From an uncultured Acidobacteriia bacterium (GTDB lineage Bacteria; Acidobacteriota; Terriglobia; Bryobacterales; Bryobacteraceae): 64,000 nt of DNA. A program made the translations under genes and the position numbers. Of this stretch, positions 1 through 64,000 are shown piece after piece (the first letter of the stretch is position 1; each line of letters starts with the position of its first letter). The stretch is taken from positions 1 to 64,000 of the forward strand of contig CAIYVZ010000024.1 of NCBI GenBank assembly GCA_903929755.1, given 5' to 3'. The notes under the pieces are model-generated. The model made no database searches. It worked only from the letters and a program-made list of their open reading frames with translations, and was not told the DNA's origin.

Positions 1-135
1 CCCTGGCGCTCCAACTAAGCCAGCTGACCCTGGCGCTCCAACTAAGCCAGCTGACCCTGGCGCTCCAACTAAGCCAGCTGACCCTGGCGCTCCAACTAAG
101 CCAGCTGACCCTGGCGCTCCAACTAAGCCGGTTCC
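1..135. repeat. 27-bp tandem repeat, about five units
   Basis: Four identical 27-bp units (1-27, 28-54, 55-81, 82-108) and a fifth that diverges after about 20 bases, continuing into a related degenerate stretch to about 165. Because the unit is a multiple of three it keeps a reading frame. Starting at base 2 each unit reads PGAPTKPAD, and the open frame runs from before the window to a stop at 476-478, overlapping the convergent gene at 322. Starting at base 3 each unit reads LALQLSQLT, with a stop at 219-221. The first frame gives a Pro/Ala/Gly-rich linker-like tail, the second has better GC3. I cannot decide which is coding, so no CDS is called. Between 222 and 321 I see nothing else. Confidence 0.9.
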
Positions 136-321
136 CCCTGGTGCTCCAACGGGCCCGCCGAAAGGCCCGGGTGCCTGCCCCGGAGGCGCCCGGTACACCA
201 TCGGCGCCGTCGCCCAGGTGACAACCCAGTGTTCACTTGCGGTCCGCGCCAGCGCGGGAATCGCCACCGCGCTCACTAACAAAATTAGATTCCTGCAGGT
301 CATCCGTTCCAGTCCTTTCGG

Positions 322-1719
322 TTACTTCCCAAAAACCTTCAGCTCGAACGCGTCGGCCATCGCTTGGTTTCCCGCGTCCGTGATGTGGATGTGGTCACCC
401 GGGTCGAACTCGGTGCGCAGACCGCGTGGGTGGGTGGGGCTACGAACAGCAACGTCAAAATCGACCACCGCGTCGTAGGCACCGCCGGTGCGGATCCATT
501 GATTCACTTCGTTCCGGACACGTTCCAGATTGTCAGACCCCAGCCGCGTCTCGGCGGGTGTGATGGTGGCTCCGATGACTTTGATGCCGTAGGTGTGGGC
601 GCGCTCGATCATCTGCCGGTAGCCCGCAATCAGGTCTTCACTCGTCAGTGGGTCGGCGGAGTCCACCTGGGCATGCAGGTTCAGATCGTTAATGCCCTCA
701 AAGGCGATCAGCCACTTCACTCCCGCGCGGCTCAGCACATCGCGGTCGAACCGGGCCAGCGCGCTCACGCCTGACAGGTCGCGCAGCACCTGTCCTCCGG
801 CAACTCCCTCATTCAACACCGCCACGTGAGCGGTAGGCTTGCTGGCGGCCAGCCGCACAGCCAGTCGCGCGGCCCAGTTGCGGTTGGCGTCGATCGTGGT
901 GCCCTGGCCATCAGTAATCGAATCTCCCAGCGCGACGATGGAGTACGCATCGGCGGCCGCGGCTACATCCACTCCGGAGAGCCAGAAATAGACCCTGGAA
1001 GTTGTCGCCGAATCGGGCATCGCCTCCGCCGTGGTGAGGTCGCCCTTCGCTACCCACGTCGTATGCATCGCCAGCGAGTGGTTCGTTGGCAGCCCCGTGT
1101 CCTTCGGCAAATAGATCGACACAGCAAGGTCAGCGAAGGGCTCCACATCCATGTCCACCGGGTCGCTCAGCATCAGTACCCCTGGCCGGATCACACAGCC
1201 GGGCTTACCTGCAAATGTCAGAGCCCGGTCCGAACCAGGTACCGTTGCCGAATCCTTTGAACGCAACGCAACATGCGCCGCCCCGATGGTCATCTCCGCA
1301 CCGCTAAAGGCGTTGGAAAACTGCACTCTGACCCGGCGTCCGCCAATGCTGGTGTGGACAATCATGCGGATCGTCTGATCACTGAAAGAGGGCGGGATCA
1401 CCGTGCGGCCTCTGCCCGGTCCTCCCGGTGGTCTGTTCTGCGCACCGCCAGTTTGCGCGGCGCCAATTTGGGGTCCCCCGGGACCCTGCGCGGCGCCGGG
1501 AAGCGCGGCACCACCGGGACCCTGAGCACCACCCGGAGCCTGAGCCCCACCGGGTCCGCGCCCGAATCCGGATGGCAGCGTAGTCGTCGAAAGCAGTGGC
1601 TGAGCCGTCGCCCATGTCGCAACCCAGTGCTCGGCGGGCGCATTTTGCCGTTTCGCAGACGACGCGGCAACCGGGCCCAGCGCCGTCAGCACGAAGAGAG
1701 CAGTGTAAAGTGATCGCAA
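322..1719 (-). CDS. Secreted SGNH/GDSL-family hydrolase
   Basis: A 465-aa probable extracytoplasmic esterase or acylhydrolase. A hydrophobic signal peptide (about residues 1-20) is followed by a conserved AEHWVATWATAQP segment, then a Gly/Pro/Ala-rich low-complexity insert (about 50-110). The SGNH blocks follow: IVALGDSITDG with the nucleophile Ser, the EGINDL block with the Asn, and near the C-terminus DPGDHIHITDAG, which carries the catalytic Asp/His. The start is TTG at 1719: AAGGAG sits 8 bases upstream inside the last codons of the preceding gene, and the paralogue at 3035-4366 begins with the same TTG CGA. It is the last gene of a three-gene minus-strand cluster, 2 bp from the esterase. 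The natural substrate is unknown; acyl or acetyl groups on plant polysaccharide are a guess from context. Confidence 0.9.
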   Translation of the reverse strand: MRSLYTALFVLTALGPVAASSAKRQNAPAEHWVATWATAQPLLSTTTLPSGFGRGPGGAQAPGGAQGPGGAALPGAAQGPGGPQIGAAQTGGAQNRPPGGPGRGRTVIPPSFSDQTIRMIVHTSIGGRRVRVQFSNAFSGAEMTIGAAHVALRSKDSATVPGSDRALTFAGKPGCVIRPGVLMLSDPVDMDVEPFADLAVSIYLPKDTGLPTNHSLAMHTTWVAKGDLTTAEAMPDSATTSRVYFWLSGVDVAAAADAYSIVALGDSITDGQGTTIDANRNWAARLAVRLAASKPTAHVAVLNEGVAGGQVLRDLSGVSALARFDRDVLSRAGVKWLIAFEGINDLNLHAQVDSADPLTSEDLIAGYRQMIERAHTYGIKVIGATITPAETRLGSDNLERVRNEVNQWIRTGGAYDAVVDFDVAVRSPTHPRGLRTEFDPGDHIHITDAGNQAMADAFELKVFGK

Positions 1720-1721
1720 GT

Positions 1722-2999
1722 TTATTTCTCCTTGAAAAGCAAAGGTGCAGCGGCGAACAGATTGTTGCGCCAGACACTCCAGACGTGCGCCCCTTCGGTT
1801 TCCACAAACGTGTGGCGGACGCCTTTTTCGGTGAGGAGCTTGTCAAGATTCTCATCCGCCACACGCAGAAAATCCTGCTTGCCTGTGGAGATCCATAAAA
1901 GCCGAAGCCGGGCATTGGTAGCCGCCGGGTTGGCGGTCAGCAGCTTCAGTGGCTCATCAATGTTGAGAAACTGACCGTTGATCGCCGCACTGAACCCAAG
2001 CACATAGTGAAACAATTCCGGGTGCGAGAAGCCGATGGAAAGCGCCTGTCCGCCCCCCATGGAAAGACCCGCCAGAGCGCGGTTATCGGCATTGGCAATC
2101 ACCCGGTAGTCTTTCTCGACCATCGGAATAATGCCATCCAGCAGATCCGTGGGAAAGCGGGGCGAGAACATGCCGGATTCGCCGGTGATGCGCACCAGCG
2201 GCCCCACGTTCGGAGCCTGCAGCGCATGGCCCTGCGGCATCACTACAATCATCGGCCTGGCTTTGCCGTCCGCGATCAGATTGTCCAGAATGATGTTGAC
2301 CCGGCCGTTCATCACCCACCCGTTCAGACCTTCTCCGTTGCCGTGCAGAAGGTACACCACCGGATACTTCGCCTTGCTCTTGTCGTAACCCGGCGGCGTG
2401 TAAATCCATAGCGCGCGCGTCACTCCCATGGCTTTCGATTCGTAAGTAGTCATGCGAACGTCGCCGTGCGGCACCCGCCGGGAATCATAGAACGCCGCCC
2501 CGTCTCCCGGGACTTCCACGAAACTCGACATGGCAAAGCCAGGCGGAACCGGTTTCACCGCCGGGTTGGAAGGGTCCGGGATGTCGATGCCCTGAACCCG
2601 AAAGTTGTAACTCCAGATCTCCGGCGGCACCGGAGCGAGCGTGGCCGACCACAAGCCGTTGGGGTCTCTCGTCATCGGCTGCGGGCCCTTGCCCTGCATC
2701 AGTTCACCTACGATGTCCACCTGCGTGGCCAGCGGCGCCCGAAACCGAAGGGTTACAGACCGGTCGGCGTGAACTTCGGGAGAAACGACGGCATCCACCG
2801 GCGTGCCCCCCCCGCCACCTCGCCCGCCTCGCCCGCGACCGCTGGCCACGGGCGGTCCCGGCGGGACGGCAGGTGGCGTTGTACCGTTCTGCGGTGTTGT
2901 GCCGGTCTGTGCAGGCAACGAACCCGCAACAAGAAGAATCAGGAGTGTTGAGCGCAAGAGCAATTTGCGCGAAAGGCCGCTGGGGCGAATGACCATCAT
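1722..2999 (-). CDS. Secreted esterase: N-terminal E-set domain plus alpha/beta hydrolase
   Basis: A 425-aa protein with a signal peptide (about 1-30), a Gly-rich linker, an immunoglobulin-like E-set/CBM48-type domain (about 65-155, with the VDIVGELMQGKGPQPMTRD stretch) and an enterochelin-esterase/feruloyl-esterase-like alpha/beta hydrolase domain. Visible catalytic features are YLLHGNGEG (oxyanion region), the nucleophile elbow GLSMGGG and a late GAHVWSVWR with the probable catalytic His. This two-domain form is typical of bacterial carbohydrate esterases that remove feruloyl or acetyl groups from xylan. It sits between two SGNH hydrolases, which supports a joint role in de-esterifying polymers. 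The substrate is inferred, not seen. Confidence 0.9.
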   Translation of the reverse strand: MMVIRPSGLSRKLLLRSTLLILLVAGSLPAQTGTTPQNGTTPPAVPPGPPVASGRGRGGRGGGGGTPVDAVVSPEVHADRSVTLRFRAPLATQVDIVGELMQGKGPQPMTRDPNGLWSATLAPVPPEIWSYNFRVQGIDIPDPSNPAVKPVPPGFAMSSFVEVPGDGAAFYDSRRVPHGDVRMTTYESKAMGVTRALWIYTPPGYDKSKAKYPVVYLLHGNGEGLNGWVMNGRVNIILDNLIADGKARPMIVVMPQGHALQAPNVGPLVRITGESGMFSPRFPTDLLDGIIPMVEKDYRVIANADNRALAGLSMGGGQALSIGFSHPELFHYVLGFSAAINGQFLNIDEPLKLLTANPAATNARLRLLWISTGKQDFLRVADENLDKLLTEKGVRHTFVETEGAHVWSVWRNNLFAAAPLLFKEK

Positions 3000-3034
3000 G
3001 AGTCGATCCTCTTCAATTTATGCTGGCAGGCGAA

Positions 3035-4366
3035 TTACTTTTTGAACAGCGCCAGGTCAAACGCGTCCGCCATGGCCTGATTACCCGCGTCGTTCGGATG
3101 AATATGATCACCCGGATCGAACTCCGCCCGAAGGCGTGCGGGGTTCGCCGGGTCACGGAGAGCGGCGTCTAAATCCACAACCGCGTCGAAGGCATGGCTC
3201 GTACGGATCCACTGGTTAGCCGCCAAACGGATCGCTTCGCCCCTCTCAGAGGCCGTCGGCACCCCTTCTTCGGGCGTGATGGTTGCACCCATTACCTTAA
3301 TACCGAAGCTGTGCGCTCTTTCAAGGATCTGGCGGAAGCCCGCGATCAACTCTTCGCTCGTGAGAGCGTCGGCACCCTCTGTCCTCCCGCGGGTGTTGAT
3401 GTCATTGATCCCTTCCAGCAAAATTATCCACTTCACGCCTGGGTGCCCCAGCACGTCGCGATCAAAGCGCGCCAGCGCGCTAACGTCAGCCCCGTCGCGC
3501 AGAAGCTGGTTTCCCGAATACCCCTCGTTCACCACCGCGATATGCGACGTGGCTTTGTTCGCTGCCAGCCGCTTAGCCAGCACATGCGGCCACCCGCGAT
3601 TCGCTTCGTGAGTGGTACGGTAGCCGTCGGTAATGGAGTCTCCGAGTGCGACTACGGCGAACGCCTCAGGCGCGGCAGTCACATCCACACCAGAAAGCCA
3701 TAAATAGGCCAGGGTGGTGGTCGGCTCCGGCATGGCTGCGCTGGCGGTCACGTCTCCCGGAGAAATGTAAGTGGTGTGCAGTGCCAAAGGATGGCCGGTT
3801 GGCAGTCCCGTATCTTTCGGCATATACAGGGAAACGGCCAGATCCGAGAACGGAGACACGTCCAAACCCACCGGATCGCTGAATACCACCACGCCGGGTT
3901 GGATCGTGACTGCGGGCAATCCCCCGAACGTCAGGGTCCGGTCCGTTTTCGCAACGATCTGCGAATCTTTCTCCCGCACCGCGACGTGGGCCGCGCCAAT
4001 GGTTACGGGGGTCATGCCGGCAGCATTAGAGACGTGGATCCTCACGCGCCGGCCGCCCAGAGTGGTCCGGACAATCATCCGGACCGTCTGAGCTTCCAGT
4101 GTCGGGGGAATCACGCCGTCAGGCCGTGGCCCCTGTGGTCCCCGGCCCGGACCCTGCGGGCCTTGTTGCGGATTCACTCTCGCTGAGCCGCGGCCGACGT
4201 CCGCGGACGGAGGGCCACCACCGGGTCGCCGGGGAACAGGCTTAGCCAGTTGCTCCGTCGTGGCCCACGTCGCCACCCAGTGTTCCGCGGGAGGGCGGTT
4301 TTGGGCCAACGCGGCTGACCCGCACAGGGCCACCGCCAGGAGGATAAGTTTCGGGTTTGTTCGCAA
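3035..4366 (-). CDS. Secreted SGNH/GDSL-family hydrolase, paralogue of the gene at 322-1719
   Basis: The frame is open back to 4459, but the signal peptide (RTNPKLILLAVALCGSAALA) begins at an in-frame TTG at 4366, preceded by CGAGGAA. This gives 443 aa and matches the TTG CGA start of the paralogue. After the shared AEHWVATWATTEQ segment comes a Gly/Pro/Arg-rich insert, then AVVALGDSITDG, LEGINDIN and DPGDHIHPNDAG, the SGNH catalytic blocks. The two paralogues align along their whole length and end alike (ADAFDLALFKK versus ADAFELKVFGK), so they come from a duplication and flank the esterase. This is the first gene of the cluster and is divergent from the regulator at 4622. Confidence 0.9.
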   Translation of the reverse strand: MRTNPKLILLAVALCGSAALAQNRPPAEHWVATWATTEQLAKPVPRRPGGGPPSADVGRGSARVNPQQGPQGPGRGPQGPRPDGVIPPTLEAQTVRMIVRTTLGGRRVRIHVSNAAGMTPVTIGAAHVAVREKDSQIVAKTDRTLTFGGLPAVTIQPGVVVFSDPVGLDVSPFSDLAVSLYMPKDTGLPTGHPLALHTTYISPGDVTASAAMPEPTTTLAYLWLSGVDVTAAPEAFAVVALGDSITDGYRTTHEANRGWPHVLAKRLAANKATSHIAVVNEGYSGNQLLRDGADVSALARFDRDVLGHPGVKWIILLEGINDINTRGRTEGADALTSEELIAGFRQILERAHSFGIKVMGATITPEEGVPTASERGEAIRLAANQWIRTSHAFDAVVDLDAALRDPANPARLRAEFDPGDHIHPNDAGNQAMADAFDLALFKK

Positions 4367-4490
4367 GTTTGTGTTCCTCGGGTTGGGGAGACGGCGGGGA
4401 CTCAAGCCCATTCCGCCGTCGAAGGGCAATCGACACCGATTATATTTTTCATCAATCAATCTGTCAAGTACCTGCTATATGAAAGATGGT

Positions 4491-4501
4491 ATAGCTGCTA
4501 T
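4491..4501. promoter_or_regulatory. Possible operator palindrome between divergent genes
   Basis: ATAGC-T-GCTAT is a perfect 5-bp inverted repeat around one base. It lies in the 255-bp divergent region between the hydrolase cluster (start 4366) and the GntR/LacI-type regulator (start 4622). A further GCTATAT lies just to the left. Position and symmetry suit an operator for the adjacent regulator, but the arms are short and no consensus for this regulator is known to me. Confidence 0.3.
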
Positions 4502-4621
4502 GGCTGGTTTTGGGGTGAAGCTTCCTGCGAGGGCCGGGAAATTCCCCATGACGGGTGAATTCTCGCCCAATATTTACAAAACACACCGCCCCCAACATCT
4601 GCTTGTACGCTTGCCTCCAGA

Positions 4622-5731
4622 TTGGTACTATCAGATGTGATCGGTATTGGCCCCAAGTATAAGCGGATTTGCCAAGAGCTAAAGGCTGCCATCGACACCG
4701 GCGGGTACGCTGCCGGGTGCCGTCTTCCCAGCGAGCACGAGATGGTTCAAAGTTATGGCGCATCACGAATTACTGTCAGCCGCGCCCTGCGTGAACTTCA
4801 AATCCAGGGTTATATCGAGCGCCGTGCAGGTTCCGGCACTTACGTTAAAGCGGCGTCCAACAAGCAACACACTTTTGGCCTGCTGATTCCGGAACTCGGG
4901 CAGACCGAAATATTTGAGCCGATCTGTCAGGGTATGGCTGCGGCCCAACAGGCTCAGAATCATGTTCTGCTCTGGGGAAAGTCTCTGCCTGGGTCGGAAA
5001 CCACCGAAGCCGACGCCCGTGACGTTTGTAGTCGATTGATCGCCAGCAGGGTCGCCGGAGTCTTCTTTGCGCCGCTGGAGTCCAGCCCCCGTAAAGAAGA
5101 ACTGAATTCCACCATCGTCGGTGTCCTGAGGGAAGCCGACATTCCAGTGGTGCTGCTGGACCGGGATATCTGCGACTACCCCAATCGAAGCGGGCTGGAC
5201 GTTGTGGGAATAGACAATCGGCGCGCAGGGTTTATAGCAACCCGGCACTTAATGCAATCCGGTGCACGCCGAATTGCGTTCATCGGACGCCCCCACCTGG
5301 CGCCCAGTTGCATCGGTCGCCGCAGCGGTTATCGGGACTGTCTCGCGAGCGCTGGCGGGGAGATGGGGCCCGTCTTTGTGGCGCAACTGGACCCCACCGA
5401 CCGGACCGCGGTGAGCGCCGTGCTGGAGCGGTATCGGCCCGACGGCATTGTCTGTTCAAACGACAGGACTGCCGCTTTGCTGATGAAGACCCTGTCTGAC
5501 TTGAATGTCTCCGTGCCGGAACAGATCCGGATGGTCGCATTTGATGACGTGAGATACGCCAGCGTCGTCAGCGTTCCGCTCACGACCATTCAGCAGCCCT
5601 GTGATCAACTCGGCGCAGCTGCCATCCAGACGATGCTGCAGCGGATCGAAGCGCCCGAATCAGCCCCCCGCGACGTACTGGTTGACTTCCGGCTCATAGT
5701 CCGCGAGTCCTGCGGCGCCAAACTCGCTTGA
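4622..5731 (+). CDS. Transcriptional regulator: GntR-type winged helix fused to a LacI-type sugar-binding domain
   Basis: A 369-aa one-component regulator. Residues 10-75 form a GntR-family winged helix (RLPSEHEMVQSYGASRITVSRAL, then GYIERRAGSGTYV). From about residue 85 (HTFGLLIPELGQTEIF) to the end it is a periplasmic-binding-protein-like effector domain of the LacI/GalR type, ending VVSVPLTTIQQP ... RLIVRESCG. Hybrids of this kind (AraR-like) usually sense a sugar and repress its degradation genes. The start at 4622 is TTG; GTG at 4637 is an alternative that would remove five residues. It is divergent from the esterase/SGNH cluster, which is its likeliest target. Confidence 0.9.
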   Translation: MVLSDVIGIGPKYKRICQELKAAIDTGGYAAGCRLPSEHEMVQSYGASRITVSRALRELQIQGYIERRAGSGTYVKAASNKQHTFGLLIPELGQTEIFEPICQGMAAAQQAQNHVLLWGKSLPGSETTEADARDVCSRLIASRVAGVFFAPLESSPRKEELNSTIVGVLREADIPVVLLDRDICDYPNRSGLDVVGIDNRRAGFIATRHLMQSGARRIAFIGRPHLAPSCIGRRSGYRDCLASAGGEMGPVFVAQLDPTDRTAVSAVLERYRPDGIVCSNDRTAALLMKTLSDLNVSVPEQIRMVAFDDVRYASVVSVPLTTIQQPCDQLGAAAIQTMLQRIEAPESAPRDVLVDFRLIVRESCGAKLA

Positions 5732-5934
5732 GAGTTCGCGCTGCAAGCGGTGCAGCGGGCCACAACGATGAACAGCCCAATGAACTGATTTTTGGACGCA
5801 GCGGCGGGGGCCACCAGCAACTGATCAGCAACTACTCTGACGGCGGCGCGCCGGCGGCTGATACCCCGGAACCGAGGTCCATGCTTCTCCTGTCCGCCGC
5901 TCTTGCCGCCTTCGCCACCCTTCGTCGCCGCTAA
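5728..5934 (+). pseudogene. Short reading frame ending in a PEP-CTERM sorting signal, probable gene remnant
   Basis: The last 25 residues are a textbook PEP-CTERM tail: Pro-Glu-Pro (TPEPRSM), a hydrophobic segment (LLLSAALAAFATL) and a terminal RRR. Such tails direct exported proteins to exosortase/archaeosortase-type processing. The 68-aa frame starts with TTG inside the stop of the regulator and has no signal peptide, which a real PEP-CTERM protein needs. The upstream 43 residues show no domain. It may be the decayed 3' end of a larger exported protein, or a start lying in another frame may have been lost. No exosortase gene lies in the window. Confidence 0.5.
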
Positions 5935-5990
5935 GGACCGAAGGTGGCAGCTGCCTGCGCGAAACGAATTGCGCGATATCATGGCGTCAA

Positions 5991-7967
5991 ATGAAAACGG
6001 TCCTCCTCGCAGCCGCCTTCTCCACCGCCATCTTGGCCCAGACCCCTCGCCGCGATCCATACCTGATCCCGCCCCCAGGCGTCACCGTGGCGGAAGCCGA
6101 TCAGCGGCAGTTGAAGGCTGGCCTCGATCGTCTGGCGAAGCGACTCGCCCCTCTGCAAAACAATCCGCACGTCGCCGACGTTCAGATCTTCCACAAGGCG
6201 GTCCGTTACGCCCTGGATGGCGGCGAATTCTTCACCCAGGAAGACGTGTTTCGAGCCAAAGAACTCCTGCGCCTCGGGAACGAACGTGCCGCCGAAATCG
6301 AAAAAGGTACCGCTTCCTGGACTACCGCCACCGGACTCCAGGTCCGCGGCTACATCTCAAAGATTGACGGCAGCGTCCAGCCCTACGGCCTCGTTGTACC
6401 CGCAACCTACGGCCCGGAGAAGCCCCATCGCTGGCGTGTGGACGCCTGGTTCCATGGCCGCTCCGAAACCCTCAGCGAAGTCGGCTTTCTTTGGGACCGT
6501 CTGCACAATCCCGGCCAATTCACGCCCCGCGACACCATTGTTCTCCATCTCTACGGCCGTTATTGCAACGCCAGCACGTTCGCGGGCGAGGTCGATTTCT
6601 TCGAAGCTCTGGCCGACGTGAAGAAGAACTTCAGCGTGGATGAGAACCGGATCCTGGTCCGCGGCTTCAGCATGGGCGGGGCCTCGGCATGGCATATCGG
6701 CGCGCACTATGGCACCGAATTCGCCGCAGTCGCCCCCGGCGCCGGGTTCGCGGAAACCAAAGACTTCTTCGGCTACACCAAGCGCAACGTGAAGCTGACG
6801 TGGTTCGAAGAAAAGCTTCTCCATCTGACCAACGCCACAGACTACGCGGTGAATTTCTTCAACGTTCCAGTCGTTGCCTACAACGGCGATAAGGACGGTC
6901 AGAAGCAGGCCGCCGACATCATGGCCACCAACATGGAAGCCGAGGGTATGACTCTGTCGAGGGTCATCGGCAAGGATATCGGCCACGCCTACACGCCGGA
7001 GTCGATCGTGCAGCTCAACGAAAAGATGGACTCGCTCGCCCAGCGGGGACGGCAGCTGTTTCCTCGCGAAATTCGCTTCACCACCTGGACGCTGAAGTTC
7101 AACCGCATGCGCTGGGTCGTAGTCGATGGTCTGGAAAAGCATTGGGACAGGGCCCGCGTTGCCGCCACGGTGGAGAACGATCATACTCTCAAAGTGACCA
7201 CCAGCGGCGTAACCGCCCTGCACTTCGAGATGGGTGCCGGCTCGCCTTTGCTGAATCCGGCGGCAAAGGTGACAGTGTCACTGGACACTCAGGCCGTAAC
7301 GGTTCCGGGGGCGCAGTCCGATGGTTCCTGGACCGCACATTTTACGAAAACCAACGGCAAGTGGACTGTCGGCACCCCCGACGCAGCGTCGCTCGCCAAG
7401 CGCCACCACCTGCAGGGGCCCATCGATGATGCCTTTATGGACACCTTCCTGAATGTCCGGCCAACCGGCACGCCGATGAACGAAATGACCGGCAAGTGGA
7501 CCGCTTCCGAAATGGACCACGCGGCAAAGTTGTGGCGGACCCAAATGCGCGGCGACGCCCCCGTGAAGGACGACACCGCCATCACCGATGCCGACATCGC
7601 GAATTCAAACCTCGTCCTCTGGGGCGACCCGAAAAGCAATAAGGTTCTCGCCCGTATCGCGGCGAAGCTCCCGATCCAGTGGACCTCAGACGCCATCACG
7701 CTGGGTACCCGAAAATTCCCCTCCGCCACTCATGCCCCGGTCATGATCTACCCGAATCCCCTGAACCCGAAGAAGTACGTGGTTATCAACAGCGGCATCA
7801 CCTTTCGCGAGTACGCCGAGCCCAACAATTCCCTGCAGATCGCCTATCTGCCCGACTACGCGGTGGTGGACCTGACCACGCCTCCGGACCTGCGCTGGCC
7901 CGGCAAAATCGCGGTAGCTGGGTTCTTTGGAGAGCGGTGGGAGTTGACGGCGGGGGATGGGCAGTGA
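5991..7967 (+). CDS. Secreted alpha/beta hydrolase, prolyl-oligopeptidase-like
   Basis: A 658-aa protein with a clear signal peptide (MKTVLLAAAFSTAILAQ). The central part has an alpha/beta hydrolase core: GLVVPATYGPEKPHRWRVDAWFHGR, then the nucleophile elbow RGFSMGGASAW at about residue 225, and later DIGHAYTPES with a probable catalytic His at about 330. The C-terminal 250 residues form an additional domain that I do not recognise, containing WGDPKSN and ending in a short beta-rich stretch (VVDLTTPPDLRWPGKIAVAGFFGERWEL). Proteins of this build are common in Acidobacteria and Planctomycetes and are usually annotated as S9-like peptidases. Peptidase versus esterase activity cannot be decided here. 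Confidence 0.85.
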   Translation: MKTVLLAAAFSTAILAQTPRRDPYLIPPPGVTVAEADQRQLKAGLDRLAKRLAPLQNNPHVADVQIFHKAVRYALDGGEFFTQEDVFRAKELLRLGNERAAEIEKGTASWTTATGLQVRGYISKIDGSVQPYGLVVPATYGPEKPHRWRVDAWFHGRSETLSEVGFLWDRLHNPGQFTPRDTIVLHLYGRYCNASTFAGEVDFFEALADVKKNFSVDENRILVRGFSMGGASAWHIGAHYGTEFAAVAPGAGFAETKDFFGYTKRNVKLTWFEEKLLHLTNATDYAVNFFNVPVVAYNGDKDGQKQAADIMATNMEAEGMTLSRVIGKDIGHAYTPESIVQLNEKMDSLAQRGRQLFPREIRFTTWTLKFNRMRWVVVDGLEKHWDRARVAATVENDHTLKVTTSGVTALHFEMGAGSPLLNPAAKVTVSLDTQAVTVPGAQSDGSWTAHFTKTNGKWTVGTPDAASLAKRHHLQGPIDDAFMDTFLNVRPTGTPMNEMTGKWTASEMDHAAKLWRTQMRGDAPVKDDTAITDADIANSNLVLWGDPKSNKVLARIAAKLPIQWTSDAITLGTRKFPSATHAPVMIYPNPLNPKKYVVINSGITFREYAEPNNSLQIAYLPDYAVVDLTTPPDLRWPGKIAVAGFFGERWELTAGDGQ

Positions 7968-8223
7968 GGCGGACTTACCAGATCACGGGGACTCCGTAGC
8001 GGCTGGCATGGACGCGATTTTCGCCAGTTGCTTGTGCCACCAGGGTCCGGTCAAACGGGTTTTGGTGAATTGGCGGGAGTTTGGCCAGACCGATCACATA
8101 GGTCGCGCGAATGGTGGAAGGCGTCCCGCATTCCATGTAATGTCTGGTAGCGGTGATCGGGACGGTCAATTTCGCGCGCACCGCGCTGGCCACTCTCTGC
8201 CGTTGTGGTAAAGTTCGTTTGTT

Positions 8224-8706
8224 ATGGCAAGAAGTGTAAACAAAGCGATCCTGGTTGGAAATCTCGGGCGCGACGCAGAAACCAAGTTCACGCCTGGCGG
8301 AGCCGCTGTCACGCGGTTCGCAGTCGCCACCAGCCGCCGCTGGAAGGACCAGACGAGCGGCGAATGGAAAGAAGAGACCGACTGGACCAACGTCACGTTG
8401 TGGCGCCAGGAAAACCTCGGAACCTACCTCACTAAAGGCAAGCAGGTATACGTGGAAGGCCGCATCCACACCCGCAGTTACGAAGATAAAGACGGTAAGA
8501 AGGTCTACGCCACCGAAGTGGTCGCCGACGAAGTCATCCTCCTCGGTGGCAACGCAGCCGGCGGCGGTGGCGAACGTGGCGGCGACGAATACGCGCAAAC
8601 CTCACGTCCCGTCTCCATGCCCCGCAGCGCCCAGCAACGCTCCGCTCCCCCTGCCCAGACCGACGATTATCCGCAGGGCATCACCGACGACGACGTCCCG
8701 TTCTAG
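8224..8706 (+). CDS. ssb: Single-stranded DNA-binding protein
   Basis: A 160-aa SSB. The N-terminal OB-fold (residues 1-110) has the usual opening ARSVNKAILVGNLGRDAE, then the RFAVATSRRWKD, DWTNVTLW and GKQVYVEGRIHTRSYED strands. A Gly/Ser/Pro-rich linker follows, and the acidic tip DDDVPF is the docking peptide for replication and repair partners. Length and layout are those of a normal bacterial SSB. The 256 bp upstream (7968-8223) hold no convincing gene. Confidence 0.97.
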   Translation: MARSVNKAILVGNLGRDAETKFTPGGAAVTRFAVATSRRWKDQTSGEWKEETDWTNVTLWRQENLGTYLTKGKQVYVEGRIHTRSYEDKDGKKVYATEVVADEVILLGGNAAGGGGERGGDEYAQTSRPVSMPRSAQQRSAPPAQTDDYPQGITDDDVPF

Positions 8707-8708
8707 GC

Positions 8709-9014
8709 ATGGGACCTTTCCGGCCCGAAGCCTCCAAAGGTCTCGACCGTCCCGTCTTTCAGGAACGGCGCGAGGAACTGGAAAAACACGAATTTATGAT
8801 GGGAATCGAGCGTGGCCGCCTTGCGGTCGCGCTCGACGCTCTCACGGATGCGCTCGTTCTGGTCGGCCAGCACGGTGTCTACTGCCGGAGCGCCCGCCAG
8901 CCCAACCTGCCCCCTATGGATATCCGCGCCATTTCGAAATCCATCGAAGACGCGAAGGACCTCATCGGCAGCGTCCTCACTGAAATCAAAGCAAGAAAAA
9001 GCGAAGCCGTTTAG
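8709..9014 (+). CDS. Hypothetical protein, 101 aa
   Basis: The ATG lies 2 bp after the ssb stop, so it is probably cotranscribed with ssb. The protein is soluble and mainly helical by composition, with a charged N-terminal helix (VFQERREELEKHEFMMGIERGRL) and a C-terminal helix (IRAISKSIEDAKDLIGSVLTEI). There is no signal peptide, membrane segment or motif I can assign. Its stop overlaps the convergent hydrolase gene by 4 bp. Confidence 0.7.
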   Translation: MGPFRPEASKGLDRPVFQERREELEKHEFMMGIERGRLAVALDALTDALVLVGQHGVYCRSARQPNLPPMDIRAISKSIEDAKDLIGSVLTEIKARKSEAV

Positions 9015-9640
9015 GGCCGAACGAACATATTCGACCGCTTCTCGCGGCCAATGCTTGTCTGCGCGCCGTGCCCCGCAATCACCACCGTATCCTCAGGCAG
9101 TGTGTAAAGCTTCCCCCGAATCGACTTTTTGATCGCGTCCGGGTCGCCCCCCGGCAAATCCGTTCGTCCCACACTTCCCAGAAACAGCGTATCCCCGGCG
9201 ATCAGCTTCTTTTCATGCGGCAGAAACAAGGAAATGCTCCCCGGGGTGTGTCCCGGAGTATGCAGCACCGTGGCCTCAATCGAGCCAGCCTTCAGTACAT
9301 CCCCCTCGCGCGCCGGCGTGTCGATCCCCGGATTCTCGGGTGTCTCAATCCCCAGCCAACCCGCCTGCATATCCAGCCGGTCCGCCAGAAACGAATCCGC
9401 CTCGTGCATATACACGGGAGCCCCGGTAAGCGCCCGCAGCTTCTGTGCCCCGCCAATATGATCGATATGGGCATGCGTGATCGCGATCTGCTTCACCGTC
9501 AAGCCGTGCTTCTCCAGCAATTCCACAATCTTCTGGATATCGTCGCCGGGGTCAATAACAATGGCCTCCCGCGTTACTTCGTCGCCAATAATCGAGCAGT
9601 TGCAGCCGAGCATCCCAACCGGGAGAATTTCGTGGATCAT
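9011..9640 (-). CDS. Metallo-beta-lactamase-fold hydrolase, glyoxalase II-like
   Basis: A 209-aa cytoplasmic enzyme with the full metal-binding set of the family: THAHIDH (residues 55-61), HTPGHTPGS (about 130), GDTLFLGSVGRTDLPGG (about 150) and a late AGHG. The length matches the compact hydroxyacylglutathione-hydrolase/YcbL-like group rather than full glyoxalase II, which has an extra C-terminal helical domain. It probably hydrolyses a small thioester. The gene stands alone on the minus strand. Confidence 0.93.
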   Translation of the reverse strand: MIHEILPVGMLGCNCSIIGDEVTREAIVIDPGDDIQKIVELLEKHGLTVKQIAITHAHIDHIGGAQKLRALTGAPVYMHEADSFLADRLDMQAGWLGIETPENPGIDTPAREGDVLKAGSIEATVLHTPGHTPGSISLFLPHEKKLIAGDTLFLGSVGRTDLPGGDPDAIKKSIRGKLYTLPEDTVVIAGHGAQTSIGREKRSNMFVRP

Positions 9641-9740
9641 ACTTACCTACCAGCTTAGCTACCTGACGGCAGCCCCTGACGGCATCGCTTGACGCCCTGT
9701 CTTGAACCCGTACACTCTCATCCCGCATCATGAATACTGC

Positions 9741-10166
9741 ATGGATCTGCTTCCAGTTGTCTTCCGTTTTCTGCACATCATTTCAGCCGTAACCCTGGTG
9801 GGTGGCGTTCTCGCCTGGGTCTTTGGCTTCCTGCCTGCCCTGACAGCCCTCTCGGCTGAGGTTCGCCAGAAGGTGGAAAACGCCGCCGCCGCTGCCTGGC
9901 GCCCCCTGGTACTTAGCTCCATCCTCGGCCTCCTCGTCTCAGGAACCTGGAATTTCACCACGAACTTCCTCCATCGCGAAGGCCTCCAGCCAGCCTGGCA
10001 CCCCGTCTTTGGCGTCAAAATTCTGCTCGCCCTCCATGTTTTTGGCGTCGCCCTGCTGGCCACCAAACCCGGCAACACGAAGCGCACGCGTCAGCTAACC
10101 GGTGTTGCGGTCAGCGGTGTCGTCATTGTGCTCCTCTCCGCGCTCCTCCGCTTCCTGTCCAAATAA
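9741..10166 (+). CDS. Small integral membrane protein, CopD-like
   Basis: The frame opens at TTG 9702, but the ATG at 9741 fits the membrane topology better and gives 141 aa. Four hydrophobic segments are visible: VFRFLHIISAVTLVGGVLAWVF, WRPLVLSSILGLLVSGTWNF, VFGVKILLALHVFGVALL and GVAVSGVVIVLLSALLRFL. A His in the first helix (RFLH) and another in the third (ALHVFG) resemble CopD/DUF2269-type membrane proteins, which sometimes bind heme or copper. The function is unknown. The stop codon abuts the start of ygfZ, so the two are probably cotranscribed. Confidence 0.75.
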   Translation: MDLLPVVFRFLHIISAVTLVGGVLAWVFGFLPALTALSAEVRQKVENAAAAAWRPLVLSSILGLLVSGTWNFTTNFLHREGLQPAWHPVFGVKILLALHVFGVALLATKPGNTKRTRQLTGVAVSGVVIVLLSALLRFLSK

Positions 10167-11075
10167 ATGCCCGTCCAAATCTTCGACCTCGCCACTCACG
10201 GCCGCATCAAAGTCACCGGAGAGGACCGCGCCCGACTCCTGCACGCCATGACCACGAACCACGTCCAGGGTCTGAAGCCCGGCGAGGGCCTCTATGCGTT
10301 TTTCCTGAATGCGCAGGGTCGTATTCAGGCTGACGTGCATATTCTCTGCTTCCCTGACCATCTCCTGCTCGATACCGAACCGGAAACCCGGGCCCTCGTC
10401 TTCGAACACCTCGACCGCTACATCATCGCGGACGACGCGTACGTCGAGGACACAACCGAAGCCACTTTCTGTCTCGCCCTGGAGGGTGAAGGCGTGCTCG
10501 AACTGGCAGCCGGCGCGGCGCTCCCCGCACCCTCCGCCCGTTTCAGCCATGCCACAGCGGAGCCAGTCACGGTGGCCGTCATCAGCGCCACTGGAGCCCC
10601 CGCCCTCCGCCTCTACGGACCTGTCGAAGCGAAAGCTGACCTCGTCACTCGTTTGCTGGCCGCCGGGGCCACCGAAGGGACCGCGGCACAGCTGGAGACC
10701 GCCCGCATCCGTAACTTCGCCCCCCGCTTTGGCGCCGACATCACCGCCGCCACGCTCCCGCAAGAGAGCCAGATGATGCATGCCGTGCACTTCCAGAAGG
10801 GCTGCTACCTCGGCCAGGAAATTGTGGAGCGTGTTCGCTCCCGGGGCCACGTCAACCGAACCCTGATGGGCTTCCGCCTCGAAGGCGATACCGCTCCCGC
10901 AACCCCCACTCCTCTTACTGTGGACGGTAAAGAAACCGGCGAAGTCACCTCTTCCGCAGCCACCCCGGACGGAGTCTTCGGCCTTGCTTACGTGCGGGTT
11001 CCCCACAACAAACCCGGCGCCACCGTCACCATCGAAGGCCATCCCGCCCAACTGTTCGCCCCGGCCGATATCTGA
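10167..11075 (+). CDS. ygfZ: YgfZ/GcvT-family folate-binding protein
   Basis: A 302-aa protein of the YgfZ/IBA57 family, which helps maintain certain 4Fe-4S enzymes in a folate-dependent way. The diagnostic motif KGCYLGQEIVER is present at about residues 211-222. Upstream are the GcvT-like folate-domain strands (IKVTGEDRARLLHAMTTNHVQ, LNAQGRIQADVHIL), and the C-terminus is a GcvT-type barrel domain. The ATG follows the preceding stop with no gap. The single cysteine of the motif is retained, consistent with a working protein. Confidence 0.93.
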   Translation: MPVQIFDLATHGRIKVTGEDRARLLHAMTTNHVQGLKPGEGLYAFFLNAQGRIQADVHILCFPDHLLLDTEPETRALVFEHLDRYIIADDAYVEDTTEATFCLALEGEGVLELAAGAALPAPSARFSHATAEPVTVAVISATGAPALRLYGPVEAKADLVTRLLAAGATEGTAAQLETARIRNFAPRFGADITAATLPQESQMMHAVHFQKGCYLGQEIVERVRSRGHVNRTLMGFRLEGDTAPATPTPLTVDGKETGEVTSSAATPDGVFGLAYVRVPHNKPGATVTIEGHPAQLFAPADI

Positions 11076-11145
11076 CCTTCTCGCGTAACCCCCTCGCCAC
11101 CTCAACCGCCTCTCCAGTATCCTGTTAGTCAGCGGATATATAAAT

Positions 11146-11610
11146 ATGCGGAACTTCTCTCTTTTAGCCCTGTGCGCCACCCTCACCTTCCTCACTGGTA
11201 CCGCCAAGGCCGACCTGCCTCCAGGCGGTGGCCACGATGAAACCGTCAAGGTCTGCGGCAAGTGCCACTCCCCCGAACAAGCGGCTTCCCTGCGCCAGAC
11301 CCGTACCGGCTGGGAAGAAACCATCTCCAAAATGGTCAACATGGGTTCCGAAGGTACTGATGACGAGTACGAAAAGGTTCTCGACTATTTGACGAAGCAG
11401 TTCGGTCCCGAAGCGCCCAAGCCCATCGAGATCAATAAAGCATCGTCCATTGAACTCGAAGCCGGCCTCGGCCTCAGTCGCTCCGAATCCGCCGCCGTCA
11501 TCAAGTACCGCACCGACAACGGCGCCTTCAAGTCCATCGACGACCTCAAGAACGTCCCCGGCATCGACTTCAAGAAAGTTGAAGCGCGCAAGGCCCGCCT
11601 GAAGTTCTAG
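11146..11610 (+). CDS. Exported heme c (CGKCH) protein fused to a ComEA-like helix-hairpin-helix domain
   Basis: A 154-aa protein. Residues 1-22 are a signal peptide. VCGKCHSPEQAASLRQTRTGWEE at 36-58 has one CxxCH heme c site, and the surrounding helix pattern resembles the small heme domains of quinohemoprotein amine dehydrogenase. Residues about 93-154 (IEINKASSIELEAGLGLSRSESAAVIKYR ... LKNVPGIDFKKVEARKARLKF) are a tandem helix-hairpin-helix of the ComEA type, which binds DNA without sequence specificity. A heme joined to an extracytoplasmic DNA-binding fold is unusual. The heme domain could take electrons from a quinoprotein, or the HhH may have another ligand. It is followed within 3 bp by the LacI regulator. 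Confidence 0.85.
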   Translation: MRNFSLLALCATLTFLTGTAKADLPPGGGHDETVKVCGKCHSPEQAASLRQTRTGWEETISKMVNMGSEGTDDEYEKVLDYLTKQFGPEAPKPIEINKASSIELEAGLGLSRSESAAVIKYRTDNGAFKSIDDLKNVPGIDFKKVEARKARLKF

Positions 11611-11613
11611 TTG

Positions 11614-12675
11614 ATGGCGACCATCAAAGAAGTCGCCGATAAAGCTGGTGTCTCCGTAGGCACCGTTTCGCACGTTATCACCGGTTCCGTCCCGGTCAGC
11701 GAACTTCTTCGCCAGCGCGTCGATGATGCCATCCGCGTCCTCGATTACCACCCGAACCACGTCGCGCGAAGCTTAAAAACCAGCCGCACCCATACCCTCG
11801 GCATCATCGTGCCGGATATGACCATCTCCTTTTATCCGCAAATCATCCGGGGTGCGGAGACGGGTGCCCGTGCCAAAGGCTACTCCCTGGTCGCCGTCAA
11901 TTCGCTCGAAAGTCCCGAGCGACAGGGCGAACTCCTCTCCATCCTGCGCTCTCAGCAGGTGGAAGGGATACTCATCGTGGTGGCGGAATCGGGTACCTCC
12001 GGCAGCCAAATGGAGCGTCTCGAAAGCGCCGGCATCCCCGTCGTCTGCCTCGACCGTGTTCCGGAACGCATAACCGTCGATTCCGTTTCCGTTGAGGATG
12101 TGGCCGCCGCCGAAATGGGCACTGACCATCTCCTCGCCATGGGCTACCGCCGCATCGCGATCGTCACAGGCTCCCTCGCCCTCCGCAACGAACGCCGCCG
12201 CCTGCAGGGCTACGAACAAAGCCTCCGCCGCGCCGGGCTGGTGCCATCGGAAGACCTCATCTGGCAGGGTAACCTCCGATCCGAAGACCTCGCCTCCATG
12301 TGCCGCGACCGTCTGAGCGATCCGGAAACCCGTCCTGACGCTCTCATCTGCACCAACGGCCCCACCGCCCTCGGCGCCCTCCGCGGCATGTACCAGTGCG
12401 GGCTCCGGACCCCCGACGACCTCGGCTTCGTCACCTTCGACGAACTCACGGTGGATGACCTCTTCTCCCCCGCCATCACCACCATCGTCCAGCCCGCCTA
12501 CGATATCGGTTTCCGTGCCTCCGAGATTCTTCTCGACCTGATCCACAACAAAGGTGCGCGCCACGGAGTCACGAATCTCCGTCTTCCCGCCACCCTCAAA
12601 GTTCGCGAATCCTCCCGGCGCAACCTCCGCCTCGTTCGCCCCGCCGAAGTAGTGCCGCTCCGGGCATCGTCCTAA
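11614..12675 (+). CDS. LacI-family transcriptional regulator
   Basis: A 353-aa repressor. The N-terminal helix-turn-helix and hinge are MATIKEVADKAGVSVGTVSHVITG ... DYHPNHVARSLKT. A periplasmic-binding-like effector domain follows (THTLGIIVPDMTISFYPQIIRGAETGA, CLDRVPE, MGTDHLLAMGYRRIAIVTG, ITTIVQPAYDIGFRASEILLDLI). ATG at 11614 is taken as the start; a TTG one codon upstream is possible. No sugar operon adjoins it, so its targets are unknown. Confidence 0.93.
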   Translation: MATIKEVADKAGVSVGTVSHVITGSVPVSELLRQRVDDAIRVLDYHPNHVARSLKTSRTHTLGIIVPDMTISFYPQIIRGAETGARAKGYSLVAVNSLESPERQGELLSILRSQQVEGILIVVAESGTSGSQMERLESAGIPVVCLDRVPERITVDSVSVEDVAAAEMGTDHLLAMGYRRIAIVTGSLALRNERRRLQGYEQSLRRAGLVPSEDLIWQGNLRSEDLASMCRDRLSDPETRPDALICTNGPTALGALRGMYQCGLRTPDDLGFVTFDELTVDDLFSPAITTIVQPAYDIGFRASEILLDLIHNKGARHGVTNLRLPATLKVRESSRRNLRLVRPAEVVPLRASS

Positions 12676-12702
12676 CCGAAGTGGCACGATATAGTGCAGG
12701 TG

Positions 12703-13116
12703 ATGAAATTCGTTGTCAATCTGATCGTTCTCGCTGGCCTGCTCTCCGCCAGCCTTGCTGCGCAAGCCCCCAATCCCGACGTCACCGGTCGATGGCTCGG
12801 AGCCGCCGACACCACTGATGAAGCCGGCACCAAACGTCAGGAGAAGCAGACGTTAGAGATCCGCCTGGAAGATGGCAAGCTCAACGCGTACCGGCTTGGC
12901 AAGGACGGCAAACTCAGCGCAAAGATGGAAGTTCAGCAGACGGGCGCGAAGATCAACGTCTACTTTTATCTCGATTTTGAGGGAGGCGAACCCCTCCGCT
13001 GGAAGCTCGAACTGAAAGACGGAGCCCTCGTCGGAACCTTCTCAGCCCAGCACCACCGCCCCGCCAAATGGATCTACGACCGCGTCGGCGCCATCACCCT
13101 CGTCAAAGAAAAATAA
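12703..13116 (+). CDS. Small secreted protein of unknown function
   Basis: The ATG at 12703 starts a good signal peptide (MKFVVNLIVLAGLLSASLAAQ), so the GTG three codons upstream was not used. The mature part of about 117 aa is beta-rich, with a lipocalin-like or DUF-type pattern of alternating strands: VTGRWLGAADTTDEAG, LEIRLEDGKLNAYRLG, INVYFYLDFEGGEPLRWKLELKDGALVGTF. The layout is similar to the exported protein at 29294-29701. No catalytic motif is visible. Confidence 0.75.
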   Translation: MKFVVNLIVLAGLLSASLAAQAPNPDVTGRWLGAADTTDEAGTKRQEKQTLEIRLEDGKLNAYRLGKDGKLSAKMEVQQTGAKINVYFYLDFEGGEPLRWKLELKDGALVGTFSAQHHRPAKWIYDRVGAITLVKEK

Positions 13117-13141
13117 CCCCGGCAAGCTCTATACTGATGCT

Positions 13142-13375
13142 ATGGCGATTTCTCCGGCAGAATTATTCCGGGATGCATTGACTCTTCCCCCGGAAGTGCG
13201 GGCTGCTCTGGCCGATTCTCTTTTGGAAAGTCTCGACGCTGAGATTGATCCTGATGCCGAAGACGCATGGCGCACGGAGATCCGCCGCCGTTTAACAGAT
13301 ATTGATTCCGGCGTCGTTCGCATGATTCCGTGGGACGAGGCGCGTCAAGTGCTGCAAGCCCGCCTCGGCCGGTGA
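13142..13375 (+). CDS. Antitoxin, 'addiction module component' family (TIGR02574-like)
   Basis: A 77-aa protein with the characteristic opening of this antitoxin family (AELFRDALTLPPEVRAALADSLLESLD) and a C-terminal toxin-wrapping segment (AWRTEIRRRLTDIDSGVVRMIPWDEA). Its stop overlaps the start of the toxin gene (GTGA), the usual coupling in such modules. Confidence 0.9.
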   Translation: MAISPAELFRDALTLPPEVRAALADSLLESLDAEIDPDAEDAWRTEIRRRLTDIDSGVVRMIPWDEARQVLQARLGR

Positions 13376-13698
13376 CCGCTCACCCGATTCGCATTCATCC
13401 GGAAGCCTTGCAGGAGGCTGGCGCCGCTGTCGATTGGTACAGGGCGCAAAGTCCTGCGGCTGCGGCAAGGTTGGTTCGCGAATTGGACGGCCTTATCGGT
13501 AGAATTGCCGCCGCACCACTTCAGTTCCCCCAATCTGACTACGGCACGAGACAAGCAACCCTCCGGCGATTTCCCTTTTACATCGTTTTCCGAGAGGCGG
13601 ATCGCGTGATTGACGTGGTGGCGATCGCGCACTCTAAGCGCCGACCCGGGTATTGGCGTACCAGAACGTTTGACCCTCCCGTTTCACCGGGTCATTAG
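13372..13698 (+). CDS. RelE/ParE-family toxin
   Basis: The frame opens earlier (13330), but GTG at 13372, overlapping the antitoxin stop, is the natural start and gives 108 aa: IRIHPEALQEAGAAVDWYRAQSPAAAARLVRELD, then FPQSDYGTRQATLRRFPFYIVFREADRVIDVVAIAHSKRRPGYWRTR. This is the ParE/RelE fold, with the conserved RRFPFYIVF strand and the basic AHSKRRPGYW C-terminus. In the cell it would act on gyrase or ribosome-bound mRNA; the sequence does not tell which. Confidence 0.9.
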   Translation: MTAHPIRIHPEALQEAGAAVDWYRAQSPAAAARLVRELDGLIGRIAAAPLQFPQSDYGTRQATLRRFPFYIVFREADRVIDVVAIAHSKRRPGYWRTRTFDPPVSPGH

Positions 13699-13839
13699 CA
13701 GGCGTTGGCGGAATCTCCGAGCCCCCCTCGCCTCGTCCCGCGCGACAGTACCGAATATCACGCCATGCGGAACCCCGAAAGCGTGGCAGTTCTGACCTTG
13801 CCTCGCTCCGCCCTTCCGTTTCACGATAGGATAGTACCC

Positions 13840-14430
13840 ATGCAACGCCTCATCCTCCCGGCAATCTTCGTCTTCGCAACCGGCCTGCTTTCCGCGCAGA
13901 GCCCGGCTCCCGCCCCCGCGCCCGTTATGACTCTCACCATCCCCGGTTTCCCCGACGGCGGCACCATCCCCGTCAAGTTCAGCCAGGCCGCCCCGGGCGC
14001 AGCGCCGGGCGAAGGCACCTCACCCGAAATGACCTGGGCCAACGCCCCCGCCGGCACGCAGAGCTTCTACCTTCACTTCCACGACCTCGATCTCGCCCGC
14101 AACAAAACCACTGATGATCAGGCGCATTGGGTCTTCTGGAATATTCCCGCCACCCTGACCGGTCTGCCGGAAGGCGTGCCGAAAGGTCTGCAACGCCCCG
14201 ATGGCAGCTACCAGATCAGCGTCACCGGTCCCATGTACCGTGGTCCCGGAGCCCCGGCAACCGGCCCCATTCACCACTATGTGTTTGAACTCTACGCACT
14301 CGACACGAAGCTGGACGTTAAACCCACCGCCGACGCCTTCGAAACGCGCGCCATCGTCATGAAAGCAATCCAGGGCCACATTCTGGCCAAAGCCGTCTAC
14401 ACCGGCCTCTTCCGCCGCCCCGCGCGCTAG
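13840..14430 (+). CDS. Secreted PEBP/YbhB-like protein (Raf kinase inhibitor-like)
   Basis: The ATG at 13840 begins a signal peptide ([19 protein letters not shown]), giving 196 aa. The mature part has the PEBP core: [26 protein letters not shown], then [49 protein letters not shown], and the C-terminal [12 protein letters not shown]. The anion-binding pocket residues (Asp/His of the DLD and HWVFWNIP strands, [13 protein letters not shown]) are kept. The role in bacteria is not established. Its stop overlaps the convergent leucine-rich-repeat gene by 4 bp (CTAG). Confidence 0.9.
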
Positions 14431-15419
14431 TTGTTCCGGTAATTCGCCGACTTCGCTTCCCACGGCCCGAAGAACACGGTAACGCCAGGCTTCGCCGCCT
14501 TCAGCGCCGCCGCGCCCTTTTCCGTCACGCCAGTTCCCTGTAAGTCGGCTTCCTTCAGCGACTTCAGGGACGCCAGCGCCGCCACCGAATCGTCGCCCAC
14601 GCGGTTGCAGCCCTGCAGCTTCAGCCGCTCCAGCTTCCCCAGCGCCTTAAATTTATCCACCCACTTCGGCGTCACACTCAGCATGCTGATCTCGCCGAAC
14701 TTCGCGCCCTCAATCCCCACACCGATCGACACGCACCCGAACCGTAATTCCTTCAGCTCGCTCAGCGTCAACACCGCGTCCAGACCCACATCGGTCATCG
14801 CCAGAGTCCAGACGTTTTTATCCGTCCCCTGGCGCCCACTCAGGTCCAGGAACGTGAGCCCCGGCATCTGCCGCAAAGCCTGCAACCCGGCATCGCCCAG
14901 CTCATTGCCGCCCATCGTCAGTTCCTTCAGTTTCATGAGCGCCGTCAATCGCTCCAGCCCCACATCCGTCATCAGCGTCGAACCCACATTCAAAGACTCC
15001 AGCGTCGTGATGCTCGAGATATGCTCCAGCCCCGTATCGCCAACCTTTGTCCCATGTACGTTCAGCTTCCGCAGCTTCTTCCAGTCCTTAATCGAAGCGA
15101 TGCCCTCATCGGTAAGGTATTCCGTGAAATACAGATTCAGGTCCGTAACCCCAGGCAGGCCCTTAATCTCGGACATGCCCTGATCCGTAATATGCGTCAG
15201 AGAAAGGTCCAGCACGCTCAAATCCGCCAATTCATTCAGCCGTTTCAGCTCGGTATCGCCCACCCACGTGCCCCGCAGGTTCACCGCCGTAACTTTGCCC
15301 TTCGCGTCGCGAATCACTGACCCGCCCAGATCTTCAATCCACTGCGTATCGCCCGACTTGCGGTCCGCGCCAAACCCCAGCAGCGCACACGCCAGCGCAA
15401 TTACCATCAGCTTCCGCAT
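14427..15419 (-). CDS. Secreted leucine-rich-repeat protein, 330 aa
   Basis: A signal peptide ([18 protein letters not shown]) precedes about nine leucine-rich repeats of the AMN1/F-box type, unit about 24 residues, pattern LxxLxxLxxLxLxxTxITDxGLxxL. Examples are [32 protein letters not shown] and [16 protein letters not shown]. Such proteins form curved binding surfaces, and no catalytic motif is present. The ATG directly follows the stop of the larger leucine-rich-repeat gene (no gap), so the two are cotranscribed and probably arose by duplication. Confidence 0.88.
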
Positions 15420-17399
15420 TTACTTGCTCCTCCGGTTCGGCAACGCCGAATCACGGTCATAAACAATCTTGCAGTCAGGCAACGCCGCCCGCAATTCCTG
15501 CATCGCTTTCTCCGGCACCAGCGTGTGATAAAGATTCAGCACCCGCAGCCCCGTCATCCCGGCCAGCGTCTTCGCTCCTGTCGCCGTGATGTTTGTCGTA
15601 TCCAGACTCAGTTCCCGCAGCTCCGGCAGCAACTTCAACGATTCCAAACCCTTGTCGTCCACCGACGTGTAATCCAGCTTCAAAACCTTCAGGCTCTTCA
15701 GCTCTGCCAAAGAGACCGCCCCCGCATTCGTCGCCCGAGTCCGGAACATCTCCAGCCGCTCCAGCTTCTGCAACGGCTTCAAAGCCGCCAGCCCCTCATC
15801 CGTAAACCGGGCATGGTTCAGATACAACTCCCGCAGCGTGGAAATCGCCGCCACATGCTTCAAACCCTCATCGGAAATATCCGTGCTGTTCAGCTCCAGC
15901 TTTTCCAGCTTCGTCAGCTTCACCAGATTCGCCAGCCCCGCATCGCTGATTTCCAGATACCCCAGCCGCAGATTCTCGAGGCTACTCAACCTGCCAATCT
16001 CTGCCAGCCCCGCATCGGCCAGCCGAGACCGGGACATCTCAAGCTCCCGCAACTCCTTCAGCCCCGCCAGCTTAGCTAAGCCCTTGCCCTGCACCAGCGT
16101 CCCGGCCAGTCGCAGACTCTGCAAATGACTCAAAGCGGCCAGCTTCTCAACCCCCGTATCCGAAACCGTGGTATTTCCCACGTTCAATTCCTTCAGCCCC
16201 GACATCCGCGCTACGGAGTCCATCCCCAAATCGGCAATCTGCGTCACCTGCAACTCCAGCCGTTCCAGCCCCTTTAGCGGCACCAGAAACGCCAGTTGGG
16301 CATCGCTCACGCCGGTCGACGCCAAACTCACCGCCACTACCCGGCCCCCCGCCATCTCCGTCTTGCCGCCCAAAGCCGCAACCCACGCCGAGATCGCCTC
16401 GTCGGTCTGCGCAGCCGGCTGCGCCGTCCCCGGAGCCTTCTGCTTCGGTGCCGCCGACCCCACAAACCGAACCCGAACTCCCGGTACCGCGGCCCGCAGC
16501 GCTTCAATCCCGTTCGGCGTCACGCTCGTATACCGCAGGTCGATATCCGTCAGATTCTTCAGCCCCTGCAGCTTCACCAACCCCGAATTCGTAATCGGCG
16601 TCCGGTACAAATTCAGAACTTCCATTTGCGGCATGCCTGCCAAAATATCCATCGCAGCGTCCGTCGCCTGCGCTCCCAGCAAATTCAGCCGCTTCATATT
16701 CTTCAGCTGACGAAGCCCGTCCAGACCCCGGTCGCCCACGCGCGTCCCCGAGAGATCCAGCTCTTCCAGTTTCACCAGATCCTTCAGACTCCGCACACCC
16801 TCATCGGTGACCAGCGTGTCTTTCAGCAGCAGTCGCTTCAGCTCTGTCAACTTCCCCACACCCGGCATCCCCGCATCCGTAAACGGGTTGTAGCTCAAAT
16901 CCAGATTGCGCAGCTTTGAAAAAGGGGACAGATCCAGCTTCGAAAGCCGACACTGCGTACAACGCAGATCCAGCAGATCCTTCCATGCAAACAGGTCCGC
17001 GACCTCTTTGTCGCCCACCTCCATCTGCGCGTTGTAATGCCACCCGAACGCCACCCGCTCCACGCCCGCATTCGTCGCCAGGGCCTTGAATACGCCCGTT
17101 CTGTCCTCATTACCGCCACCAGGATTCCAGATCGGCCCCGGCAGGTATATCTCCTTCAGCCCAGGCAGATCTTTCAGGCGCACCAGTTCAATCGGCCGCA
17201 TCACGCCCGAAGTAAGGTCAATCGACCGAATCCGCACCTCGCCCGCTGGCAACTGCGAAACGTCTGTAAGCGGCTGCTTCTCGCCCTCCAGCAGGACCGT
17301 GCCCTCCCACCGCAGCACCCACTCCGCCAATTCCCGCTGAGTGGCCGCCTGCGCGGAAATTGAAAAAAACAGGAGGCACGTGATAATAGACCGCATCAC
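15420..17399 (-). CDS. Secreted leucine-rich-repeat protein, 659 aa
   Basis: A signal peptide (about 1-18) precedes two repeat blocks. The first (about 95-310) and the second (about 335-650) are each built of roughly 24-residue AMN1-type leucine-rich repeats and are separated by a Pro/Ala/Gln-rich spacer ([19 protein letters not shown]). Each block opens with a similar segment (WVLRWEG ... ; [25 protein letters not shown]), and the smaller neighbour opens the same way, which suggests that a module of cap plus repeats was duplicated. The start is ATG at 17399, divergent from the DUF1592 gene with about 70 bp between starts. The ligand is unknown. Confidence 0.88.
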
Positions 17400-17469
17400 G
17401 CGTTATTCTAACGAATGTATTTCGCTGTTGCTCCATCCTGATTTGATTCAAAGAATAACGAGGATCCGT

Positions 17470-19434
17470 TTGTTCAGACGCATCGTTTTAGCCGGCCTCT
17501 CCGTCAGCGCCCTCTGGGCGCAGTCCCCAAATTTCGGAACCGGGCTCTACCCCGTCCTCGAACAGGCTAAGTGCCGCATCTGCCACACAGCTGAAGGTGT
17601 CGCCTCCGCGACTCGCCTCCACTTCCCGGAAGCCGATGCCGCTCCCAATCAAATCGCAGCCTTCGGCAACTCCCTCGTCAACCTCATCGATAAGGACCAT
17701 CCCGAAACCTCGCTCCTTCTTCGCAAGCCCACCGGAGCCATGCCCCACGCCGGAGGGGAGCGCATAAAACGCGGCAGCCCCGAAGAAGTCACCCTCAAAG
17801 CCTGGGTCACACAACTCACCAAACTCACCGGCCCTGAGCTCGCCACCGCCCTCCGCTATCGCGAATTCCAGGATCGCGGCCTCGGTGCCAAATCGCAGGA
17901 TGCCGAGCTCCGCCGCCTCACCCACAGCCAGTACAACCACACCGTCCGTGACCTCCTCGGCGACCAGTCCAACCCCGCCGGGCAGTTCCCGCCCGAAGAC
18001 TTCATCAACGGCTTCCGTAATCAGACCCAGGGCCAGAGCCTCTCGCCCCTCCTCATCGAAGCCTATTCCGCTTCCGCCGAAAAGCTCGCCCGCTCCGCCT
18101 TTCGCGGTGGCGATACGCACAATCTCATCCCCTGCAAGTCCGCCTCCGCTAACGCGGCCTGCCGCGCTAAATTCGTCAGGGACTTCGGTCTCCGAGCCTT
18201 CCGCCGTCCTCTCGACGCCGGGGAACAGAAGCGTTATGAAGCGCTGATGGCCAGCGAACCGGACGCGCTGAAAGGCGCGCAGCTCGCCGTCGAGGCCATG
18301 CTCCAGTCCCCCAACTTCCTCTTCCATCTCGATGTCGTGACTGATGCCAAACTGAAGCCCTGGGCCGCCGCCAGTCGCCTCGCCTACGGGCTGGTCGATA
18401 CCATGCCCGACGCCGAACTCTTCACCGCCGCAGCCAAAGGCGAACTCGCAACCCGCGCCGGTCTGGAAAAACAAACCCGCCGCCTCCTGGCCGATGGCCG
18501 CGCCCGCGAAGCCCTCAACGAATTCACCGCCCAGTGGCTCCGCTTCGACCGTCTCACTACCTCCAGTAAGGACCGTCGCAAGTACCCCCTCTACACCCGC
18601 GACACCGCCTCCTCCATGATTGAAGAGGCCCGCACCTTCGTCTCCGACCTCGTCTGGAACAATGGCAACTTCATGGCCCTCTTCACCGCCGACTACGGCT
18701 ACGTGAACCCCGACCTCGCTGCCATCTACAACGTGAAAGCTCCCGCGAAGGATTTCGACAAAGTCCCGTTCCCGCCCGGTTCCGAACGCGCCGGCATCCT
18801 CGGCCAGGGCCTCTTCCTCACCCTGACCGCCAAGCCCGACGATTCCTCCCCCACCGCCCGCGGCCTCTTCGTCCGTACCCAGTTCCTCTGCCAGCAGGTT
18901 CCTGACCCGCCGCCCGGCGTGAACACCAACCTGCCCGCCGTCACCGAAGCGAAGCCCCAGACCAATCGGGACCGCATGTCCGAGCACGCTTCCAACCCCA
19001 CGTGCGCCAGTTGCCACAAGCTCATCGATCCCATCGGCTTCGGCATGGAAAAATTCGACGCCATCGGAGCCCGGCGTGATCAGCTGGCCCTCGAATTCCG
19101 GGGCCGAGGTGGCGAAGGCACTGGACGTGGCATGGCCGCCCGCACCGTGAAGCTGGAACTCAACACCAATGGCGACGTTGCCGGCCTCCCCGACGCCCGC
19201 TTCTCCTCGCCCGCCCAACTCGGCGCTGTACTCGCGAAAACGCCCCAGTGCCAGGAATGCGTCGTCAAACAATACTTCCGCTACACCGCCGGTCGTCTCG
19301 AAACCCTGGCCGACCGCCCGGTAATTTTGAAGGCGCTGGAAGATTTCCGCAACTCTCAGTTCAAATTCCAGGAGATGATAGTGTCATTGACGCTGCTCAG
19401 GGAATTTCCACCCACCACGTCAGCCAGGCCATAG
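17470..19434 (+). CDS. DUF1592/DUF1588/DUF1585 cytochrome c-like exported protein
   Basis: The frame is open from 17341, but TTG at 17470, preceded by GAGGA and followed by a signal peptide ([17 protein letters not shown]), is the best start, giving 654 aa. The domain order is typical of the planctomycete-cytochrome family: heme c site CRICH, a DUF1587-type [22 protein letters not shown]1595/1592 ([49 protein letters not shown]), DUF1588 ([26 protein letters not shown]), a second [22 protein letters not shown], and DUF1585 at the end. Function unproven; always paired with DUF1552, here starting 10 bp downstream. Confidence 0.9.
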
Positions 19435-19444
19435 GGAGCAACCA

Positions 19445-20779
19445 ATGTCGCAAGTAATCACAAACCGCGTTAGAACTTCACGCCGAACTCTGCTGAAGGG
19501 CCTCACGGCAGCGGGCGCACAGATCGCCGTCGGTCTCCCGCCCCTGATTTCGATGTTCAACTCCACGGGTACGGCCTATGCCGCAGCCACGCCCGCCGAG
19601 GCCGCGAAACCCATCGAAACGCGTTTCGTCCTCTGGTTCAACGGCAACGGCATCCCCGAGCGCTACTGGATCCCCACAGAAGAGGGCGCCGACTACGAAC
19701 TCACCCCCTGCCTTGCCCCCCTCGCCGCCTGGCGCAAAGACGTCCACGTCCTCAGCGGTGTCGATAACGCCGCCGCCAACGGCAAAGGCAACGGCCACAC
19801 CAACTCCATGTCCGGCCTCATGACCGGCACCGACTTCACCGGGCGCGGCCCCTCCGGCCCCTCCATCGACCAGATCATCGCCGCCAAAATCGGTGCCGAC
19901 TCCCGCTTTCGCTCACTCCAGATCGGCGTCGCCCAGGAATCCTTCGGCGAAAGCATGCAGCGCAACATGAGCTGGGCCGGTTACGAACGCGCCCTGCCGC
20001 CGGAAATGATCCCCCATCGCCTCTTCGACCGTCTCTTCGGGAAACAGGAAGAAGGCTGGGTCAACCGCAAACGCTCCGTTCTCGATACCGTTCTCGCCGA
20101 CGCCACTACTCTCCAGAAGCGACTCCCCACCGAGGACAAAGCCAGAATTGAAGAGCATCTCTCCGGTATTCGCGATCTGGAACGCACCATCGCCGGCCTG
20201 CCCCCCGAATACCAGAAAATCGATCCGCCAGACTTCGACGGAGACATGAAGGATTGGCCCCGCATCGCCAAACTCCAGAGCGATCTCCTCGTCCAGGCCT
20301 TCGCCACCCGCCAGACCCGCGTTGCGTCCTACATGCTCACCAAGTGCCAGAGCATCACCCGCTTCCCCTGGCTCGGCTACACCTCCTCACGGCACCACGA
20401 TTACACCCATGCCGAAGGCAAGACCGCCGGTGCGGACGGCGTGGAAGGGCAGCGCGTCCTCCGCGACATTTGCCGCTGGCATGTGGAAGAATTCGCTTAC
20501 CTGATCTCCAAGCTGGAATCGATCCCGGAAGGTGACGGTAACCTCTTCGACCACACCGCTCTCATCTACGCCCACGAGCACGCCGAAGCCAACCCCCACA
20601 AGAACAGCGGCCTCGCCATGATCGTCGCCGGAGGCAGCAAGCGCCTGGCCAAGGGAGCCCACACCCGCGTCACCGGAACCGTCGGCGATGTCTACGTCAC
20701 CGTAGCCGACGAAGTCGTCGGAGCCGGCATCGGCAAGTTCCCCACCGCCAGCCGCAAAATGGGCGCGCTGCTGGTTTAG
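19445..20779 (+). CDS. DUF1552 protein with Tat signal
   Basis: A 444-aa protein opening with a twin-arginine leader ([25 protein letters not shown]). The body is the DUF1552 fold, related to the alkaline phosphatase/sulfatase superfamily: [43 protein letters not shown], a coiled central region ([23 protein letters not shown]), and [10 protein letters not shown] ... [29 protein letters not shown]. His/Asp residues in the last segments could bind metal. It follows the DUF1592 gene by 10 bp, so the two are translated together and the products probably act as a pair outside the cytoplasm. Confidence 0.9.
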
Positions 20780-20937
20780 GCTACATCCCAACGAGGGATG
20801 CCCAATCATCAATCGTTAGCCATATCTGTCTCTGCCCATGAAGGGCGGCTTCGGCCTACGCACGTCCTTCGCGCTACCGACCTAAGATTCATCCAGTGTG
20901 AAAAATCTGAACCTGGCGTAAAAGCGGTCGTCGGTTT

Positions 20938-20949
20938 TGTAATATTACA
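20938..20949. promoter_or_regulatory. Palindromic operator upstream of the XRE regulator
   Basis: TGTAATATTACA is a perfect 12-bp palindrome 21 bp before the ATG of the helix-turn-helix gene at 20971, with a strong GGAGGAG ribosome site between. It is A+T-rich in an otherwise GC-rich region. Autoregulation by the XRE protein is the simplest reading. The rest of the 191-bp gap shows nothing. Confidence 0.6.
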
Positions 20950-20970
20950 TGCTACGCTCGGAGGAGAAGC

Positions 20971-21603
20971 ATGTCGGTTAGCCTCCAGCATTGGCGCAAG
21001 CGAAACCATCTCACTCAGGTGGAAGCCGCGAGCCTGCTCGGAGTTTCCCAGCCCTATTTGTCCCTGATGGAAAAGGGTGTTCGTTCCGTAACTCCGGAGC
21101 TCCGCAGCCGTATGACAGTTGCCGCTTCCCCCTCGAGGCGCACCAACTCTTCTGATGATCGCCGGCGCTCCGATCTAAGCGCCCTCGGCTACCCTGGTTT
21201 CGCTCATATCAAACCCTCGCGGACACCAGTTCGTCCCCACGTTCTGCTCCTTACCGTGCTGTCTCAACCGGATGCCGACACCAGAATTGTTGACGCCTTG
21301 GCGTGGGTAGTGCGAAACTGCGCCTCTAAGCTGAACTTCCCTTGGCTTGTACGTCAGGCAAAGTTGAGAAATCTGCAGAACAGGCTCGGGTTTTTGCTCC
21401 AAACGTCCGCACCCGAGTCCCCTGCGGTCGTCGAGGCTATTCGGGAATTGGATGAAGCTCGCTTATTGAAGGAAGACACCCTTTGTTGGGAGTCGATGCG
21501 CCCCAGTACCCGTGACATGTTGCGGGAGCGAAGAAGCCCTGTTGCCGCTCGCTGGAATATCGTGACGTCGCACGAGACGGAAACGGTCGACAGTGTCAAC
21601 TGA
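20971..21603 (+). CDS. XRE-family helix-turn-helix protein, likely antitoxin or regulator of the next gene
   Basis: A 210-aa protein. Residues 5-50 are an XRE helix-turn-helix (WRKRNHLTQVEAASLLGVSQPYLSLMEKG). The remaining part has a linker and a helical region (DARIVDALAWVVRNC-like stretch, LVRQAKLRNLQNRLGFLL) resembling antitoxins that partner DUF6036-type nucleotidyltransferases. Translation is preceded by GGAGGAG and the gene overlaps the nucleotidyltransferase by 11 bp. A perfect palindrome lies just upstream. The antitoxin role is inferred from this layout. Confidence 0.8.
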   Translation: MSVSLQHWRKRNHLTQVEAASLLGVSQPYLSLMEKGVRSVTPELRSRMTVAASPSRRTNSSDDRRRSDLSALGYPGFAHIKPSRTPVRPHVLLLTVLSQPDADTRIVDALAWVVRNCASKLNFPWLVRQAKLRNLQNRLGFLLQTSAPESPAVVEAIRELDEARLLKEDTLCWESMRPSTRDMLRERRSPVAARWNIVTSHETETVDSVN

Positions 21604-22159
21604 AAAGTCCCGCCCCCATGAGCCCTGGTTCTCATTCCTCTCGGACCTGGATGCACAACTTAAAGAACCAGCCGACCTGCACTGCATCGGGGGCTTCGTT
21701 GTCAGCCAGCTATTCGGCTTCGCGCGGGAAACTGCCGATCTCGACATTCTAACCGTAAATCCTCGCGATGCCGGAACCCGCATCCTGCAAGTGGCAGGCC
21801 GGGGCTCACCCTTGCAAAAGAAACATGACGTGTATATCGACTATGTCGGGGTAGCCAACTATCCCGCAGACTACGAAGACCGTCTGCTCCGGGCGTTCCC
21901 TGTGTGGACGAAACTTCGGCTCTGGGCACTGGAACCGCACGATCTTGCGCTTACAAAACTGGAGCGCAGCAACGAACGGGATATTCGCGACGTAATCTAC
22001 CTGGCCCAGGCCGGCCTCATCAACCGCGAAACGCTGGTTAAAAGATTCGAGACCGAACTGGAGCCCTATATAACCGGTCGAACGCCCACCTGGCATCGGA
22101 CCACCATGTCCATTTGGCTGGATGAATGCTGGCCCGAAGCGCCCGATGGTCCTGCTTAG
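21593..22159 (+). CDS. DUF6036-like nucleotidyltransferase, probable toxin of an XRE/NTase pair
   Basis: A 188-aa protein starting at GTG inside the 3' end of the XRE gene. The nucleotidyltransferase fingerprint is present: LHCIGGFVVSQLFGF (GG at 33-34), then ETADLDILTV with the metal-binding Asp pair at 49 and 51, and later LRLWALEPHDLALTKLERSNERDIRDVIYLAQAG, the usual helical follow-on (LxxLxPxDLxLxKLxRxxxRDxxD) of DUF6036/AbiEii-like proteins. It probably transfers nucleotides to a cellular target. It overlaps the convergent small gene by 4 bp. Confidence 0.85.
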   Translation: MSTEKSRPHEPWFSFLSDLDAQLKEPADLHCIGGFVVSQLFGFARETADLDILTVNPRDAGTRILQVAGRGSPLQKKHDVYIDYVGVANYPADYEDRLLRAFPVWTKLRLWALEPHDLALTKLERSNERDIRDVIYLAQAGLINRETLVKRFETELEPYITGRTPTWHRTTMSIWLDECWPEAPDGPA

Positions 22160-22383
22160 ATCGAAGTCTTGGCAGCGCTGCCGCTGGCTGGCGGACGATT
22201 ACTCCGTGATCCCGGTGTCGCTCCAGGCGCCGCACTCGTGCTCGCCCGATCCATCGTCGCCCGGCTGGCATCCCGGTCCGCCTGAATCTGTTCCTGTGTC
22301 CGTACATCCGGCTCGGAAACCTTAATCCGCTCCCGACCACGCGTCACCTGACGCTTATGCCGCTTGGCAAGTCTTTTATCCAC
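22156..22383 (-). CDS. Small basic hypothetical protein, 75 aa
   Basis: GTG at 22383 is preceded four bases upstream by a clear GGAGG, which supports real translation. The N-terminal half is strongly basic (DKRLAKRHKRQVTRGRERIK), the middle is charged (PDVRTQEQIQADRDASRATMDRA) and the C-terminal half is a Ser/Ala/Pro/Gly-rich low-complexity tail. There is no signal peptide or membrane segment. The basic start suggests nucleic-acid or ribosome contact, which is only a guess. Its stop overlaps the nucleotidyltransferase stop region on the other strand. Confidence 0.65.
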   Translation of the reverse strand: MDKRLAKRHKRQVTRGRERIKVSEPDVRTQEQIQADRDASRATMDRASTSAAPGATPGSRSNRPPASGSAAKTSI

Positions 22384-22494
22384 AAATCCTCCACTTCAAC
22401 CCTATGACTCGCTCAGCTTGTAAGGCCCAGCGTCGTCTATACCAGTTTACGCGACCGCGCCGGATCTTATTGCAATCCAGCCGTCCCCGCCCGC

Positions 22495-23345
22495 GCGCTC
22501 GCCCAGAATCAACCCCCTCCCACAACGCGCGCCGCCTGGATCAAAATCAATCCCGTCCCCCCCTCACCCCCGCCTCCTTCGCGAAACCACCCGCCACCGA
22601 CCTCCCCTGGGTTCGCCTGAACATGCCCGCCACGGCAGCCCCCGCAGAACTCGCCGCCGAGATCCAGGTTCTCCACGACAGCGCCATCGCCGGAGTCGAA
22701 GTCGGCCAGGGAGCCTTCCCCAATAACGACCAGCTCGTCGCCTTGCTCACAGCCGCCAACCGCGTCGGCATCAAGATCAGCCTCAGCCACGGCCCCACCC
22801 AGAATCCCGCCGGTTACTCGATTGACGACGACCATGCCCGTAAGACCCTTGTCGCGGGTAAGTCCCTCGTCAAAGCCGGCGAAACCTTCAACAGCCACCT
22901 TCCAACCCCCACTCTCACTGCCGCCGGTCGCAGCGGCTTCGGAGGCCTCCCCCAACCCGGTCGAGGCACCGCAACTAGCGGCGCACCGGGTGCCGCCGCT
23001 GGCCCCGGTGGTCGCGGTGGCAGAGGCGGCCCTCAACCCACCCGAGCCACCCTCATCTCCGTCATGGCCTACCGCTGCACCCAAACGCCCTGCCCCACCA
23101 CCGGTCCCGTTGACCTCGGCCGCGCCTCTTTCATCGAGCTGACCCCCACCGTGACGGCTAAAAACACTGCAGGCGTTCTCGGCGGAACCTCTGCGGGCGA
23201 CCTCAACTGGATGGCCCCCGCCTCTCCCGCAGGAGCCCAATGGCAACTCATCGCCTTCTGGTCCCGCGGCGTCTTCGCCCAGCCCGACCCCTTCAGTGAC
23301 GAAGGCTACGCCCAACTCATCACCAGCATGGTAACCGGCCTCAGC
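22495..23345 (+). pseudogene. Decayed glycoside hydrolase-like gene (alpha-L-rhamnosidase-type N-terminus)
   Basis: The recognisable stretch, from DLPWVRLNMPATAAPAEL to QPDPFSDEGYAQLITSMVTGL, looks like the N-terminal part of a large exported glycoside hydrolase (GH106-like: IQVLHDSAIAGVEVGQGAFPN, KISLSHGPTQNP). It lacks a signal peptide, ends abruptly at about 23345 where unrelated sequence takes over, and is only about 270 residues of an expected 1000 or so. In another frame just upstream, ALAQNQPPPTTRAAWIKINPVP reads like a mature N-terminus, separated from the main frame by a run of seven C at 22557-22563. So a frameshift and both ends appear lost. The family assignment is tentative. Confidence 0.5.
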
Positions 23346-23580
23346 CCATCGTTCGGGCCGGGATGCGGTTGGAAGGTGAGCCGACCGTCAGGAGATGGCG
23401 AGAGCAACTGCCCCGTCCTGCAGCCAGAAGCCTTCTGGATGACTCCCTGGTGTTGGCCGCGAAATGATCGCTCGGTTCAATACTTAAGGTCCGAAGACCT
23501 CGCCTGAGAACCCGTGCGCGATTGAGTCGCGAACGCAATCGGCTCCCTGATCTTGCGTATCGGGAACCGTCGGCCCGCGG

Positions 23581-24018
23581 CTACACCGCCGCAGCTTCGA
23601 GGAGGTGGGTGCTGCACTTCTTTGACCGGGCGAGCTTGCGGTCGAACGTAATGAGTGTGCAATCTGTAGCCGCACATAGTGTGGCGAGGTAGGCGTCGGT
23701 CCAGAAATGTGGGCCGATCTTTCCGGCCCTGGCCGTGCGACGCCAGTGTTCATCGAAGTGGCGGGGCTCGGCAATCAGGCTGACGCGTGGGTCATCAAAA
23801 ATCCGGTCTCGAACGCTCCAGGCCTGCGCGGCGGTTAGAGGGGCGTCGTTCATGACTCTGGCATTGGTCAGGAGCCGGAAGAGTCCAAGCTCTGTGGTTC
23901 GACAAAACACCAGCAGCTCCGTGCTGAGCTGGGATTCCCAAAGTCGGGCTGCGCCGTGGTGAGTGTGCTCGTCTACTGCCAGGGCGAGCCAGACGTTTAC
24001 GTCAGGTAAGCAGGTCAT
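23581..24018 (-). CDS. vapC: VapC-type PIN-domain toxin
   Basis: ATG at 24018 gives 145 aa starting MTCLPDVNVWLALAVDEHTHHGAARLW. The frame is open further upstream but that part overlaps the antitoxin. PIN-domain acidic residues are in place: Asp6 in PDVNVW, a Glu in the middle (CRTTELGLFRLL), WTDAYLATLCAATDCTLITFDRKLA with the third Asp, and the final Asp in TFD. These coordinate Mg2+ for RNA cleavage. It overlaps VapB by 17 bp. Confidence 0.92.
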   Translation of the reverse strand: MTCLPDVNVWLALAVDEHTHHGAARLWESQLSTELLVFCRTTELGLFRLLTNARVMNDAPLTAAQAWSVRDRIFDDPRVSLIAEPRHFDEHWRRTARAGKIGPHFWTDAYLATLCAATDCTLITFDRKLARSKKCSTHLLEAAAV

Positions 24019-24226
24019 CGAAGTCGAAGCCCGTGAGGTCGATGGGTTTGCCCGTGCGCAGGCGCACGAGGGGAAACGTGACTCGTTTGCCCGGTTGTGG
24101 AGAAGGAGCATCGACTTCCTTCTCGATAGCATGAACGATCAGGGCTCGGAGCGTGGAACCGCGCAGGGCTGCGGTTGCTTTGGTCTTGCGGAACAGGGGT
24201 TCTGGAATGTCTACTGTCGTCCGCAT
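24002..24226 (-). CDS. vapB: VapB-type antitoxin
   Basis: ATG at 24226 gives 74 aa: MRTTVDIPEPLFRKTKATAALRGSTLRALIVHAIEKEV, a ribbon-helix-helix DNA-binding domain, then a C-terminal neutralising tail (RLRTGKPIDLTGFDFDDLL). It precedes and overlaps the PIN toxin gene. Confidence 0.9.
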   Translation of the reverse strand: MRTTVDIPEPLFRKTKATAALRGSTLRALIVHAIEKEVDAPSPQPGKRVTFPLVRLRTGKPIDLTGFDFDDLLT

Positions 24227-24278
24227 AAATACAGAATTACACAAAAGCATAACCGTGTCTCTCCTGCCCCCCGAAACC

Positions 24279-25880
24279 CTAATGCGCGGCCATCTCCTCA
24301 GCGCTCATCTTCCGCTTCGGCGGTCGCCGCATAATCATGGGCAACGGAATCAAACAAGCCACAATAATCGCCATCAGACTAACCACCTTCACGTAAGCGA
24401 GCGTCGTCGCCTGCAGCTGAATCATTCCCATCACGCGCCCATAGGCCTGCTGCCCCGCCACGCTCGTTTCCACGCCCGCATTCACCAGCGCCTGGCGAAT
24501 CCCCCCCAGCAGATTATCGAAAGCCGGATTCCCCGGTACCGCATGCCGCAGCAGCGTGTTCTGGTTCTGCTGGCTCACCCGCGTCAGCATCGTGCTCAAC
24601 AGCGCAATCCCAATACTCCCGCCAATATTCCGCACAAACGCATTCATGCCGGACACCTGATTATTCTGCTCCCGGGCTATCCCCACATAAGCCAGCGTGT
24701 TCGAAGGCAGAAAGATGAAGGCCAGCCCCGCCGTCTGGAACGTCCGCATCGTCGCCGCAGTCGCGAAATCCATCCCCGGATTCAGGTGCACCGCCATGTA
24801 ATAGAGTGCGGTTGCCGTCATCGCGAAGCCGACACTCATCATCTTGCGCGGATCCACTTTGGCCACCAGTATCCCCGCAATCGGCATCATCAGTAACATG
24901 ATGAAGCCCCCGCCCGCCATCGCTTCACCCGCCATTGTCGCGTTATAGCCCAGCAGTGTTTGCAGGAACAACGGCAGCATCACCGTCGTCCCGTTCAGCA
25001 CCATGCCCAGCACAAACGTGAATATCATTGCAGTAGCGAAATTTCGCCGCTGAAACAGCCGCACGTTCACCACCGGGTGCTCATGCCGCCGCTCCCAAAC
25101 CACCCACATCACCAGCGCCACCACCGCAAACAGCCCCGCCGTTGCAATCATCCCCGAAGCGAACCAGTCTTCTTCCTGGCCCTTATCCAGAACAATCTGC
25201 AGCGCCCCAATACCCAGCGCCACCAGCGCGAACCCAATGTAATCAATCCCCAGTCCGGCATCCCGGACTCTCTTCTGTTCCCGCTTCAGATACGGTGGGT
25301 CCTCCACCATCCGTTGCGTCAGCAACATCGAAATAATCCCGATCGGCACGTTGATGAAAAAGATCCAGTGCCAGCTGTAGTGGTCCGTAATCCAGCCGCC
25401 AACCGTGGGCCCGATCGCCGGCGCAATCACCACCGCCATGCCATAAACCGCAAACCCCAACCCCCGCTGGTGCGCAGGGAAAGTATCCGCCAGAATCGCC
25501 TGCTCACTCGGAGCCAGCCCGCCTCCGCCCACGCCCTGCAGAATTCGAAAAAACACCAGCAAACCCAAACTCGGAGCCAGCCCGCAAAGAAACGAACTCA
25601 CAGTGAACAGCGCCACCGAAGTCATGTAGAAACGCTTGCGCCCGAACCGCGTAGCCAGCCACGCACTGATCGGCAAAATCATCGCATTCGAAACCAGGTA
25701 GCTCGTCAGAATCCAGGTGGATTCATCCTGGCTCGCCCCCAGATTCCCGGCAATATGCGGCAGCGCGACATTCGCAATCGAGGTATCCAGCACCTCCATA
25801 AAAGTCGCCAGCGTCACCGTCAGCGCCACCAGCCAGTGGTTATGCTTCGGACGCCATTCCTGATCGTGAGTTAACAGCAC
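24279..25880 (-). CDS. emrB: DHA2-family multidrug efflux transporter, EmrB/QacA type
   Basis: A 533-aa inner-membrane drug/proton antiporter with 14 predicted helices. Typical motifs are LDTSIANVALPHIAGNLGAS in helix 1 (motif D), WLATRFGRKRFYMTSVALFT (motif A), RILQGVGGGGLAPSEQAIL (motif B) and GPTVGGWITDHYSWHWIFFINVPIG (motif C). The last gene of the tetR-tolC-emrA-emrB operon, it starts 3 bp after emrA. Together the three structural proteins form a tripartite pump from cytoplasm to outside. Confidence 0.95.
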   Translation of the reverse strand: MLLTHDQEWRPKHNHWLVALTVTLATFMEVLDTSIANVALPHIAGNLGASQDESTWILTSYLVSNAMILPISAWLATRFGRKRFYMTSVALFTVSSFLCGLAPSLGLLVFFRILQGVGGGGLAPSEQAILADTFPAHQRGLGFAVYGMAVVIAPAIGPTVGGWITDHYSWHWIFFINVPIGIISMLLTQRMVEDPPYLKREQKRVRDAGLGIDYIGFALVALGIGALQIVLDKGQEEDWFASGMIATAGLFAVVALVMWVVWERRHEHPVVNVRLFQRRNFATAMIFTFVLGMVLNGTTVMLPLFLQTLLGYNATMAGEAMAGGGFIMLLMMPIAGILVAKVDPRKMMSVGFAMTATALYYMAVHLNPGMDFATAATMRTFQTAGLAFIFLPSNTLAYVGIAREQNNQVSGMNAFVRNIGGSIGIALLSTMLTRVSQQNQNTLLRHAVPGNPAFDNLLGGIRQALVNAGVETSVAGQQAYGRVMGMIQLQATTLAYVKVVSLMAIIVACLIPLPMIMRRPPKRKMSAEEMAAH

Positions 25881-25883
25881 CGG

Positions 25884-27080
25884 CTAGTCCATCCGGACCT
25901 TCGGCGCAACCGACATCCCCGGACGCAGCCGTTCCAAACCCTCCTGGCCGGGCTCGAAACGAATCCGCACCGGCATCCGCTGCACCACCTTCACGTAATT
26001 CCCCGTAGCATTTTCCGGCGGCAAAAGGCTGCTGATCGACCCCGTCGCAGCCGGCATACTGTCCACATGGCCGTTCAGCTCCTGCTTAAACGCATCCACA
26101 TGAATCGTCACCTTCTGGCCCGCATGGATCCGCTGCAGTTGCGTCTCCTTGAAGTTCGCCGTCACCCAAACGTTCTCCACCTGGGCGATCTGCACCATCT
26201 GCTGCCCGGAATTCATGTGCTGCCCAATCTCCACCGTACGCCGCGAAATAATCCCCGAAACCGGCGCATAAATCCTGGTGTACGAAAGGTCCAGCGCAGC
26301 CCGCGCCACCTGCGTTTCCATAGTTTTTACGGTGGCCTGGTGCGTTACGATATCGGCACGACGCTGCGCCACCTGCAAGGGAGCCGTGTCCCGCGCCTCG
26401 CGCAGCCGAACCTCCATCTGGGTCACTACAGCCTTGCGCTGGTCCACCGTCTTGCGTGCGGAAGCCACCGACGCTTTGCGCGAATCCACCACCGCCGCTT
26501 GCGCCTGCAGCGTCGCCTGCACATGGTCAAACTGTTCACGCGGGATCTCATCCTTTGCCGCCAAAGGCTGGTAACGAGCAACATCCGCCTGCGCCCGCGC
26601 CGCATTGGCCTCGGCCTGCCGCAGGTCAGCTTCTGCAGCTTCCAAATCCCGCTCCGCCGCCGACACCGCCGCCTGCGCGCTCGTTAGTTCCGCTTCCGCC
26701 CCGGAAATACTGGCCCGGTTCGAAGTCTCCGTAATCGGCACATTCGGATTGCTCGCCCTCACCTGCGCCCGGGACTGGGCCTCCTGGCTCTTCGCCTGCT
26801 CCACCGCGTTCTCAAAGTCCCGTGAATCCAGCTCCGCAATCAACTGCCCCGTCTTCACGAACTGCCCCTCTTCCACGTAGACAGCCGTCACTGTCCCCGC
26901 AACCCGCGAACTCACCGCACTCATATGCGCGCTTACCTGGGCGTCGTCCGTCTCTTCATACTTCCCCGCTTCAATCCACCAAAACGACGCTCCGCCGATC
27001 ACCGCAGCCATGAATAGCAGCATGACGATAAGCCCGATCGGCGATTTACGGGCTTCCGGAACTGTGGCTGTTTCTGACAT
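25884..27080 (-). CDS. emrA: HlyD/EmrA-family membrane fusion protein
   Basis: A 398-aa periplasmic adaptor. One N-terminal transmembrane helix (IGLIVMLLFMAAVIGGASFWWI) is followed by a split biotinyl-lipoyl domain (VSSRVAGTVTAVYVEEGQFVKTGQLIAELD and RIYAPVSGIISRRTVEIGQHMNSGQQ), a long alpha-helical hairpin rich in Ala/Glu/Gln/Arg (about 80-220) and a beta-barrel domain (VWVTANFKETQLQRIHAGQKVTIHVD). It links the EmrB-type transporter to the TolC-type channel encoded upstream. Confidence 0.95.
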   Translation of the reverse strand: MSETATVPEARKSPIGLIVMLLFMAAVIGGASFWWIEAGKYEETDDAQVSAHMSAVSSRVAGTVTAVYVEEGQFVKTGQLIAELDSRDFENAVEQAKSQEAQSRAQVRASNPNVPITETSNRASISGAEAELTSAQAAVSAAERDLEAAEADLRQAEANAARAQADVARYQPLAAKDEIPREQFDHVQATLQAQAAVVDSRKASVASARKTVDQRKAVVTQMEVRLREARDTAPLQVAQRRADIVTHQATVKTMETQVARAALDLSYTRIYAPVSGIISRRTVEIGQHMNSGQQMVQIAQVENVWVTANFKETQLQRIHAGQKVTIHVDAFKQELNGHVDSMPAATGSISSLLPPENATGNYVKVVQRMPVRIRFEPGQEGLERLRPGMSVAPKVRMD

Positions 27081-27101
27081 ATATATCGGCTTTCCCGTTT
27101 C

Positions 27102-28562
27102 TTAATGAATGCTTTTCACTGCCGCGCCCGTAGCCCGCGCCAAACCCACCCGCGCCAGTTGATACGTATGCATCGCACTGATGTAATCCTGCTCGGCCGC
27201 AGTCAGCGATTCCTGCGCCTGCACCATCTCCACCGTGTCCGCTACGCCTGCCCGAAACCGGTCCCAAGCCTGCTCCACCGTGTCCGCCGCCAGCCGCCTG
27301 CTCGACTCCGCCAGCCGCATCTGCGCCGTCGCCGTGTCCACATCCAGCAGCGCGATCCGAACGTCCTGCTCGGCCTTCCCGCGCATGTCCTGTAACTCTG
27401 CCCTGCGCTGCGCCAGCCCCGCGCTCGCCTGCTCCACATCGGCCTCAATTCGGCCACTTCGGTAAATCGGGACATGCAGCGAGGCCGTCACCCCAAATGT
27501 TCCATGGGACTGGTTTGGATTCACCCCGATCACGCCATAATCCGCGCTCACTGACACCGTCGGCAAATACTCCGAACCAGCCGCACGCCGCGCCTCTTCC
27601 GCCGCCGCCACCCGCGTCTGCGCCGCCTGTATATCCGGGCGCTGGCTCCATGCCAGCGTAACCATTTCGTTCACCGCGGGCAAAGTATCTTTTGTCTCAA
27701 ACGGCCACTTGTCCGTTAACGAAATCGCCTGCGCTTGCGGCAAACCAATCAGCCGCGCCAGCGCAATCTTATCCTTCGCCAGCTCGTTCAGCAAAGCGTT
27801 CAACCGCTGCTGCTGCGTCTGCAATTCCAGTTGGCTCCGATTCACATCAATGCGCGCGTTCAGCCCATTCTTGTTCCGGTCAACGGCCTGCGTATAAGCG
27901 GTCTGCGCCGTCACAATCTGCGCCCGCGCCGTCTCAATTCTGCTCTGCCACGCCAGCCCCTTCAGATACGCCTCGGTCACTGTCAGAACAATCAGTTCCC
28001 GACTGTCCTGAGCGGCAAACGCTGCGCCCCGCACCGACTCTTTGCTTTGCCGGTAGTTATGCAGCCGAGTCATATCCGCCACCGATTGCGTCACACTCGC
28101 CCGCACATCGAAGTAGTGATACGGCCCCACAATACTCGGGAAACTGAACCCCGTCACCCCCGGCACCGTGGGCAGCGACGAGAAATTCAGTCCTGCCGCC
28201 GCCAGGTTCGTCTGCTGCGCCGCTTCTCGCAAATCGCCGCTGAAATCCGGCCGCATCTGTGCCCGCGCACTCATCCTCGCCGCGTTGGCCTCGCGTTGCG
28301 CATTCGCTGACGCCACCGCGCTCAGGTTGTATTTCAAGCCCCGCTGAATAGCCTCGCTCAGGCTCATCGGCAACGCCTGTTCCGTTACGGTCTCGCCGCT
28401 CGGCAAACTACCCTGTACATTGCCTGGTGACGTACCGCCCACCGACAGCTGTACCGCGCGACTCCCCGCGCTCGCGCCTCCCGCTGGGGGGCCGAACTGA
28501 GCGCGAACCGGCGCTGCCGCCAATAGCAGAGAAAAGAGCGTAACCTGTGCACGGAAGATCAT
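27102..28562 (-). CDS. TolC-family outer-membrane efflux channel
   Basis: A 486-aa protein with a signal peptide (IFRAQVTLFSLLLAAAPVRAQ), a Gly/Ser-rich spacer and two homologous halves of the outer-membrane efflux protein repeat (SLSEAIQRGLKYNLSAVASANAQREANAARM; then AVNEMVTLAWSQRPDIQAAQTRVAAAEEARRAAGSEYLPTVSVSADYG), each ending in long coiled helices. It forms the trimeric outer-membrane duct of the pump and lies 8 bp downstream of tetR. Confidence 0.95.
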   Translation of the reverse strand: MIFRAQVTLFSLLLAAAPVRAQFGPPAGGASAGSRAVQLSVGGTSPGNVQGSLPSGETVTEQALPMSLSEAIQRGLKYNLSAVASANAQREANAARMSARAQMRPDFSGDLREAAQQTNLAAAGLNFSSLPTVPGVTGFSFPSIVGPYHYFDVRASVTQSVADMTRLHNYRQSKESVRGAAFAAQDSRELIVLTVTEAYLKGLAWQSRIETARAQIVTAQTAYTQAVDRNKNGLNARIDVNRSQLELQTQQQRLNALLNELAKDKIALARLIGLPQAQAISLTDKWPFETKDTLPAVNEMVTLAWSQRPDIQAAQTRVAAAEEARRAAGSEYLPTVSVSADYGVIGVNPNQSHGTFGVTASLHVPIYRSGRIEADVEQASAGLAQRRAELQDMRGKAEQDVRIALLDVDTATAQMRLAESSRRLAADTVEQAWDRFRAGVADTVEMVQAQESLTAAEQDYISAMHTYQLARVGLARATGAAVKSIH

Positions 28563-28570
28563 GTATTTGT

Positions 28571-29206
28571 TCAGCTCTTGTCTTTCTGTAGCCCGTTCAG
28601 AATCATCGAGTGCACGAACGCCACATCTTCTTCCAGCGTCAGCGGTGTCCAGCCATTCAAATGGCGCTGAACGAACCCCCGCGCCAGATCGAAAATCGCG
28701 TATGCCGCAGCCTCCGCCGGAACCTGGCGAATCTCATCCCGGGCCATCGCTCGCACCACGCACCACTGCATGAATTCCAGATCCCGCCGGAACATCTTGT
28801 CCATCGCATCCGCCACCGGCTTGGGACGAGCGCTCCGGCTCGCGAATTCATCCAGGTAGATCCGCAGAAAATTCTGCTTGCTCCGCAGATACTCCAGGCG
28901 CAGGTTTAGAAAAATCTTCACCCGCCCGGAAAACATCTCCGCCGCCGACATCGCTTCAATGGTTCTGTCCGTCAGAGCCTGCAGGTCCCGCCCCAACACC
29001 TCGGCAAAAATCTCTTCCTTCGATTTGAAGTAGAGGTAGATCGTGCCCTTGGCCATCCCGGCCTCTTTGGCAATCTCCTCCACATTCGTGGCCGAGTACC
29101 CGCGCGCCGCAAAAATACGCCCCGCGGCATCCAAAACCTCCGCATGGCGCCACTCCGAAAGTAGCTCTTTGCGCGTCTTACGCTGAATAGATGGCTGGGC
29201 CGTCAT
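28571..29206 (-). CDS. TetR/AcrR-family repressor of the efflux operon
   Basis: A 211-aa regulator. The N-terminal helix-turn-helix is EVLDAAGRIFAARGYSATNVEEIAKEAGMAKGTIYLYFKSKEEIFAEVL. The C-terminal helical ligand domain has no recognisable specificity. It is the first gene of the efflux operon, and a perfect inverted repeat lies 5 bp upstream of its start, so drug-responsive autorepression of the whole operon is likely. Confidence 0.94.
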   Translation of the reverse strand: MTAQPSIQRKTRKELLSEWRHAEVLDAAGRIFAARGYSATNVEEIAKEAGMAKGTIYLYFKSKEEIFAEVLGRDLQALTDRTIEAMSAAEMFSGRVKIFLNLRLEYLRSKQNFLRIYLDEFASRSARPKPVADAMDKMFRRDLEFMQWCVVRAMARDEIRQVPAEAAAYAIFDLARGFVQRHLNGWTPLTLEEDVAFVHSMILNGLQKDKS

Positions 29207-29210
29207 ATAA

Positions 29211-29226
29211 ATGACTACCCAGTCAT
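29211..29226. promoter_or_regulatory. TetR-type operator
   Basis: ATGACT-ACCC-AGTCAT is a perfect 6-bp inverted repeat with a 4-bp spacer, 5 bp upstream of the tetR ATG (29206). TGACT/AGTCA half-sites are common in operators of TetR-family efflux repressors. A repressor bound here would block both promoter and translation start of the operon. Confidence 0.75.
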
Positions 29227-29293
29227 GATAGTGAATCGGCGGTCAAAACGTCAAGCCATCAGAGTGCCCCTTCGGACCTTTTGCGAACCGAGT

Positions 29294-29701
29294 TTACTTC
29301 TTCGTCGCCGTGCCCGACATCGTGTACGCCCCGCTCTGGAAATCAATCTCCACCGCAACCTTCTCTCCCGAAGGCGTCAGCTTCACCACCGTAGGTATCG
29401 GCGACCCCTGGTAATCCGTGTCGTACTTCAGCACCAGACTCTTGCCGCTCACCGAAATATCCGTGATGTCCTTGCTCGCCGGACCCATCGTAATCGCGCC
29501 CGTCACCTTGCCCCCGTCCGTCTTTATTGACAGCGCAATTTGCACCGGACCGTTGGCGCCTTCCGCCGACATCGTCCACTCGCCGATAAAAGATGCTGCA
29601 GATTCCTGCGTAGCCGCCGCCGGAGTCTGGGCGATTACAGTCCCCACCGTCGAACCCAAACCAACTGCCAGCACCGACATCAAAACAAACTTTCGAACCA
29701 T
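29294..29701 (-). CDS. Small secreted protein of unknown function, 135 aa
   Basis: A signal peptide (VRKFVLMSVLAVGLGSTVGTVIAQ) is followed by a beta-rich domain (FIGEWTMSAEGANGPVQIALSIKTDGGKVTGAITMGPASKDITDISVSGKSLVLKYDTDY, ending GAYTMSGTATKK). The repeated beta-hairpin pattern suggests a small barrel. Layout and motif rhythm resemble the exported protein at 12703-13116. No enzyme motif is seen. It stands alone between tetR and the sigma factor gene. Confidence 0.75.
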   Translation of the reverse strand: MVRKFVLMSVLAVGLGSTVGTVIAQTPAAATQESAASFIGEWTMSAEGANGPVQIALSIKTDGGKVTGAITMGPASKDITDISVSGKSLVLKYDTDYQGSPIPTVVKLTPSGEKVAVEIDFQSGAYTMSGTATKK

Positions 29702-29820
29702 AGTGAAAAGTCTCCCTGTCTGTCAGCAAACCACACATCCGCCTGTGGCCGCTGCCGCTTTACAAAACTTAAGAGTAAATTGCCCCGAAATCTCGTTTAC
29801 TCGAATCTGGATACTTTCAC

Positions 29821-30423
29821 GTGAAAATTCCCCGCCCCCCCCCCGCCTGCCTTCCGCCCGAGCCCGACGCCACCATCATCCGGCGCTGTCTCGAAGGCGA
29901 GTCCGCCGCCTGGGACGTTCTGGTCAGGCGCTACACCGGCTTCGTCTACACCCATTGCCGCCGGTTTAACTCCCGCGATTCCGATGCCAGAGACCTCACG
30001 CAGGACGTCTTTCTGCGCGTCTTCCGCATGCTCGGCACTTTCCGCTGTGACAACGTACCCTTCCCGTCCTGGCTTTCATTGTTGACTCGCAACGTCCTGA
30101 TTGACCACTACCGAAGAGTCCGCAACGAGCGACGCCTCACCATTACCGACGACAATCTCGTCCGCATGGAAGACCCCCGAGGTGCCGCCATCCGCCCCGA
30201 CGCCCTCTTTGCCGTCACCGAAGCTGGACGCGTCGTCGAAGCCGCCCTCCTGAAACTCGAGCCTTCACTGCGCAACGTAATCGTTCTTGCCGATTTGCAG
30301 GAACGACCCTACCAGGAAGTTGCCCTCAGGCTGCAAATCCCGATAGGTACCGTCAAATCCCGTCTGAACCGAGCCCGATCAGTCCTGTCGCGAGTTCTAA
30401 TCAGGCAAACACTCGCAGCCTGA
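29821..30423 (+). CDS. RNA polymerase sigma factor, ECF type
   Basis: A 200-aa sigma factor starting at GTG 29821. Region 2 is TIIRRCLEGESAAWDVLVRRYTGFVYTHCRRF ... DARDLTQDVFLRVFRMLGTFR ... FPSWLSLLTRNVLIDHYRR. Region 4 is LKLEPSLRNVIVLADLQERPYQEVALRLQIPIGTVKSRLNRARSVL. There is no anti-sigma gene beside it; instead a Ser/Thr kinase gene faces it, and kinase-linked ECF groups are known. A link between the two here is inferred from proximity. The A+T-richer 119 bp upstream (29702-29820) probably carries promoters for both this gene and the divergent secreted protein. Confidence 0.93.
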   Translation: MKIPRPPPACLPPEPDATIIRRCLEGESAAWDVLVRRYTGFVYTHCRRFNSRDSDARDLTQDVFLRVFRMLGTFRCDNVPFPSWLSLLTRNVLIDHYRRVRNERRLTITDDNLVRMEDPRGAAIRPDALFAVTEAGRVVEAALLKLEPSLRNVIVLADLQERPYQEVALRLQIPIGTVKSRLNRARSVLSRVLIRQTLAA

Positions 30424-30467
30424 TGGCCGCAAAACGATCGGTAGTGAACAGTGGCAGTGAACAAGAA

Positions 30468-30505
30468 AAGGGAAGCGGCCTGCTGCAATCGAGGCCGCTT
30501 CCCTT
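30468..30505 (-). terminator. Rho-independent terminator after the kinase gene and small acidic frame
   Basis: Two perfect 14-base arms (30468-30481 and 30492-30505, AAGGGAAGCGGCCT and its complement) enclose a 10-base loop. On the minus strand the stem is followed by TTTCTTG, a T-rich tract, which fits termination of leftward transcription from the kinase. On the plus strand no T-tract follows, but the hairpin may also weaken rightward read-through from the sigma factor gene. Confidence 0.8.
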
Positions 30506-30542
30506 GAATGTCGTTTAAGCTGCGTCTGTTCGGCGCGTGTTT

Positions 30543-30653
30543 TTAGGTGCTGGGGATTTCTTCAGGATCCGAAAATGCGGGCTGTTCCGCATTATGCGGA
30601 TCTTCCTGCTCTTGAATCGGTTCTTCGGTGGGGTTCAACATGTCGTCTATCAT
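30543..30653 (-). CDS. Candidate 36-aa acidic protein downstream of the kinase
   Basis: ATG at 30653, stop TAA at 30543-30545, beginning 11 bp after the kinase stop and ending 37 bp before the strong terminator. The product begins MIDDMLNPTEEPIQEQEDP and is very rich in Asp, Glu and Pro, with no Lys or Arg. GGGAG lies directly before the first ATG, so the Met at position 5 (13 bases from GGGAG) is an alternative start. No family is recognised. The placement between a kinase gene and a terminator argues for transcription; translation is unproven. Confidence 0.45.
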   Translation of the reverse strand: MIDDMLNPTEEPIQEQEDPHNAEQPAFSDPEEIPST

Positions 30654-30664
30654 ACTCCCAAAAG

Positions 30665-32920
30665 TTACCGGAGAGTAGCCGCAAATTTCACGAATTGAGG
30701 GTCGGCACGCAGCGCGGCAAGCTCAGGGTTGCGCTCAATCGTTTCCCGCGGTAGTCCCGAGCTCAGGGCCTCCCGCATCCACTTCAGCGCGTCGCTTCGG
30801 CGGTGCAGGACTTCGTAGCCCTCCGCAACCCGGTACAGAACCTGGGGATTTCCCGGAGCCAGTGCCACCGCCTGCCGCAGCAATGGCTCGCTCTTATCCG
30901 GCATCCCCATAGATGCGTACCAGGAACCCAAAACCGCTATAGTCGAGGCATCTTTTGGGGAACTCTGCAGCGCTGCCGCCGCCACCGCTACCGCCTTCGC
31001 ATAAGCTTCCCGGGCGGCCGCTTTTCCCGACTCGGTCCGGTTTAGCGCCGACGCCAGATTCCCCCAAATCACATAATTCGACGGGTTCATCGCGGCAGCC
31101 CGGCGGTAAACCTCCACCGCCTCCGCATCCTTACCCTGAAATTGCAGAATTGTGCCCAGATTCGACAGCGTGCCGAACGCTGGCTCCAGCGCCAGCGATT
31201 TTTCGTACGCCGTCTGCGCCTCCGCCAGACGGTTCAGTCTCCGGTAGGCAAGGCCCAGATTGTTCCATGCCCGAGGGTTGTCGGGATTTAGCTTCACCGC
31301 CGCTTCAAACTGCCTGGCGGCTTCCCCGTTTTTCCCCACCGAGAAATAGTAAAGCCCCAACTGATTCAGGTATCGCCATTGCCCCGGCTCAAGATCCACC
31401 GCTTTCTGGAAAGTGGGTTCCACGTCCCCGGTTCGGCCCTGCTTCTGGTACAGTTCCGCCAGTGCCGCGTACAATTCGGCGCTCTGCGCGTTCAACGCAC
31501 GGGCCTTTTTCAGTTCCTCGGCGGCCACATCCAGGCGACCAGCTTCCGTGTAGATCATCGCCAGCGTCACATGCGCCGTGGCTGTTTCGGAATCCAATTC
31601 CAACGCCCTGCTGCTGGCGCTCTTCGCCTTTTCCAGAAACGCTGCCTCGCGGGTATCTCGGTACCGTTGCCAGTATGCCCGTCCCAGCCCCGCGTATCCC
31701 GTCGCGGAGGCGGGGTCGCCAGCCACCACCCGCTCCAGTAATTTCACGGCGCTCTCCACGCTTTGTGGCTGGTAATAGTGGTCCAGCAGGTCCTGTGCCT
31801 TCAGATAGTCCGCATGCGCGCTCGCCACCCCGGGCAGCAACTTCCGCCCCACACCCGAAAAATACAGCGTTCCCCCCAACAACAACACGGCGGCCGAAAT
31901 CCCATACCGGAACCACCGGGCCCCGCGCTTCCCGTCCGGTGTGCGGCTTGCCGTTCCCGTGAAACCGCCACTCTCAGCCAGCGCTTCAATCAATTCTCCC
32001 GCGCTCGCGTAACGATTTCCAGGCTCCCGGTCGATCGTCTTCTCAATTACCCTGGCCAACTGACTCGGCAGGTCCGGCCTTGCATCCATCAGGCGCTTCC
32101 ACACCCCGGCTTCATGCGCCGTTCTTAACGAGGGGAAGCTGCTTCCACTGTAGGGGTGCAGCCCCGTCAACAGGTAGTACAGCAGGACTCCCGTTGCAAA
32201 TATATCGGTTGAAATCGATGCCGGTTCACCGTGCAGCAGTTCCGGAGCCAGGTAGGGCAGCGTTCCCGCCAGTTCCTCACGCGCCTCGTGCCGGTGCGTC
32301 AGCCCGAAATCCATCAACAGAATTCGGCCACCCTGCTCGCGCATCACGTTCGATGCTTTTACATCGCGGTGCAGCATGCCCGCCGCATGAACCGCGCTCA
32401 GCGCCTTCGCCACATCGATACCGATATGCGCCACTTCCTGCGGTCCAAATGGCCCTTGTACCGCCAAAACCGCGGAAAGCGTCTTGCCGTGAACGAATTC
32501 GGTCCAGAAGCCGGGCCGATTATCGTGAATGTCAACTCCGTAAACCGGCAATACGTTCGGATGCCGTACCCTCGCCATCGAACGAGCCTCGCGAAGCGCC
32601 CCGGCCTGATCCTCCTCCGGTACCGCGCCCGCCAGCAGCAGCTTCAGCGCCACTTCCCGCTCCAGCACCGTATCGTAAGCCCGATACACAACCCCAAACG
32701 ACCCCTGGCCCACCCTCTCCAGCAGCTGGAAAGGTCCCCATGTTCCGCCCGCTTCCGCCACCATCCCGAGCTCGCGCGCCGTGATGGTCATCGTGGGGGT
32801 GCCCCGCTCGCCCAATTCACGCTCACGCATTTGAACGGTCGGCAGTTCCGAAATGCCGACCGGCACCTGTTCCGCCGCATGGTAAAGCTCTTCCTCTGCG
32901 CGCTGCCCCTCAGGTGTCAT
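30665..32920 (-). CDS. Ser/Thr protein kinase with C-terminal TPR domain
   Basis: A 751-aa membrane protein. Residues 62-325 are a Hanks-type kinase: glycine loop GQGSFG (71-76), catalytic Lys in VALKLL (93), HRDVKASN (184-191), DFG (204-206) and TLPYLAPE in the activation segment. A single transmembrane helix (about 338-356, YGISAAVLLLGGTLYF) follows. The extracytoplasmic or distal half (about 375-740) is made of some nine TPR units (for example YLNQLGLYYFSVGKNGEAARQFEAAVKLNPDNPRAWNNLGLAYRRL). All catalytic residues are kept. It probably phosphorylates a regulator; the facing ECF sigma factor is one candidate. Confidence 0.95.
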   Translation of the reverse strand: MTPEGQRAEEELYHAAEQVPVGISELPTVQMRERELGERGTPTMTITARELGMVAEAGGTWGPFQLLERVGQGSFGVVYRAYDTVLEREVALKLLLAGAVPEEDQAGALREARSMARVRHPNVLPVYGVDIHDNRPGFWTEFVHGKTLSAVLAVQGPFGPQEVAHIGIDVAKALSAVHAAGMLHRDVKASNVMREQGGRILLMDFGLTHRHEAREELAGTLPYLAPELLHGEPASISTDIFATGVLLYYLLTGLHPYSGSSFPSLRTAHEAGVWKRLMDARPDLPSQLARVIEKTIDREPGNRYASAGELIEALAESGGFTGTASRTPDGKRGARWFRYGISAAVLLLGGTLYFSGVGRKLLPGVASAHADYLKAQDLLDHYYQPQSVESAVKLLERVVAGDPASATGYAGLGRAYWQRYRDTREAAFLEKAKSASSRALELDSETATAHVTLAMIYTEAGRLDVAAEELKKARALNAQSAELYAALAELYQKQGRTGDVEPTFQKAVDLEPGQWRYLNQLGLYYFSVGKNGEAARQFEAAVKLNPDNPRAWNNLGLAYRRLNRLAEAQTAYEKSLALEPAFGTLSNLGTILQFQGKDAEAVEVYRRAAAMNPSNYVIWGNLASALNRTESGKAAAREAYAKAVAVAAAALQSSPKDASTIAVLGSWYASMGMPDKSEPLLRQAVALAPGNPQVLYRVAEGYEVLHRRSDALKWMREALSSGLPRETIERNPELAALRADPQFVKFAATLR

Positions 32921-33039
32921 AGTCTTTCCGGATATTCTTCCCGGCTAGTCCAATATAACGAATCCCGGCCCGGCCCTCCCTCCTCTCTGGGGTGTTAGAG
33001 TAGCGAGGCACTCAACAAGGGCATCGCCAGGAGCCTCGT

Positions 33040-33231
33040 TCAGTTCGTCGGCGTCCACGGGTTCATCGTGGCAACGCCCAGGGGCGCGAAGTCCGCAGTG
33101 TTTCGCGTCACCACTTTGAGCCCGTGCACCAGCGCCGTGGCCGCGATCAGCGCATCCCGCTCCGCTCTCGGGTCCGGCACGTGCAGCGTCGCGCACCTTT
33201 GGGCCACCGCCGTATCCACCGGGAGGATTCG
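33040..33231 (-). pseudogene. C-terminal remnant of a VapC/FitB-like PIN-domain toxin
   Basis: In this frame the minus strand reads RILPVDTAVAQRCATLHVPDPRAERDALIAATALVHGLKVVTRNTADFAPLGV and ends MNPWTPTN: the last two thirds of a PIN domain, with the acidic Asp of RDALIAAT and the RNTADF motif. In frame, a TAG lies four codons before the recognisable part, and no N-terminal PIN strand is found upstream. It is therefore a truncated toxin. The rest of the 444 bp between the kinase and the Rrf2 gene shows nothing but an A+T-rich promoter stretch near 33300. Confidence 0.7.
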
Positions 33232-33339
33232 ACCGGCCGCCTACCCAAACAATGAGCCAGCGCCCCGGCACGGTCTCCGCCCGCGCCCCTCCTCCGAAAA
33301 AGTTTTTCTGGACATTAATTCCGAACGGTGATAATAAGG

Positions 33340-33352
33340 ATATGTGATATCT
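33340..33352. promoter_or_regulatory. Palindrome at the start of the Rrf2-molybdoenzyme operon
   Basis: GATAT-GTG-ATATC is a perfect 5-bp inverted repeat, 12 bp before the Rrf2 ATG at 33365, in an A+T-rich stretch. Flanks extend the symmetry imperfectly (AAG on the left, CTT on the right). A weak promoter, TGGACA at 33310 and GATAAT at 33331, lies just upstream. Rrf2 regulators often bind A/T-rich dyads over their own promoter, so autoregulation is likely. Confidence 0.5.
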
Positions 33353-33364
33353 TAGTTGTCTCTT

Positions 33365-33853
33365 ATGCTGACGAAGACCACTATCTCCGCCATTCGTACT
33401 CTCCTCTTCCTCGCCGAGCGCGCTGAGCCCGGCGTCGTCTCTCCCAGGGCCCTCGCAGAAGCTCTCGTCGTTTCTCCCACTTATCTCGCCAAGACTGTCG
33501 GCTCCCTCGTCAAAGCGGGCCTGCTTCGCGCCGAAAAGGGTTCTCGCGGCGGTGTTGCCCTCAATCTCCCCCCTGCCCGAATCACTCTCCAGGCTATCTA
33601 CGAAGCCTGCCAGGGTGTCGTGATGGGCGATTACTGCACCTCCGGGGCCGATCCAAAGTCGGTCTGTTCCTTCCATCAGGCCTCCGTGGAACTCCATTTC
33701 GCTATCGTTGGTGTTCTGTCTCGCTGGACTCTTGCCGATCTTCTCGAAAGGCCGCGTTCCGCACGTCTTCACAGCTCCGGTCATGTCTGCGTTATGGTCG
33801 GCGATATTGTTCCTCTCCCCTCCCTCGCAGCGGAAAGGCCACCCTGGGGCTAA
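33365..33853 (+). CDS. Rrf2-family regulator with three cysteines
   Basis: ATG at 33365 gives 162 aa. The winged helix is MLTKTTISAIRTLLFLAERA ... SPTYLAKTVGSLVKAGLLRAEKGSRGGVAL. Cys82, Cys91 and Cys101 lie in the loop YEACQGVVMGDYCTSGADPKSVCSFHQ, the place and number of Fe-S ligands in NsrR and IscR. A redox- or NO-sensing Fe-S cluster is therefore likely. The stop is 3 bp before the GltD-like gene, making this the first gene of the respiratory operon and its probable local regulator. Confidence 0.9.
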   Translation: MLTKTTISAIRTLLFLAERAEPGVVSPRALAEALVVSPTYLAKTVGSLVKAGLLRAEKGSRGGVALNLPPARITLQAIYEACQGVVMGDYCTSGADPKSVCSFHQASVELHFAIVGVLSRWTLADLLERPRSARLHSSGHVCVMVGDIVPLPSLAAERPPWG

Positions 33854-33856
33854 CTC

Positions 33857-35779
33857 ATGCAAACGGGCGCGCTTCTCAATGTGCAGGTTCCGGGCGAACA
33901 ATACCATGCGGGGTTAATAGCCTGCCAGGTAGCCTGCCCCGTCCACACGGACGCCCGCGGCTATATCCGGGCTATCGCTGCCGGCCGCTTTGAAGAAGCC
34001 TATCTGATTGCCCGGGGACCCAACCCCTTCGCCTCCATCTGTGGCCGAATCTGCGGCGCCCCCTGTGAAGCCGCCTGCCGTCGAGGTAAAGTCCCCCGCG
34101 TCGATGACGATGGCCGTTTCGTCGCCACTGACCGTCCCGTCTCTATCCGGGCCCTGAAACGCTTCGCCTGCGACGTGGCCGGACCGGAATCCCGCCCCGC
34201 CGCTGAAGTTCTCGCCGCCGTTCAGGCTTACGCCCCCTCCGGCTCCGCCCAGGCTGAAGAAATGGCGGCCCTCCTGCATGCCGGCGTGGACCCCCGCGTT
34301 CGCAAGGCCGATGGCGAGCGCATTGCCATCATCGGAGCCGGGCCTGCCGGACTTTCCGCCGCCCATGACCTGGCTCTTCTCGGCTTCCGCCCCGTTGTCT
34401 TCGAAACCGAACCCGTCGCCGCCGGCATGCTCTCTGTCGGCGTCCCGGCCTATCGCCTGCCCCGCGAGGTGATTGCCCGTGAAGTTGCCGTTATCGCAGC
34501 CCTCGGAGCCGAAATTCGCTGCGGCGTTTCCATCGGCAAAGACATTTCGTTCGCCGACCTCCGCCGTGACTATGCCGCCGTCATCCTCGCCGTTGGCGCC
34601 AAGTCCTCCCGTGGCCTCGGTCTCGAAGGGGAACAGGGTCCGCGTGTCTATGGCGGCGTCGATCTCCTCCGCGCCGTCGCCCTCAATGAACCTCTGGATA
34701 TCGGCCACGAAGTCGTCGTCATCGGCGGTGGCAATGTCGCGTACGACGTCGCTCGCACCGTTGTCCGGCAAATCGCTTACGATACGGCCCGGACCGCGCT
34801 CCGCCTCGCCGGTACGCCGCACGTCCGTCTCGCCTCTCTCGAAGGTCTGGAAGAAATGCCCGCCGATACCGTCGAAATCGTCGAAGGTGATGAAGAAGGG
34901 GTCGAACGTCTCAACGGCTGGGGCCCCCTTGCTGTTGAACGTGATGGGGAAGGCGCAGTCACCGGCGTTCGCTTCCGCCGTTGCCTCCGCGTCTACGACG
35001 AGAATCGCCGCTTCTCGCCCATTTACGACGATGCCGATATCCGCGTCGTCCCCTGTGACACCGTCCTGCTCGCCGTCGGCCAGGCCCCGCGCCTCAACTT
35101 CCTCGACGACGGCGGCCAGGATATCGAAATGGCGCGCCCCGGCTGGCCAAAGCTCCGGCCCGGCAGTCTCGAAACCACAGCCCCAGGCGTCTTCGTCGCA
35201 GGTGATCTCGCCCACGGTACCCGTCTCGTCATCGACGCAGTTGCTTCCGGCAAAGCTGCCGCCCGCGCCGTCTATCACAGCGTCGTCGGGGCAGAGCTCC
35301 ACGCCGATGCCGTCACCGGCCACCTGATCCTGGAACACTATCGCCGCGAACGTGGCTATGAAGCCACCCGCCGCCAACACGTGCCCACCGTCCATGCGGC
35401 CAGCCGCCTCACCCGGCCTGACGCGATTGTGGAAGCCGGTTACGACAGCACCCAGGCCATTCTCGAAGCGGGCCGCTGCCTCGATTGCGGCGTCACCCCC
35501 GTCTTTGATGGCGTCCGCTGCGTTCTCTGTGGCGGCTGTGTCGACGTCTGCCCCACCCAGTGCCTCAAGCTCGTTCCGCTCTCGCAACTCACCGGCGACG
35601 CAGACTTCTCAGCCGCCATCCACAACATCCTCGGCCCCGCCCCCGACCTGCATCTCAACTCCGCCATCGTCAAGGACGAAGACCGCTGCATCCGCTGCGC
35701 CCTCTGCGCCATGCGCTGCCCAGCCGATGCCATTTCCATGGAACGAGTCACTATCTCAACCACCTGGAGGTCCGTATGA
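33857..35779 (+). CDS. FAD/NAD(P)-dependent Fe-S oxidoreductase, GltD-like with C-terminal 4Fe-4S domains
   Basis: A 640-aa cytoplasmic flavoprotein. The N-terminal GltD-type Fe-S region has Cys23, 27, 62, 66, 70 and 74 ([33 protein letters not shown]). The FAD site is [17 protein letters not shown] (about 156-172) and the NAD(P) site [16 protein letters not shown] (about 285-300), followed by FVAGDLAHG for FAD. The C-terminus adds [20 protein letters not shown] (555-569) and [12 protein letters not shown] (611-622), a ferredoxin-like tail. It is longer than GltD and resembles oxidoreductases that pass electrons between NAD(P)H and a membrane complex. The ATGA overlap with the Rieske gene points to such a complex. 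Confidence 0.9.
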
Positions 35780-36261
35780 CCCATGAACCGAACGCGATTC
35801 CTTCACGCCTCGATCCCGAACGAGTCCCCCGCCGCGACCTGCTGGGTCTCACGGCCCTGTGGACTGCCGCCGGAACCCTCTTCTTCTCCGTCGTAGGAAT
35901 GATGCGAATCCCGAAGGCAGCAGTCCTCTCCTCGCCCTCGAAGAAGTTCCGGGTCGCCCTGCCCGATACGCTCGCTCCAGGTGTTGCTTACGTGCCGCCG
36001 GGGCGCTCCGTAGCTCTCTTCAAAGATGAAAAAGGCGTCCACGCCATCTCCACCATCTGCACCCATCTGGGCTGCATAGTCCGGCCCGAAACCGCCGGCT
36101 TCGAATGCCCCTGCCACGGCTCCCGCTACGACGCCGCCGGCGTCGTCACCAAAGGCCCCGCCCCCAAATCTCTCCCCTGGCTCAAAGTCGTCAATGCGGG
36201 CGGCCAGTTCACCGTCGATGAAGGCGCCACGGTTCCCCCTGGAACAAAGGTGTCGGCATGA
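35776..36261 (+). CDS. Rieske 2Fe-2S protein of a cytochrome bc-type complex
   Basis: ATG at 35776, overlapping the preceding stop and preceded by GGAGG, gives 161 aa. A short N-terminus with [25 protein letters not shown] forms the membrane anchor, with Tat-like arginines. The cluster-binding loops CTHLGC (95-100) and CPCHGS (111-116) are complete, followed by GPAPKSLPW. It transfers electrons from quinol to the c-type hemes. It overlaps the cytochrome b gene by 4 bp. Confidence 0.96.
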
Positions 36262-37817
36262 GCGTGAAAGAACCCCCGTCTGCACCCACCGCCCTGCAGG
36301 AATTCGTCACCAACCTGAAGGCCGCGCCGCGCCGCATCGCCGAAACCGCTGTCCGCAGCGGCACGCCCGACACGGACCGCACACGTTCCACCTTCATCTT
36401 CGGCAACGTCTTTCTCCACCTGCATGCCGTCCGCACCCACCGCTGGACTCTTCGCTGGGCCGCCACCCTGGGCCTCGGAATCGCCAGCGTCGCAGCCTTC
36501 CTACTCACCCTCATCACCGGCGTCCTGCTGATGTTCTACTACAAGCCGTACACCGACGTCGCCTACCAGTCCATCAAGGACATCCACTTCGTCGTTCCCA
36601 CCGGGCGCCTCATCCGCAACATCCACCGCTGGGCCGCCAACGTGATGGTCGTTACCGTCATTCTTCACATGGCGCGCGCTTTCTACACGGCCGCCTATCG
36701 CAAACCCCGCGAGTTCAACTGGCTCATCGGCATGGGCCTCCTCGTCGTCACCTTAGGCCTCTCGTTTACCGGCTACCTTCTTCCCTGGGACCAGCTCGCC
36801 TACTGGGCCATCACCATCGGCGCCAACATCGCCCAGTCGCCCCGCGAAGTCACCGACGCACTCGGCCTCACGGATGTCTTCGATCCCGGTGGCCTGCAAA
36901 AGCTCCTGCTTCTCGGCTCCGATGCCGTCGGCGCTGAAGCCCTCATCCGCTTCTACCTGCTCCACGTCATGATCCTGCCGCTCGCGCTCGCAGCCCTGCT
37001 TTCCGTTCACTTCTGGCGCGTTCGCAAGGATGGTGGGCTGGCCAAACCCGCCGACGTGGACCAGCGCCTCGGCACCCCCACTGTGCCCACCTATCCCGTC
37101 TTTACCATGGCGCCCAATAAGACCTACCAGCTGGCCGCCATCGTGCGCGGCCGTACCCCCGCCGTTGGCCGTGGCCCCGAAAACACCGTGCCCTCCATGC
37201 CGCACCTGTTCTATGCGGAACTTGGCGTTTTCATGCTCACCGTTCTCGTCTGCGTCGCCCTCTCCGTCTGGTCGGACGCACCGCTCAAAGAGCTCGCCAA
37301 TCCCCTCGTTCCCGAGAACCCCGCCAAAGCCCCCTGGTACTTCCTCGGCCTCCAGGAACTGGTCGCCTTCTCGGCCTTTGCCGGGGGTATTGTCGTCCCG
37401 TCCATCGTCCTTATCGGCCTCGGCCTCATCCCCTATCTCGATCGCTCCGATGTGGGTACCGGCCTCTGGTGCGGCGGTCCCGGCGGCTGGCCTCTCGTTC
37501 GAAGATCCATTGCCGTCGGTCTCGGAATCGCCCTCGCCGTCGAAGCCTTCATCATTCGCTTCGGCTGGCTCCGCGAGTGGATCCCCGGCATTCCTCAGCT
37601 CGTCATTACCGTCGTCAATCCCGGCACCGTCATCACTCTCCTCTATGGCGCCTGGTCCGTTTGGATGGTCCGCCGTTTCAGTTCCGCCCGCGCTGGCGCC
37701 CTCGCACTCTTTACCTGTTTCCTGTGTGGCTTCGTAGTCCTCACCATCATCGGGACTTACTTCCGTGGCCCCAACTGGGGCTTCTACTGGTCGCCCGCCG
37801 ACTGGCCCAAACATTAG
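36258..37817 (+). CDS. Cytochrome b, N- and C-terminal parts fused
   Basis: A 519-aa membrane protein holding both the b6-like half and the subunit-IV-like half. Heme ligands are [16 protein letters not shown] in helix B (13 residues between the His) and [17 protein letters not shown] in helix D (14 between), the b6-type spacing. The Qo motif is [11 protein letters not shown] in place of PEWY, a form seen in menaquinol-type enzymes. [13 protein letters not shown] is the usual Qo helix region. A soluble loop (about 255-310) joins the halves. With the Rieske protein and the heptaheme cytochrome this makes a Rieske/b complex. Confidence 0.95.
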
Positions 37818-37847
37818 CCGCCAAACCTGACACAGAAGCGTGATGCC

Positions 37848-39554
37848 ATGAAAAAGAACAAATACCTTCTGCTTCTCTCCAGCCTCGGAACCCTCATCCT
37901 TCTCGTCGGCGCTGCCGTCCAGGAGAACTTCGGCAAAGACTGGCGCAAAATCCAGGCCACCGCCCACTCCGACGAAGGCCCCATTCCCGTCCAGCTCCGG
38001 CAGATCGTCAACGGCACGCTTCGAACCAGTGATCGCTGCGTCTCCTGCCACGTCGCCATGGGCCCCGGCGAACAAAGCGTCACCGGTTCCCCCCTCTTGG
38101 TCCAGCACAAGAAAGTGGTCCACGACCCCGCCGAGTATGGCTGCGCCATTTGCCATGGCGGCCAGGGCCAGGCCACCGAAAAAGAGGCTGCTCACGGCGA
38201 AGTCGAGTTCTGGCCGGAGCCCATGCTCCCCGCCTCCCGCAGCTACGCCGGGTGCGGCACCTGCCATGCCACGCTCCATGTTCCCAATCACCAGACTTAC
38301 CTGCGGGCTCGCGCCACCTTTGAGCGCCTCGATTGCCGCACCTGCCACCGCGTCAATGATCGCGGCGGCACCGTTCGCCCCGGCGGCGGCAGCCTCGAAG
38401 GTCCGGACCTCTCTCGCGTCGGCCTCGCCGGTTACGCCGCCGACTGGTATCCCCGCCATCTGCAGCACGTCTCCGACGCCGCTTCCGCCACCGCGCCCAG
38501 TCCCCCGCCCAGTGCCCCGCCCAGTGCATGGAAGACTGCCTTCGCGCCCGTCTCCGGCGAAGACCAGGCAGCCGTTAAAACTTATCTTGATCTCCTCGTC
38601 GGAGCCCCCCAGTTCGTGGAAGCCAAATCCGTCTTCAATTCCTCCGGATGCCTCGGTTGTCACAAGATCAGCGGCGTTGGCGGCGACGAAGCCACTGATC
38701 TCTCCCGCGCCGGCGAACGCGACCCCGGCCAACTCCCCTTTCATGAAGTAGCAGGCCGTCCCACTCTTGAAAACTGGCTCGGCGAACACTTCCGGTCCCC
38801 CTCCGGCGTCGTAGCCAATTCCCGCATGCCCGCCCTCGCCGTCTCCGATCAGGACATCGACTGGCTCACCTTCTACGTCCTCTCCCTGCGCCGCCGCGAA
38901 CTTCCCTCCACCTACGTCCCCCGCGACCGCGTCCGCGCCACCAAGCTCGGCGAACGCGAATACGCGGACGATGGAGCCACTCTGTTCGGCACCTTCTGCG
39001 CCGGGTGCCACGGCCCCAAAGGCCTCGGCCGCCGCTCCCCCGGTATGCCTTCGTTCCCCTCCATCGCCTCGCCCGGCTTCCTCGCTCTCGCTTCTGATGA
39101 CTTCCTCATCGCCACCATCCGGCAGGGCCGCCCAGGCCGCCGCATGCCCGGCTGGGAGAGGGATGGTGGCCTCACCCGCGACGATATCGCCAAAGTGGTC
39201 GCATGGCTCCGCGAGACCAGCGGAACGCAGGCAAAACCCGATCCCAAACCGCGCCGGTGGGTGGAAACGGGGCAGGGCACTGCCGACAAAGACCTCGGCA
39301 AGCGTCTCTACGCCGCCTCCTGTTCCGGTTGCCACGGCGACAAGGGGCAGGGCATTGAAGGCCCCGCCCTCAACAACCAGATCCTGCTCGCCAACGCGAC
39401 CGATACCTTTCTCGCCGAAACCATCTCCGGCGGCCGCGAAGGCACCTCCATGCAGGGCTTTCTCGCGGGCTCCTCATCCCGGCGCTCGCTCTCTCCACAG
39501 GAAATTGAAGCTGTCATCGCCTTTATTCGCACTTGGGAGGTAACCAGGAAATGA
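37848..39554 (+). CDS. Heptaheme c-type cytochrome
   Basis: A 568-aa protein with an uncleaved-looking N-terminal membrane helix ([19 protein letters not shown]) and seven CxxCH sites: CVSCH (64), CAICH (99), CGTCH (136), CRTCH (163), CLGCH (268), CAGCH (384) and CSGCH (492). The first four are packed in a NapC/NrfH-like or multiheme domain. A Pro-rich linker ([11 protein letters not shown]) separates them from three mono-heme cytochrome c domains. It probably replaces cytochrome c1 and carries electrons from the Rieske protein towards the molybdoenzyme. Its stop overlaps the start of the alpha subunit. Confidence 0.93.
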
Positions 39555-42500
39555 AGAATTCAGAAGCATTGTCCGCGGCTTCGTCAAACGAGGGCCGCCG
39601 CGACTTCCTCAAACTCGTCGGCAAAGCCGGCTTCGGCGGCTTCCTCGCCTCCGCCCAACAGGCCTGGGGCCTCGACGCCATCGCCAACCCTCTCGCCGCC
39701 TATCCCGACCGTGGCTGGGAACGCGCCTACCGCGACCTCTGGAAATACGACTCCAAATACACCTTCCTGTGCGCCCCCAACGACACGCACAACTGTCTCC
39801 TCAACGCCTATGTCCGCCAGGGCGTCATCACCCGCATCGGTCCTTCCATGCGCTACGGCGAGGCCATGGACCTCGACAAAAATAAGACCAGCCACCGCTG
39901 GGACCCCCGCATCTGCCAGAAAGGTCTCGCCCTCACCCGCCGCTTCTATGGCGATCGCCGTGTGAACGGCTGCATGGTTCGCGTCGGCTTTAAAAAATGG
40001 GTCGAAGCTGGCTTCCCCCGCGAAAAAGACGGTCTCCCGCCCAAGGAATATTTCAACCGCGGCCGCGATAAATGGGTCCGCCTCACCCACGATGAAGCCG
40101 CGAAATTCGTCGCCAGTGCCCTTACCAACATCGCCCAAACCTACACCGGTGACGAAGGCAAGCGCAAGCTCGCCGCCCAGAAGTACGACCCCGCCACCAT
40201 CGAAGCCACCCAGGGCGCCGGAACCCCGGTTCTCAAGTTCCGCGGCGGCATGCCTCTGCTCGGCATCACCCGCATCTTCGGCATGTATCGCATGGCCAAT
40301 TCCATGGCGCTTCTCGATAACTACATCCGCAAGCTGGGTCCCGAAAAATCCGTCGGGGCCAAGGGCTTCGATAACTACTCCTGGCATACCGACCTGCCCC
40401 CCGGCCACCCCATGGTCACCGGCCAGCAGACCGTCGAATTTGACCTCTGCACCGTGGAGCAGGCGAAGACCGTAATCGTCTGGGGCCTCAACTGGATCAC
40501 CACCAAAATGCCCGATGCGCACTGGCTCACCGAAGCCCGCCTCAAAGGCACCAAAGTTGTCGTCATCGCCTGCGAATACTCCGCCACCGCTACCAAGGCC
40601 GATGAAGTCATCGTGGTCCGCCCCGGCGTCTCGCCCGCCCTCGCTCTCGGCTTCGTCCATGTCATCCTGCGCGAAAATCTCTATGACGCCACCTACGTCA
40701 AGCAGTGGACCGACCTCCCTCTTCTCGTCCGCATGGACACCCTCAAGCACCTCAGCGCCCAGGACGTTTTCGGTGGTCCTGTCGCCGAACTCAAGCACTC
40801 CCGCGTCCTCCGCGGCAATGAGAAAGAACCGCCGCCCGCAACGCATACTGACCAGCTCATTCCCGAAAAACTCCGCAACGAATGGGGCGACTACGTCTGG
40901 TGGGATCGCACTTCCAACTCACCTAAAGCTCTCAATCGCGACCAGGTCGGCAAAAACTCAGACGTGGAGAATCCTCTCCTCGATGGCTCCATCGAAGTCA
41001 CTCTCGCCAATGGCAAAAAGGTCCGCTGCCGTCCCGCCTTCGATCTCATTCGCGAATACGTCGCCCACTTCGATCCGAAGACCACCGAAGAGCTCACCTG
41101 GGCTCCTGCCGCCGCCATCGAAAAGCTGGCCCGCGACATCGCCAAAAATCCCGGCACAACGTTGTTCGCCATCGGCATGGGGCCCAACCAGTTCTTTAAC
41201 AACGACAACAAGGATCGCGACATCTTCCTGCTCGCGTCCCTCACCGGCAACGTCGGGCGCATTGGCGGCAATGTCGGATCTTACGCCGGTAACTACCGCG
41301 TCTCCATGTTCAACGGCTCCGGGACATACATCAACGAGAATCCCTTCGATCTGGAACTCGACCCCGCTAAACCGGCACGTCCCCGCCAATACTGGAAGGC
41401 CGAGTCCGCCCACTATTACAACCATGAGGACCACCCTCTCCGCGTCGGTAAAAAGCTTCTTACCGGCTCCACTCATATCCCGTGCCCCACCAAGTCGCTC
41501 TGGTTCGCCAACGCCAACTCCATCCTCGGCAACGTGAAATGGCACTACAACACCGTGGTCAACGTCCTGCCCCGCATCGAGATGATTGCGGTGAATGAGT
41601 GGTGGTGGTCCACCTCCTGTGAATGGGCCGATATTGTCTTCGGCGTGGATGCCTGGGCGGAACTGAAGCACCCCGACATGACCGCGTCCGTCACCAACCC
41701 CTTCCTCACCGTCTTCCCCCGCACGCCCATGAAACGGGCCTTCAATACGCTTGGCGACATTGAAGTCCTCGCCCTGGTCGGCTCCAAAATGGCCGAGATC
41801 ACGAAGGACCAGCGCTTCGCCGATTGCTGGAAATTTGTCCGCGAGGGCCGCATGGAAGTCTATCTCCAGCGCATCCTCGATAACTCCAGCTGCACCAAAG
41901 GCTACCGTTTTGAGGACCTCGAAGCCAAAGCCCGCGAAGGCATTCCCGCCATCATGATGAACCGCACCACCGGCAAGAACATCGGCTACGAACAAGTCAC
42001 CGACTCCGTCCCCTGGTACACCAAAACCGGCCGCCTGGAATTCTACCGGCCTGAAGATGAGTTCATCGAAGCCGGTGAAAATCTCCCCGTCCACCGCGAG
42101 CCCGTCGATTCCACCTTCCTCGAACCCAACATCATCATCGCGCCCAAACACGAGGCCATGCGCCCCGCCAGTCCCGAATCCTACGGCGTCAAGCGCGACG
42201 ATCTTTCCTGCGACGTTCGCTGTGGCCGCAACGTCGTCATGGCCTGGCCCGAAGCGAAAAAGTCCGTTCACCCTCTGCGCAAAGACGGCTTCAAGTTCAT
42301 CTTCCACACCCCCAAGTACCGCCACGGCACCCACACCATGCCCATCGATACCGACATGATCGCCGTGCTCTTCGGACCCTTCGGCGATCTCTATCGTCAC
42401 GATCGCCGCATGCCCTTCGTCAGCGAAGGCTACGTCGATATCAACCCCAACGATGCGCACGACCTCGGCGTCCAGGACGGCGATTATGTCTGGATCGATG

Positions 42501-43060
42501 CCGACCCCGAAGACCGCCCCTTCCGCGGCTGGCAGAAGAACGCGAAAGACTACGAGTTCTCCCGCCTCATCTGCCGCGCCCGCTACTACCCCGGCACCCC
42601 CCGCGGCATTACCCGCATGTGGTTCAACATGTACGGCACCACCCCCGGTTCCTTCGAAGGCCAAAAGGGACGCGTCGATGGCCTCGCCAAAAATCCCAAC
42701 ACCAATTACCAGGCCATGTTCCGCTCCGGCTCCCACCAGTCCGCCACCCGCGGCTGGCTCAAGCCCACCCTCATGACCGACTCTCTTGTCCGTAAAAACT
42801 TCTTCGGCCAGGGCCTCGGCAAGGGCTTCCTGCCGGACACGCACTGTCCCACCGGCGCACCCCGCGAATCCTTCGTCAAGATCACCAGGGCCGAAGCCGG
42901 TGGAGCCGACCTCAAGAGCGCGTGGCGTCCTGTTGGCCTCGGCATCCGCCCCCGCAACGAGTCCGACGTCATGAAGAAGTATCTGGCGGGCGAATTCTAC
43001 TCCGGGCAATCCGCCGCAGTTCCGGCCCCGGCAAAACGCACTTCGAAGAAGGAGAAATAA
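39551..43060 (+). CDS. Molybdopterin oxidoreductase alpha subunit, type II DMSO reductase family (NarG-like)
   Basis: ATG at 39551 (ATGA overlap) gives 1169 aa. The Tat-type leader is [24 protein letters not shown], so the enzyme is exported. The Fe-S motif is CAPNDTHNC then RICQKG: Cys74, Asp78, Cys82, Cys122, so the second ligand of the usual Cys set is Asp. [20 protein letters not shown] corresponds to the NarG segment that holds the Mo-ligating Asp, here Asp281. Further bis-MGD contacts are seen ([45 protein letters not shown]). NarG, PcrA, SerA, DdhA and EbdA share this fold; the substrate (nitrate, nitrite, (per)chlorate, selenate, a sulfide or a hydrocarbon) cannot be fixed. Confidence 0.92.
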
Positions 43061-43064
43061 AGTC

Positions 43065-44192
<1,128 letters not shown>

Positions 44193-44221
44193 CGGACGCG
44201 GAGCAACTAAGGAGAATAGCC

Positions 44222-45088
44222 ATGCGAATTCATTCCTCAATGTTGGCCGTCCCGGCGATTCTGCTCTCGCTCGGGATCCTGAACGGCTGTGGCAGGAAAG
44301 CCGAGCGTACCAATGAGGTGGTCGCCGCCTCCGCCGCCCGCCTTCCGCTCGACCCTCTCGATCCCGCCTGGGCAGAAGCTCCCGGCCACGTCGAAAAGCT
44401 CATCCTGCAGGACCTCGTGGAACCCCGTCTCATGAAGGCTTCCACCCCCGAGATCCTCGTCGAAGCCCTCACCAGCGGCTCCGAAATCGCCTTCCGCCTC
44501 AGCTGGCCCGACGAAGCCGTCAATGACCTTCCCGGAGCCGGGCGCTTCCTCGATCAATGCGCCGTTCAGATCCCCAGGGCCATCGAAGCCGATGCCCCCG
44601 CCCCCCAAATGGGCGAAGCCGGCCGGCCCGTCGAAATCTCCTTCTGGCGCGCCGACTGGCAGGCCTCCGTCGATGGCCGCAAGGACAACATCAATGCCCT
44701 CTTCCCCAACGCCGCTATTGACCACTACCCCTTCGAAGCCAAACCTCTCGACCCCGGTTCATCCGATCAGAAGGAGATGGCCACCCGTTACGCACCCTCG
44801 CAGGCTGTCGGCAACCGTCGCGTCGGCCCGCGCGAAACGCCCGTCGAAGACCTTCTCGCCGAAGGTCCCGGTACGTTGAGCCCCGCCCCCGCCCGCATCT
44901 CTCGCGGCATGGGCGTCAGAACCAAAGAAGGCTGGGCCGTCGTCATCATTCGCAAGCTCCCGGAGGGCCTCACCCCCAGGCGCCGCTCTGCCGTCGCATT
45001 TGCCGTCTGGCAGGGGTCGGAACAGGAAGCCGGAGCCAGAAAAATGCGCAGCGGCTGGGTCCCTCTCGCCCTGCGTGCCGCCAAGTAA
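44222..45088 (+). CDS. Molybdoenzyme gamma subunit, heme b lipoprotein of the EbdC/PcrC/SerC type
   Basis: A 288-aa protein. The N-terminus has a lipoprotein signal (MLAVPAILLSLGILNGC), so it is anchored to a membrane outside the cytoplasm. The fold matches the ethylbenzene-dehydrogenase-related heme b domain: LILQDLVEPRLMKAS, IAFRLSWPD, CAVQIPRA ... PQMGEAGRPVEISFWRADWQ, where the Met is the likely axial ligand, and a C-terminal ARKMRSGWVPLAL with a Lys as possible second ligand. It would exchange electrons with the heptaheme cytochrome c. Confidence 0.85.
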   Translation: MRIHSSMLAVPAILLSLGILNGCGRKAERTNEVVAASAARLPLDPLDPAWAEAPGHVEKLILQDLVEPRLMKASTPEILVEALTSGSEIAFRLSWPDEAVNDLPGAGRFLDQCAVQIPRAIEADAPAPQMGEAGRPVEISFWRADWQASVDGRKDNINALFPNAAIDHYPFEAKPLDPGSSDQKEMATRYAPSQAVGNRRVGPRETPVEDLLAEGPGTLSPAPARISRGMGVRTKEGWAVVIIRKLPEGLTPRRRSAVAFAVWQGSEQEAGARKMRSGWVPLALRAAK

Positions 45089-45100
45089 ACCGAGGCCATT

Positions 45101-45748
45101 ATGCCCGACCAAATAACGCCGGAAATAGAAGCTCTGCTCCGCGACGCCGCCGAATGGCGGCTGCTGGGCCTGCTGTTCGAATGTCCCTCTGACGCCTGGC
45201 AGAGCCAGCTCGCCGCGCTCGCCGCCGAAGTTCACGATCCTGACCTTCGCGCCGCCGCCGCAGAGGCAAAACCCGAAGCCGAAGAGGGCATGTACCACTC
45301 CATCTTCGGCCCCGGAGGCCCCGCCCCACCTCGCCAGGCTACCTATCACGAATCCATGGAACTCGGCTACCTCATGTCGTCCCTCCACACCAGCTACCAC
45401 GCCTTCGGCTACGCCCCAGCCACCCCGGAACCGGTTGACCACGTGGCCGTCGAAATTGGCTTCGTCGCCTGGTTGAAGTTTAAGGAAGCCTTCGCCCGAT
45501 CTTTCGGCGATCTCGAAAAAGCCGAACTCGCCCGCGACGCCGCCGCCCGCTTCATTGCCGATTATCTGTCCACCATGGCTGAACCTCTCGCCAATATCCT
45601 CAGCCACTCCGGCATCGAATACCTCGTGCTGGCCGGCAAAGTCCTCCGCCAGCGATCCGGGCCGAAGAAACAGCCCTTGAAAGCCCATGCCAGCCACTTC
45701 CCCATCTTTGGCGATGCCGAAGCGTCCTTTGAATGCGGAACCCTCTGA
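45101..45748 (+). CDS. TorD/NarJ-type molybdoenzyme chaperone
   Basis: A 215-aa cytoplasmic helical protein: AAEWRLLGLLFECPSDAWQ, the YHSIFGPGGPAPPRQATYHES region (family motif YxxLFxxPxGGxxxxxYES) and DHVAVEIGFVAWLKFKEAFAR. Such chaperones hold the alpha subunit while the cofactor is inserted and check the Tat leader before export. The place in the operon directly after the structural genes supports this. Confidence 0.9.
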   Translation: MPDQITPEIEALLRDAAEWRLLGLLFECPSDAWQSQLAALAAEVHDPDLRAAAAEAKPEAEEGMYHSIFGPGGPAPPRQATYHESMELGYLMSSLHTSYHAFGYAPATPEPVDHVAVEIGFVAWLKFKEAFARSFGDLEKAELARDAAARFIADYLSTMAEPLANILSHSGIEYLVLAGKVLRQRSGPKKQPLKAHASHFPIFGDAEASFECGTL

Positions 45749-45760
45749 GGGAGACCTGCC

Positions 45761-45916
45761 ATGCCCCGCCCCTTCGCCCGCTTCCCCTTTTTCGACTGGA
45801 TGAACAACCGCCGCTACAACGCGGCCTTCATCCGTCGGCCCGACGTCACCCTCACCGACTGTCTCGGCTACGCCAATGGCCGCCCGGGCTACCTGGAGGC
45901 CACATGGCGATTTTGA
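45761..45916 (+). CDS. Small uncharacterised protein, 51 aa, inside the molybdoenzyme operon
   Basis: ATG at 45761 follows the chaperone stop by 12 bp, with GAGGGAG 8 bases upstream. The stop at 45914-45916 lies 13 bp inside the next gene, so the coupling looks translational. The product starts MPRPFARFPFFDWMNNRRY and ends GRPGYLEATWRF. It is aromatic and basic, has one Cys, and lacks a signal peptide or membrane helix. No family recognised. The ribosome site, tight packing and GC-rich third positions make it a likely real gene; a role in enzyme assembly is only a guess. Confidence 0.65.
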   Translation: MPRPFARFPFFDWMNNRRYNAAFIRRPDVTLTDCLGYANGRPGYLEATWRF

Positions 45917-46518
45917 CCCGACCGCGCGGCCGCCTCCTCGTCATCGGAGGCCACAGCCGCGGCGTCGGCAAAACTTCTGTCGGTTCCGGTCTGATACGCG
46001 CGCTCACCCGCACCGGCCACTCCTGGAGCGCCGTCAAAGTCTCCAGCCACCGCCACCACATCGAGGACCCTGCATTCCAGCCGCAACTCGAAGTGGCCGC
46101 TCCCTCCGATACCACCCAGGCTGGCCGCTACCTCCTCGCCGGTGCCTCCAGCGCCTTTCTGCTGCGCTCTCCCGACGCTTTTCTCGCCGCCGCCGCCGAG
46201 CTTCTTGAACGCCTCCTGGCCCGCGGCCACAATCTCCTCGTCGAATCGAATCGCCTCGCCACTATCCTGCCGCCTGACCTCGTCATCTTCGTCACCGACC
46301 CGGCCAATTCCGATTGGAAGTCATCCTCGGACGCCTGCCTCAGCCAAGCCCATGCGTTGATCATCGCCGGCTCCGCCGACCCAACCTCTTACCCCCCATC
46401 CTGCTCCGCATATGCAATCCCCCATTTCGCAGTCGACCGCGCCACCTGGGGCTCCGCTCCTCTAAGCCAATGGGCCATCTCCCACTTCAGCCGCTCAGGC
46501 CCTGACTCACAAACTTGA
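45904..46518 (+). CDS. MobB-like P-loop protein
   Basis: ATG at 45904, with TGGAGG upstream, gives 204 aa. The N-terminus has a Walker A motif (LLVIGGHSRGVGKTSVGSGLIRALTRTG), followed by VKVSSHRHH and a Walker B-like LLVESN. This fits MobB, the GTP-binding helper of molybdenum cofactor guanylylation, which agrees with a bis-MGD enzyme in the same operon. The C-terminal third is less typical. It is the last gene of the operon. Confidence 0.75.
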   Translation: MAILTRPRGRLLVIGGHSRGVGKTSVGSGLIRALTRTGHSWSAVKVSSHRHHIEDPAFQPQLEVAAPSDTTQAGRYLLAGASSAFLLRSPDAFLAAAAELLERLLARGHNLLVESNRLATILPPDLVIFVTDPANSDWKSSSDACLSQAHALIIAGSADPTSYPPSCSAYAIPHFAVDRATWGSAPLSQWAISHFSRSGPDSQT

Positions 46519-46698
46519 CCAACACGTCGCCGCCCGATCCGGACACATTTCCTGAACCATTTCAACCGATTACCCACCACCCGCCCGTTCGGCCGTGCCT
46601 CTTTGCGTCGTTCAGGGCCCGGTGCCCGGCGCCTGGCCTCACAGAACGGCATTACGCTTTCACTAGTGCCGTGTGCTGGGGATCTGCGCTTGCCAGTA
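46519..46698. other. Intergenic stretch after the molybdoenzyme operon
   Basis: No gene seen. An imperfect hairpin (CAGGGCCCGG at 46613-46622 and CCGGCGCCTG at 46626-46635, 8 of 10 pairs) could end the upstream operon, but no T-tract follows, so it is not called a terminator. The right end leads into the A+T-rich promoter of the AbiE module. Confidence 0.5.
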
Positions 46699-46727
46699 TT
46701 AAGAAAAAGTAGTATAGTTTTCCTTAA
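46699..46727. promoter_or_regulatory. Inverted repeat in the AbiE-module promoter
   Basis: TTAAGAAAAA (46699-46708) and TTTTCCTTAA (46718-46727) are complementary at 9 of 10 positions around a 9-bp spacer containing TAGTATAG. The site ends 20 bp before the ATG of the AbiEi-like gene and is very A+T-rich for this genome. AbiEi antitoxins bind inverted repeats in their own promoter, so this is a probable autoregulatory operator. Confidence 0.65.
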
Positions 46728-46747
46728 TAAACGGTCGGGCCTGTGGC

Positions 46748-47356
46748 ATGCAAACAAAGCGAGATCAGATAGCTGCGCGCATTCACCGCTTCGGTAACGG
46801 AAAGGCTTTCTCGGCCAAGGACTTTCTCGATTTGGCCAGCCGGACGATAATCGATGTAACGCTTGCGGCGCTTACCCACGACGGCAAGATCCGCCGCGTT
46901 CGGCGGGGTCTTTATGACCGGCCAAACATCAATCCGTCTCTTGGTGGAGTGCTGACCCCAGACATCGATGAGGTCGCTCGCGCGATTGCACGCAAGCTGC
47001 GCTGGAAGATCGTCCCCGATGGCGCTTGGGCTGCAAATCTCCTGGGGCTTTCCACGCAGGTGCCCTCGAAGATCATCTACCTCACTGATGGCGCTAATAA
47101 AGAAGTCCCCATTGGCCAGCGGATAATCTATTTCAAACACGCCCGCCCCAAAGCGATCGCCGGACTTGACGGGAAATTCGCGCTCGTTGTGCAGGCGCTT
47201 CGGCACTTAGGTAGGGAAGGCGTGGGAACCCAGGAGATCGCGACGCTGCGGTTGGCGCTCTCTCAGGCCGAGAAGAGCAGACTCTTGAAAGACACCCGCT
47301 TCGGCGCGGACTGGATCTATGACGTTGCGAAACAGCTGGCCGAGGCGACATCGTGA
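46748..47356 (+). CDS. AbiEi-like antitoxin (DUF6088 type)
   Basis: A 202-aa protein with an N-terminal winged-helix domain (AARIHRFGNGKAFSAKDFLDLASRTIIDVTLAALTHDGKIRRVRRGLYDRP), typical of DUF6088/AbiEi antitoxins, and a C-terminal domain (DGAWAANLLGLSTQVPSKIIYLTDGANKEVPIGQRIIYFKHARPK) that in this family antagonises the toxin without direct binding. Overlaps the nucleotidyltransferase gene by 4 bp and carries an operator-like dyad upstream. Confidence 0.88.
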   Translation: MQTKRDQIAARIHRFGNGKAFSAKDFLDLASRTIIDVTLAALTHDGKIRRVRRGLYDRPNINPSLGGVLTPDIDEVARAIARKLRWKIVPDGAWAANLLGLSTQVPSKIIYLTDGANKEVPIGQRIIYFKHARPKAIAGLDGKFALVVQALRHLGREGVGTQEIATLRLALSQAEKSRLLKDTRFGADWIYDVAKQLAEATS

Positions 47357-48363
47357 ACCGTATCGCTCAGATGAGCACCCGGGAGCGCGCCGGAATATTC
47401 CAGGAAACCGCGGCCCGGAAGGGACTGGCGAACGCCATTGTGGAAAAAGATTTCTGGGTCTCCTGGCTACTGAAACAGCTCTTCTCCATCCCAGCGCTGG
47501 AAGGCCGGCTTCTGTTCAAGGGGGGCACCTCTCTCGCGAAGGTGTTCCATGCGATCGACAGATTCTCAGAGGATGTCGATCTGGCGGTCGATTATGCCGC
47601 GCTCGGCTTTGCAGGTGACCGCGATCCGCGGCAGGAGGGGATCTCAAAAACACGCCGCGGCCTAATCCTCGAACAAATGTTGGAAGCGTGCCGCGATTAC
47701 GTGAGCGGCCCGTTCCTCAGAACGCTCGGCGCGCGATTGCAGGACATTCTCGGGGAGGGACCATGGAAGCTGGGCGTCAGTCCGCAGGACCCGAACATCG
47801 TACACTTCGCTTACCCTGCCGCCAATCCTGGCCGTCTTGATTACATTGCTCCCCATGTGGTGCTTGAGTTGGGTACGCACGCCGAGTTCGTGCCGCATGA
47901 TCGTTTTACCATCAAGTCATTCGTGGCGGAAGAATTTCCCAACGTCGTTGAAGACGCCGAGATTGGCCTGCTTGCGCTGCTGGCAAAGCGAACCTTCTGG
48001 GAGAAAGCCACGATCCTGCACGCGGAATACTACCGTGCGCCCGAGAAGTCCGTCCCGGCGCGGTACTCCCGCCATTATTACGATGTCGCACAACTGGTCC
48101 GGGGACCAATCCCGGCGGAAGCCCTCGGAGACATGGCGTTGTTGGCTGATGTAGTGCGGCATAAACAGACCTTCTATCCTGCCGCTTGGGCGCAGTATGA
48201 GCTTGCGCGAGCCGGGTCACTTCGGCTGCTGCCGCCCGCATCTCGAATAGCGGCACTGGAGCGGGACTACCGGAATATGAGGGTGATGATCTTTGGCGAA
48301 CCGCCACAGTTCGCCGGAATCATGGAAGCACTCGCAACACTTGAGAAGGGGATAAACAGATGA
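47353..48363 (+). CDS. abiEii: AbiEii-like nucleotidyltransferase toxin
   Basis: A 336-aa protein starting at GTG 47353. The diagnostic motif is LLFKGGTSLAKVFHAIDRFSEDVDLAVD (GGTS 57-60; metal Asp74 and Asp76). Further conserved parts are EKDFWVSWLLKQLF before it and RHYYDVAQLVRG, the late helix of the family. Type IV toxins of this kind add nucleotides to tRNA or other targets and cause abortive infection by phage. Its stop overlaps the start of the third gene by 4 bp. Confidence 0.93.
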   Translation: MNRIAQMSTRERAGIFQETAARKGLANAIVEKDFWVSWLLKQLFSIPALEGRLLFKGGTSLAKVFHAIDRFSEDVDLAVDYAALGFAGDRDPRQEGISKTRRGLILEQMLEACRDYVSGPFLRTLGARLQDILGEGPWKLGVSPQDPNIVHFAYPAANPGRLDYIAPHVVLELGTHAEFVPHDRFTIKSFVAEEFPNVVEDAEIGLLALLAKRTFWEKATILHAEYYRAPEKSVPARYSRHYYDVAQLVRGPIPAEALGDMALLADVVRHKQTFYPAAWAQYELARAGSLRLLPPASRIAALERDYRNMRVMIFGEPPQFAGIMEALATLEKGINR

Positions 48364-49007
48364 ATATGCCAGCACCGAAGCGGACCAGCCTTGCGAAAGT
48401 AGCTGGCCTCCTGAAGCGTTACCAATGTCCGGTGCCGTTTCACGCGGTGCGCGCTCTCTTCATGGGGAGCCTCGCATCCCCTGTCCCGGATCCCTCCCCA
48501 ATCCAGGCCGTCCAGACCCTCTGGGGTGGTGAGTTCCCGCCCTTTGACACTCTGGACGATCTGAATAACCTGCTCCACGCTCTGGTGGACGGCCTCTGGA
48601 ATCGACTCACCGTACACCAGACCGCCGGCAAACCCTTTAAGCTGACGCGCACACAAGTCCGGCAGACCCGAGAAGGGCTTCATCATTATGCGATGGTCCG
48701 AAAACAGGAAATCGAGGCCTTTATGGATGGCCTCTTCGGGCCGCATGACGAACTCGATTTGCCGGAAACCGCGCGTGACGCCGTAGACACCCTCGGCCAG
48801 ATCCGGGCAATGTTCGAAGGCGCAACCAATCTGCTGGCGGACGCCGACGTACCTGCGGCCCCCGATAGTCTAACCGGCTTAGCGGATAACCTCCAGGCCC
48901 TGGAACCAATTGTCGAGCAGGAGATAAATGCCGTCGTTCTCTCCTGCACCCGCGCGCGCCGACAACTACTTGCCGACCCGCGTGGACCTAAGCCAACCGT
49001 CCATTAG
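48360..49007 (+). CDS. Third gene of the AbiE-like module, unknown function
   Basis: A 215-aa protein translationally coupled (ATGA) to the toxin. The in-frame second Met at 48366 is an alternative start and matches the duplicated copy at 51243. Visible are an N-terminal helical segment (KRTSLAKVAGLLKRYQCPVPFHAVRALFMGSL), a mid segment (LDDLNNLLHALVDGLWNRLTVHQ) and a long helical C-terminal half (AVDTLGQIRAMFEGATNLLADADVP). It is soluble and no catalytic motif is seen. Standard AbiE systems have two genes, so a tightly coupled third is notable. Confidence 0.8.
   Translation: MNMPAPKRTSLAKVAGLLKRYQCPVPFHAVRALFMGSLASPVPDPSPIQAVQTLWGGEFPPFDTLDDLNNLLHALVDGLWNRLTVHQTAGKPFKLTRTQVRQTREGLHHYAMVRKQEIEAFMDGLFGPHDELDLPETARDAVDTLGQIRAMFEGATNLLADADVPAAPDSLTGLADNLQALEPIVEQEINAVVLSCTRARRQLLADPRGPKPTVH
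48363..48509 (+). repeat. 147-bp direct repeat, copy A
   Basis: First 147 bp of the third AbiE-module gene. Copy B at 51240-51386 has the same orientation and differs at three positions (98 percent identity), with sharp ends. Spacing 2877 bp. Confidence 0.95.
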
Positions 49008-49009
49008 CC

Positions 49010-49541
49010 TTACATGGACACGCAAAGCGCGGGCTTATTTCCCGAACCAAATGAACCACTTCCCCCGAGATCCTGCATCCCTTCCGTGTTCCGGTCACAG
49101 TCGGACTTCACGTGCGGATCGTCTGAAATGATCTCCGTTGCCTGCGCCACGATTGCGACGGCCACAATCTGGCGGTCAAACTTCACCTTCGTCCAGGGGG
49201 CGTCGTTCAGCCCTTCGCGCTTGTCTCCCTGCGCGATTGCAACGGCGGTTCGCCGCCCGAGCTCCACGGCCGCCGCCGCATCGAAGGCTTCCAGCCGAAT
49301 CCAAACCGAGCCATTGAGTTCCGTTAACAGATCGGTGATCTGCTCTGGCGAGATCTTCACCAATACTTCGCTCAGTACCGGCGTCGGAATGATGATCTGG
49401 TCGCGGTTATGCGCGATTCGTGAAACCAACGCCCCCCAGGCGTTCCTTGGCGAACTTTATCGGTGTGCTGGACCCGGCCCAGGACACGGTAGCACCTGGA
49501 ATCAACAGCAGGGACAGGGCGTTTGTATCCAGCGCGATCAT
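49010..49541 (-). pseudogene. PIN-domain protein gene with a frameshift in a G6 run
   Basis: ATG at 49541 overlaps the stop of the upstream gene (ATGA) and starts MIALDTNALSLLLIPGATV, a PIN-domain N-terminus with its first Asp. The reading runs to KERLGG and then leaves the frame at a run of six G (near 49434-49439). In the next frame the domain continues as ALVSRIAHNRDQIIIPTPVLSEVLVKIS ... KFDRQIVAVAIVAQATEIISDDPHVKSD, with the remaining acidic residues. With one G fewer the gene would give 176 aa in a single frame. Either a mutation, a sequencing error or a slippery site explains this. Confidence 0.75.
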
Positions 49542-50256
49542 TCGCTCCGCAGTTCCGCCATCGTGCTCATGAAGGCTTCGGCATCCACGCCCTTCAGCAT
49601 TTCCCGGATCGAGTTGATCGTATCTTCCAGCGGCGATTCGTCCAGCAAAACAAACTCCGTGGCCGTGAAGTTCCGCCGCTGCCAGATCCCGTCAATCCGG
49701 AAGTACATTCCGCTGCCAAACAGCCGCGTTCTCCGCCCCCGCAGATGTGGGCCAAGCTCCCGCGCCAGAGCGACTGACACCTCGCACCGGATGTCTTCGT
49801 CCCCGTTTTGCAGGTGGACGTTGATCGTGTCGTCCTTTCCCCAATCGAGTAAATCTGCCCTTCCACCGAAGTACTTCTCCGCACCGGCCCGATGGTTTCG
49901 CGCGCGGCCCGGAGCCTTCCGGGAAAAAGAATCACATTCTGCCCTGCCACCGCAACATGACCGACCGCGTTGTCCTTGGCTAGCAACTCGTCGATTTCAC
50001 TGAAGGCCTTCATTGCCGCTTTCGGCGCCGTCCGCGACGCTACCGCGTGGACGCGCTCATAGACCTTTGGCGCGGCTGGCACGTCGATGTGAGCCCGCAG
50101 GATGGCACTACCCTCGCCAACCCCATCGAAATGCACGTTCGCGTCGCTGCCGAGCATCGCCGAAAACGGTTTGAGGTAGTCAGCGAGACGGGACATGGAG
50201 AGGGTTCCAGGCGTGAACGCGTCAATGGACAACGAGACGATTTGTTCGCTCTTCAT
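49538..50256 (-). pseudogene. Unknown partner of the PIN gene, with a frameshift in a G4 run
   Basis: ATG at 50256 (GGAGG upstream) opens MKSEQIVSLSIDAFTPGTLS and continues to SVEGQIYSIG, where the frame breaks at GGGG (near 49842). It resumes one frame over as KDDTINVHLQNGDEDIRCEVSVALARELGPHLRGRRTRLF ... ELRSE. The total is 719 nt; one added G makes 240 codons, so a single-base loss explains the break. The protein is soluble, with mixed helix and strand, and is not a known antitoxin type I can name. Its tight ATGA coupling to a PIN nuclease suggests it controls or targets it. Confidence 0.7.
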
Positions 50257-50356
50257 CTTCCTCCCTCTCGCTTCAATTATCGCGCCGGGCAACCGTTCGT
50301 CGATTGTACCGGAATCGCGCAGATTTTACTGAACTGGATGGAACCCAGGACGGATG

Positions 50357-50665
50357 CTATGCCGCTGTAAGCAGAGGCCGGGCCCGGTTAATCCGCTCAC
50401 ATTCGCGAGGCGAGTGCATTGCTTTCCAGAGATCGCTCCGGCGCTGCACATTCAGCCAGAAATCGGGGCTGTTACCGAACACGCGTGCAAGGATGAGCGC
50501 CGTCGACGCGGTAACGTTGCGGCGGTCGTTGCATAGCTCGTTTACATGCCTGCGTTGCACGCCCATCGCCTCGGCCAGCGCGGTTTGTGTCAGCCCCAAT
50601 GGCTGCATGAATTCCTCAAGCAATATTTCACCGACACTGGCCGGCTTCCGCTTCGTCGTCAACAT
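50357..50665 (-). CDS. higA: HigA-type antitoxin
   Basis: A 102-aa XRE-family antitoxin: SVGEILLEEFMQPLGLTQTALAEAMGVQRRHVNELCNDRRNVTASTALILARVFGNSPDFWLNVQRRSDLWKA. This is the VapI/HigA layout, with the helix-turn-helix in the middle and the SPDFWLNxQ motif after it. It lies 27 bp downstream of higB, in the toxin-first order usual for higBA. Confidence 0.95.
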   Translation of the reverse strand: MLTTKRKPASVGEILLEEFMQPLGLTQTALAEAMGVQRRHVNELCNDRRNVTASTALILARVFGNSPDFWLNVQRRSDLWKAMHSPRECERINRARPLLTAA

Positions 50666-50692
50666 GTTCTGCCTCCCTGTGCTGCTGTCTCT

Positions 50693-50989
50693 TCAAAGAT
50701 AGCTGTGGTCGTCCAGGTACATCCCTGTTGCTTCCCCTCTGTCACCGTCCCAATGAAAAACCAACCGCCACCGCTGGTTGATGCGGATGGAATGGAGACC
50801 CGCGAGGTTACCCTGCAACTTCTCAAAATGATTGCCCGGCGGTACCCTCAAATCCTGATCGATAGTTGCGTCGTCAATCAGTTGGATTTTCCGGAACAAA
50901 CGGCTCTCCAGCGCCGGCGGGATTTTCCTGGAGCGAATGTCGCTGACAAAAAAATCGCGCAGCCAATCATCCCGAAAGCTCACGATCAT
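50693..50989 (-). CDS. higB: HigB-type toxin
   Basis: A 98-aa RelE-fold mRNA interferase: MIVSFRDDWLRDFFVSDIRSRKIPPALESRLFRKIQLIDDATIDQDLRVPPGNHFEKLQGNLAGLHSIRINQRWRLVFHWDGD. The basic and aromatic residues of the HigB active face (HFEKLQG, SIRINQRWRLVF) are present. First gene of the pair, preceded by a perfect operator palindrome. Confidence 0.95.
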   Translation of the reverse strand: MIVSFRDDWLRDFFVSDIRSRKIPPALESRLFRKIQLIDDATIDQDLRVPPGNHFEKLQGNLAGLHSIRINQRWRLVFHWDGDRGEATGMYLDDHSYL

Positions 50990-51007
50990 GCCGAGACCTC
51001 AAGTCAC

Positions 51008-51030
51008 ACTGTACCACTCTATGGTACAGT
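51008..51030. promoter_or_regulatory. HigBA operator
   Basis: Perfect inverted repeat: ACTGTACCA at 51008-51016 and TGGTACAGT at 51022-51030 with a 5-bp spacer (CTCTA), 18 bp upstream of the higB start. Long dyads at this place are bound by HigA or the HigBA complex. The remaining sequence to 51239 contains no gene that I can support. Confidence 0.8.
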
Positions 51031-51239
51031 CGGCGTCGTCGCGCTCTTTGTGCCCGGGTTACTGCCTCGGTATACTCGATACTCGCGATACCCCCTTCAC
51101 TACGCGCATGCTGTGGCGTCGTTCCGTCAGCCCTGAACCGTGCCGGAGCCGCCTTCTGGTCCGCCATCACCGACAAAGGCTCGGCAGCCTGAAGGCCACC
51201 TTCTCCCGCTTGCCCTGACCACCGAAAAACTATACTCGA

Positions 51240-51386
51240 AATATGCCAGCACCGAAGCGGACCAGCCTTGCGAAAGTAGCTGGCCTCCTGAACCGTTACC
51301 AATGTCCGGTGCCGTTTCACGCGGTGCGCGCTCTCTTCATGGGGAGCCTCGCATCCCCTGTCCCGGCTCCCTCGCCAATCCAGGCC
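51240..51386 (+). repeat. 147-bp direct repeat, copy B (truncated 5' end of the third AbiE gene)
   Basis: Near-identical to 48363-48509 with three mismatches. The copied reading frame (ATG at 51243) runs through the repeat and then into unrelated sequence and ends at a stop in 51438-51440, so it is a gene fragment. Just after the repeat the plus strand carries, in a different frame, SEDPIFASVTAMQLGLDETLLGPEGKNRG with a stop at 51475-51477. This looks like the tail of another, lost gene, so several breaks meet here. Confidence 0.95.
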
Positions 51387-51840
51387 ATCGGAAGACCCGA
51401 TTTTCGCCAGCGTAACCGCGATGCAACTCGGACTGGATGAGACGCTGCTCGGACCAGAGGGGAAGAATCGCGGCTAAATCAACGCTGGGAGACCCTCCCG
51501 TGAGGTCGGCGTTCGCGAAATCGGTGCCGGCCAATGGTGGGCAGGCCGCAGGATTGGTAATCAGCCAGGCGGCACCATTGGAGCTGATGCAGATCTGGGT
51601 ATAGGCGGTGCCGTATAAGGTGAAGGTGAAAGGCAGATTGACTAAGGCTGTGTCGTCATCAGCACCAGCCAGAATACTGGCACCTCCGCCGCTGACGTCC
51701 ACAAAACTGTACACTGCGGAATCGGTGACGCTGTAGCCCCCCGCATCGGGCCCCTGTGTTCCCGCCAGCATGGTGCCGGGGACTAAGGAAACGGCAATCA
51801 GGACTGCCAGCCAGGTAGTTGCTTTGGAAAAATGTCTCAT
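51337..51840 (-). pseudogene. Truncated secreted protein
   Basis: ATG at 51840 starts a good signal peptide (FSKATTWLAVLIAVSLVPGTMLA), followed by a beta-rich exported domain (SFVDVSGGGASILAGADDDTALVNLPFTFTLYGTAYTQICISSNGAAWLI ... DLAAILPLWS). After about 51450 the sequence stops looking like this domain and runs into the 147-bp repeat, so the natural 3' part (normally several hundred residues more) is missing. It may still be translated as a 167-aa chimera. Confidence 0.6.
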
Positions 51841-51849
51841 CTGGCTTAA

Positions 51850-52620
51850 AATGACCTCTGGAAGCCGGCGCTTCCCATCGGGCTACAGCAGACGGCGGTC
51901 TCCAAAAATATCCAGCAGGATCTGTTCGGAACGCTGCAAGCCGTCGCGAAGATGGGGTACGAAATCATCGAGTTTTCCGCGGGCACCTGGATGAAGTGGA
52001 GTGTCGCGGAGGCGACGCAAGTCCGGACGCTGCTCGGGGATCTGAACCTTCGGTGCCGGTCGACGCACAATGAGATTGCGTCGTTTACCGGGGACGGGCT
52101 TGCGAAGGCGATCGAACTGAACCGGATCGTCGGTTCCGATACGCTGGTCAGTGTGCGGGGACCGGGCACAGCCGCCGTTCCACCCACATCAGACGACTGG
52201 AAGCGCTTCAGCGAACAGCTCAGCCGTGCGGCCGACCGGATCCGCGCCGCAGGTATGACGCTGGGTTTCCACAATCATGAAACCGAATTCCGCCCGATAG
52301 CAGGAGGCCGCCCCATTGACCTTCTGGCCGCTAACCGGGACATCACCTCGTTTCACCTGAACGTCGGACTCTGCCTCAAGGGCGGGGGCGACCCCGTGGC
52401 CTTCATCAAACAGTGTCCAGGCCGGATTCAGTCGCTCTTGTGCCAGGATTTCGAAGGCCGCGCGAAGTGGAAAGACCTGTTCGCGGCGTCGGAGAGCGGG
52501 GGCGGGCTGCAGTTCTATCTGATTCAGCGGACCGACGGCCTGTCGCTCGTCCCACGCGAAGGCACCGACCTGCTGGACTTCGCCCGCAAGGACCTCGCCT
52601 ACTTCCGGAGTCTCGGCTGA
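51850..52620 (+). pseudogene. 5'-truncated sugar phosphate isomerase/epimerase-like TIM barrel
   Basis: The frame is open from about 51850 (LPIGLQQTAVSKNIQQDLFGTLQAVAKMGYEIIEFSAGTW) to 52620 and shows the xylose-isomerase-like barrel: LRCRSTHNEIASF, LGFHNHETEFRPI, FHLNVGLCLKGGGDP, and FEGRAKWKDLFAA. PIGLQ...VAKMGYE is the first strand and helix of the fold, but no start codon or export leader precedes it; a TAA lies in frame upstream. The first Met, at 51952, would omit strand 1. It abuts the truncated secreted protein at 51840 head to head, so both were cut by the same rearrangement. Confidence 0.65.
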
Positions 52621-52687
52621 GGCTGCCGGCCTATGCGCCGCACGGTTCCACGCTCGATATTGGCGGGACCCTGCGCGGCCAAACGCC

Positions 52688-53725
52688 TCACGGCCTTAGC
52701 TTGGCGCCGGCCCGATAAATTCCGATCCAGTGGTTGGTGAAACTAAGATTGGCCTGGGGCGAAACACGGGGCATGTGACAGTCGATGCAGTTGGTTTGGC
52801 ACGTTGCCGCGGGGGGGCGGAGGCTTGCGGCATGGCAAGCCCGGCAGCGGCTGTTGTAGTCAACAACCACTTTAGAGTCCAGTGATGGTTCGTGAGGCCG
52901 GTGACAGGTGAGGCAGTAGAGCTTTCCGTCACTTTTTCGGAAGCAGGCCGCCTGGCTCAGATAGACGGGTTGGTGGCGGACGTTCCACGCGTAGTTCCAG
53001 TCGGTCACATTGCCACCGGCGGCGGGAGGCCGATGGCATTGGCCGCAAAACTCGTTGATTTGCGCCGCATTCCGGCGGGCGGGGTTCCCGATATTGGTTG
53101 GCGTGGGGCGGTTGGTGTGTTGCGACCCGGGGCCGTGGCACGCTTCGCAGCGGACGCCTGGTTCCCTTGGCTGGATTTCGTTGGCGGGACCGAAGGCGAG
53201 CGGGCCAGTGGAGTGGCACGCGAAGCAACCGTCGATGCCGTTTTCCGGGTTCGTGGTTTTGTAGAGCAGCCCGGCGGCCTGGGCGATGTCGCCTGGCTGA
53301 AGGGCGTCCTGGCCCGGGGTGGCCCCCCAGGCATTCGGGGCGGCATACCAGGTGGCGTAGTGCTCAACGTACCAGTCCGGATTCACGCGGCTGACAAACG
53401 TTATCGCCTGCCGGCCAGCGCCAAAGGCCCAATCGAGGGGGAGTTCCATCACCTGCGTGGCATTGCGGAGGGTACTTTCGAGGCCCGTTTCCCGCTTCGA
53501 CAAAGTCAGTTGGTAGCCCGGCTTGCGGAGCAGCGTTTGCCCGAGGGGGAGCGCGGCCGCCAGCGGGTGCTCTTTGGCCCGGAACAAGGCGCCGGCGTGG
53601 GCCGTGGCGGACTGCGTGGCGAACTGCCGGGGGTGGCACCCCTGACAGGCGAGCGAGCCGACGTAGCGCGGCAGCGACTGGGCCTGCAGCGCGACTGCCA
53701 CGCAAAGGGCAAGCGGGAACCGCAT
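52688..53725 (-). CDS. Secreted heptaheme c-type cytochrome
   Basis: A 345-aa protein with a signal peptide (RFPLALCVAVALQAQ) and seven CxxCH sites: CQGCH, CFACH, CEACH, CGQCH, CLTCH, CRACH and CIDCH, plus several free His for axial ligation. The spacing (one site near the N-terminus, six in the C-terminal half) and the CEACHGPGSQH and CIDCHMPR motifs recall the cytochrome c554/multiheme family common in Acidobacteria. The redox partner is unknown. It lies 5 bp after the DUF1552 gene and is probably cotranscribed with it. Confidence 0.93.
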   Translation of the reverse strand: MRFPLALCVAVALQAQSLPRYVGSLACQGCHPRQFATQSATAHAGALFRAKEHPLAAALPLGQTLLRKPGYQLTLSKRETGLESTLRNATQVMELPLDWAFGAGRQAITFVSRVNPDWYVEHYATWYAAPNAWGATPGQDALQPGDIAQAAGLLYKTTNPENGIDGCFACHSTGPLAFGPANEIQPREPGVRCEACHGPGSQHTNRPTPTNIGNPARRNAAQINEFCGQCHRPPAAGGNVTDWNYAWNVRHQPVYLSQAACFRKSDGKLYCLTCHRPHEPSLDSKVVVDYNSRCRACHAASLRPPAATCQTNCIDCHMPRVSPQANLSFTNHWIGIYRAGAKLRP

Positions 53726-53730
53726 CCGGC

Positions 53731-55086
53731 TTATCCGAGATCGTTCAGATAGCCGAGCTTCCCCGTACTGTCTCCCATCTGTTCCGCAGGGACGCCCATC
53801 CGGTCCAGCAGCGCCACGAAGAAGTTGGCCATGGGGGTTTCCGCGGCGTACCGGATGTGGCGGCCGGGGTTGAGCGTTCCGTTGCCGCGTCCGGCGATCA
53901 CGGTGGGGAGGTTCTCGTGCAGGTGCTGGTTGCCGTCGCTCAGGCCACTGCCGTAGACGATCATCGAGTGGTCCAGCAGCGACCCGTCACCGTCGGGGGT
54001 GTTTTTGAGCTTCTGCAGAAAGTACGCGAAGCGCTCCACGTGGAAGCGGTTAATCAGCGTAACCTTTTCAATCTTCTCCGCGCTGCCCTGATGGTGGGTG
54101 AGCCCGTGATGACCCTCGGCGACGCCGATCTCACGGTAGGGGCGGGTGCTCTGTTCAGACGCCATCACCATAGTGGCAACGCGTGTCATGTTGGTCTGGA
54201 AGGCAATCGCCAGAAGATCGAACATGATCTTCGAGTGGTCTTCCATCGTGTCGGGGATGCTGGAGGAGGGGGCGTTGATGGGGGGCGGACCCGCAAGCAC
54301 ACTTTCTTTTTCCGCCTTCTGGATTCGGGTCTCAATATCGCGGACGGCGGTTAAGTACTCGTCGAGTTTGGCGCGGTCGGCCCGGCCCACGTTGTTGCGG
54401 AGGCGGTTGGCATCGCTCAGAACGATGTCGAGAATGCTGGCTTCGTACTTCAGGCGGCGGGCGCGGCGCACGGGGTCCTGGCCGAAATCATCCCCGCCGA
54501 AGAGGCGCTCGAAAACGGCGCGGGGGCGGACCTCGGGAGGGTTGGGCAGAGACGGCGTGCGCCAGGAGATGGAGTTCGAGTAAGCGCAGCTATAGCCGTT
54601 ATCGCAGTTGCCGCCCTGGACGCCGTCTTCACAGCCCAGTTCCAGAGAGGCGAATTTGGTCTGGCCGGTGAGGTGCTGCGCCGCGATCTGGTCGACCGAA
54701 ATGCCGGTGCGGATGTCGCGGCCCGCGGTCTTCTTCGGATGGGTGGCGGTGAGATAGGCGGCCCCTGCGCGGCCATGATCGCCGGGGCCATCGCCCAGAG
54801 CCCGCCCCCCGTTGCAGGTGAGACCGCCCAGGAACGAGACGTCGTTCAGGAAGGGGGTTAGAGGGGCGCTCACGCGCGGAAGTTTCGCCGGGAGCCTGGC
54901 GATTTCACCTTCCGTCGCCGGTGTCCACTGGTCCATGATGATGCCGTTGGGGACGTAGACGAACGCCATCCGGGTGGGCGACTTCGCTGCTGCCGCCGTA
55001 GAGAAGGCGGGGACCATGGCGTCGAGGAACGGCAGCGCCACGGCAGTGCCGAGGCCACGGAGAAAAGTACGGCGTTCGAGGTTCAT
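53731..55086 (-). CDS. DUF1552 protein with Tat-like leader (second copy)
   Basis: A 451-aa protein starting NLERRTFLRGLGTAVALPFLDAMVPAF, a twin-arginine-type leader. The body contains FVYVPNGIIMDQWTP, FLGGLTCNGGRALGDGPGDHGRAGAAYLTA, SLELGCEDGVQGGNCDNGYSC, a coiled central segment, and GDGSLLDHSMIVYGSGLSDGNQHLHENLPTVIAG, the family core. It overlaps the DUF1592 gene by 4 bp. It is only distantly similar to the copy at 19445-20779, so the two loci are not a recent duplication. Confidence 0.92.
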   Translation of the reverse strand: MNLERRTFLRGLGTAVALPFLDAMVPAFSTAAAAKSPTRMAFVYVPNGIIMDQWTPATEGEIARLPAKLPRVSAPLTPFLNDVSFLGGLTCNGGRALGDGPGDHGRAGAAYLTATHPKKTAGRDIRTGISVDQIAAQHLTGQTKFASLELGCEDGVQGGNCDNGYSCAYSNSISWRTPSLPNPPEVRPRAVFERLFGGDDFGQDPVRRARRLKYEASILDIVLSDANRLRNNVGRADRAKLDEYLTAVRDIETRIQKAEKESVLAGPPPINAPSSSIPDTMEDHSKIMFDLLAIAFQTNMTRVATMVMASEQSTRPYREIGVAEGHHGLTHHQGSAEKIEKVTLINRFHVERFAYFLQKLKNTPDGDGSLLDHSMIVYGSGLSDGNQHLHENLPTVIAGRGNGTLNPGRHIRYAAETPMANFFVALLDRMGVPAEQMGDSTGKLGYLNDLG

Positions 55087-57665
55087 TGTGCGGACTCCTG
55101 GCCGCTTCGCATCTGGAACGGCTTACTGTTTACGATACCGAGAACGAGGCTGGAAAAGCGATAATCATTCGCCGAGAGGTCTTTGACGATTGCCTGCACC
55201 GTGGGTCTGTCGAAACGTTCCACCCCTCTGCCCAGCGCGTAGGTGAGCATTTTTTCGGTGAGATTGTTGACGAAGAGACCGGACTGGGCCTTCAGGGTCT
55301 GCTTGAGTTCCGCCGCGCCGTTGAAGGCCCGGCCATCGGGCAGGACACCGGAGGAATCGATGGGGAATTTGCCGTCATGGGTGCGGAAGGCGCCGGAGGC
55401 GTCATAGTTCTCAAGCCCAAAACCGATTGGGTCCATCATCTTGTGGCAGGAGGCGCAGACCGGATTGGCTCTGTGCTGTTCCATTTTGGCGCGCAGGGAG
55501 GCTGCGGAGCCGATATCGGAATCGGCAAGAGGCGGCACGTTGGGGGGCGGTGGAGGCGGCGGCGTGCCGAGCAGATTTTCCAGAACCCAACGGCCCCGGG
55601 TGACGACCGAGGTGCGGGTTGGATAAGAAGAGACCGACAGGATTGCGCCCTGGGTGAGGATGCCGCTGCGTTGCGGGGTATTCCGGAGATCCACGCGCTG
55701 AAAGTCTTCGCCTTTGATACCGGGGATGCCGTAGTGAGTTGCCAGCGGCCCGTTGAGATACGTGAAAGGCGCGTCAATGAAATCGAGAACGCTGCGGTTC
55801 TCTTTCACGATGGCGGTGACGAACAGATTGGTCTCGCGGTGCATGTAGTCCAGGAGTTCATCATCCACCGTGGGGAAGCGGTCGGGGTCGGGCGGTTTGC
55901 GTTCCAGGTTGCGGACGCCAAGCCATTGGCCGGCGAAATTATCCACAAGCGCAGTGGCTTTCGGGTCTGCCATCATGCGGCGAACCTGAGCTTCCAGCAC
56001 CTGGGGCTGGTGGAGAGTTTGCCCTTTGGCGACACCGAACAGCTCGTCATCGGGCATCGTGCTCCACAGGAAGTAGGAGAGCCGCGAGGCAAGTTCGTAG
56101 TCGTTGACGCGGTGGGCCGGAGAGGGTTTGCCGGGCGTGGGTTTGGGGTCGACTTCCATACGGTAGAGGAAGTTGGGAGACATCAGGACGGCCTGAACCA
56201 CCAGGCGGACGCCTTCTTCCAGGGAATCGCCCTGCCGTTGCGCAAGTGCCACCAGGCCGGAGAGTTGATCGACTTCCTGCGCCGTGGCGGGGCGGCGGAA
56301 AGCGCGCCGGGTGAGGTTTTCCGTAATGCGGCGGGCACACGTTGCGTTGTGTTTGCCAGGCGCGTGGCCGCAGATGAAGATCTTCCCGTAGCTGGCCGGG
56401 GGTGCGGAACTGGGATTGTAGGGGCCGGCGAGTTCCGCGAACTCGATGTACATGCGGCGGCGGCCATCGGGATTGATGTTGCGGCGGGCATCGTCCAGAT
56501 CGGCAAGGTCGGGAAACGACGCGCGGAGGTAGTGTTCGCCGGCTTTCACCGGAACCCGGACGATCACGGCGCCACGATCGTATTTGTAGTTCGTATTGCC
56601 TTCGATAATGTCCTGCGCGATCTCTTTGCCATCGAGCGTGACGACCATACGGAGGGGAGGGTAAGCGAGGCGCGCCACTTCGTCACGGGCCGCCAGTTCG
56701 TCAGGCGTGGGCGCGGGACGAGGGCCACGGCCGCGCCCACTGCGTCCGCCCCCGCGTCCGGCCGCCCCGGGGCTGGCGGGGCCTGCGCCTTCCTGGGCTC
56801 CCGCCGGACCCTTGGTGGCGGCATCGAAAGCTTTCAGGAATTGCTCTTTGGGCGCGTTGTAATCGAGGACGTTGTCACGGTGATTGATCACGCGAACGCG
56901 GAATTCGTACTCCGCGTCAACCGGGAAAACGTAGTGGACGTACATGGAGCCGCGGATGGCATAGGGGAGGATCACGCTGCCGGAGGCGGAGGTGGACGGC
57001 ATGTCCGGGCCCTTCTTCGGCATCAGCAGGGCGAGCATGGTGGGCTTGGGCGGCAGAGGTTCACCAAAGACGGCGAGTGAGGCCAGGCGGCGCGCCGTGG
57101 AGATGTACTTCTCCATCAGCATCGGGGAGAGCGTCAGGACATCGCCGATGTTGTCGAAACCGTAGCCGGAGTCGTCCACGGGGAATTCGTCGGCCGGTTT
57201 CACAGGAACGCCCAGCAGGTCCCGAACCGTGGAGTTGTATTCCACGCGGTTGAGGCGACGGGCGGTAACGCGCCCGGGATCGCCTTCAGGAACGGCGGGA
57301 CCGGTGGATTTACCGGTGAGCGTGTTGATCCAGGTGGCTACTGCGGCGGCTTCGGCCTTGCCGGGCGCGGGGAGGCCGGTGGGCGGCATGGTGCCGGCTT
57401 CGAGACGGGCGAGCACGCGGGTCCAGACCTGGGGCTGGCGGACCGCGTCCACACCATGGCTGAAGGCGGCGAGATTGAGGCCCGCCGTGTTCAGAGTTTC
57501 GTTGTGGCAGGCGAAGCAGTTCTTTGCAAGGACAGGCAGCACGTCCTTTTCATAGGCCTGCGCCGCGGACAGGGCGGGAGACTGTCCGCGACTGAGCTGG
57601 AGGCCGGCCCACGAGCCTGCGAGCACTATGGTTATGGCGGCGTACCGCCGGGTTACAGAAAACAT
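55083..57665 (-). CDS. DUF1592/DUF1588/DUF1585 cytochrome c-like exported protein (second copy)
   Basis: An 860-aa protein with an N-terminal signal anchor. The order is heme c NCFACH (about 50) with a cytochrome-like MPPTGLPAPG, DUF1587 (RRLNRVEYNSTVRDLLGVPVKPADEFPVDDSGYGFDNIGD), an extra beta-rich domain with a Gly/Arg-rich loop (about 290-320), DUF1595/1592 (RAFRRPATAQEVDQL, VLMSPNFLYRMEVDP, ASRLSYFLWSTMPDDELF), DUF1588 (RSGILTQGAILSVSSYPTRTSVVTRGRWVLENLLGTPPPPPP), CASCHKMMDPIGFGLENYD and DUF1585. First gene of a three-gene operon. About 200 residues longer than the copy at 17470-19434, mainly by the extra domain. Confidence 0.93.
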   Translation of the reverse strand: MFSVTRRYAAITIVLAGSWAGLQLSRGQSPALSAAQAYEKDVLPVLAKNCFACHNETLNTAGLNLAAFSHGVDAVRQPQVWTRVLARLEAGTMPPTGLPAPGKAEAAAVATWINTLTGKSTGPAVPEGDPGRVTARRLNRVEYNSTVRDLLGVPVKPADEFPVDDSGYGFDNIGDVLTLSPMLMEKYISTARRLASLAVFGEPLPPKPTMLALLMPKKGPDMPSTSASGSVILPYAIRGSMYVHYVFPVDAEYEFRVRVINHRDNVLDYNAPKEQFLKAFDAATKGPAGAQEGAGPASPGAAGRGGGRSGRGRGPRPAPTPDELAARDEVARLAYPPLRMVVTLDGKEIAQDIIEGNTNYKYDRGAVIVRVPVKAGEHYLRASFPDLADLDDARRNINPDGRRRMYIEFAELAGPYNPSSAPPASYGKIFICGHAPGKHNATCARRITENLTRRAFRRPATAQEVDQLSGLVALAQRQGDSLEEGVRLVVQAVLMSPNFLYRMEVDPKPTPGKPSPAHRVNDYELASRLSYFLWSTMPDDELFGVAKGQTLHQPQVLEAQVRRMMADPKATALVDNFAGQWLGVRNLERKPPDPDRFPTVDDELLDYMHRETNLFVTAIVKENRSVLDFIDAPFTYLNGPLATHYGIPGIKGEDFQRVDLRNTPQRSGILTQGAILSVSSYPTRTSVVTRGRWVLENLLGTPPPPPPPNVPPLADSDIGSAASLRAKMEQHRANPVCASCHKMMDPIGFGLENYDASGAFRTHDGKFPIDSSGVLPDGRAFNGAAELKQTLKAQSGLFVNNLTEKMLTYALGRGVERFDRPTVQAIVKDLSANDYRFSSLVLGIVNSKPFQMRSGQESAQ

Positions 57666-57716
57666 GTTCGTCTAAATCTTATCGCCATGTTGCTTCGTGA
57701 CGCTCTTGCGTCCCTT

Positions 57717-60700
57717 CTAAAACGTAATCCGCATAGAAAGTTGCACCGACCGCGGACGGGGGTTGAGAGCTGTGGCTGTCACCGTGCCGAAGTTCTGCGC
57801 GTTGATATCCCGATTGGGGACATCGAAAGTGGGCGTGTTACTTAGATTGTAGGCCTCGCCCTTGAGCTGAAGTTTGAACTTCTCCATAATGCTGAAATCT
57901 TTGTAGAGGGAGAAGTCGATATTAAAGAGACCATCGCTCATCAGATTGGGGATGGTGCGACCAGCGTTGCCGTAGGTGAAGGCGGCCGGGATAGAGTAGG
58001 CCGCTTTATTGATCCACGCGTCCAGGGTGGGGTTGTCGAGCTTGGCGGAAACCCCATAGACAACGTTCGGCCGCTGCGTGGCGCTTCCGGACTGCAGCGC
58101 GATGGTGGCCCCGCTCTGCATGGACCAAACTCCGTTGAAGTTCCAGCCGGCCAGCGCCTGGCGCTTCCAGCCGGTGGCCGTCCTGAAAAAGGGCTCTTCC
58201 CAGACACCGGTGATGACGACTCGCTGGGGAATGTCATACGTACTCTTGGAACGTTCGTTCGAGAGGTTGTACCAGTTCACGATGCCAGTCTCAGGAGTGC
58301 CGCCCGTGCGAACGGCACCGCCGGAGCCGGTCGCTGAATCTATCATTTTGCTGATCGTGTAGGACGACAGGATCGAGACGCCATTGCCATAGTGTCGTTC
58401 AATCTTGAACGAGACACCGTGATAGATGGAGTCGCCTTTGTAGGACCAACCTCCGGTGAGGCCCGTGTACTGCGGATACGGGAGCAGGGACTGCTGTTTC
58501 GTGATGGTGGCACCGCCCAGCTGGCCGGAGGTGATGATGCCGGCGAAAGGGTTGGGCACCGTGGTGTTCAGCTGGTTGCCCAGCGCGAGGTACTGCGGGT
58601 CGAGCTGATTGATATTGTTGCCCTGCAGGGTTTGGAGATGGACGCCCTTGTTGGCGATATAGGCAGCTTCAAAAAGCCACTTATCCCAGGGCTGGTACTG
58701 GACCGTCATGTTCCATTGCTGCGCGTAGCCCTGATAGACATCGCGGAGCTGCCCCGAAATGCTGGTGCCGATGCCGGTGAGCAGGCCCCCGGCGCTGCCC
58801 GTGGGCAGGACGATACCGGAGGGCCAGGGGTTGTCGATCGTGTTCGCGACGTGGAGACCGTTATCGAGCGAAGTAACCATCGGGGTGGTGGAACCATAGC
58901 CCGTGGAGGCGGGGTTGAGGACGCCCTTTTCGGGGACCCAGAAAATGCCGTAACCTCCGCGCAGCACAATCTTCTGGTGTGCCTGGTAAGCAAAGCCAAC
59001 GCGGGGGGCGAAGTGCCGGTTCGATTCCGCCACAACTCCCCGCGGAACACCGTTGACGCCGGGAAAGACGGTACCGCCCTTGAACTTCACGCCGTTCACT
59101 GTGGTGGACGCCGTTTGGTCAAAATTCGTCATCTGGTTGTAGCGGTCGGTAAAGGCACCCTGCCGTTCCCAGCGAAGACCCAGGTTGAAAGTCAGCTTCC
59201 GGTTGAACTTCCAGTCATCCTGCAGATAGATGGAGTGGTCGAGTTCCTGTTGCTCGTGGACAGGCTGGTAGACGGCGTTGCCGGTAGCCGGAGTTCCCAG
59301 AATGAGAGATGCGGTGCCGTAGCCCGAGGTGGCGCTGGCGGTGGTGGGGTTTGGACCCTGGGTAAAAGCGCGGGTAAAGGAAAAATTGAGGGGCGAACGG
59401 TCAAAGGGAAAGCCGCGATAAAGCGTGTACTGGTAGCCGAGCTTCACGGTGTGGGCGGACCAGACCTTGGTGAGTGAAATACCGTTGCCCCAGGTGTAGG
59501 CCGCACGGTTCTGGATGGCGGAACCATAGGCGCTCAGATCCGTGATGGTGAGGCCGGGGAACTGAGCGGTACCCGTCTGCATCTGGTCAACCAGGGCCTT
59601 CGGGAAACCAAGTTCAGTGAGGGGATAGCCGGTTTTGGCGTACTTGCCGTCGTAGCTGTAGGGCGTTGCCTGATCGTAGTCGCGATTAAAGCCGGAACGG
59701 CCATCCAGAATCATGGTGGGGCTTAGCGTGTTCGTGTAGGAGAACGAGGCGCTGTGGCGCGGGACGTAGATGGTCTTCTTGTCGTTCTCCAACACGTTCT
59801 GGAAGTACGCCCCATTGGGTACCGTCTCATTGAGGACGTCGCGGGTATACCGGATGGCAACGCGCTGATCGGCGTTGATGCTGTGATCGATTTTGACGCC
59901 GCCGGTTTGGCGGTCGGTGGGGACAGGGCCGGACTGGAAGAGATTATTCGCGCCGGTGACGGGAGCGCCCGGCAGGTTGGGAAGCGGATGCAGCGCGAAG
60001 AAAGCTTTGGCAAACTGACTCTCGCGGGAACTCGGAATCACGTTGCCGGGGAAGGCTGTTCGCACAAACGCACCGGCGCTGGCAGGGTTGGGCACGGTGG
60101 TGTAGGGATCATAAATGGTGATCACCTGGCCGTTGGCGGCAAAGGTTTTCGAGAAGTCACCGGCGCGCTGCAGGGCCGTGGGAGCGTTGATGATTCGGGC
60201 ACTGGAGAGGTGCTGGATCAGGCCCTCAAAGTTGCCGAAGAAAAAGGTGCGGTCTTTCTTGATGCGGCCTCCAAGAGAGCCACCAAACTGGTTCTGGTGT
60301 ACCGGCGGAAGCGGCGTGCCGGACGCGTTGCTGAAGAAGTCGTTGGCGTTGAAGGCTGTGTTCTGCAGATATTCAAACGCGCTGCCGTGGAAAGCATTGG
60401 AGCCGGATTTGCTCACCACGCTGATCACTCCCCCCGTCGTCCTCCCGTATTCGGCGGAAGCGGAGTTGGTGATCACCTTGAACTCCTGCGTGGAGTCGGT
60501 CGTGAGGAAGGTACTGGGGCCGGCGGCGTCGCCCATCTTGTCATTGGCCACGCCGTCCATCAGAAAGGCGCTGGTCATCGGTTGCGCCCCACCGATATTT
60601 ACGGCGCCCACCCGCCAGGAGGTCAGAACCTGACCACCGAAATAGCCGACGCCTTTCACTGTGGGGATGAGATTGGCCAGACCCATGGGATTGCGCGAGT

Positions 60701-61154
60701 TCAGGGGAAGATCGACCATCTTCTGGCTGTCGATGGTGGTGCCGACTTCGGAGCTGTTCGGATCCAGCAATGGAGTGCTGGCGACAACTTCAACCGTTTC
60801 TGAGGCCTGGCCGACGGCCAGATTGATGGGGATGGCAATCGAACGGTCTGCCGCCACCACGATGCCATCGCGCTTGAAAGCTTTGAAGCCGGGGTGAGCT
60901 GCCTCCACCAGGTAGGACCCAGGCGGCAGAAGCAGGAACTGGAAGTTCGCTGACGCATCGGAGGCCGCGGTGGCCACAGTTCCTGTACCGGTATTCGTCA
61001 GGCGGACCGCAACGCCTGGGATACCCGCCCCGGAAGCGTCCAGGACCGAGCCCGTCACGGAGCCCGTGATCTGCTGGGCTCTCGCGGGCGGAATGCAGGC
61101 AAGCGCGAACATCGCTGCTAACACGATAACGTTCTGACGTGGAACCCGGAACAT
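57717..61154 (-). CDS. TonB-dependent receptor with N-terminal carboxypeptidase-regulatory-like domain (Oar type)
   Basis: ATG at 61154, behind GAGGG, gives 1145 aa with a signal peptide ending PPARAQ; the open frame begins further out at 61262 but that part is not leader-like. Residues 30-110 are a CarboxypepD_reg fold (ITGSVTGSVLDASGAGIPGVAVRLTNTGTGTVATAASD ... YLVEAAHPGFKAFKRDGI). A plug domain follows (LDPNSSEVGTTIDSQKMVDLPLNSRNPMGL ... SAEYGRTTGGVISVVSKSGSNAFHGSAFEYLQ), then a long 22-strand barrel ending with aromatic SVQLSMRITF. Such receptors are highly expanded in Solibacter-like bacteria and import or bind oligosaccharides. The ligand is unknown. Confidence 0.94.
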   Translation of the reverse strand: MFRVPRQNVIVLAAMFALACIPPARAQQITGSVTGSVLDASGAGIPGVAVRLTNTGTGTVATAASDASANFQFLLLPPGSYLVEAAHPGFKAFKRDGIVVAADRSIAIPINLAVGQASETVEVVASTPLLDPNSSEVGTTIDSQKMVDLPLNSRNPMGLANLIPTVKGVGYFGGQVLTSWRVGAVNIGGAQPMTSAFLMDGVANDKMGDAAGPSTFLTTDSTQEFKVITNSASAEYGRTTGGVISVVSKSGSNAFHGSAFEYLQNTAFNANDFFSNASGTPLPPVHQNQFGGSLGGRIKKDRTFFFGNFEGLIQHLSSARIINAPTALQRAGDFSKTFAANGQVITIYDPYTTVPNPASAGAFVRTAFPGNVIPSSRESQFAKAFFALHPLPNLPGAPVTGANNLFQSGPVPTDRQTGGVKIDHSINADQRVAIRYTRDVLNETVPNGAYFQNVLENDKKTIYVPRHSASFSYTNTLSPTMILDGRSGFNRDYDQATPYSYDGKYAKTGYPLTELGFPKALVDQMQTGTAQFPGLTITDLSAYGSAIQNRAAYTWGNGISLTKVWSAHTVKLGYQYTLYRGFPFDRSPLNFSFTRAFTQGPNPTTASATSGYGTASLILGTPATGNAVYQPVHEQQELDHSIYLQDDWKFNRKLTFNLGLRWERQGAFTDRYNQMTNFDQTASTTVNGVKFKGGTVFPGVNGVPRGVVAESNRHFAPRVGFAYQAHQKIVLRGGYGIFWVPEKGVLNPASTGYGSTTPMVTSLDNGLHVANTIDNPWPSGIVLPTGSAGGLLTGIGTSISGQLRDVYQGYAQQWNMTVQYQPWDKWLFEAAYIANKGVHLQTLQGNNINQLDPQYLALGNQLNTTVPNPFAGIITSGQLGGATITKQQSLLPYPQYTGLTGGWSYKGDSIYHGVSFKIERHYGNGVSILSSYTISKMIDSATGSGGAVRTGGTPETGIVNWYNLSNERSKSTYDIPQRVVITGVWEEPFFRTATGWKRQALAGWNFNGVWSMQSGATIALQSGSATQRPNVVYGVSAKLDNPTLDAWINKAAYSIPAAFTYGNAGRTIPNLMSDGLFNIDFSLYKDFSIMEKFKLQLKGEAYNLSNTPTFDVPNRDINAQNFGTVTATALNPRPRSVQLSMRITF

Positions 61155-61327
61155 GGACAGGACCCTCTTTTGTGGAATCGGCCGCATCGGTGTACAACGC
61201 GGCAGTGTGCGTTGAACGATATGCTGTTGCGCTGCCGGTGTCAAGGGGGGGCAGGCCAGCAAAGGGGGCCTGCTTTATCTCACGAAAGCGCTGGCCAAAC
61301 AAGATGCACCGCGCGTTCGCGTCAACG

Positions 61328-62269
61328 CTATTTTGCCGGGTCCCGTGTGGCCACGTCTGCCACGCCCAACAGCCGCTTCAACCCAACCCATTGCTGCGCG
61401 AAATACCCCTCCGGGTAATCGTCGCTCGCAGTCACCCCCGTAGCCACCGCCGCATGTGCAAAATCGGCCGTGCCGAATACCATATCCCAAATCGGGAACA
61501 GCGTCGCGAAGTTACACCCCCGCTGCCCCGCCGCAATCGAATGGTGCATCCGGTGGAACTTCGGACTCACCAGAATCCGCTCCCCTGCGGCCCCAAAGCC
61601 GAACCGCACATTGGCATGCGACAGACTTTCCACCGCCCGGCTCGCCGCCACCAGCCAGATGAACTGCGCCGGCGGAATCCCGATCATCGCAGTCACCAGC
61701 GCGAACCAAACCCACGTAATCGCGTCGTCCAATACATGGTTCCGGTCATCCGACCAGAAGCTCAGCATCTTCTGGCTGTGGTGCAAGCTATGCAGCTTCC
61801 ACCAGATTCCAAAACGGTGCTGCAGCCGGTGCCGCCAGTAGTTGAAGAAGTCAATCGCCACCAGATACAGAAAGAAGCTCGGTAGCGGATTTGCCAGCAG
61901 CCACGGAGAAAGATGTTCCAGTTCACGGGGAAGGAGATTATGCAATCGCAGCCACTCATCCATGCCACGCGTAACCGGCAGCAATACGAAAAACAGCATC
62001 AGTGGGACTATGCCCAGCCGCGTCAGCAGCGTGTAAACGATATCCACGCGCGTCCCTTTGCGCGACTTCCATTCCTCCGCCGGAAGCATCGCCTCCAGAG
62101 GCCGAACCAGCATATAAACCAGCAGAATCTGCGCCACGCCATACAGGAAAAACGTGACCCCGTCGAACGCCAGTTCATCCAGGCCAATCAGCCCCAGCTT
62201 ATAAAGCGCAGGCTGCGCCACATGCTCATAAATCCAACCCGCCAGCAGATCAAACTGGTCATCGCCCAT
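61328..62269 (-). CDS. Sterol desaturase/fatty acid hydroxylase-family membrane protein
   Basis: ATG at 62269 (GTG 62278 is possible) gives 313 aa. Several hydrophobic helices surround three histidine boxes: HRLQH, LHSLHHS and HRMHHS, the di-iron ligands of the family. It would hydroxylate or desaturate a lipid with O2. It overlaps the upstream deacetylase gene by about 11 bp. The lipid substrate is unknown. Confidence 0.9.
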   Translation of the reverse strand: MGDDQFDLLAGWIYEHVAQPALYKLGLIGLDELAFDGVTFFLYGVAQILLVYMLVRPLEAMLPAEEWKSRKGTRVDIVYTLLTRLGIVPLMLFFVLLPVTRGMDEWLRLHNLLPRELEHLSPWLLANPLPSFFLYLVAIDFFNYWRHRLQHRFGIWWKLHSLHHSQKMLSFWSDDRNHVLDDAITWVWFALVTAMIGIPPAQFIWLVAASRAVESLSHANVRFGFGAAGERILVSPKFHRMHHSIAAGQRGCNFATLFPIWDMVFGTADFAHAAVATGVTASDDYPEGYFAQQWVGLKRLLGVADVATRDPAK

Positions 62270-62990
62270 ACTTCGCACCTATGCCCGCGAAACAGAATCC
62301 CTTCGCTTCCAGGCCCGTCAACAAAGGCTCCAGTTCCGGGGCCCACGGGTCTTTCCGCGACCAAATTCCCAGGTGCATCATCATGATGTCCCCGGCCTTC
62401 AGGTTCGCCAGCGCCCGCTTCAGCAGCACGGCATTCGGATACTTCTGTGACGACAACTCATCGCCCAGAAATCCTGCCGGAGCCCAGTCCACGTGCTTAT
62501 ATCCGCAGCTCGCCGCATACTCGATCGCCTTTGGCGTTGTATGCCCGCCCGGTGCGCGCCAGAAGCCATCCAGCTTGCGCCCTGTCAACTCCGCAAAACG
62601 CGTATCCGACCGCCGCAGTTCCTCGCAGAACGTGGCCTTCGTCAGTAACTCCGTCTTTCCGTTTACCAGGTACTTGATGTGCCCGTCCGGAGTATCGCCC
62701 GTCAGCTTTCCATGCCGAAACGTATGGCTGCCAAACGAATGGCCATCCGCCACCAGCCCCTTCCAGTACGGAGCCCACGCCGCATCCAGCGTCTTGTCTT
62801 CATTGACCGTCCGCTCCTGCGCCACAAAGAACGTCGCCTTCACGTTGTGCTTCTTCAATATCGAGCGGATGCGCTCCGCCTGCGACATGGAACCGGTGTC
62901 AATCGTCAGGTATAAAGTGCCCGTACACTTCTTCGTCTCCGCACCAATCAGTGCCGAGCAAAGAAGCGCCAGGCTAAGTGCGCGCCGCAT
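62259..62990 (-). CDS. Exported polysaccharide deacetylase-like protein
   Basis: ATG at 62990 gives 243 aa with a signal peptide (RRALSLALLCSALIGA). The NodB fold is visible: LYLTIDTGSMSQAERIRSILKKHNVKATFFVAQE, GHSFGSHTFRHG, FWRAPGGHTTPKAIEYAASCGYKHVDW and GDIMMMHLG. The first motif reads TIDTGS in place of TFDDGP, so the catalytic Asp of the usual Asp-Asp pair is changed and activity is uncertain. The metal-site His pair (SFGSHTFRH) is kept. Confidence 0.85.
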   Translation of the reverse strand: MRRALSLALLCSALIGAETKKCTGTLYLTIDTGSMSQAERIRSILKKHNVKATFFVAQERTVNEDKTLDAAWAPYWKGLVADGHSFGSHTFRHGKLTGDTPDGHIKYLVNGKTELLTKATFCEELRRSDTRFAELTGRKLDGFWRAPGGHTTPKAIEYAASCGYKHVDWAPAGFLGDELSSQKYPNAVLLKRALANLKAGDIMMMHLGIWSRKDPWAPELEPLLTGLEAKGFCFAGIGAKYGR

Positions 62991-64000
62991 GGCCAAAGAA
63001 ATAAACCCCGTGTGGAGACCTTCCAACCGGAATAATCTTCTTCATCTTGCCGGTGGCAATATCCACCACATGAACCTTCTTCACCCAGCGCGACGTGACC
63101 CAAAGTTCGGTCCCGTCCCGGCTCACTTCCATGCAATCCGGACCGCCCGGGACATCGAAGCAGCGAATGTTCGTCAGGCTGTTCTCATCCACTTCGCAAA
63201 CCTTGCCCGCCACGCGATTCGACACGAATACATGCTGTCCGTCGCCCCTGGGCAGGAAGTTGTGCGCGCCTTCCGCCGTCACAATCTTCTTCACGGTCTT
63301 CTTCGCCCGCCAGTCCACAACCTCCACGTAGTTGCTGCCCATCACGCCCACCAGCAGATGCTTATCGTCGGGGGTCATGCGGATACCGGCCGGAGTCTTA
63401 CCCACTGGCAGCTTCCAGAGCAGCGTCTGATCGGAAAGCCGAATCGCCGCAATCTCGTTCGAATCCTGCAGCGTCACAAACACGTTCGCACTTGCCGCAT
63501 CGAATATCAGATGGCTCGGAGCCTTCTTCACCACCAAACGCTTCACCAGCGAGAAGTCGTCGGCTTTATAAATATCCACCCGGTCCAGCCGCAGCGATAC
63601 CGTCACAAACCACTTCTTGTCGGGGCTAAATCCAATCTGGTACGGATCGCTGATATTCGGAATCCGGCGCTGAATCGCACCCGTGTGCGGATCCAGAAAA
63701 ACCAGGTTATTGCTAACGGCATTGGCGACGATCAAAAAACGATCGTCCGGAGTCGCCATCAGATGGTGCGGTTCCTTACCAATGTGGAACTTTGAAATTT
63801 CCTTGTACTCGTGCAGATCCACCAGGCTGACCGCATCCTCACCCGAATCCAGCACAATCGCGACATCCTGATCGCTCGGAACCGGTAAGGGCGCAGGTGT
63901 TGCCGCTGAAGCAGGAATGATCTCCGCCTTAGCCTCGGGACGTTTCTCCCGCGCCTCCTGAGCCGAACAACTCACCAACACCCCGCAAACCGCGAGGGCA
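62974..64000 (-). CDS. Beta-propeller (YVTN/YncE-like) lipoprotein, 5' end outside the window
   Basis: At least 342 aa; the open frame runs past 64000. The visible start ALAVCGVLVSCSAQ is a lipobox, so it is a membrane-anchored lipoprotein. The body is a seven-bladed YVTN-type propeller with repeating blades (VAIVLDSGEDAVSLVDLHEYKE, RFLIVANAVSNNLVFLDPHTG, ELWVTSRWVKKVHVVDIATGKMKKI). Such propellers bind partners or redox metals, and no catalytic role is evident. First of three overlapping minus-strand genes with the deacetylase and the sterol desaturase-like protein. Confidence 0.88.
   Translation of the reverse strand, partial: ALAVCGVLVSCSAQEAREKRPEAKAEIIPASAATPAPLPVPSDQDVAIVLDSGEDAVSLVDLHEYKEISKFHIGKEPHHLMATPDDRFLIVANAVSNNLVFLDPHTGAIQRRIPNISDPYQIGFSPDKKWFVTVSLRLDRVDIYKADDFSLVKRLVVKKAPSHLIFDAASANVFVTLQDSNEIAAIRLSDQTLLWKLPVGKTPAGIRMTPDDKHLLVGVMGSNYVEVVDWRAKKTVKKIVTAEGAHNFLPRGDGQHVFVSNRVAGKVCEVDENSLTNIRCFDVPGGPDCMEVSRDGTELWVTSRWVKKVHVVDIATGKMKKIIPVGRSPHGVYFFGHAART

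What the first reader, a model, noticed from the sequence alone, without database searches (positions are those of the whole stretch)
33365..46518. Operon joining an NAD(P)-flavoprotein, Rieske/cytochrome b, heptaheme cytochrome c and a NarG-like molybdoenzyme
Eleven genes run in one direction with gaps below 35 bp or ATGA overlaps: an Rrf2 regulator, a GltD-like FAD/Fe-S protein, Rieske, cytochrome b, heptaheme c, Mo alpha, beta and gamma, a TorD chaperone, a small protein and a MobB-like protein. Canonical nar, pcr, ser or ebd operons do not carry their own Rieske/b complex together with an NAD(P)-flavoprotein subunit. Rieske/b complexes with NAD(P)-oxidoreductase-like partners have been proposed in anammox bacteria. 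The layout suggests a dedicated supercomplex that may split quinol electrons between NAD(P) and a high-potential Mo enzyme, or run as a reductase chain.
Basis: partly seen in the sequence, partly recalled or inferred. Interest (0 to 1): 0.8.

Follow-up and report, generated by a model that had tools for sequence, protein, structure and literature searches.

The report
Nitrate-linked NAD-coupled Rieske/cytochrome b complex
In this Acidobacteriota genome one operon joins a nitrite-oxidoreductase-like molybdenum enzyme to a Rieske/cytochrome b complex and an NAD-binding flavoprotein, a machine that most likely uses nitrate to push part of the electrons from quinol uphill to NAD, and the same core recurs in other phyla with other oxidant-reducing enzymes.

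Summary
The operon is real: eleven co-directional ORFs, 33365-46518, gaps at most 30 bp. The 'NarG-like' alpha is more precisely NXR-like: its best solved relative is Kuenenia NXR (833 bits; PcrA 170, NarG 126), in a clade (A) sister to canonical NXR, with the nitrate/nitrite active-site residues kept. Flavoprotein, Rieske, b6-plus-five-helix subunit and multihaem c match the NAD(P)-linked Rieske/b complexes of anammox bacteria, including a nearly invariant extra His at about the place of their proposed dimer haem. The joint order is kept in 24 of 30 fetched clade A loci (4 cut by contig ends, 2 without it) and occurs in Planctomycetota, Poribacteria and 'Abyssobacteria'. Among 80 named flavoprotein loci the partner is NXR-like in 9, PcrA/NarG-like in 5, NapA-like in 8, a cbb3 oxidase in 18, and unrecognised or cut off in 40. 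These partners belong to families that reduce high-potential acceptors; one clade A operon continues into nrfHA. Best reading: nitrate-driven, quinol-bifurcating NAD+ reduction. Complex formation, bifurcation, direction and substrate are inferred, not shown. Rieske/b beside nitrate reductase is known in haloarchaea; the NAD(P)-linked version is known as a proposal for anammox.

The parts
33365..33853 (+). Rrf2-family regulator (first gene)
   Evidence: Pfam Rrf2 78.3 bits; TIGR00738 over cut-off
33857..35779 (+). FAD/Fe-S flavoprotein, GltD/NfnA-like, NAD-binding (fad)
   Evidence: Pyr_redox_2, Fer4_20, Fer4; best PDB NfnABC 9bov/9bp5; Leu-Glu instead of Arg-Arg in the nucleotide site, 103 of 103 rows
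35776..36261 (+). Rieske [2Fe-2S] protein, one N-terminal helix, CPCHGSRY motif
   Evidence: Pfam Rieske; best PDB 9rk4 = Kuste4569; helix
36258..37817 (+). Cytochrome b: b6 part (4 helices) fused to a five-helix subunit-IV part
   Evidence: Cytochrome_B families; nine helices; His54
37848..39554 (+). Membrane-anchored heptahaem cytochrome c
   Evidence: seven CxxCH; Cytochrom_C; one N-terminal helix
39551..43060 (+). NXR-like molybdopterin alpha subunit with Tat-type RR signal (read by eye)
   Evidence: 7b04 833 bits; clade A; active-site residues
43065..44192 (+). Fe-S beta subunit, NxrB-like
   Evidence: 7b04 chain A 371 bits
44222..45088 (+). Haem b gamma subunit (EB_dh), lipobox-type Cys23, Met/Lys haem ligands
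   Evidence: PF09459; 7b04 NxrC; motifs
45101..45748 (+). TorD/NarJ-type chaperone
   Evidence: Nitrate_red_del; TIGR03482 below cut-off
45761..45916 (+). Small ORF, 51 aa
   Evidence: reading frame; weak short matches only, L042 E 6e-5 over 31 aa
45901..46518 (+). P-loop protein, weakly MobB-like
   Evidence: MobB E 0.029, under cut-off; relatives in L047, L048 at 46%

Best explanation
The operon encodes a respiratory machine that couples nitrate reduction to NAD+ reduction. Quinol, probably menaquinol, is oxidised at the positive-side site of the cytochrome b. One electron goes to the Rieske protein, the heptahaem cytochrome c, the gamma haem, the Fe-S chain of beta and the Mo site of alpha, where nitrate becomes nitrite outside the cytoplasmic membrane. 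The other electron goes through the b haems, and perhaps an extra haem shared by the dimer (ligand His54), to the Fe-S clusters and FAD of the cytoplasmic flavoprotein, which makes NADH. The first, downhill branch pays for the second, uphill one. Shown by sequence: the parts, their order, its conservation, cofactor ligands and predicted topology. Inferred: physical complex, bifurcation, direction, nitrate as substrate, quinone type, NAD rather than NADP.
For: Alpha, beta and gamma all hit Kuenenia NXR best. FS0 ligands C67/D71/C75/C115, substrate Asn70 and Mo ligand Asp275 named in PMC8387239 are all kept; gamma haem ligands: Met 25 of 25, Lys 24 of 24 rows with sequence there. Fad-Rieske-b-c upstream of alpha in 24 of 30 clade A loci. 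Rieske closest in the PDB to Kuste4569, measured at +303 mV. The two structural relatives that PMC12954380 reports for the Kuenenia flavoprotein (9bp5, 5t5i) are both among the window flavoprotein's sequence hits. Extra His in 77 of 77 rows (one, L088, out of frame there), with Arg-Lys 202-203 residues on (204 in Kuenenia), and not found in two ordinary cytochromes b of this genome. The core's partners elsewhere are PcrA/NarG-like, NapA-like and cbb3 oxidase; with cut-off loci left unlabelled, well-supported branches of the flavoprotein tree force at least 3, 2, 4 and 1 label changes for NXR, PCR, NAP and CCO. NrfA in 19 of 32 clade A genomes against 78 of 364 others, Fisher p 1.1e-5; nrfH-nrfA directly after torD in G275 and 2.5 kb off in G026. 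RIC or hemerythrin genes near L041, L049, L053, L062, L067.
Against: No biochemical data. G000 itself has no NrfA and no NirK over cut-off, so the nitrite's fate is unknown; NirS was not sought. It has two CtaD-like oxidases, so aerobic nitrite oxidation is possible, and Kuenenia NXR works both ways (PMC8387239). The Fisher test ignores shared ancestry. L063 and L064 have alpha without the core within about 9 kb upstream, and the Natronococcus relative also lacks it. L151 has the flavoprotein without Rieske or b within 10 kb. No haem cN Cys in the window's cytochrome b, unlike the Kuenenia models. The Kuenenia cytochrome b was not aligned. Quinone type not tested. Label changes on the tree may be gains or losses.
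Confidence: 0.5

Rival explanations
1. Reductase chain without splitting, or NADH as donor: the flavoprotein feeds NADH electrons into the b haems or the quinone pool, and the Rieske branch carries them to nitrate. All steps are downhill.
For: Thermodynamically simple; flavoproteins of this kind can work either way (general knowledge); PcrA/NarG-like, NapA-like and cbb3 partners fit a plain oxidant branch just as well.
Against: The genome has other b-type complexes (L206, L207) and CtaD-like oxidases for ordinary respiration; the Rieske type and the extra His match the published uphill scheme better (PMC12954380).
Confidence: 0.22
2. Nitrite oxidation: alpha-beta-gamma oxidise nitrite, electrons go through the heptahaem c to oxidases, and the Rieske/b/flavoprotein unit runs in reverse to make NADH from them.
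For: Closest solved relative is NXR; Nitrotoga NXR lies in a sister clade of the Nitrospira/anammox lineage (PMC6050957 section 9); G000 lacks NrfA and NirK over cut-off and has CtaD-like oxidases.
Against: The same core sits with NapA-like, PcrA/NarG-like and cbb3 enzymes, families that reduce; NrfA is enriched and twice linked in clade A genomes; the RuBisCO-family hit of G000 is closest to OiaX, so no Calvin-cycle autotrophy is seen.
Confidence: 0.14
3. Another oxyanion, such as chlorate, perchlorate or selenate, is the substrate.
For: Type II DMSO reductase relatives use these (general knowledge); TIGR03479 matches, but far below its cut-off (301 of 985 bits).
Against: Asn, Mo-Asp and FS0 pattern of NXR kept; PcrA and EbdA are much more distant; nrfHA linkage in one clade A operon.
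Confidence: 0.06
4. Two ordinary complexes under one regulator: a normal Q-cycle Rieske/b complex feeding a nitrate reductase, with the flavoprotein in an unrelated cytoplasmic role.
For: Qcr feeds Nap in Campylobacter jejuni (PMC6195509 abstract); Rieske/b and nitrate reductase share a cluster in haloarchaea.
Against: A cytochrome b gene lies near the flavoprotein in 74 of the 80 named loci, whatever the terminal enzyme, and all four core genes in 68. Of the six without it, five are on short or cut contigs around the flavoprotein; L151 is not.
Confidence: 0.08

Closest known systems
Kuenenia Kuste4569-4574 and Kustd1480-1485 Rieske/cytochrome b complexes (anammox)
   Same: GltD/Nfn-like flavoprotein, Rieske, b6-like cytochrome b, five-helix subunit IV, multihaem c; proposed NAD(P)+ reduction by quinol bifurcation; an extra His in the cytochrome b at about the same spacing
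   Different: Partner there is an octahaem HAO-like protein or unknown, here an NXR-like enzyme; b6 and subunit IV fused here; no haem cN Cys here; heptahaem instead of hexa- or octahaem
Kuenenia NXR (PDB 7b04)
   Same: alpha-beta-gamma plan, FS0 with Asp ligand, Asn and Mo-Asp, Met/Lys haem b
   Different: 39% identity in alpha; separate clade; gamma here is a predicted lipoprotein; own Rieske/b/flavoprotein operon here
Nitrotoga NXR / Hydrogenobacter periplasmic NAR clade
   Same: Described as sister to the Nitrospira/Nitrospina/anammox lineage, with nitrate reducers in it
   Different: Sequences not at hand, so placement inside it is untested; no Rieske/b/flavoprotein module is mentioned in the section read
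Haloarchaeal nar cluster with Rieske/cytochrome b; Campylobacter Qcr-Nap
   Same: Rieske/b complex feeds an outward-facing nitrate reductase
   Different: No NAD(P) flavoprotein in the descriptions seen; other nitrate reductase families
NfnABC (PDB 9bov, 9bp5)
   Same: Flavoprotein region similar in sequence
   Different: Larger protein (1178 residues); Arg-Arg in the nucleotide site where this family has Leu-Glu

Membership tests
Anammox-type NAD(P)-linked Rieske/cytochrome b complex | GltD/Nfn-like flavoprotein gene beside Rieske and cytochrome b | tested here: met
Anammox-type NAD(P)-linked Rieske/cytochrome b complex | b6-like four-helix part plus five-helix subunit IV | tested here: met
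   nine predicted helices, 4 then 5
Anammox-type NAD(P)-linked Rieske/cytochrome b complex | extra His and Arg/Lys of the proposed dimer haem | tested here: inconclusive
   His54 and R256-K257 at about the published spacing; Kuenenia sequence itself not aligned
Anammox-type NAD(P)-linked Rieske/cytochrome b complex | haem cN | tested here: not met
   no Cys near that place in the window, Cys there in L120, L122, L123 (alignment read by eye; position of the b6 Cys recalled)
Anammox-type NAD(P)-linked Rieske/cytochrome b complex | comigration as one complex; Rieske above +300 mV | not testable with these tools
   needs protein; the motif has the Ser and Tyr of Kuste4569, but several clade A relatives have Phe for Tyr, as Kustd1480 has
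Canonical periplasmic NXR | FS0 3Cys/1Asp, Asn70, Mo ligand Asp275 | tested here: met
   with PMC8387239
Canonical periplasmic NXR | alpha inside the Kuenenia clade | tested here: not met
   clade A is sister to clade B with Kuenenia, SH-aLRT 99 and 100
Canonical periplasmic NXR | nitrite oxidation | not testable with these tools
   assay needed
Nitrotoga/Hydrogenobacter NXR-NAR sister clade | sister to the anammox lineage | tested here: met
   text of PMC6050957
Nitrotoga/Hydrogenobacter NXR-NAR sister clade | groups with Nitrotoga or Hydrogenobacter alpha | not tested
   sequences not fetched
NarG (TIGR01580) | curated cut-off | tested here: not met
   143 of 1084 bits
DMSO reductase type II (TIGR03479) | curated cut-off | tested here: not met
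   301 of 985 bits
Haloarchaeal nar with Rieske/b | same nitrate reductase family and no flavoprotein | tested here: not met
   flavoprotein present here; haloarchaeal Rieske/b sequences not compared

The most novel reading that the evidence does not exclude
A widespread, modular class of quinol-bifurcating Rieske/cytochrome b complexes makes NADH at the cost of different high-potential acceptors. The same flavoprotein-Rieske-b-multihaem c core, marked by an extra haem-ligand His, has been coupled to NXR-like, PcrA/NarG-like and NapA-like molybdoenzymes and to cbb3 oxidases, several times over, in many phyla, and would give cells a redox-driven alternative to reverse electron transport through complex I.
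Probability: 0.4. Interest if true: 0.9.

Novelty: new variant of a known kind. Interest (0 to 1): 0.72.

Why it matters
NAD(P)H made by a Rieske/b complex is so far, in what I read, a proposal for anammox bacteria, which are hard to study. Here the same core turns up in many phyla, joined to enzymes of families with known reactions, so the proposal becomes testable with simple acceptors (nitrate or oxygen). It would add an answer to how low-energy respirers get reducing power, and suggests that some 'nxr' genes in Acidobacteriota genomes belong to a nitrate-reducing chain rather than to nitrifiers.

Tried and rejected
Rejected: NarG, PcrA or EbdA as alpha's family. Rejected: operon split by promoter or terminator, no signal above chance. 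The cbb3 variant in this genome: none of the three haem-copper oxidase regions of G000 shows the core; two are CtaD-like, below that model's cut-off on the fragments scanned, and the third matched no NCBIfam model at 1e-10. Autotrophy from RuBisCO: the hit is closest to OiaX, below cut-off on a fragment. Searching 23 genomes of the class of G396 (genome of L147, titled Candidatus Brocadiia) with the Kuste4569 fragment gave matches in 14, at best 48% identity, so no anammox cytochrome b could be aligned. The 51-aa ORF gave no clear family. The flavoprotein search of plasmids gave one 31% hit, not followed. My first count of label changes (at least 4, 2, 4 and 5) treated cut-off loci as a partner-less class; with those left out it fell to 3, 2, 4 and 1, so one origin of the cbb3 pairing is not excluded. 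Literature: ten searches of the held library; no title or abstract start listed showed an NXR-like enzyme in an operon with a flavoprotein and Rieske/b in Acidobacteriota, but only listings and the passages cited were seen, and subscription papers are mostly missing. Passages of PMC3578206 and PMC6037941 were looked at and not used.

Rows dropped: L067 (alpha split in two ORFs) from the alpha trees; L166 (no HMM match after my translation) from both; L079, L127, L141, L054, L058 from the tree; L063, and flavoprotein ORFs too short, from the flavoprotein tree; L148's distant Mo fragment and the L125 CcoN fragment not counted as partners. G082 was never fetched. L088 is out of frame in the cytochrome b alignment but is still in the 77 rows.
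Full report
OBSERVATION. The ORF list and translations give eleven co-directional ORFs from 33365 to 46518: Rrf2 regulator, flavoprotein (fad), Rieske, cytochrome b, cytochrome c, alpha, beta, gamma, TorD, a 51-aa ORF and a P-loop protein. Pfam confirms the first nine. Gaps run from -4 to 30 bp up to the small ORF. The cytochrome c has seven CxxCH. There is no promoter or terminator signal above chance inside. The last protein is only weakly MobB-like (E 0.029). The window lies in a genome of 6.86 Mb. It belongs to Acidobacteriota: same-phylum genomes G346 and G149 hold alpha at the same contig coordinates as the genomes of L127 and L141, which are titled Acidobacteria.

WHAT ALPHA IS. Against solved structures alpha scores 833 bits to Kuenenia NxrA, 170 to PcrA, 151 to EbdA and 126 to NarG. 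Beta and gamma also hit Kuenenia NXR best. In a sample of 396 genomes of the phylum, 51 have a match at E 1e-60. They fall in two sets: clade A, 32 genomes at 57% identity or more, and 19 genomes near 40% (group B). The ten group B rows compared are 58-70% identical to Kuenenia NxrA, so they are canonical NXR relatives. In the tree clade A (38 rows, support 99) is sister to B with Kuenenia (11 rows, support 100), with five PcrA-like rows outside. A haloarchaeal relative, Natronococcus occultus plasmid 2 (47% over 89%), joins the A side on a long branch, so its exact place is unsure. PMC6050957 (section 9 read) describes such a sister clade, with Nitrotoga NXR and the characterised Hydrogenobacter periplasmic NAR; I could not place those sequences.

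ACTIVE SITE. PMC8387239 (passages) names FS0 ligands C67, D71, C75, C115, substrate Asn70 and Mo ligand Asp275 in Kuenenia. The window keeps all of them: C-A-P-N-D-T-H-N-C, the later C-x-K-G Cys, and the Asp of W-H-T-D-L-P-P. The haem ligands Met155 and Lys305 of NxrC correspond to a Met found in 25 of 25 and a Lys found in 24 of 24 clade A gammas with sequence there; in the pairwise alignment the Lys is one place off. Twenty-three of these 25 gammas have a lipobox-type Cys (read by eye), so the enzyme is probably tethered to the membrane.

THE RIESKE/B/FLAVOPROTEIN UNIT. The window's Rieske has as best PDB hit 9rk4, which is Kuste4569. PMC12954380 (introduction, sections 2.5 and 3.3, first part of the discussion, and passages) describes Kuste4569-4574 and Kustd1480-1485: b6-like cytochrome b, five-helix subunit IV, multihaem c and a NAD(P) oxidoreductase, with Rieske potentials of +303 and +335 mV, and proposes NAD(P)+ reduction by quinol bifurcation with a new b haem held by one His from each monomer (His43 or His62, with Arg247 or Arg266/Lys267). 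The structural relatives it names for the Kuenenia flavoprotein, 9bp5 and 5t5i, are both among the window flavoprotein's sequence hits. The window's cytochrome b has four plus five predicted helices. His54 is present in 77 of 77 aligned rows (one, L088, is out of frame there); of the ordinary haem ligands two are in 77 and two in 75 rows; Arg256-Lys257 lie 202-203 residues further, against 204 in Kuenenia. In the same genome two other cytochromes b lack this His, while a third, in an Rnf/PetH-type cluster, has it. The Kuenenia cytochrome b itself was not available, so the identity of the residue is an inference. No haem cN Cys is seen here. The flavoprotein's Cys pattern is kept in relatives. 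Where the two NfnA-type sequences have Arg-Arg in the nucleotide site, all 103 rows have Leu-Glu; from general knowledge of Rossmann folds this suggests NAD rather than NADP.

CONSERVATION. Of 30 fetched clade A loci (L033, L039-L067), 24 carry fad-Rieske-cytb-cytc upstream of alpha (the flavoprotein cut by the contig end in L052 and L054), 4 are cut earlier (L033, L042, L044, L065) and 2 lack it (L063, whose alpha is itself incomplete, and L064). A cytochrome b gene was found in 74 of these loci and all four core genes in 68; five have neither cytochrome b nor Rieske (L109, L125, L137, L145, L151). Nine of the 80 carry the NXR-like alpha, among them Planctomycetota, Poribacteria and 'Abyssobacteria'; 5 carry a PcrA/NarG-like enzyme (TIGR03479 over cut-off in the two tested; PcrA best solved relative in the one tested); 8 a NapA-like enzyme, matching NapA models far below cut-off, one of them (L081) weak; 18 a cbb3 CcoN, confirmed by Pfam as COX1 in the five tested. 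The other 40 show none of these; 19 of them had room by my reading, the rest were short, cut or not assessed. With these last left unlabelled, well-supported branches of the flavoprotein tree (103 rows) force at least 3 label changes for NXR, 2 for PCR, 4 for NAP and 1 for CCO; changes may be gains or losses. So core and terminal enzyme have been re-paired more than once. For example L061 and L062 are 65-67% identical to the window in alpha, while L062's flavoprotein is only 42-45% identical to those of the window's group.

DIRECTION. The partners named above belong to families that reduce nitrate-type oxyanions or oxygen (by family, not by assay). NrfA (E 1e-30) occurs in 19 of 32 clade A genomes and in 78 of 364 others, p 1.1e-5 by Fisher's test, which ignores shared ancestry. 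In G275 a NapC/NirT-type tetrahaem protein and NrfA follow torD on the same strand; in G026 such a pair lies 2.5 kb away on the other strand. RIC (ScdA) or hemerythrin genes were seen near five loci (L041, L049, L053, L062, L067), and RIC and a haem-copper oxidase gene near the Natronococcus relative. Against this, G000 has no NrfA, no NirK over cut-off and two CtaD-like oxidases, so nitrite oxidation cannot be excluded for this organism.

MECHANISM. I take nitrate-driven quinol bifurcation with NAD+ as the low-potential acceptor as most likely (0.5). With potentials from PMC12954380 (menaquinone -70 mV, NAD(P) -320 mV) and PMC8387239 (nitrate/nitrite +420 mV), moving one electron down gives 490 mV and moving one up costs 250 mV, so the sum is favourable if the quinone is menaquinone, which I did not test. 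Complex formation, bifurcation, direction and substrate are inferred.

KNOWN AND NEW. Rieske/b complexes feeding outward-facing nitrate reductases are known: haloarchaea (passage in PMC4683180) and Campylobacter Qcr-Nap (abstract of PMC6195509). NAD(P)-linked Rieske/b complexes are known as a proposal for anammox. Not found in the ten searches listed in Tried and rejected: the two joined in one conserved operon with an NXR-like enzyme of a sister clade, the spread of the core over many phyla, and its pairing with at least four kinds of terminal enzyme. I class it as a new variant of a known kind.

Noticed in passing
L205 (G000:C7:10500-30400), 5676-19901, minus strand: A second unusual Rieske/b6/subunit IV/8-haem c set clustered with a PFOR-like protein (by eye), RnfC, RnfD, an Rnf-Nqr subunit and a PetH-like ferredoxin-NADP reductase (below cut-off); its cytochrome b also has the extra His and RKDGG.
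   Followed up: partly
window 46748-48363: DUF6088 plus AbiEii genes, an AbiE-type toxin-antitoxin pair by family, directly after the operon.
   Followed up: no
L068-L077: Canonical-type NXR alpha (58-70% to Kuenenia) in ten genomes of this phylum, possible unrecognised nitrite oxidisers; gamma there seems fused to cytochrome c in several.
   Followed up: no
L108, L110, L115, L118, L126, L133, L135, L136, L138, L142-L144, L149, L152: Acidobacteriota loci with Rieske-cytb-multihaem c, then CcoN, then the flavoprotein (CcoO confirmed in L149): a cbb3 oxidase joined to the same core.
   Followed up: partly
L096, L114, L117, L119, L132, L139: Actinomycetota version with flavoprotein, cytochrome b, Rieske and a small monohaem c, no terminal enzyme seen.
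   Followed up: no
L209 (Natronococcus occultus plasmid 2), 14001-17177: 47% identical alpha with beta and TorD but no Rieske/b listed nearby; the PLSDB table lists no gene under it.
   Followed up: partly
window 45761-45916: 51-aa ORF; short weak matches in L042 and, on the other strand and upstream, in L113, a PcrA-like locus.
   Followed up: no
window 29821-32920: Ser/Thr protein kinase with TPR repeats on the minus strand, next to a sigma-70-family factor at 29821-30423.
   Followed up: no
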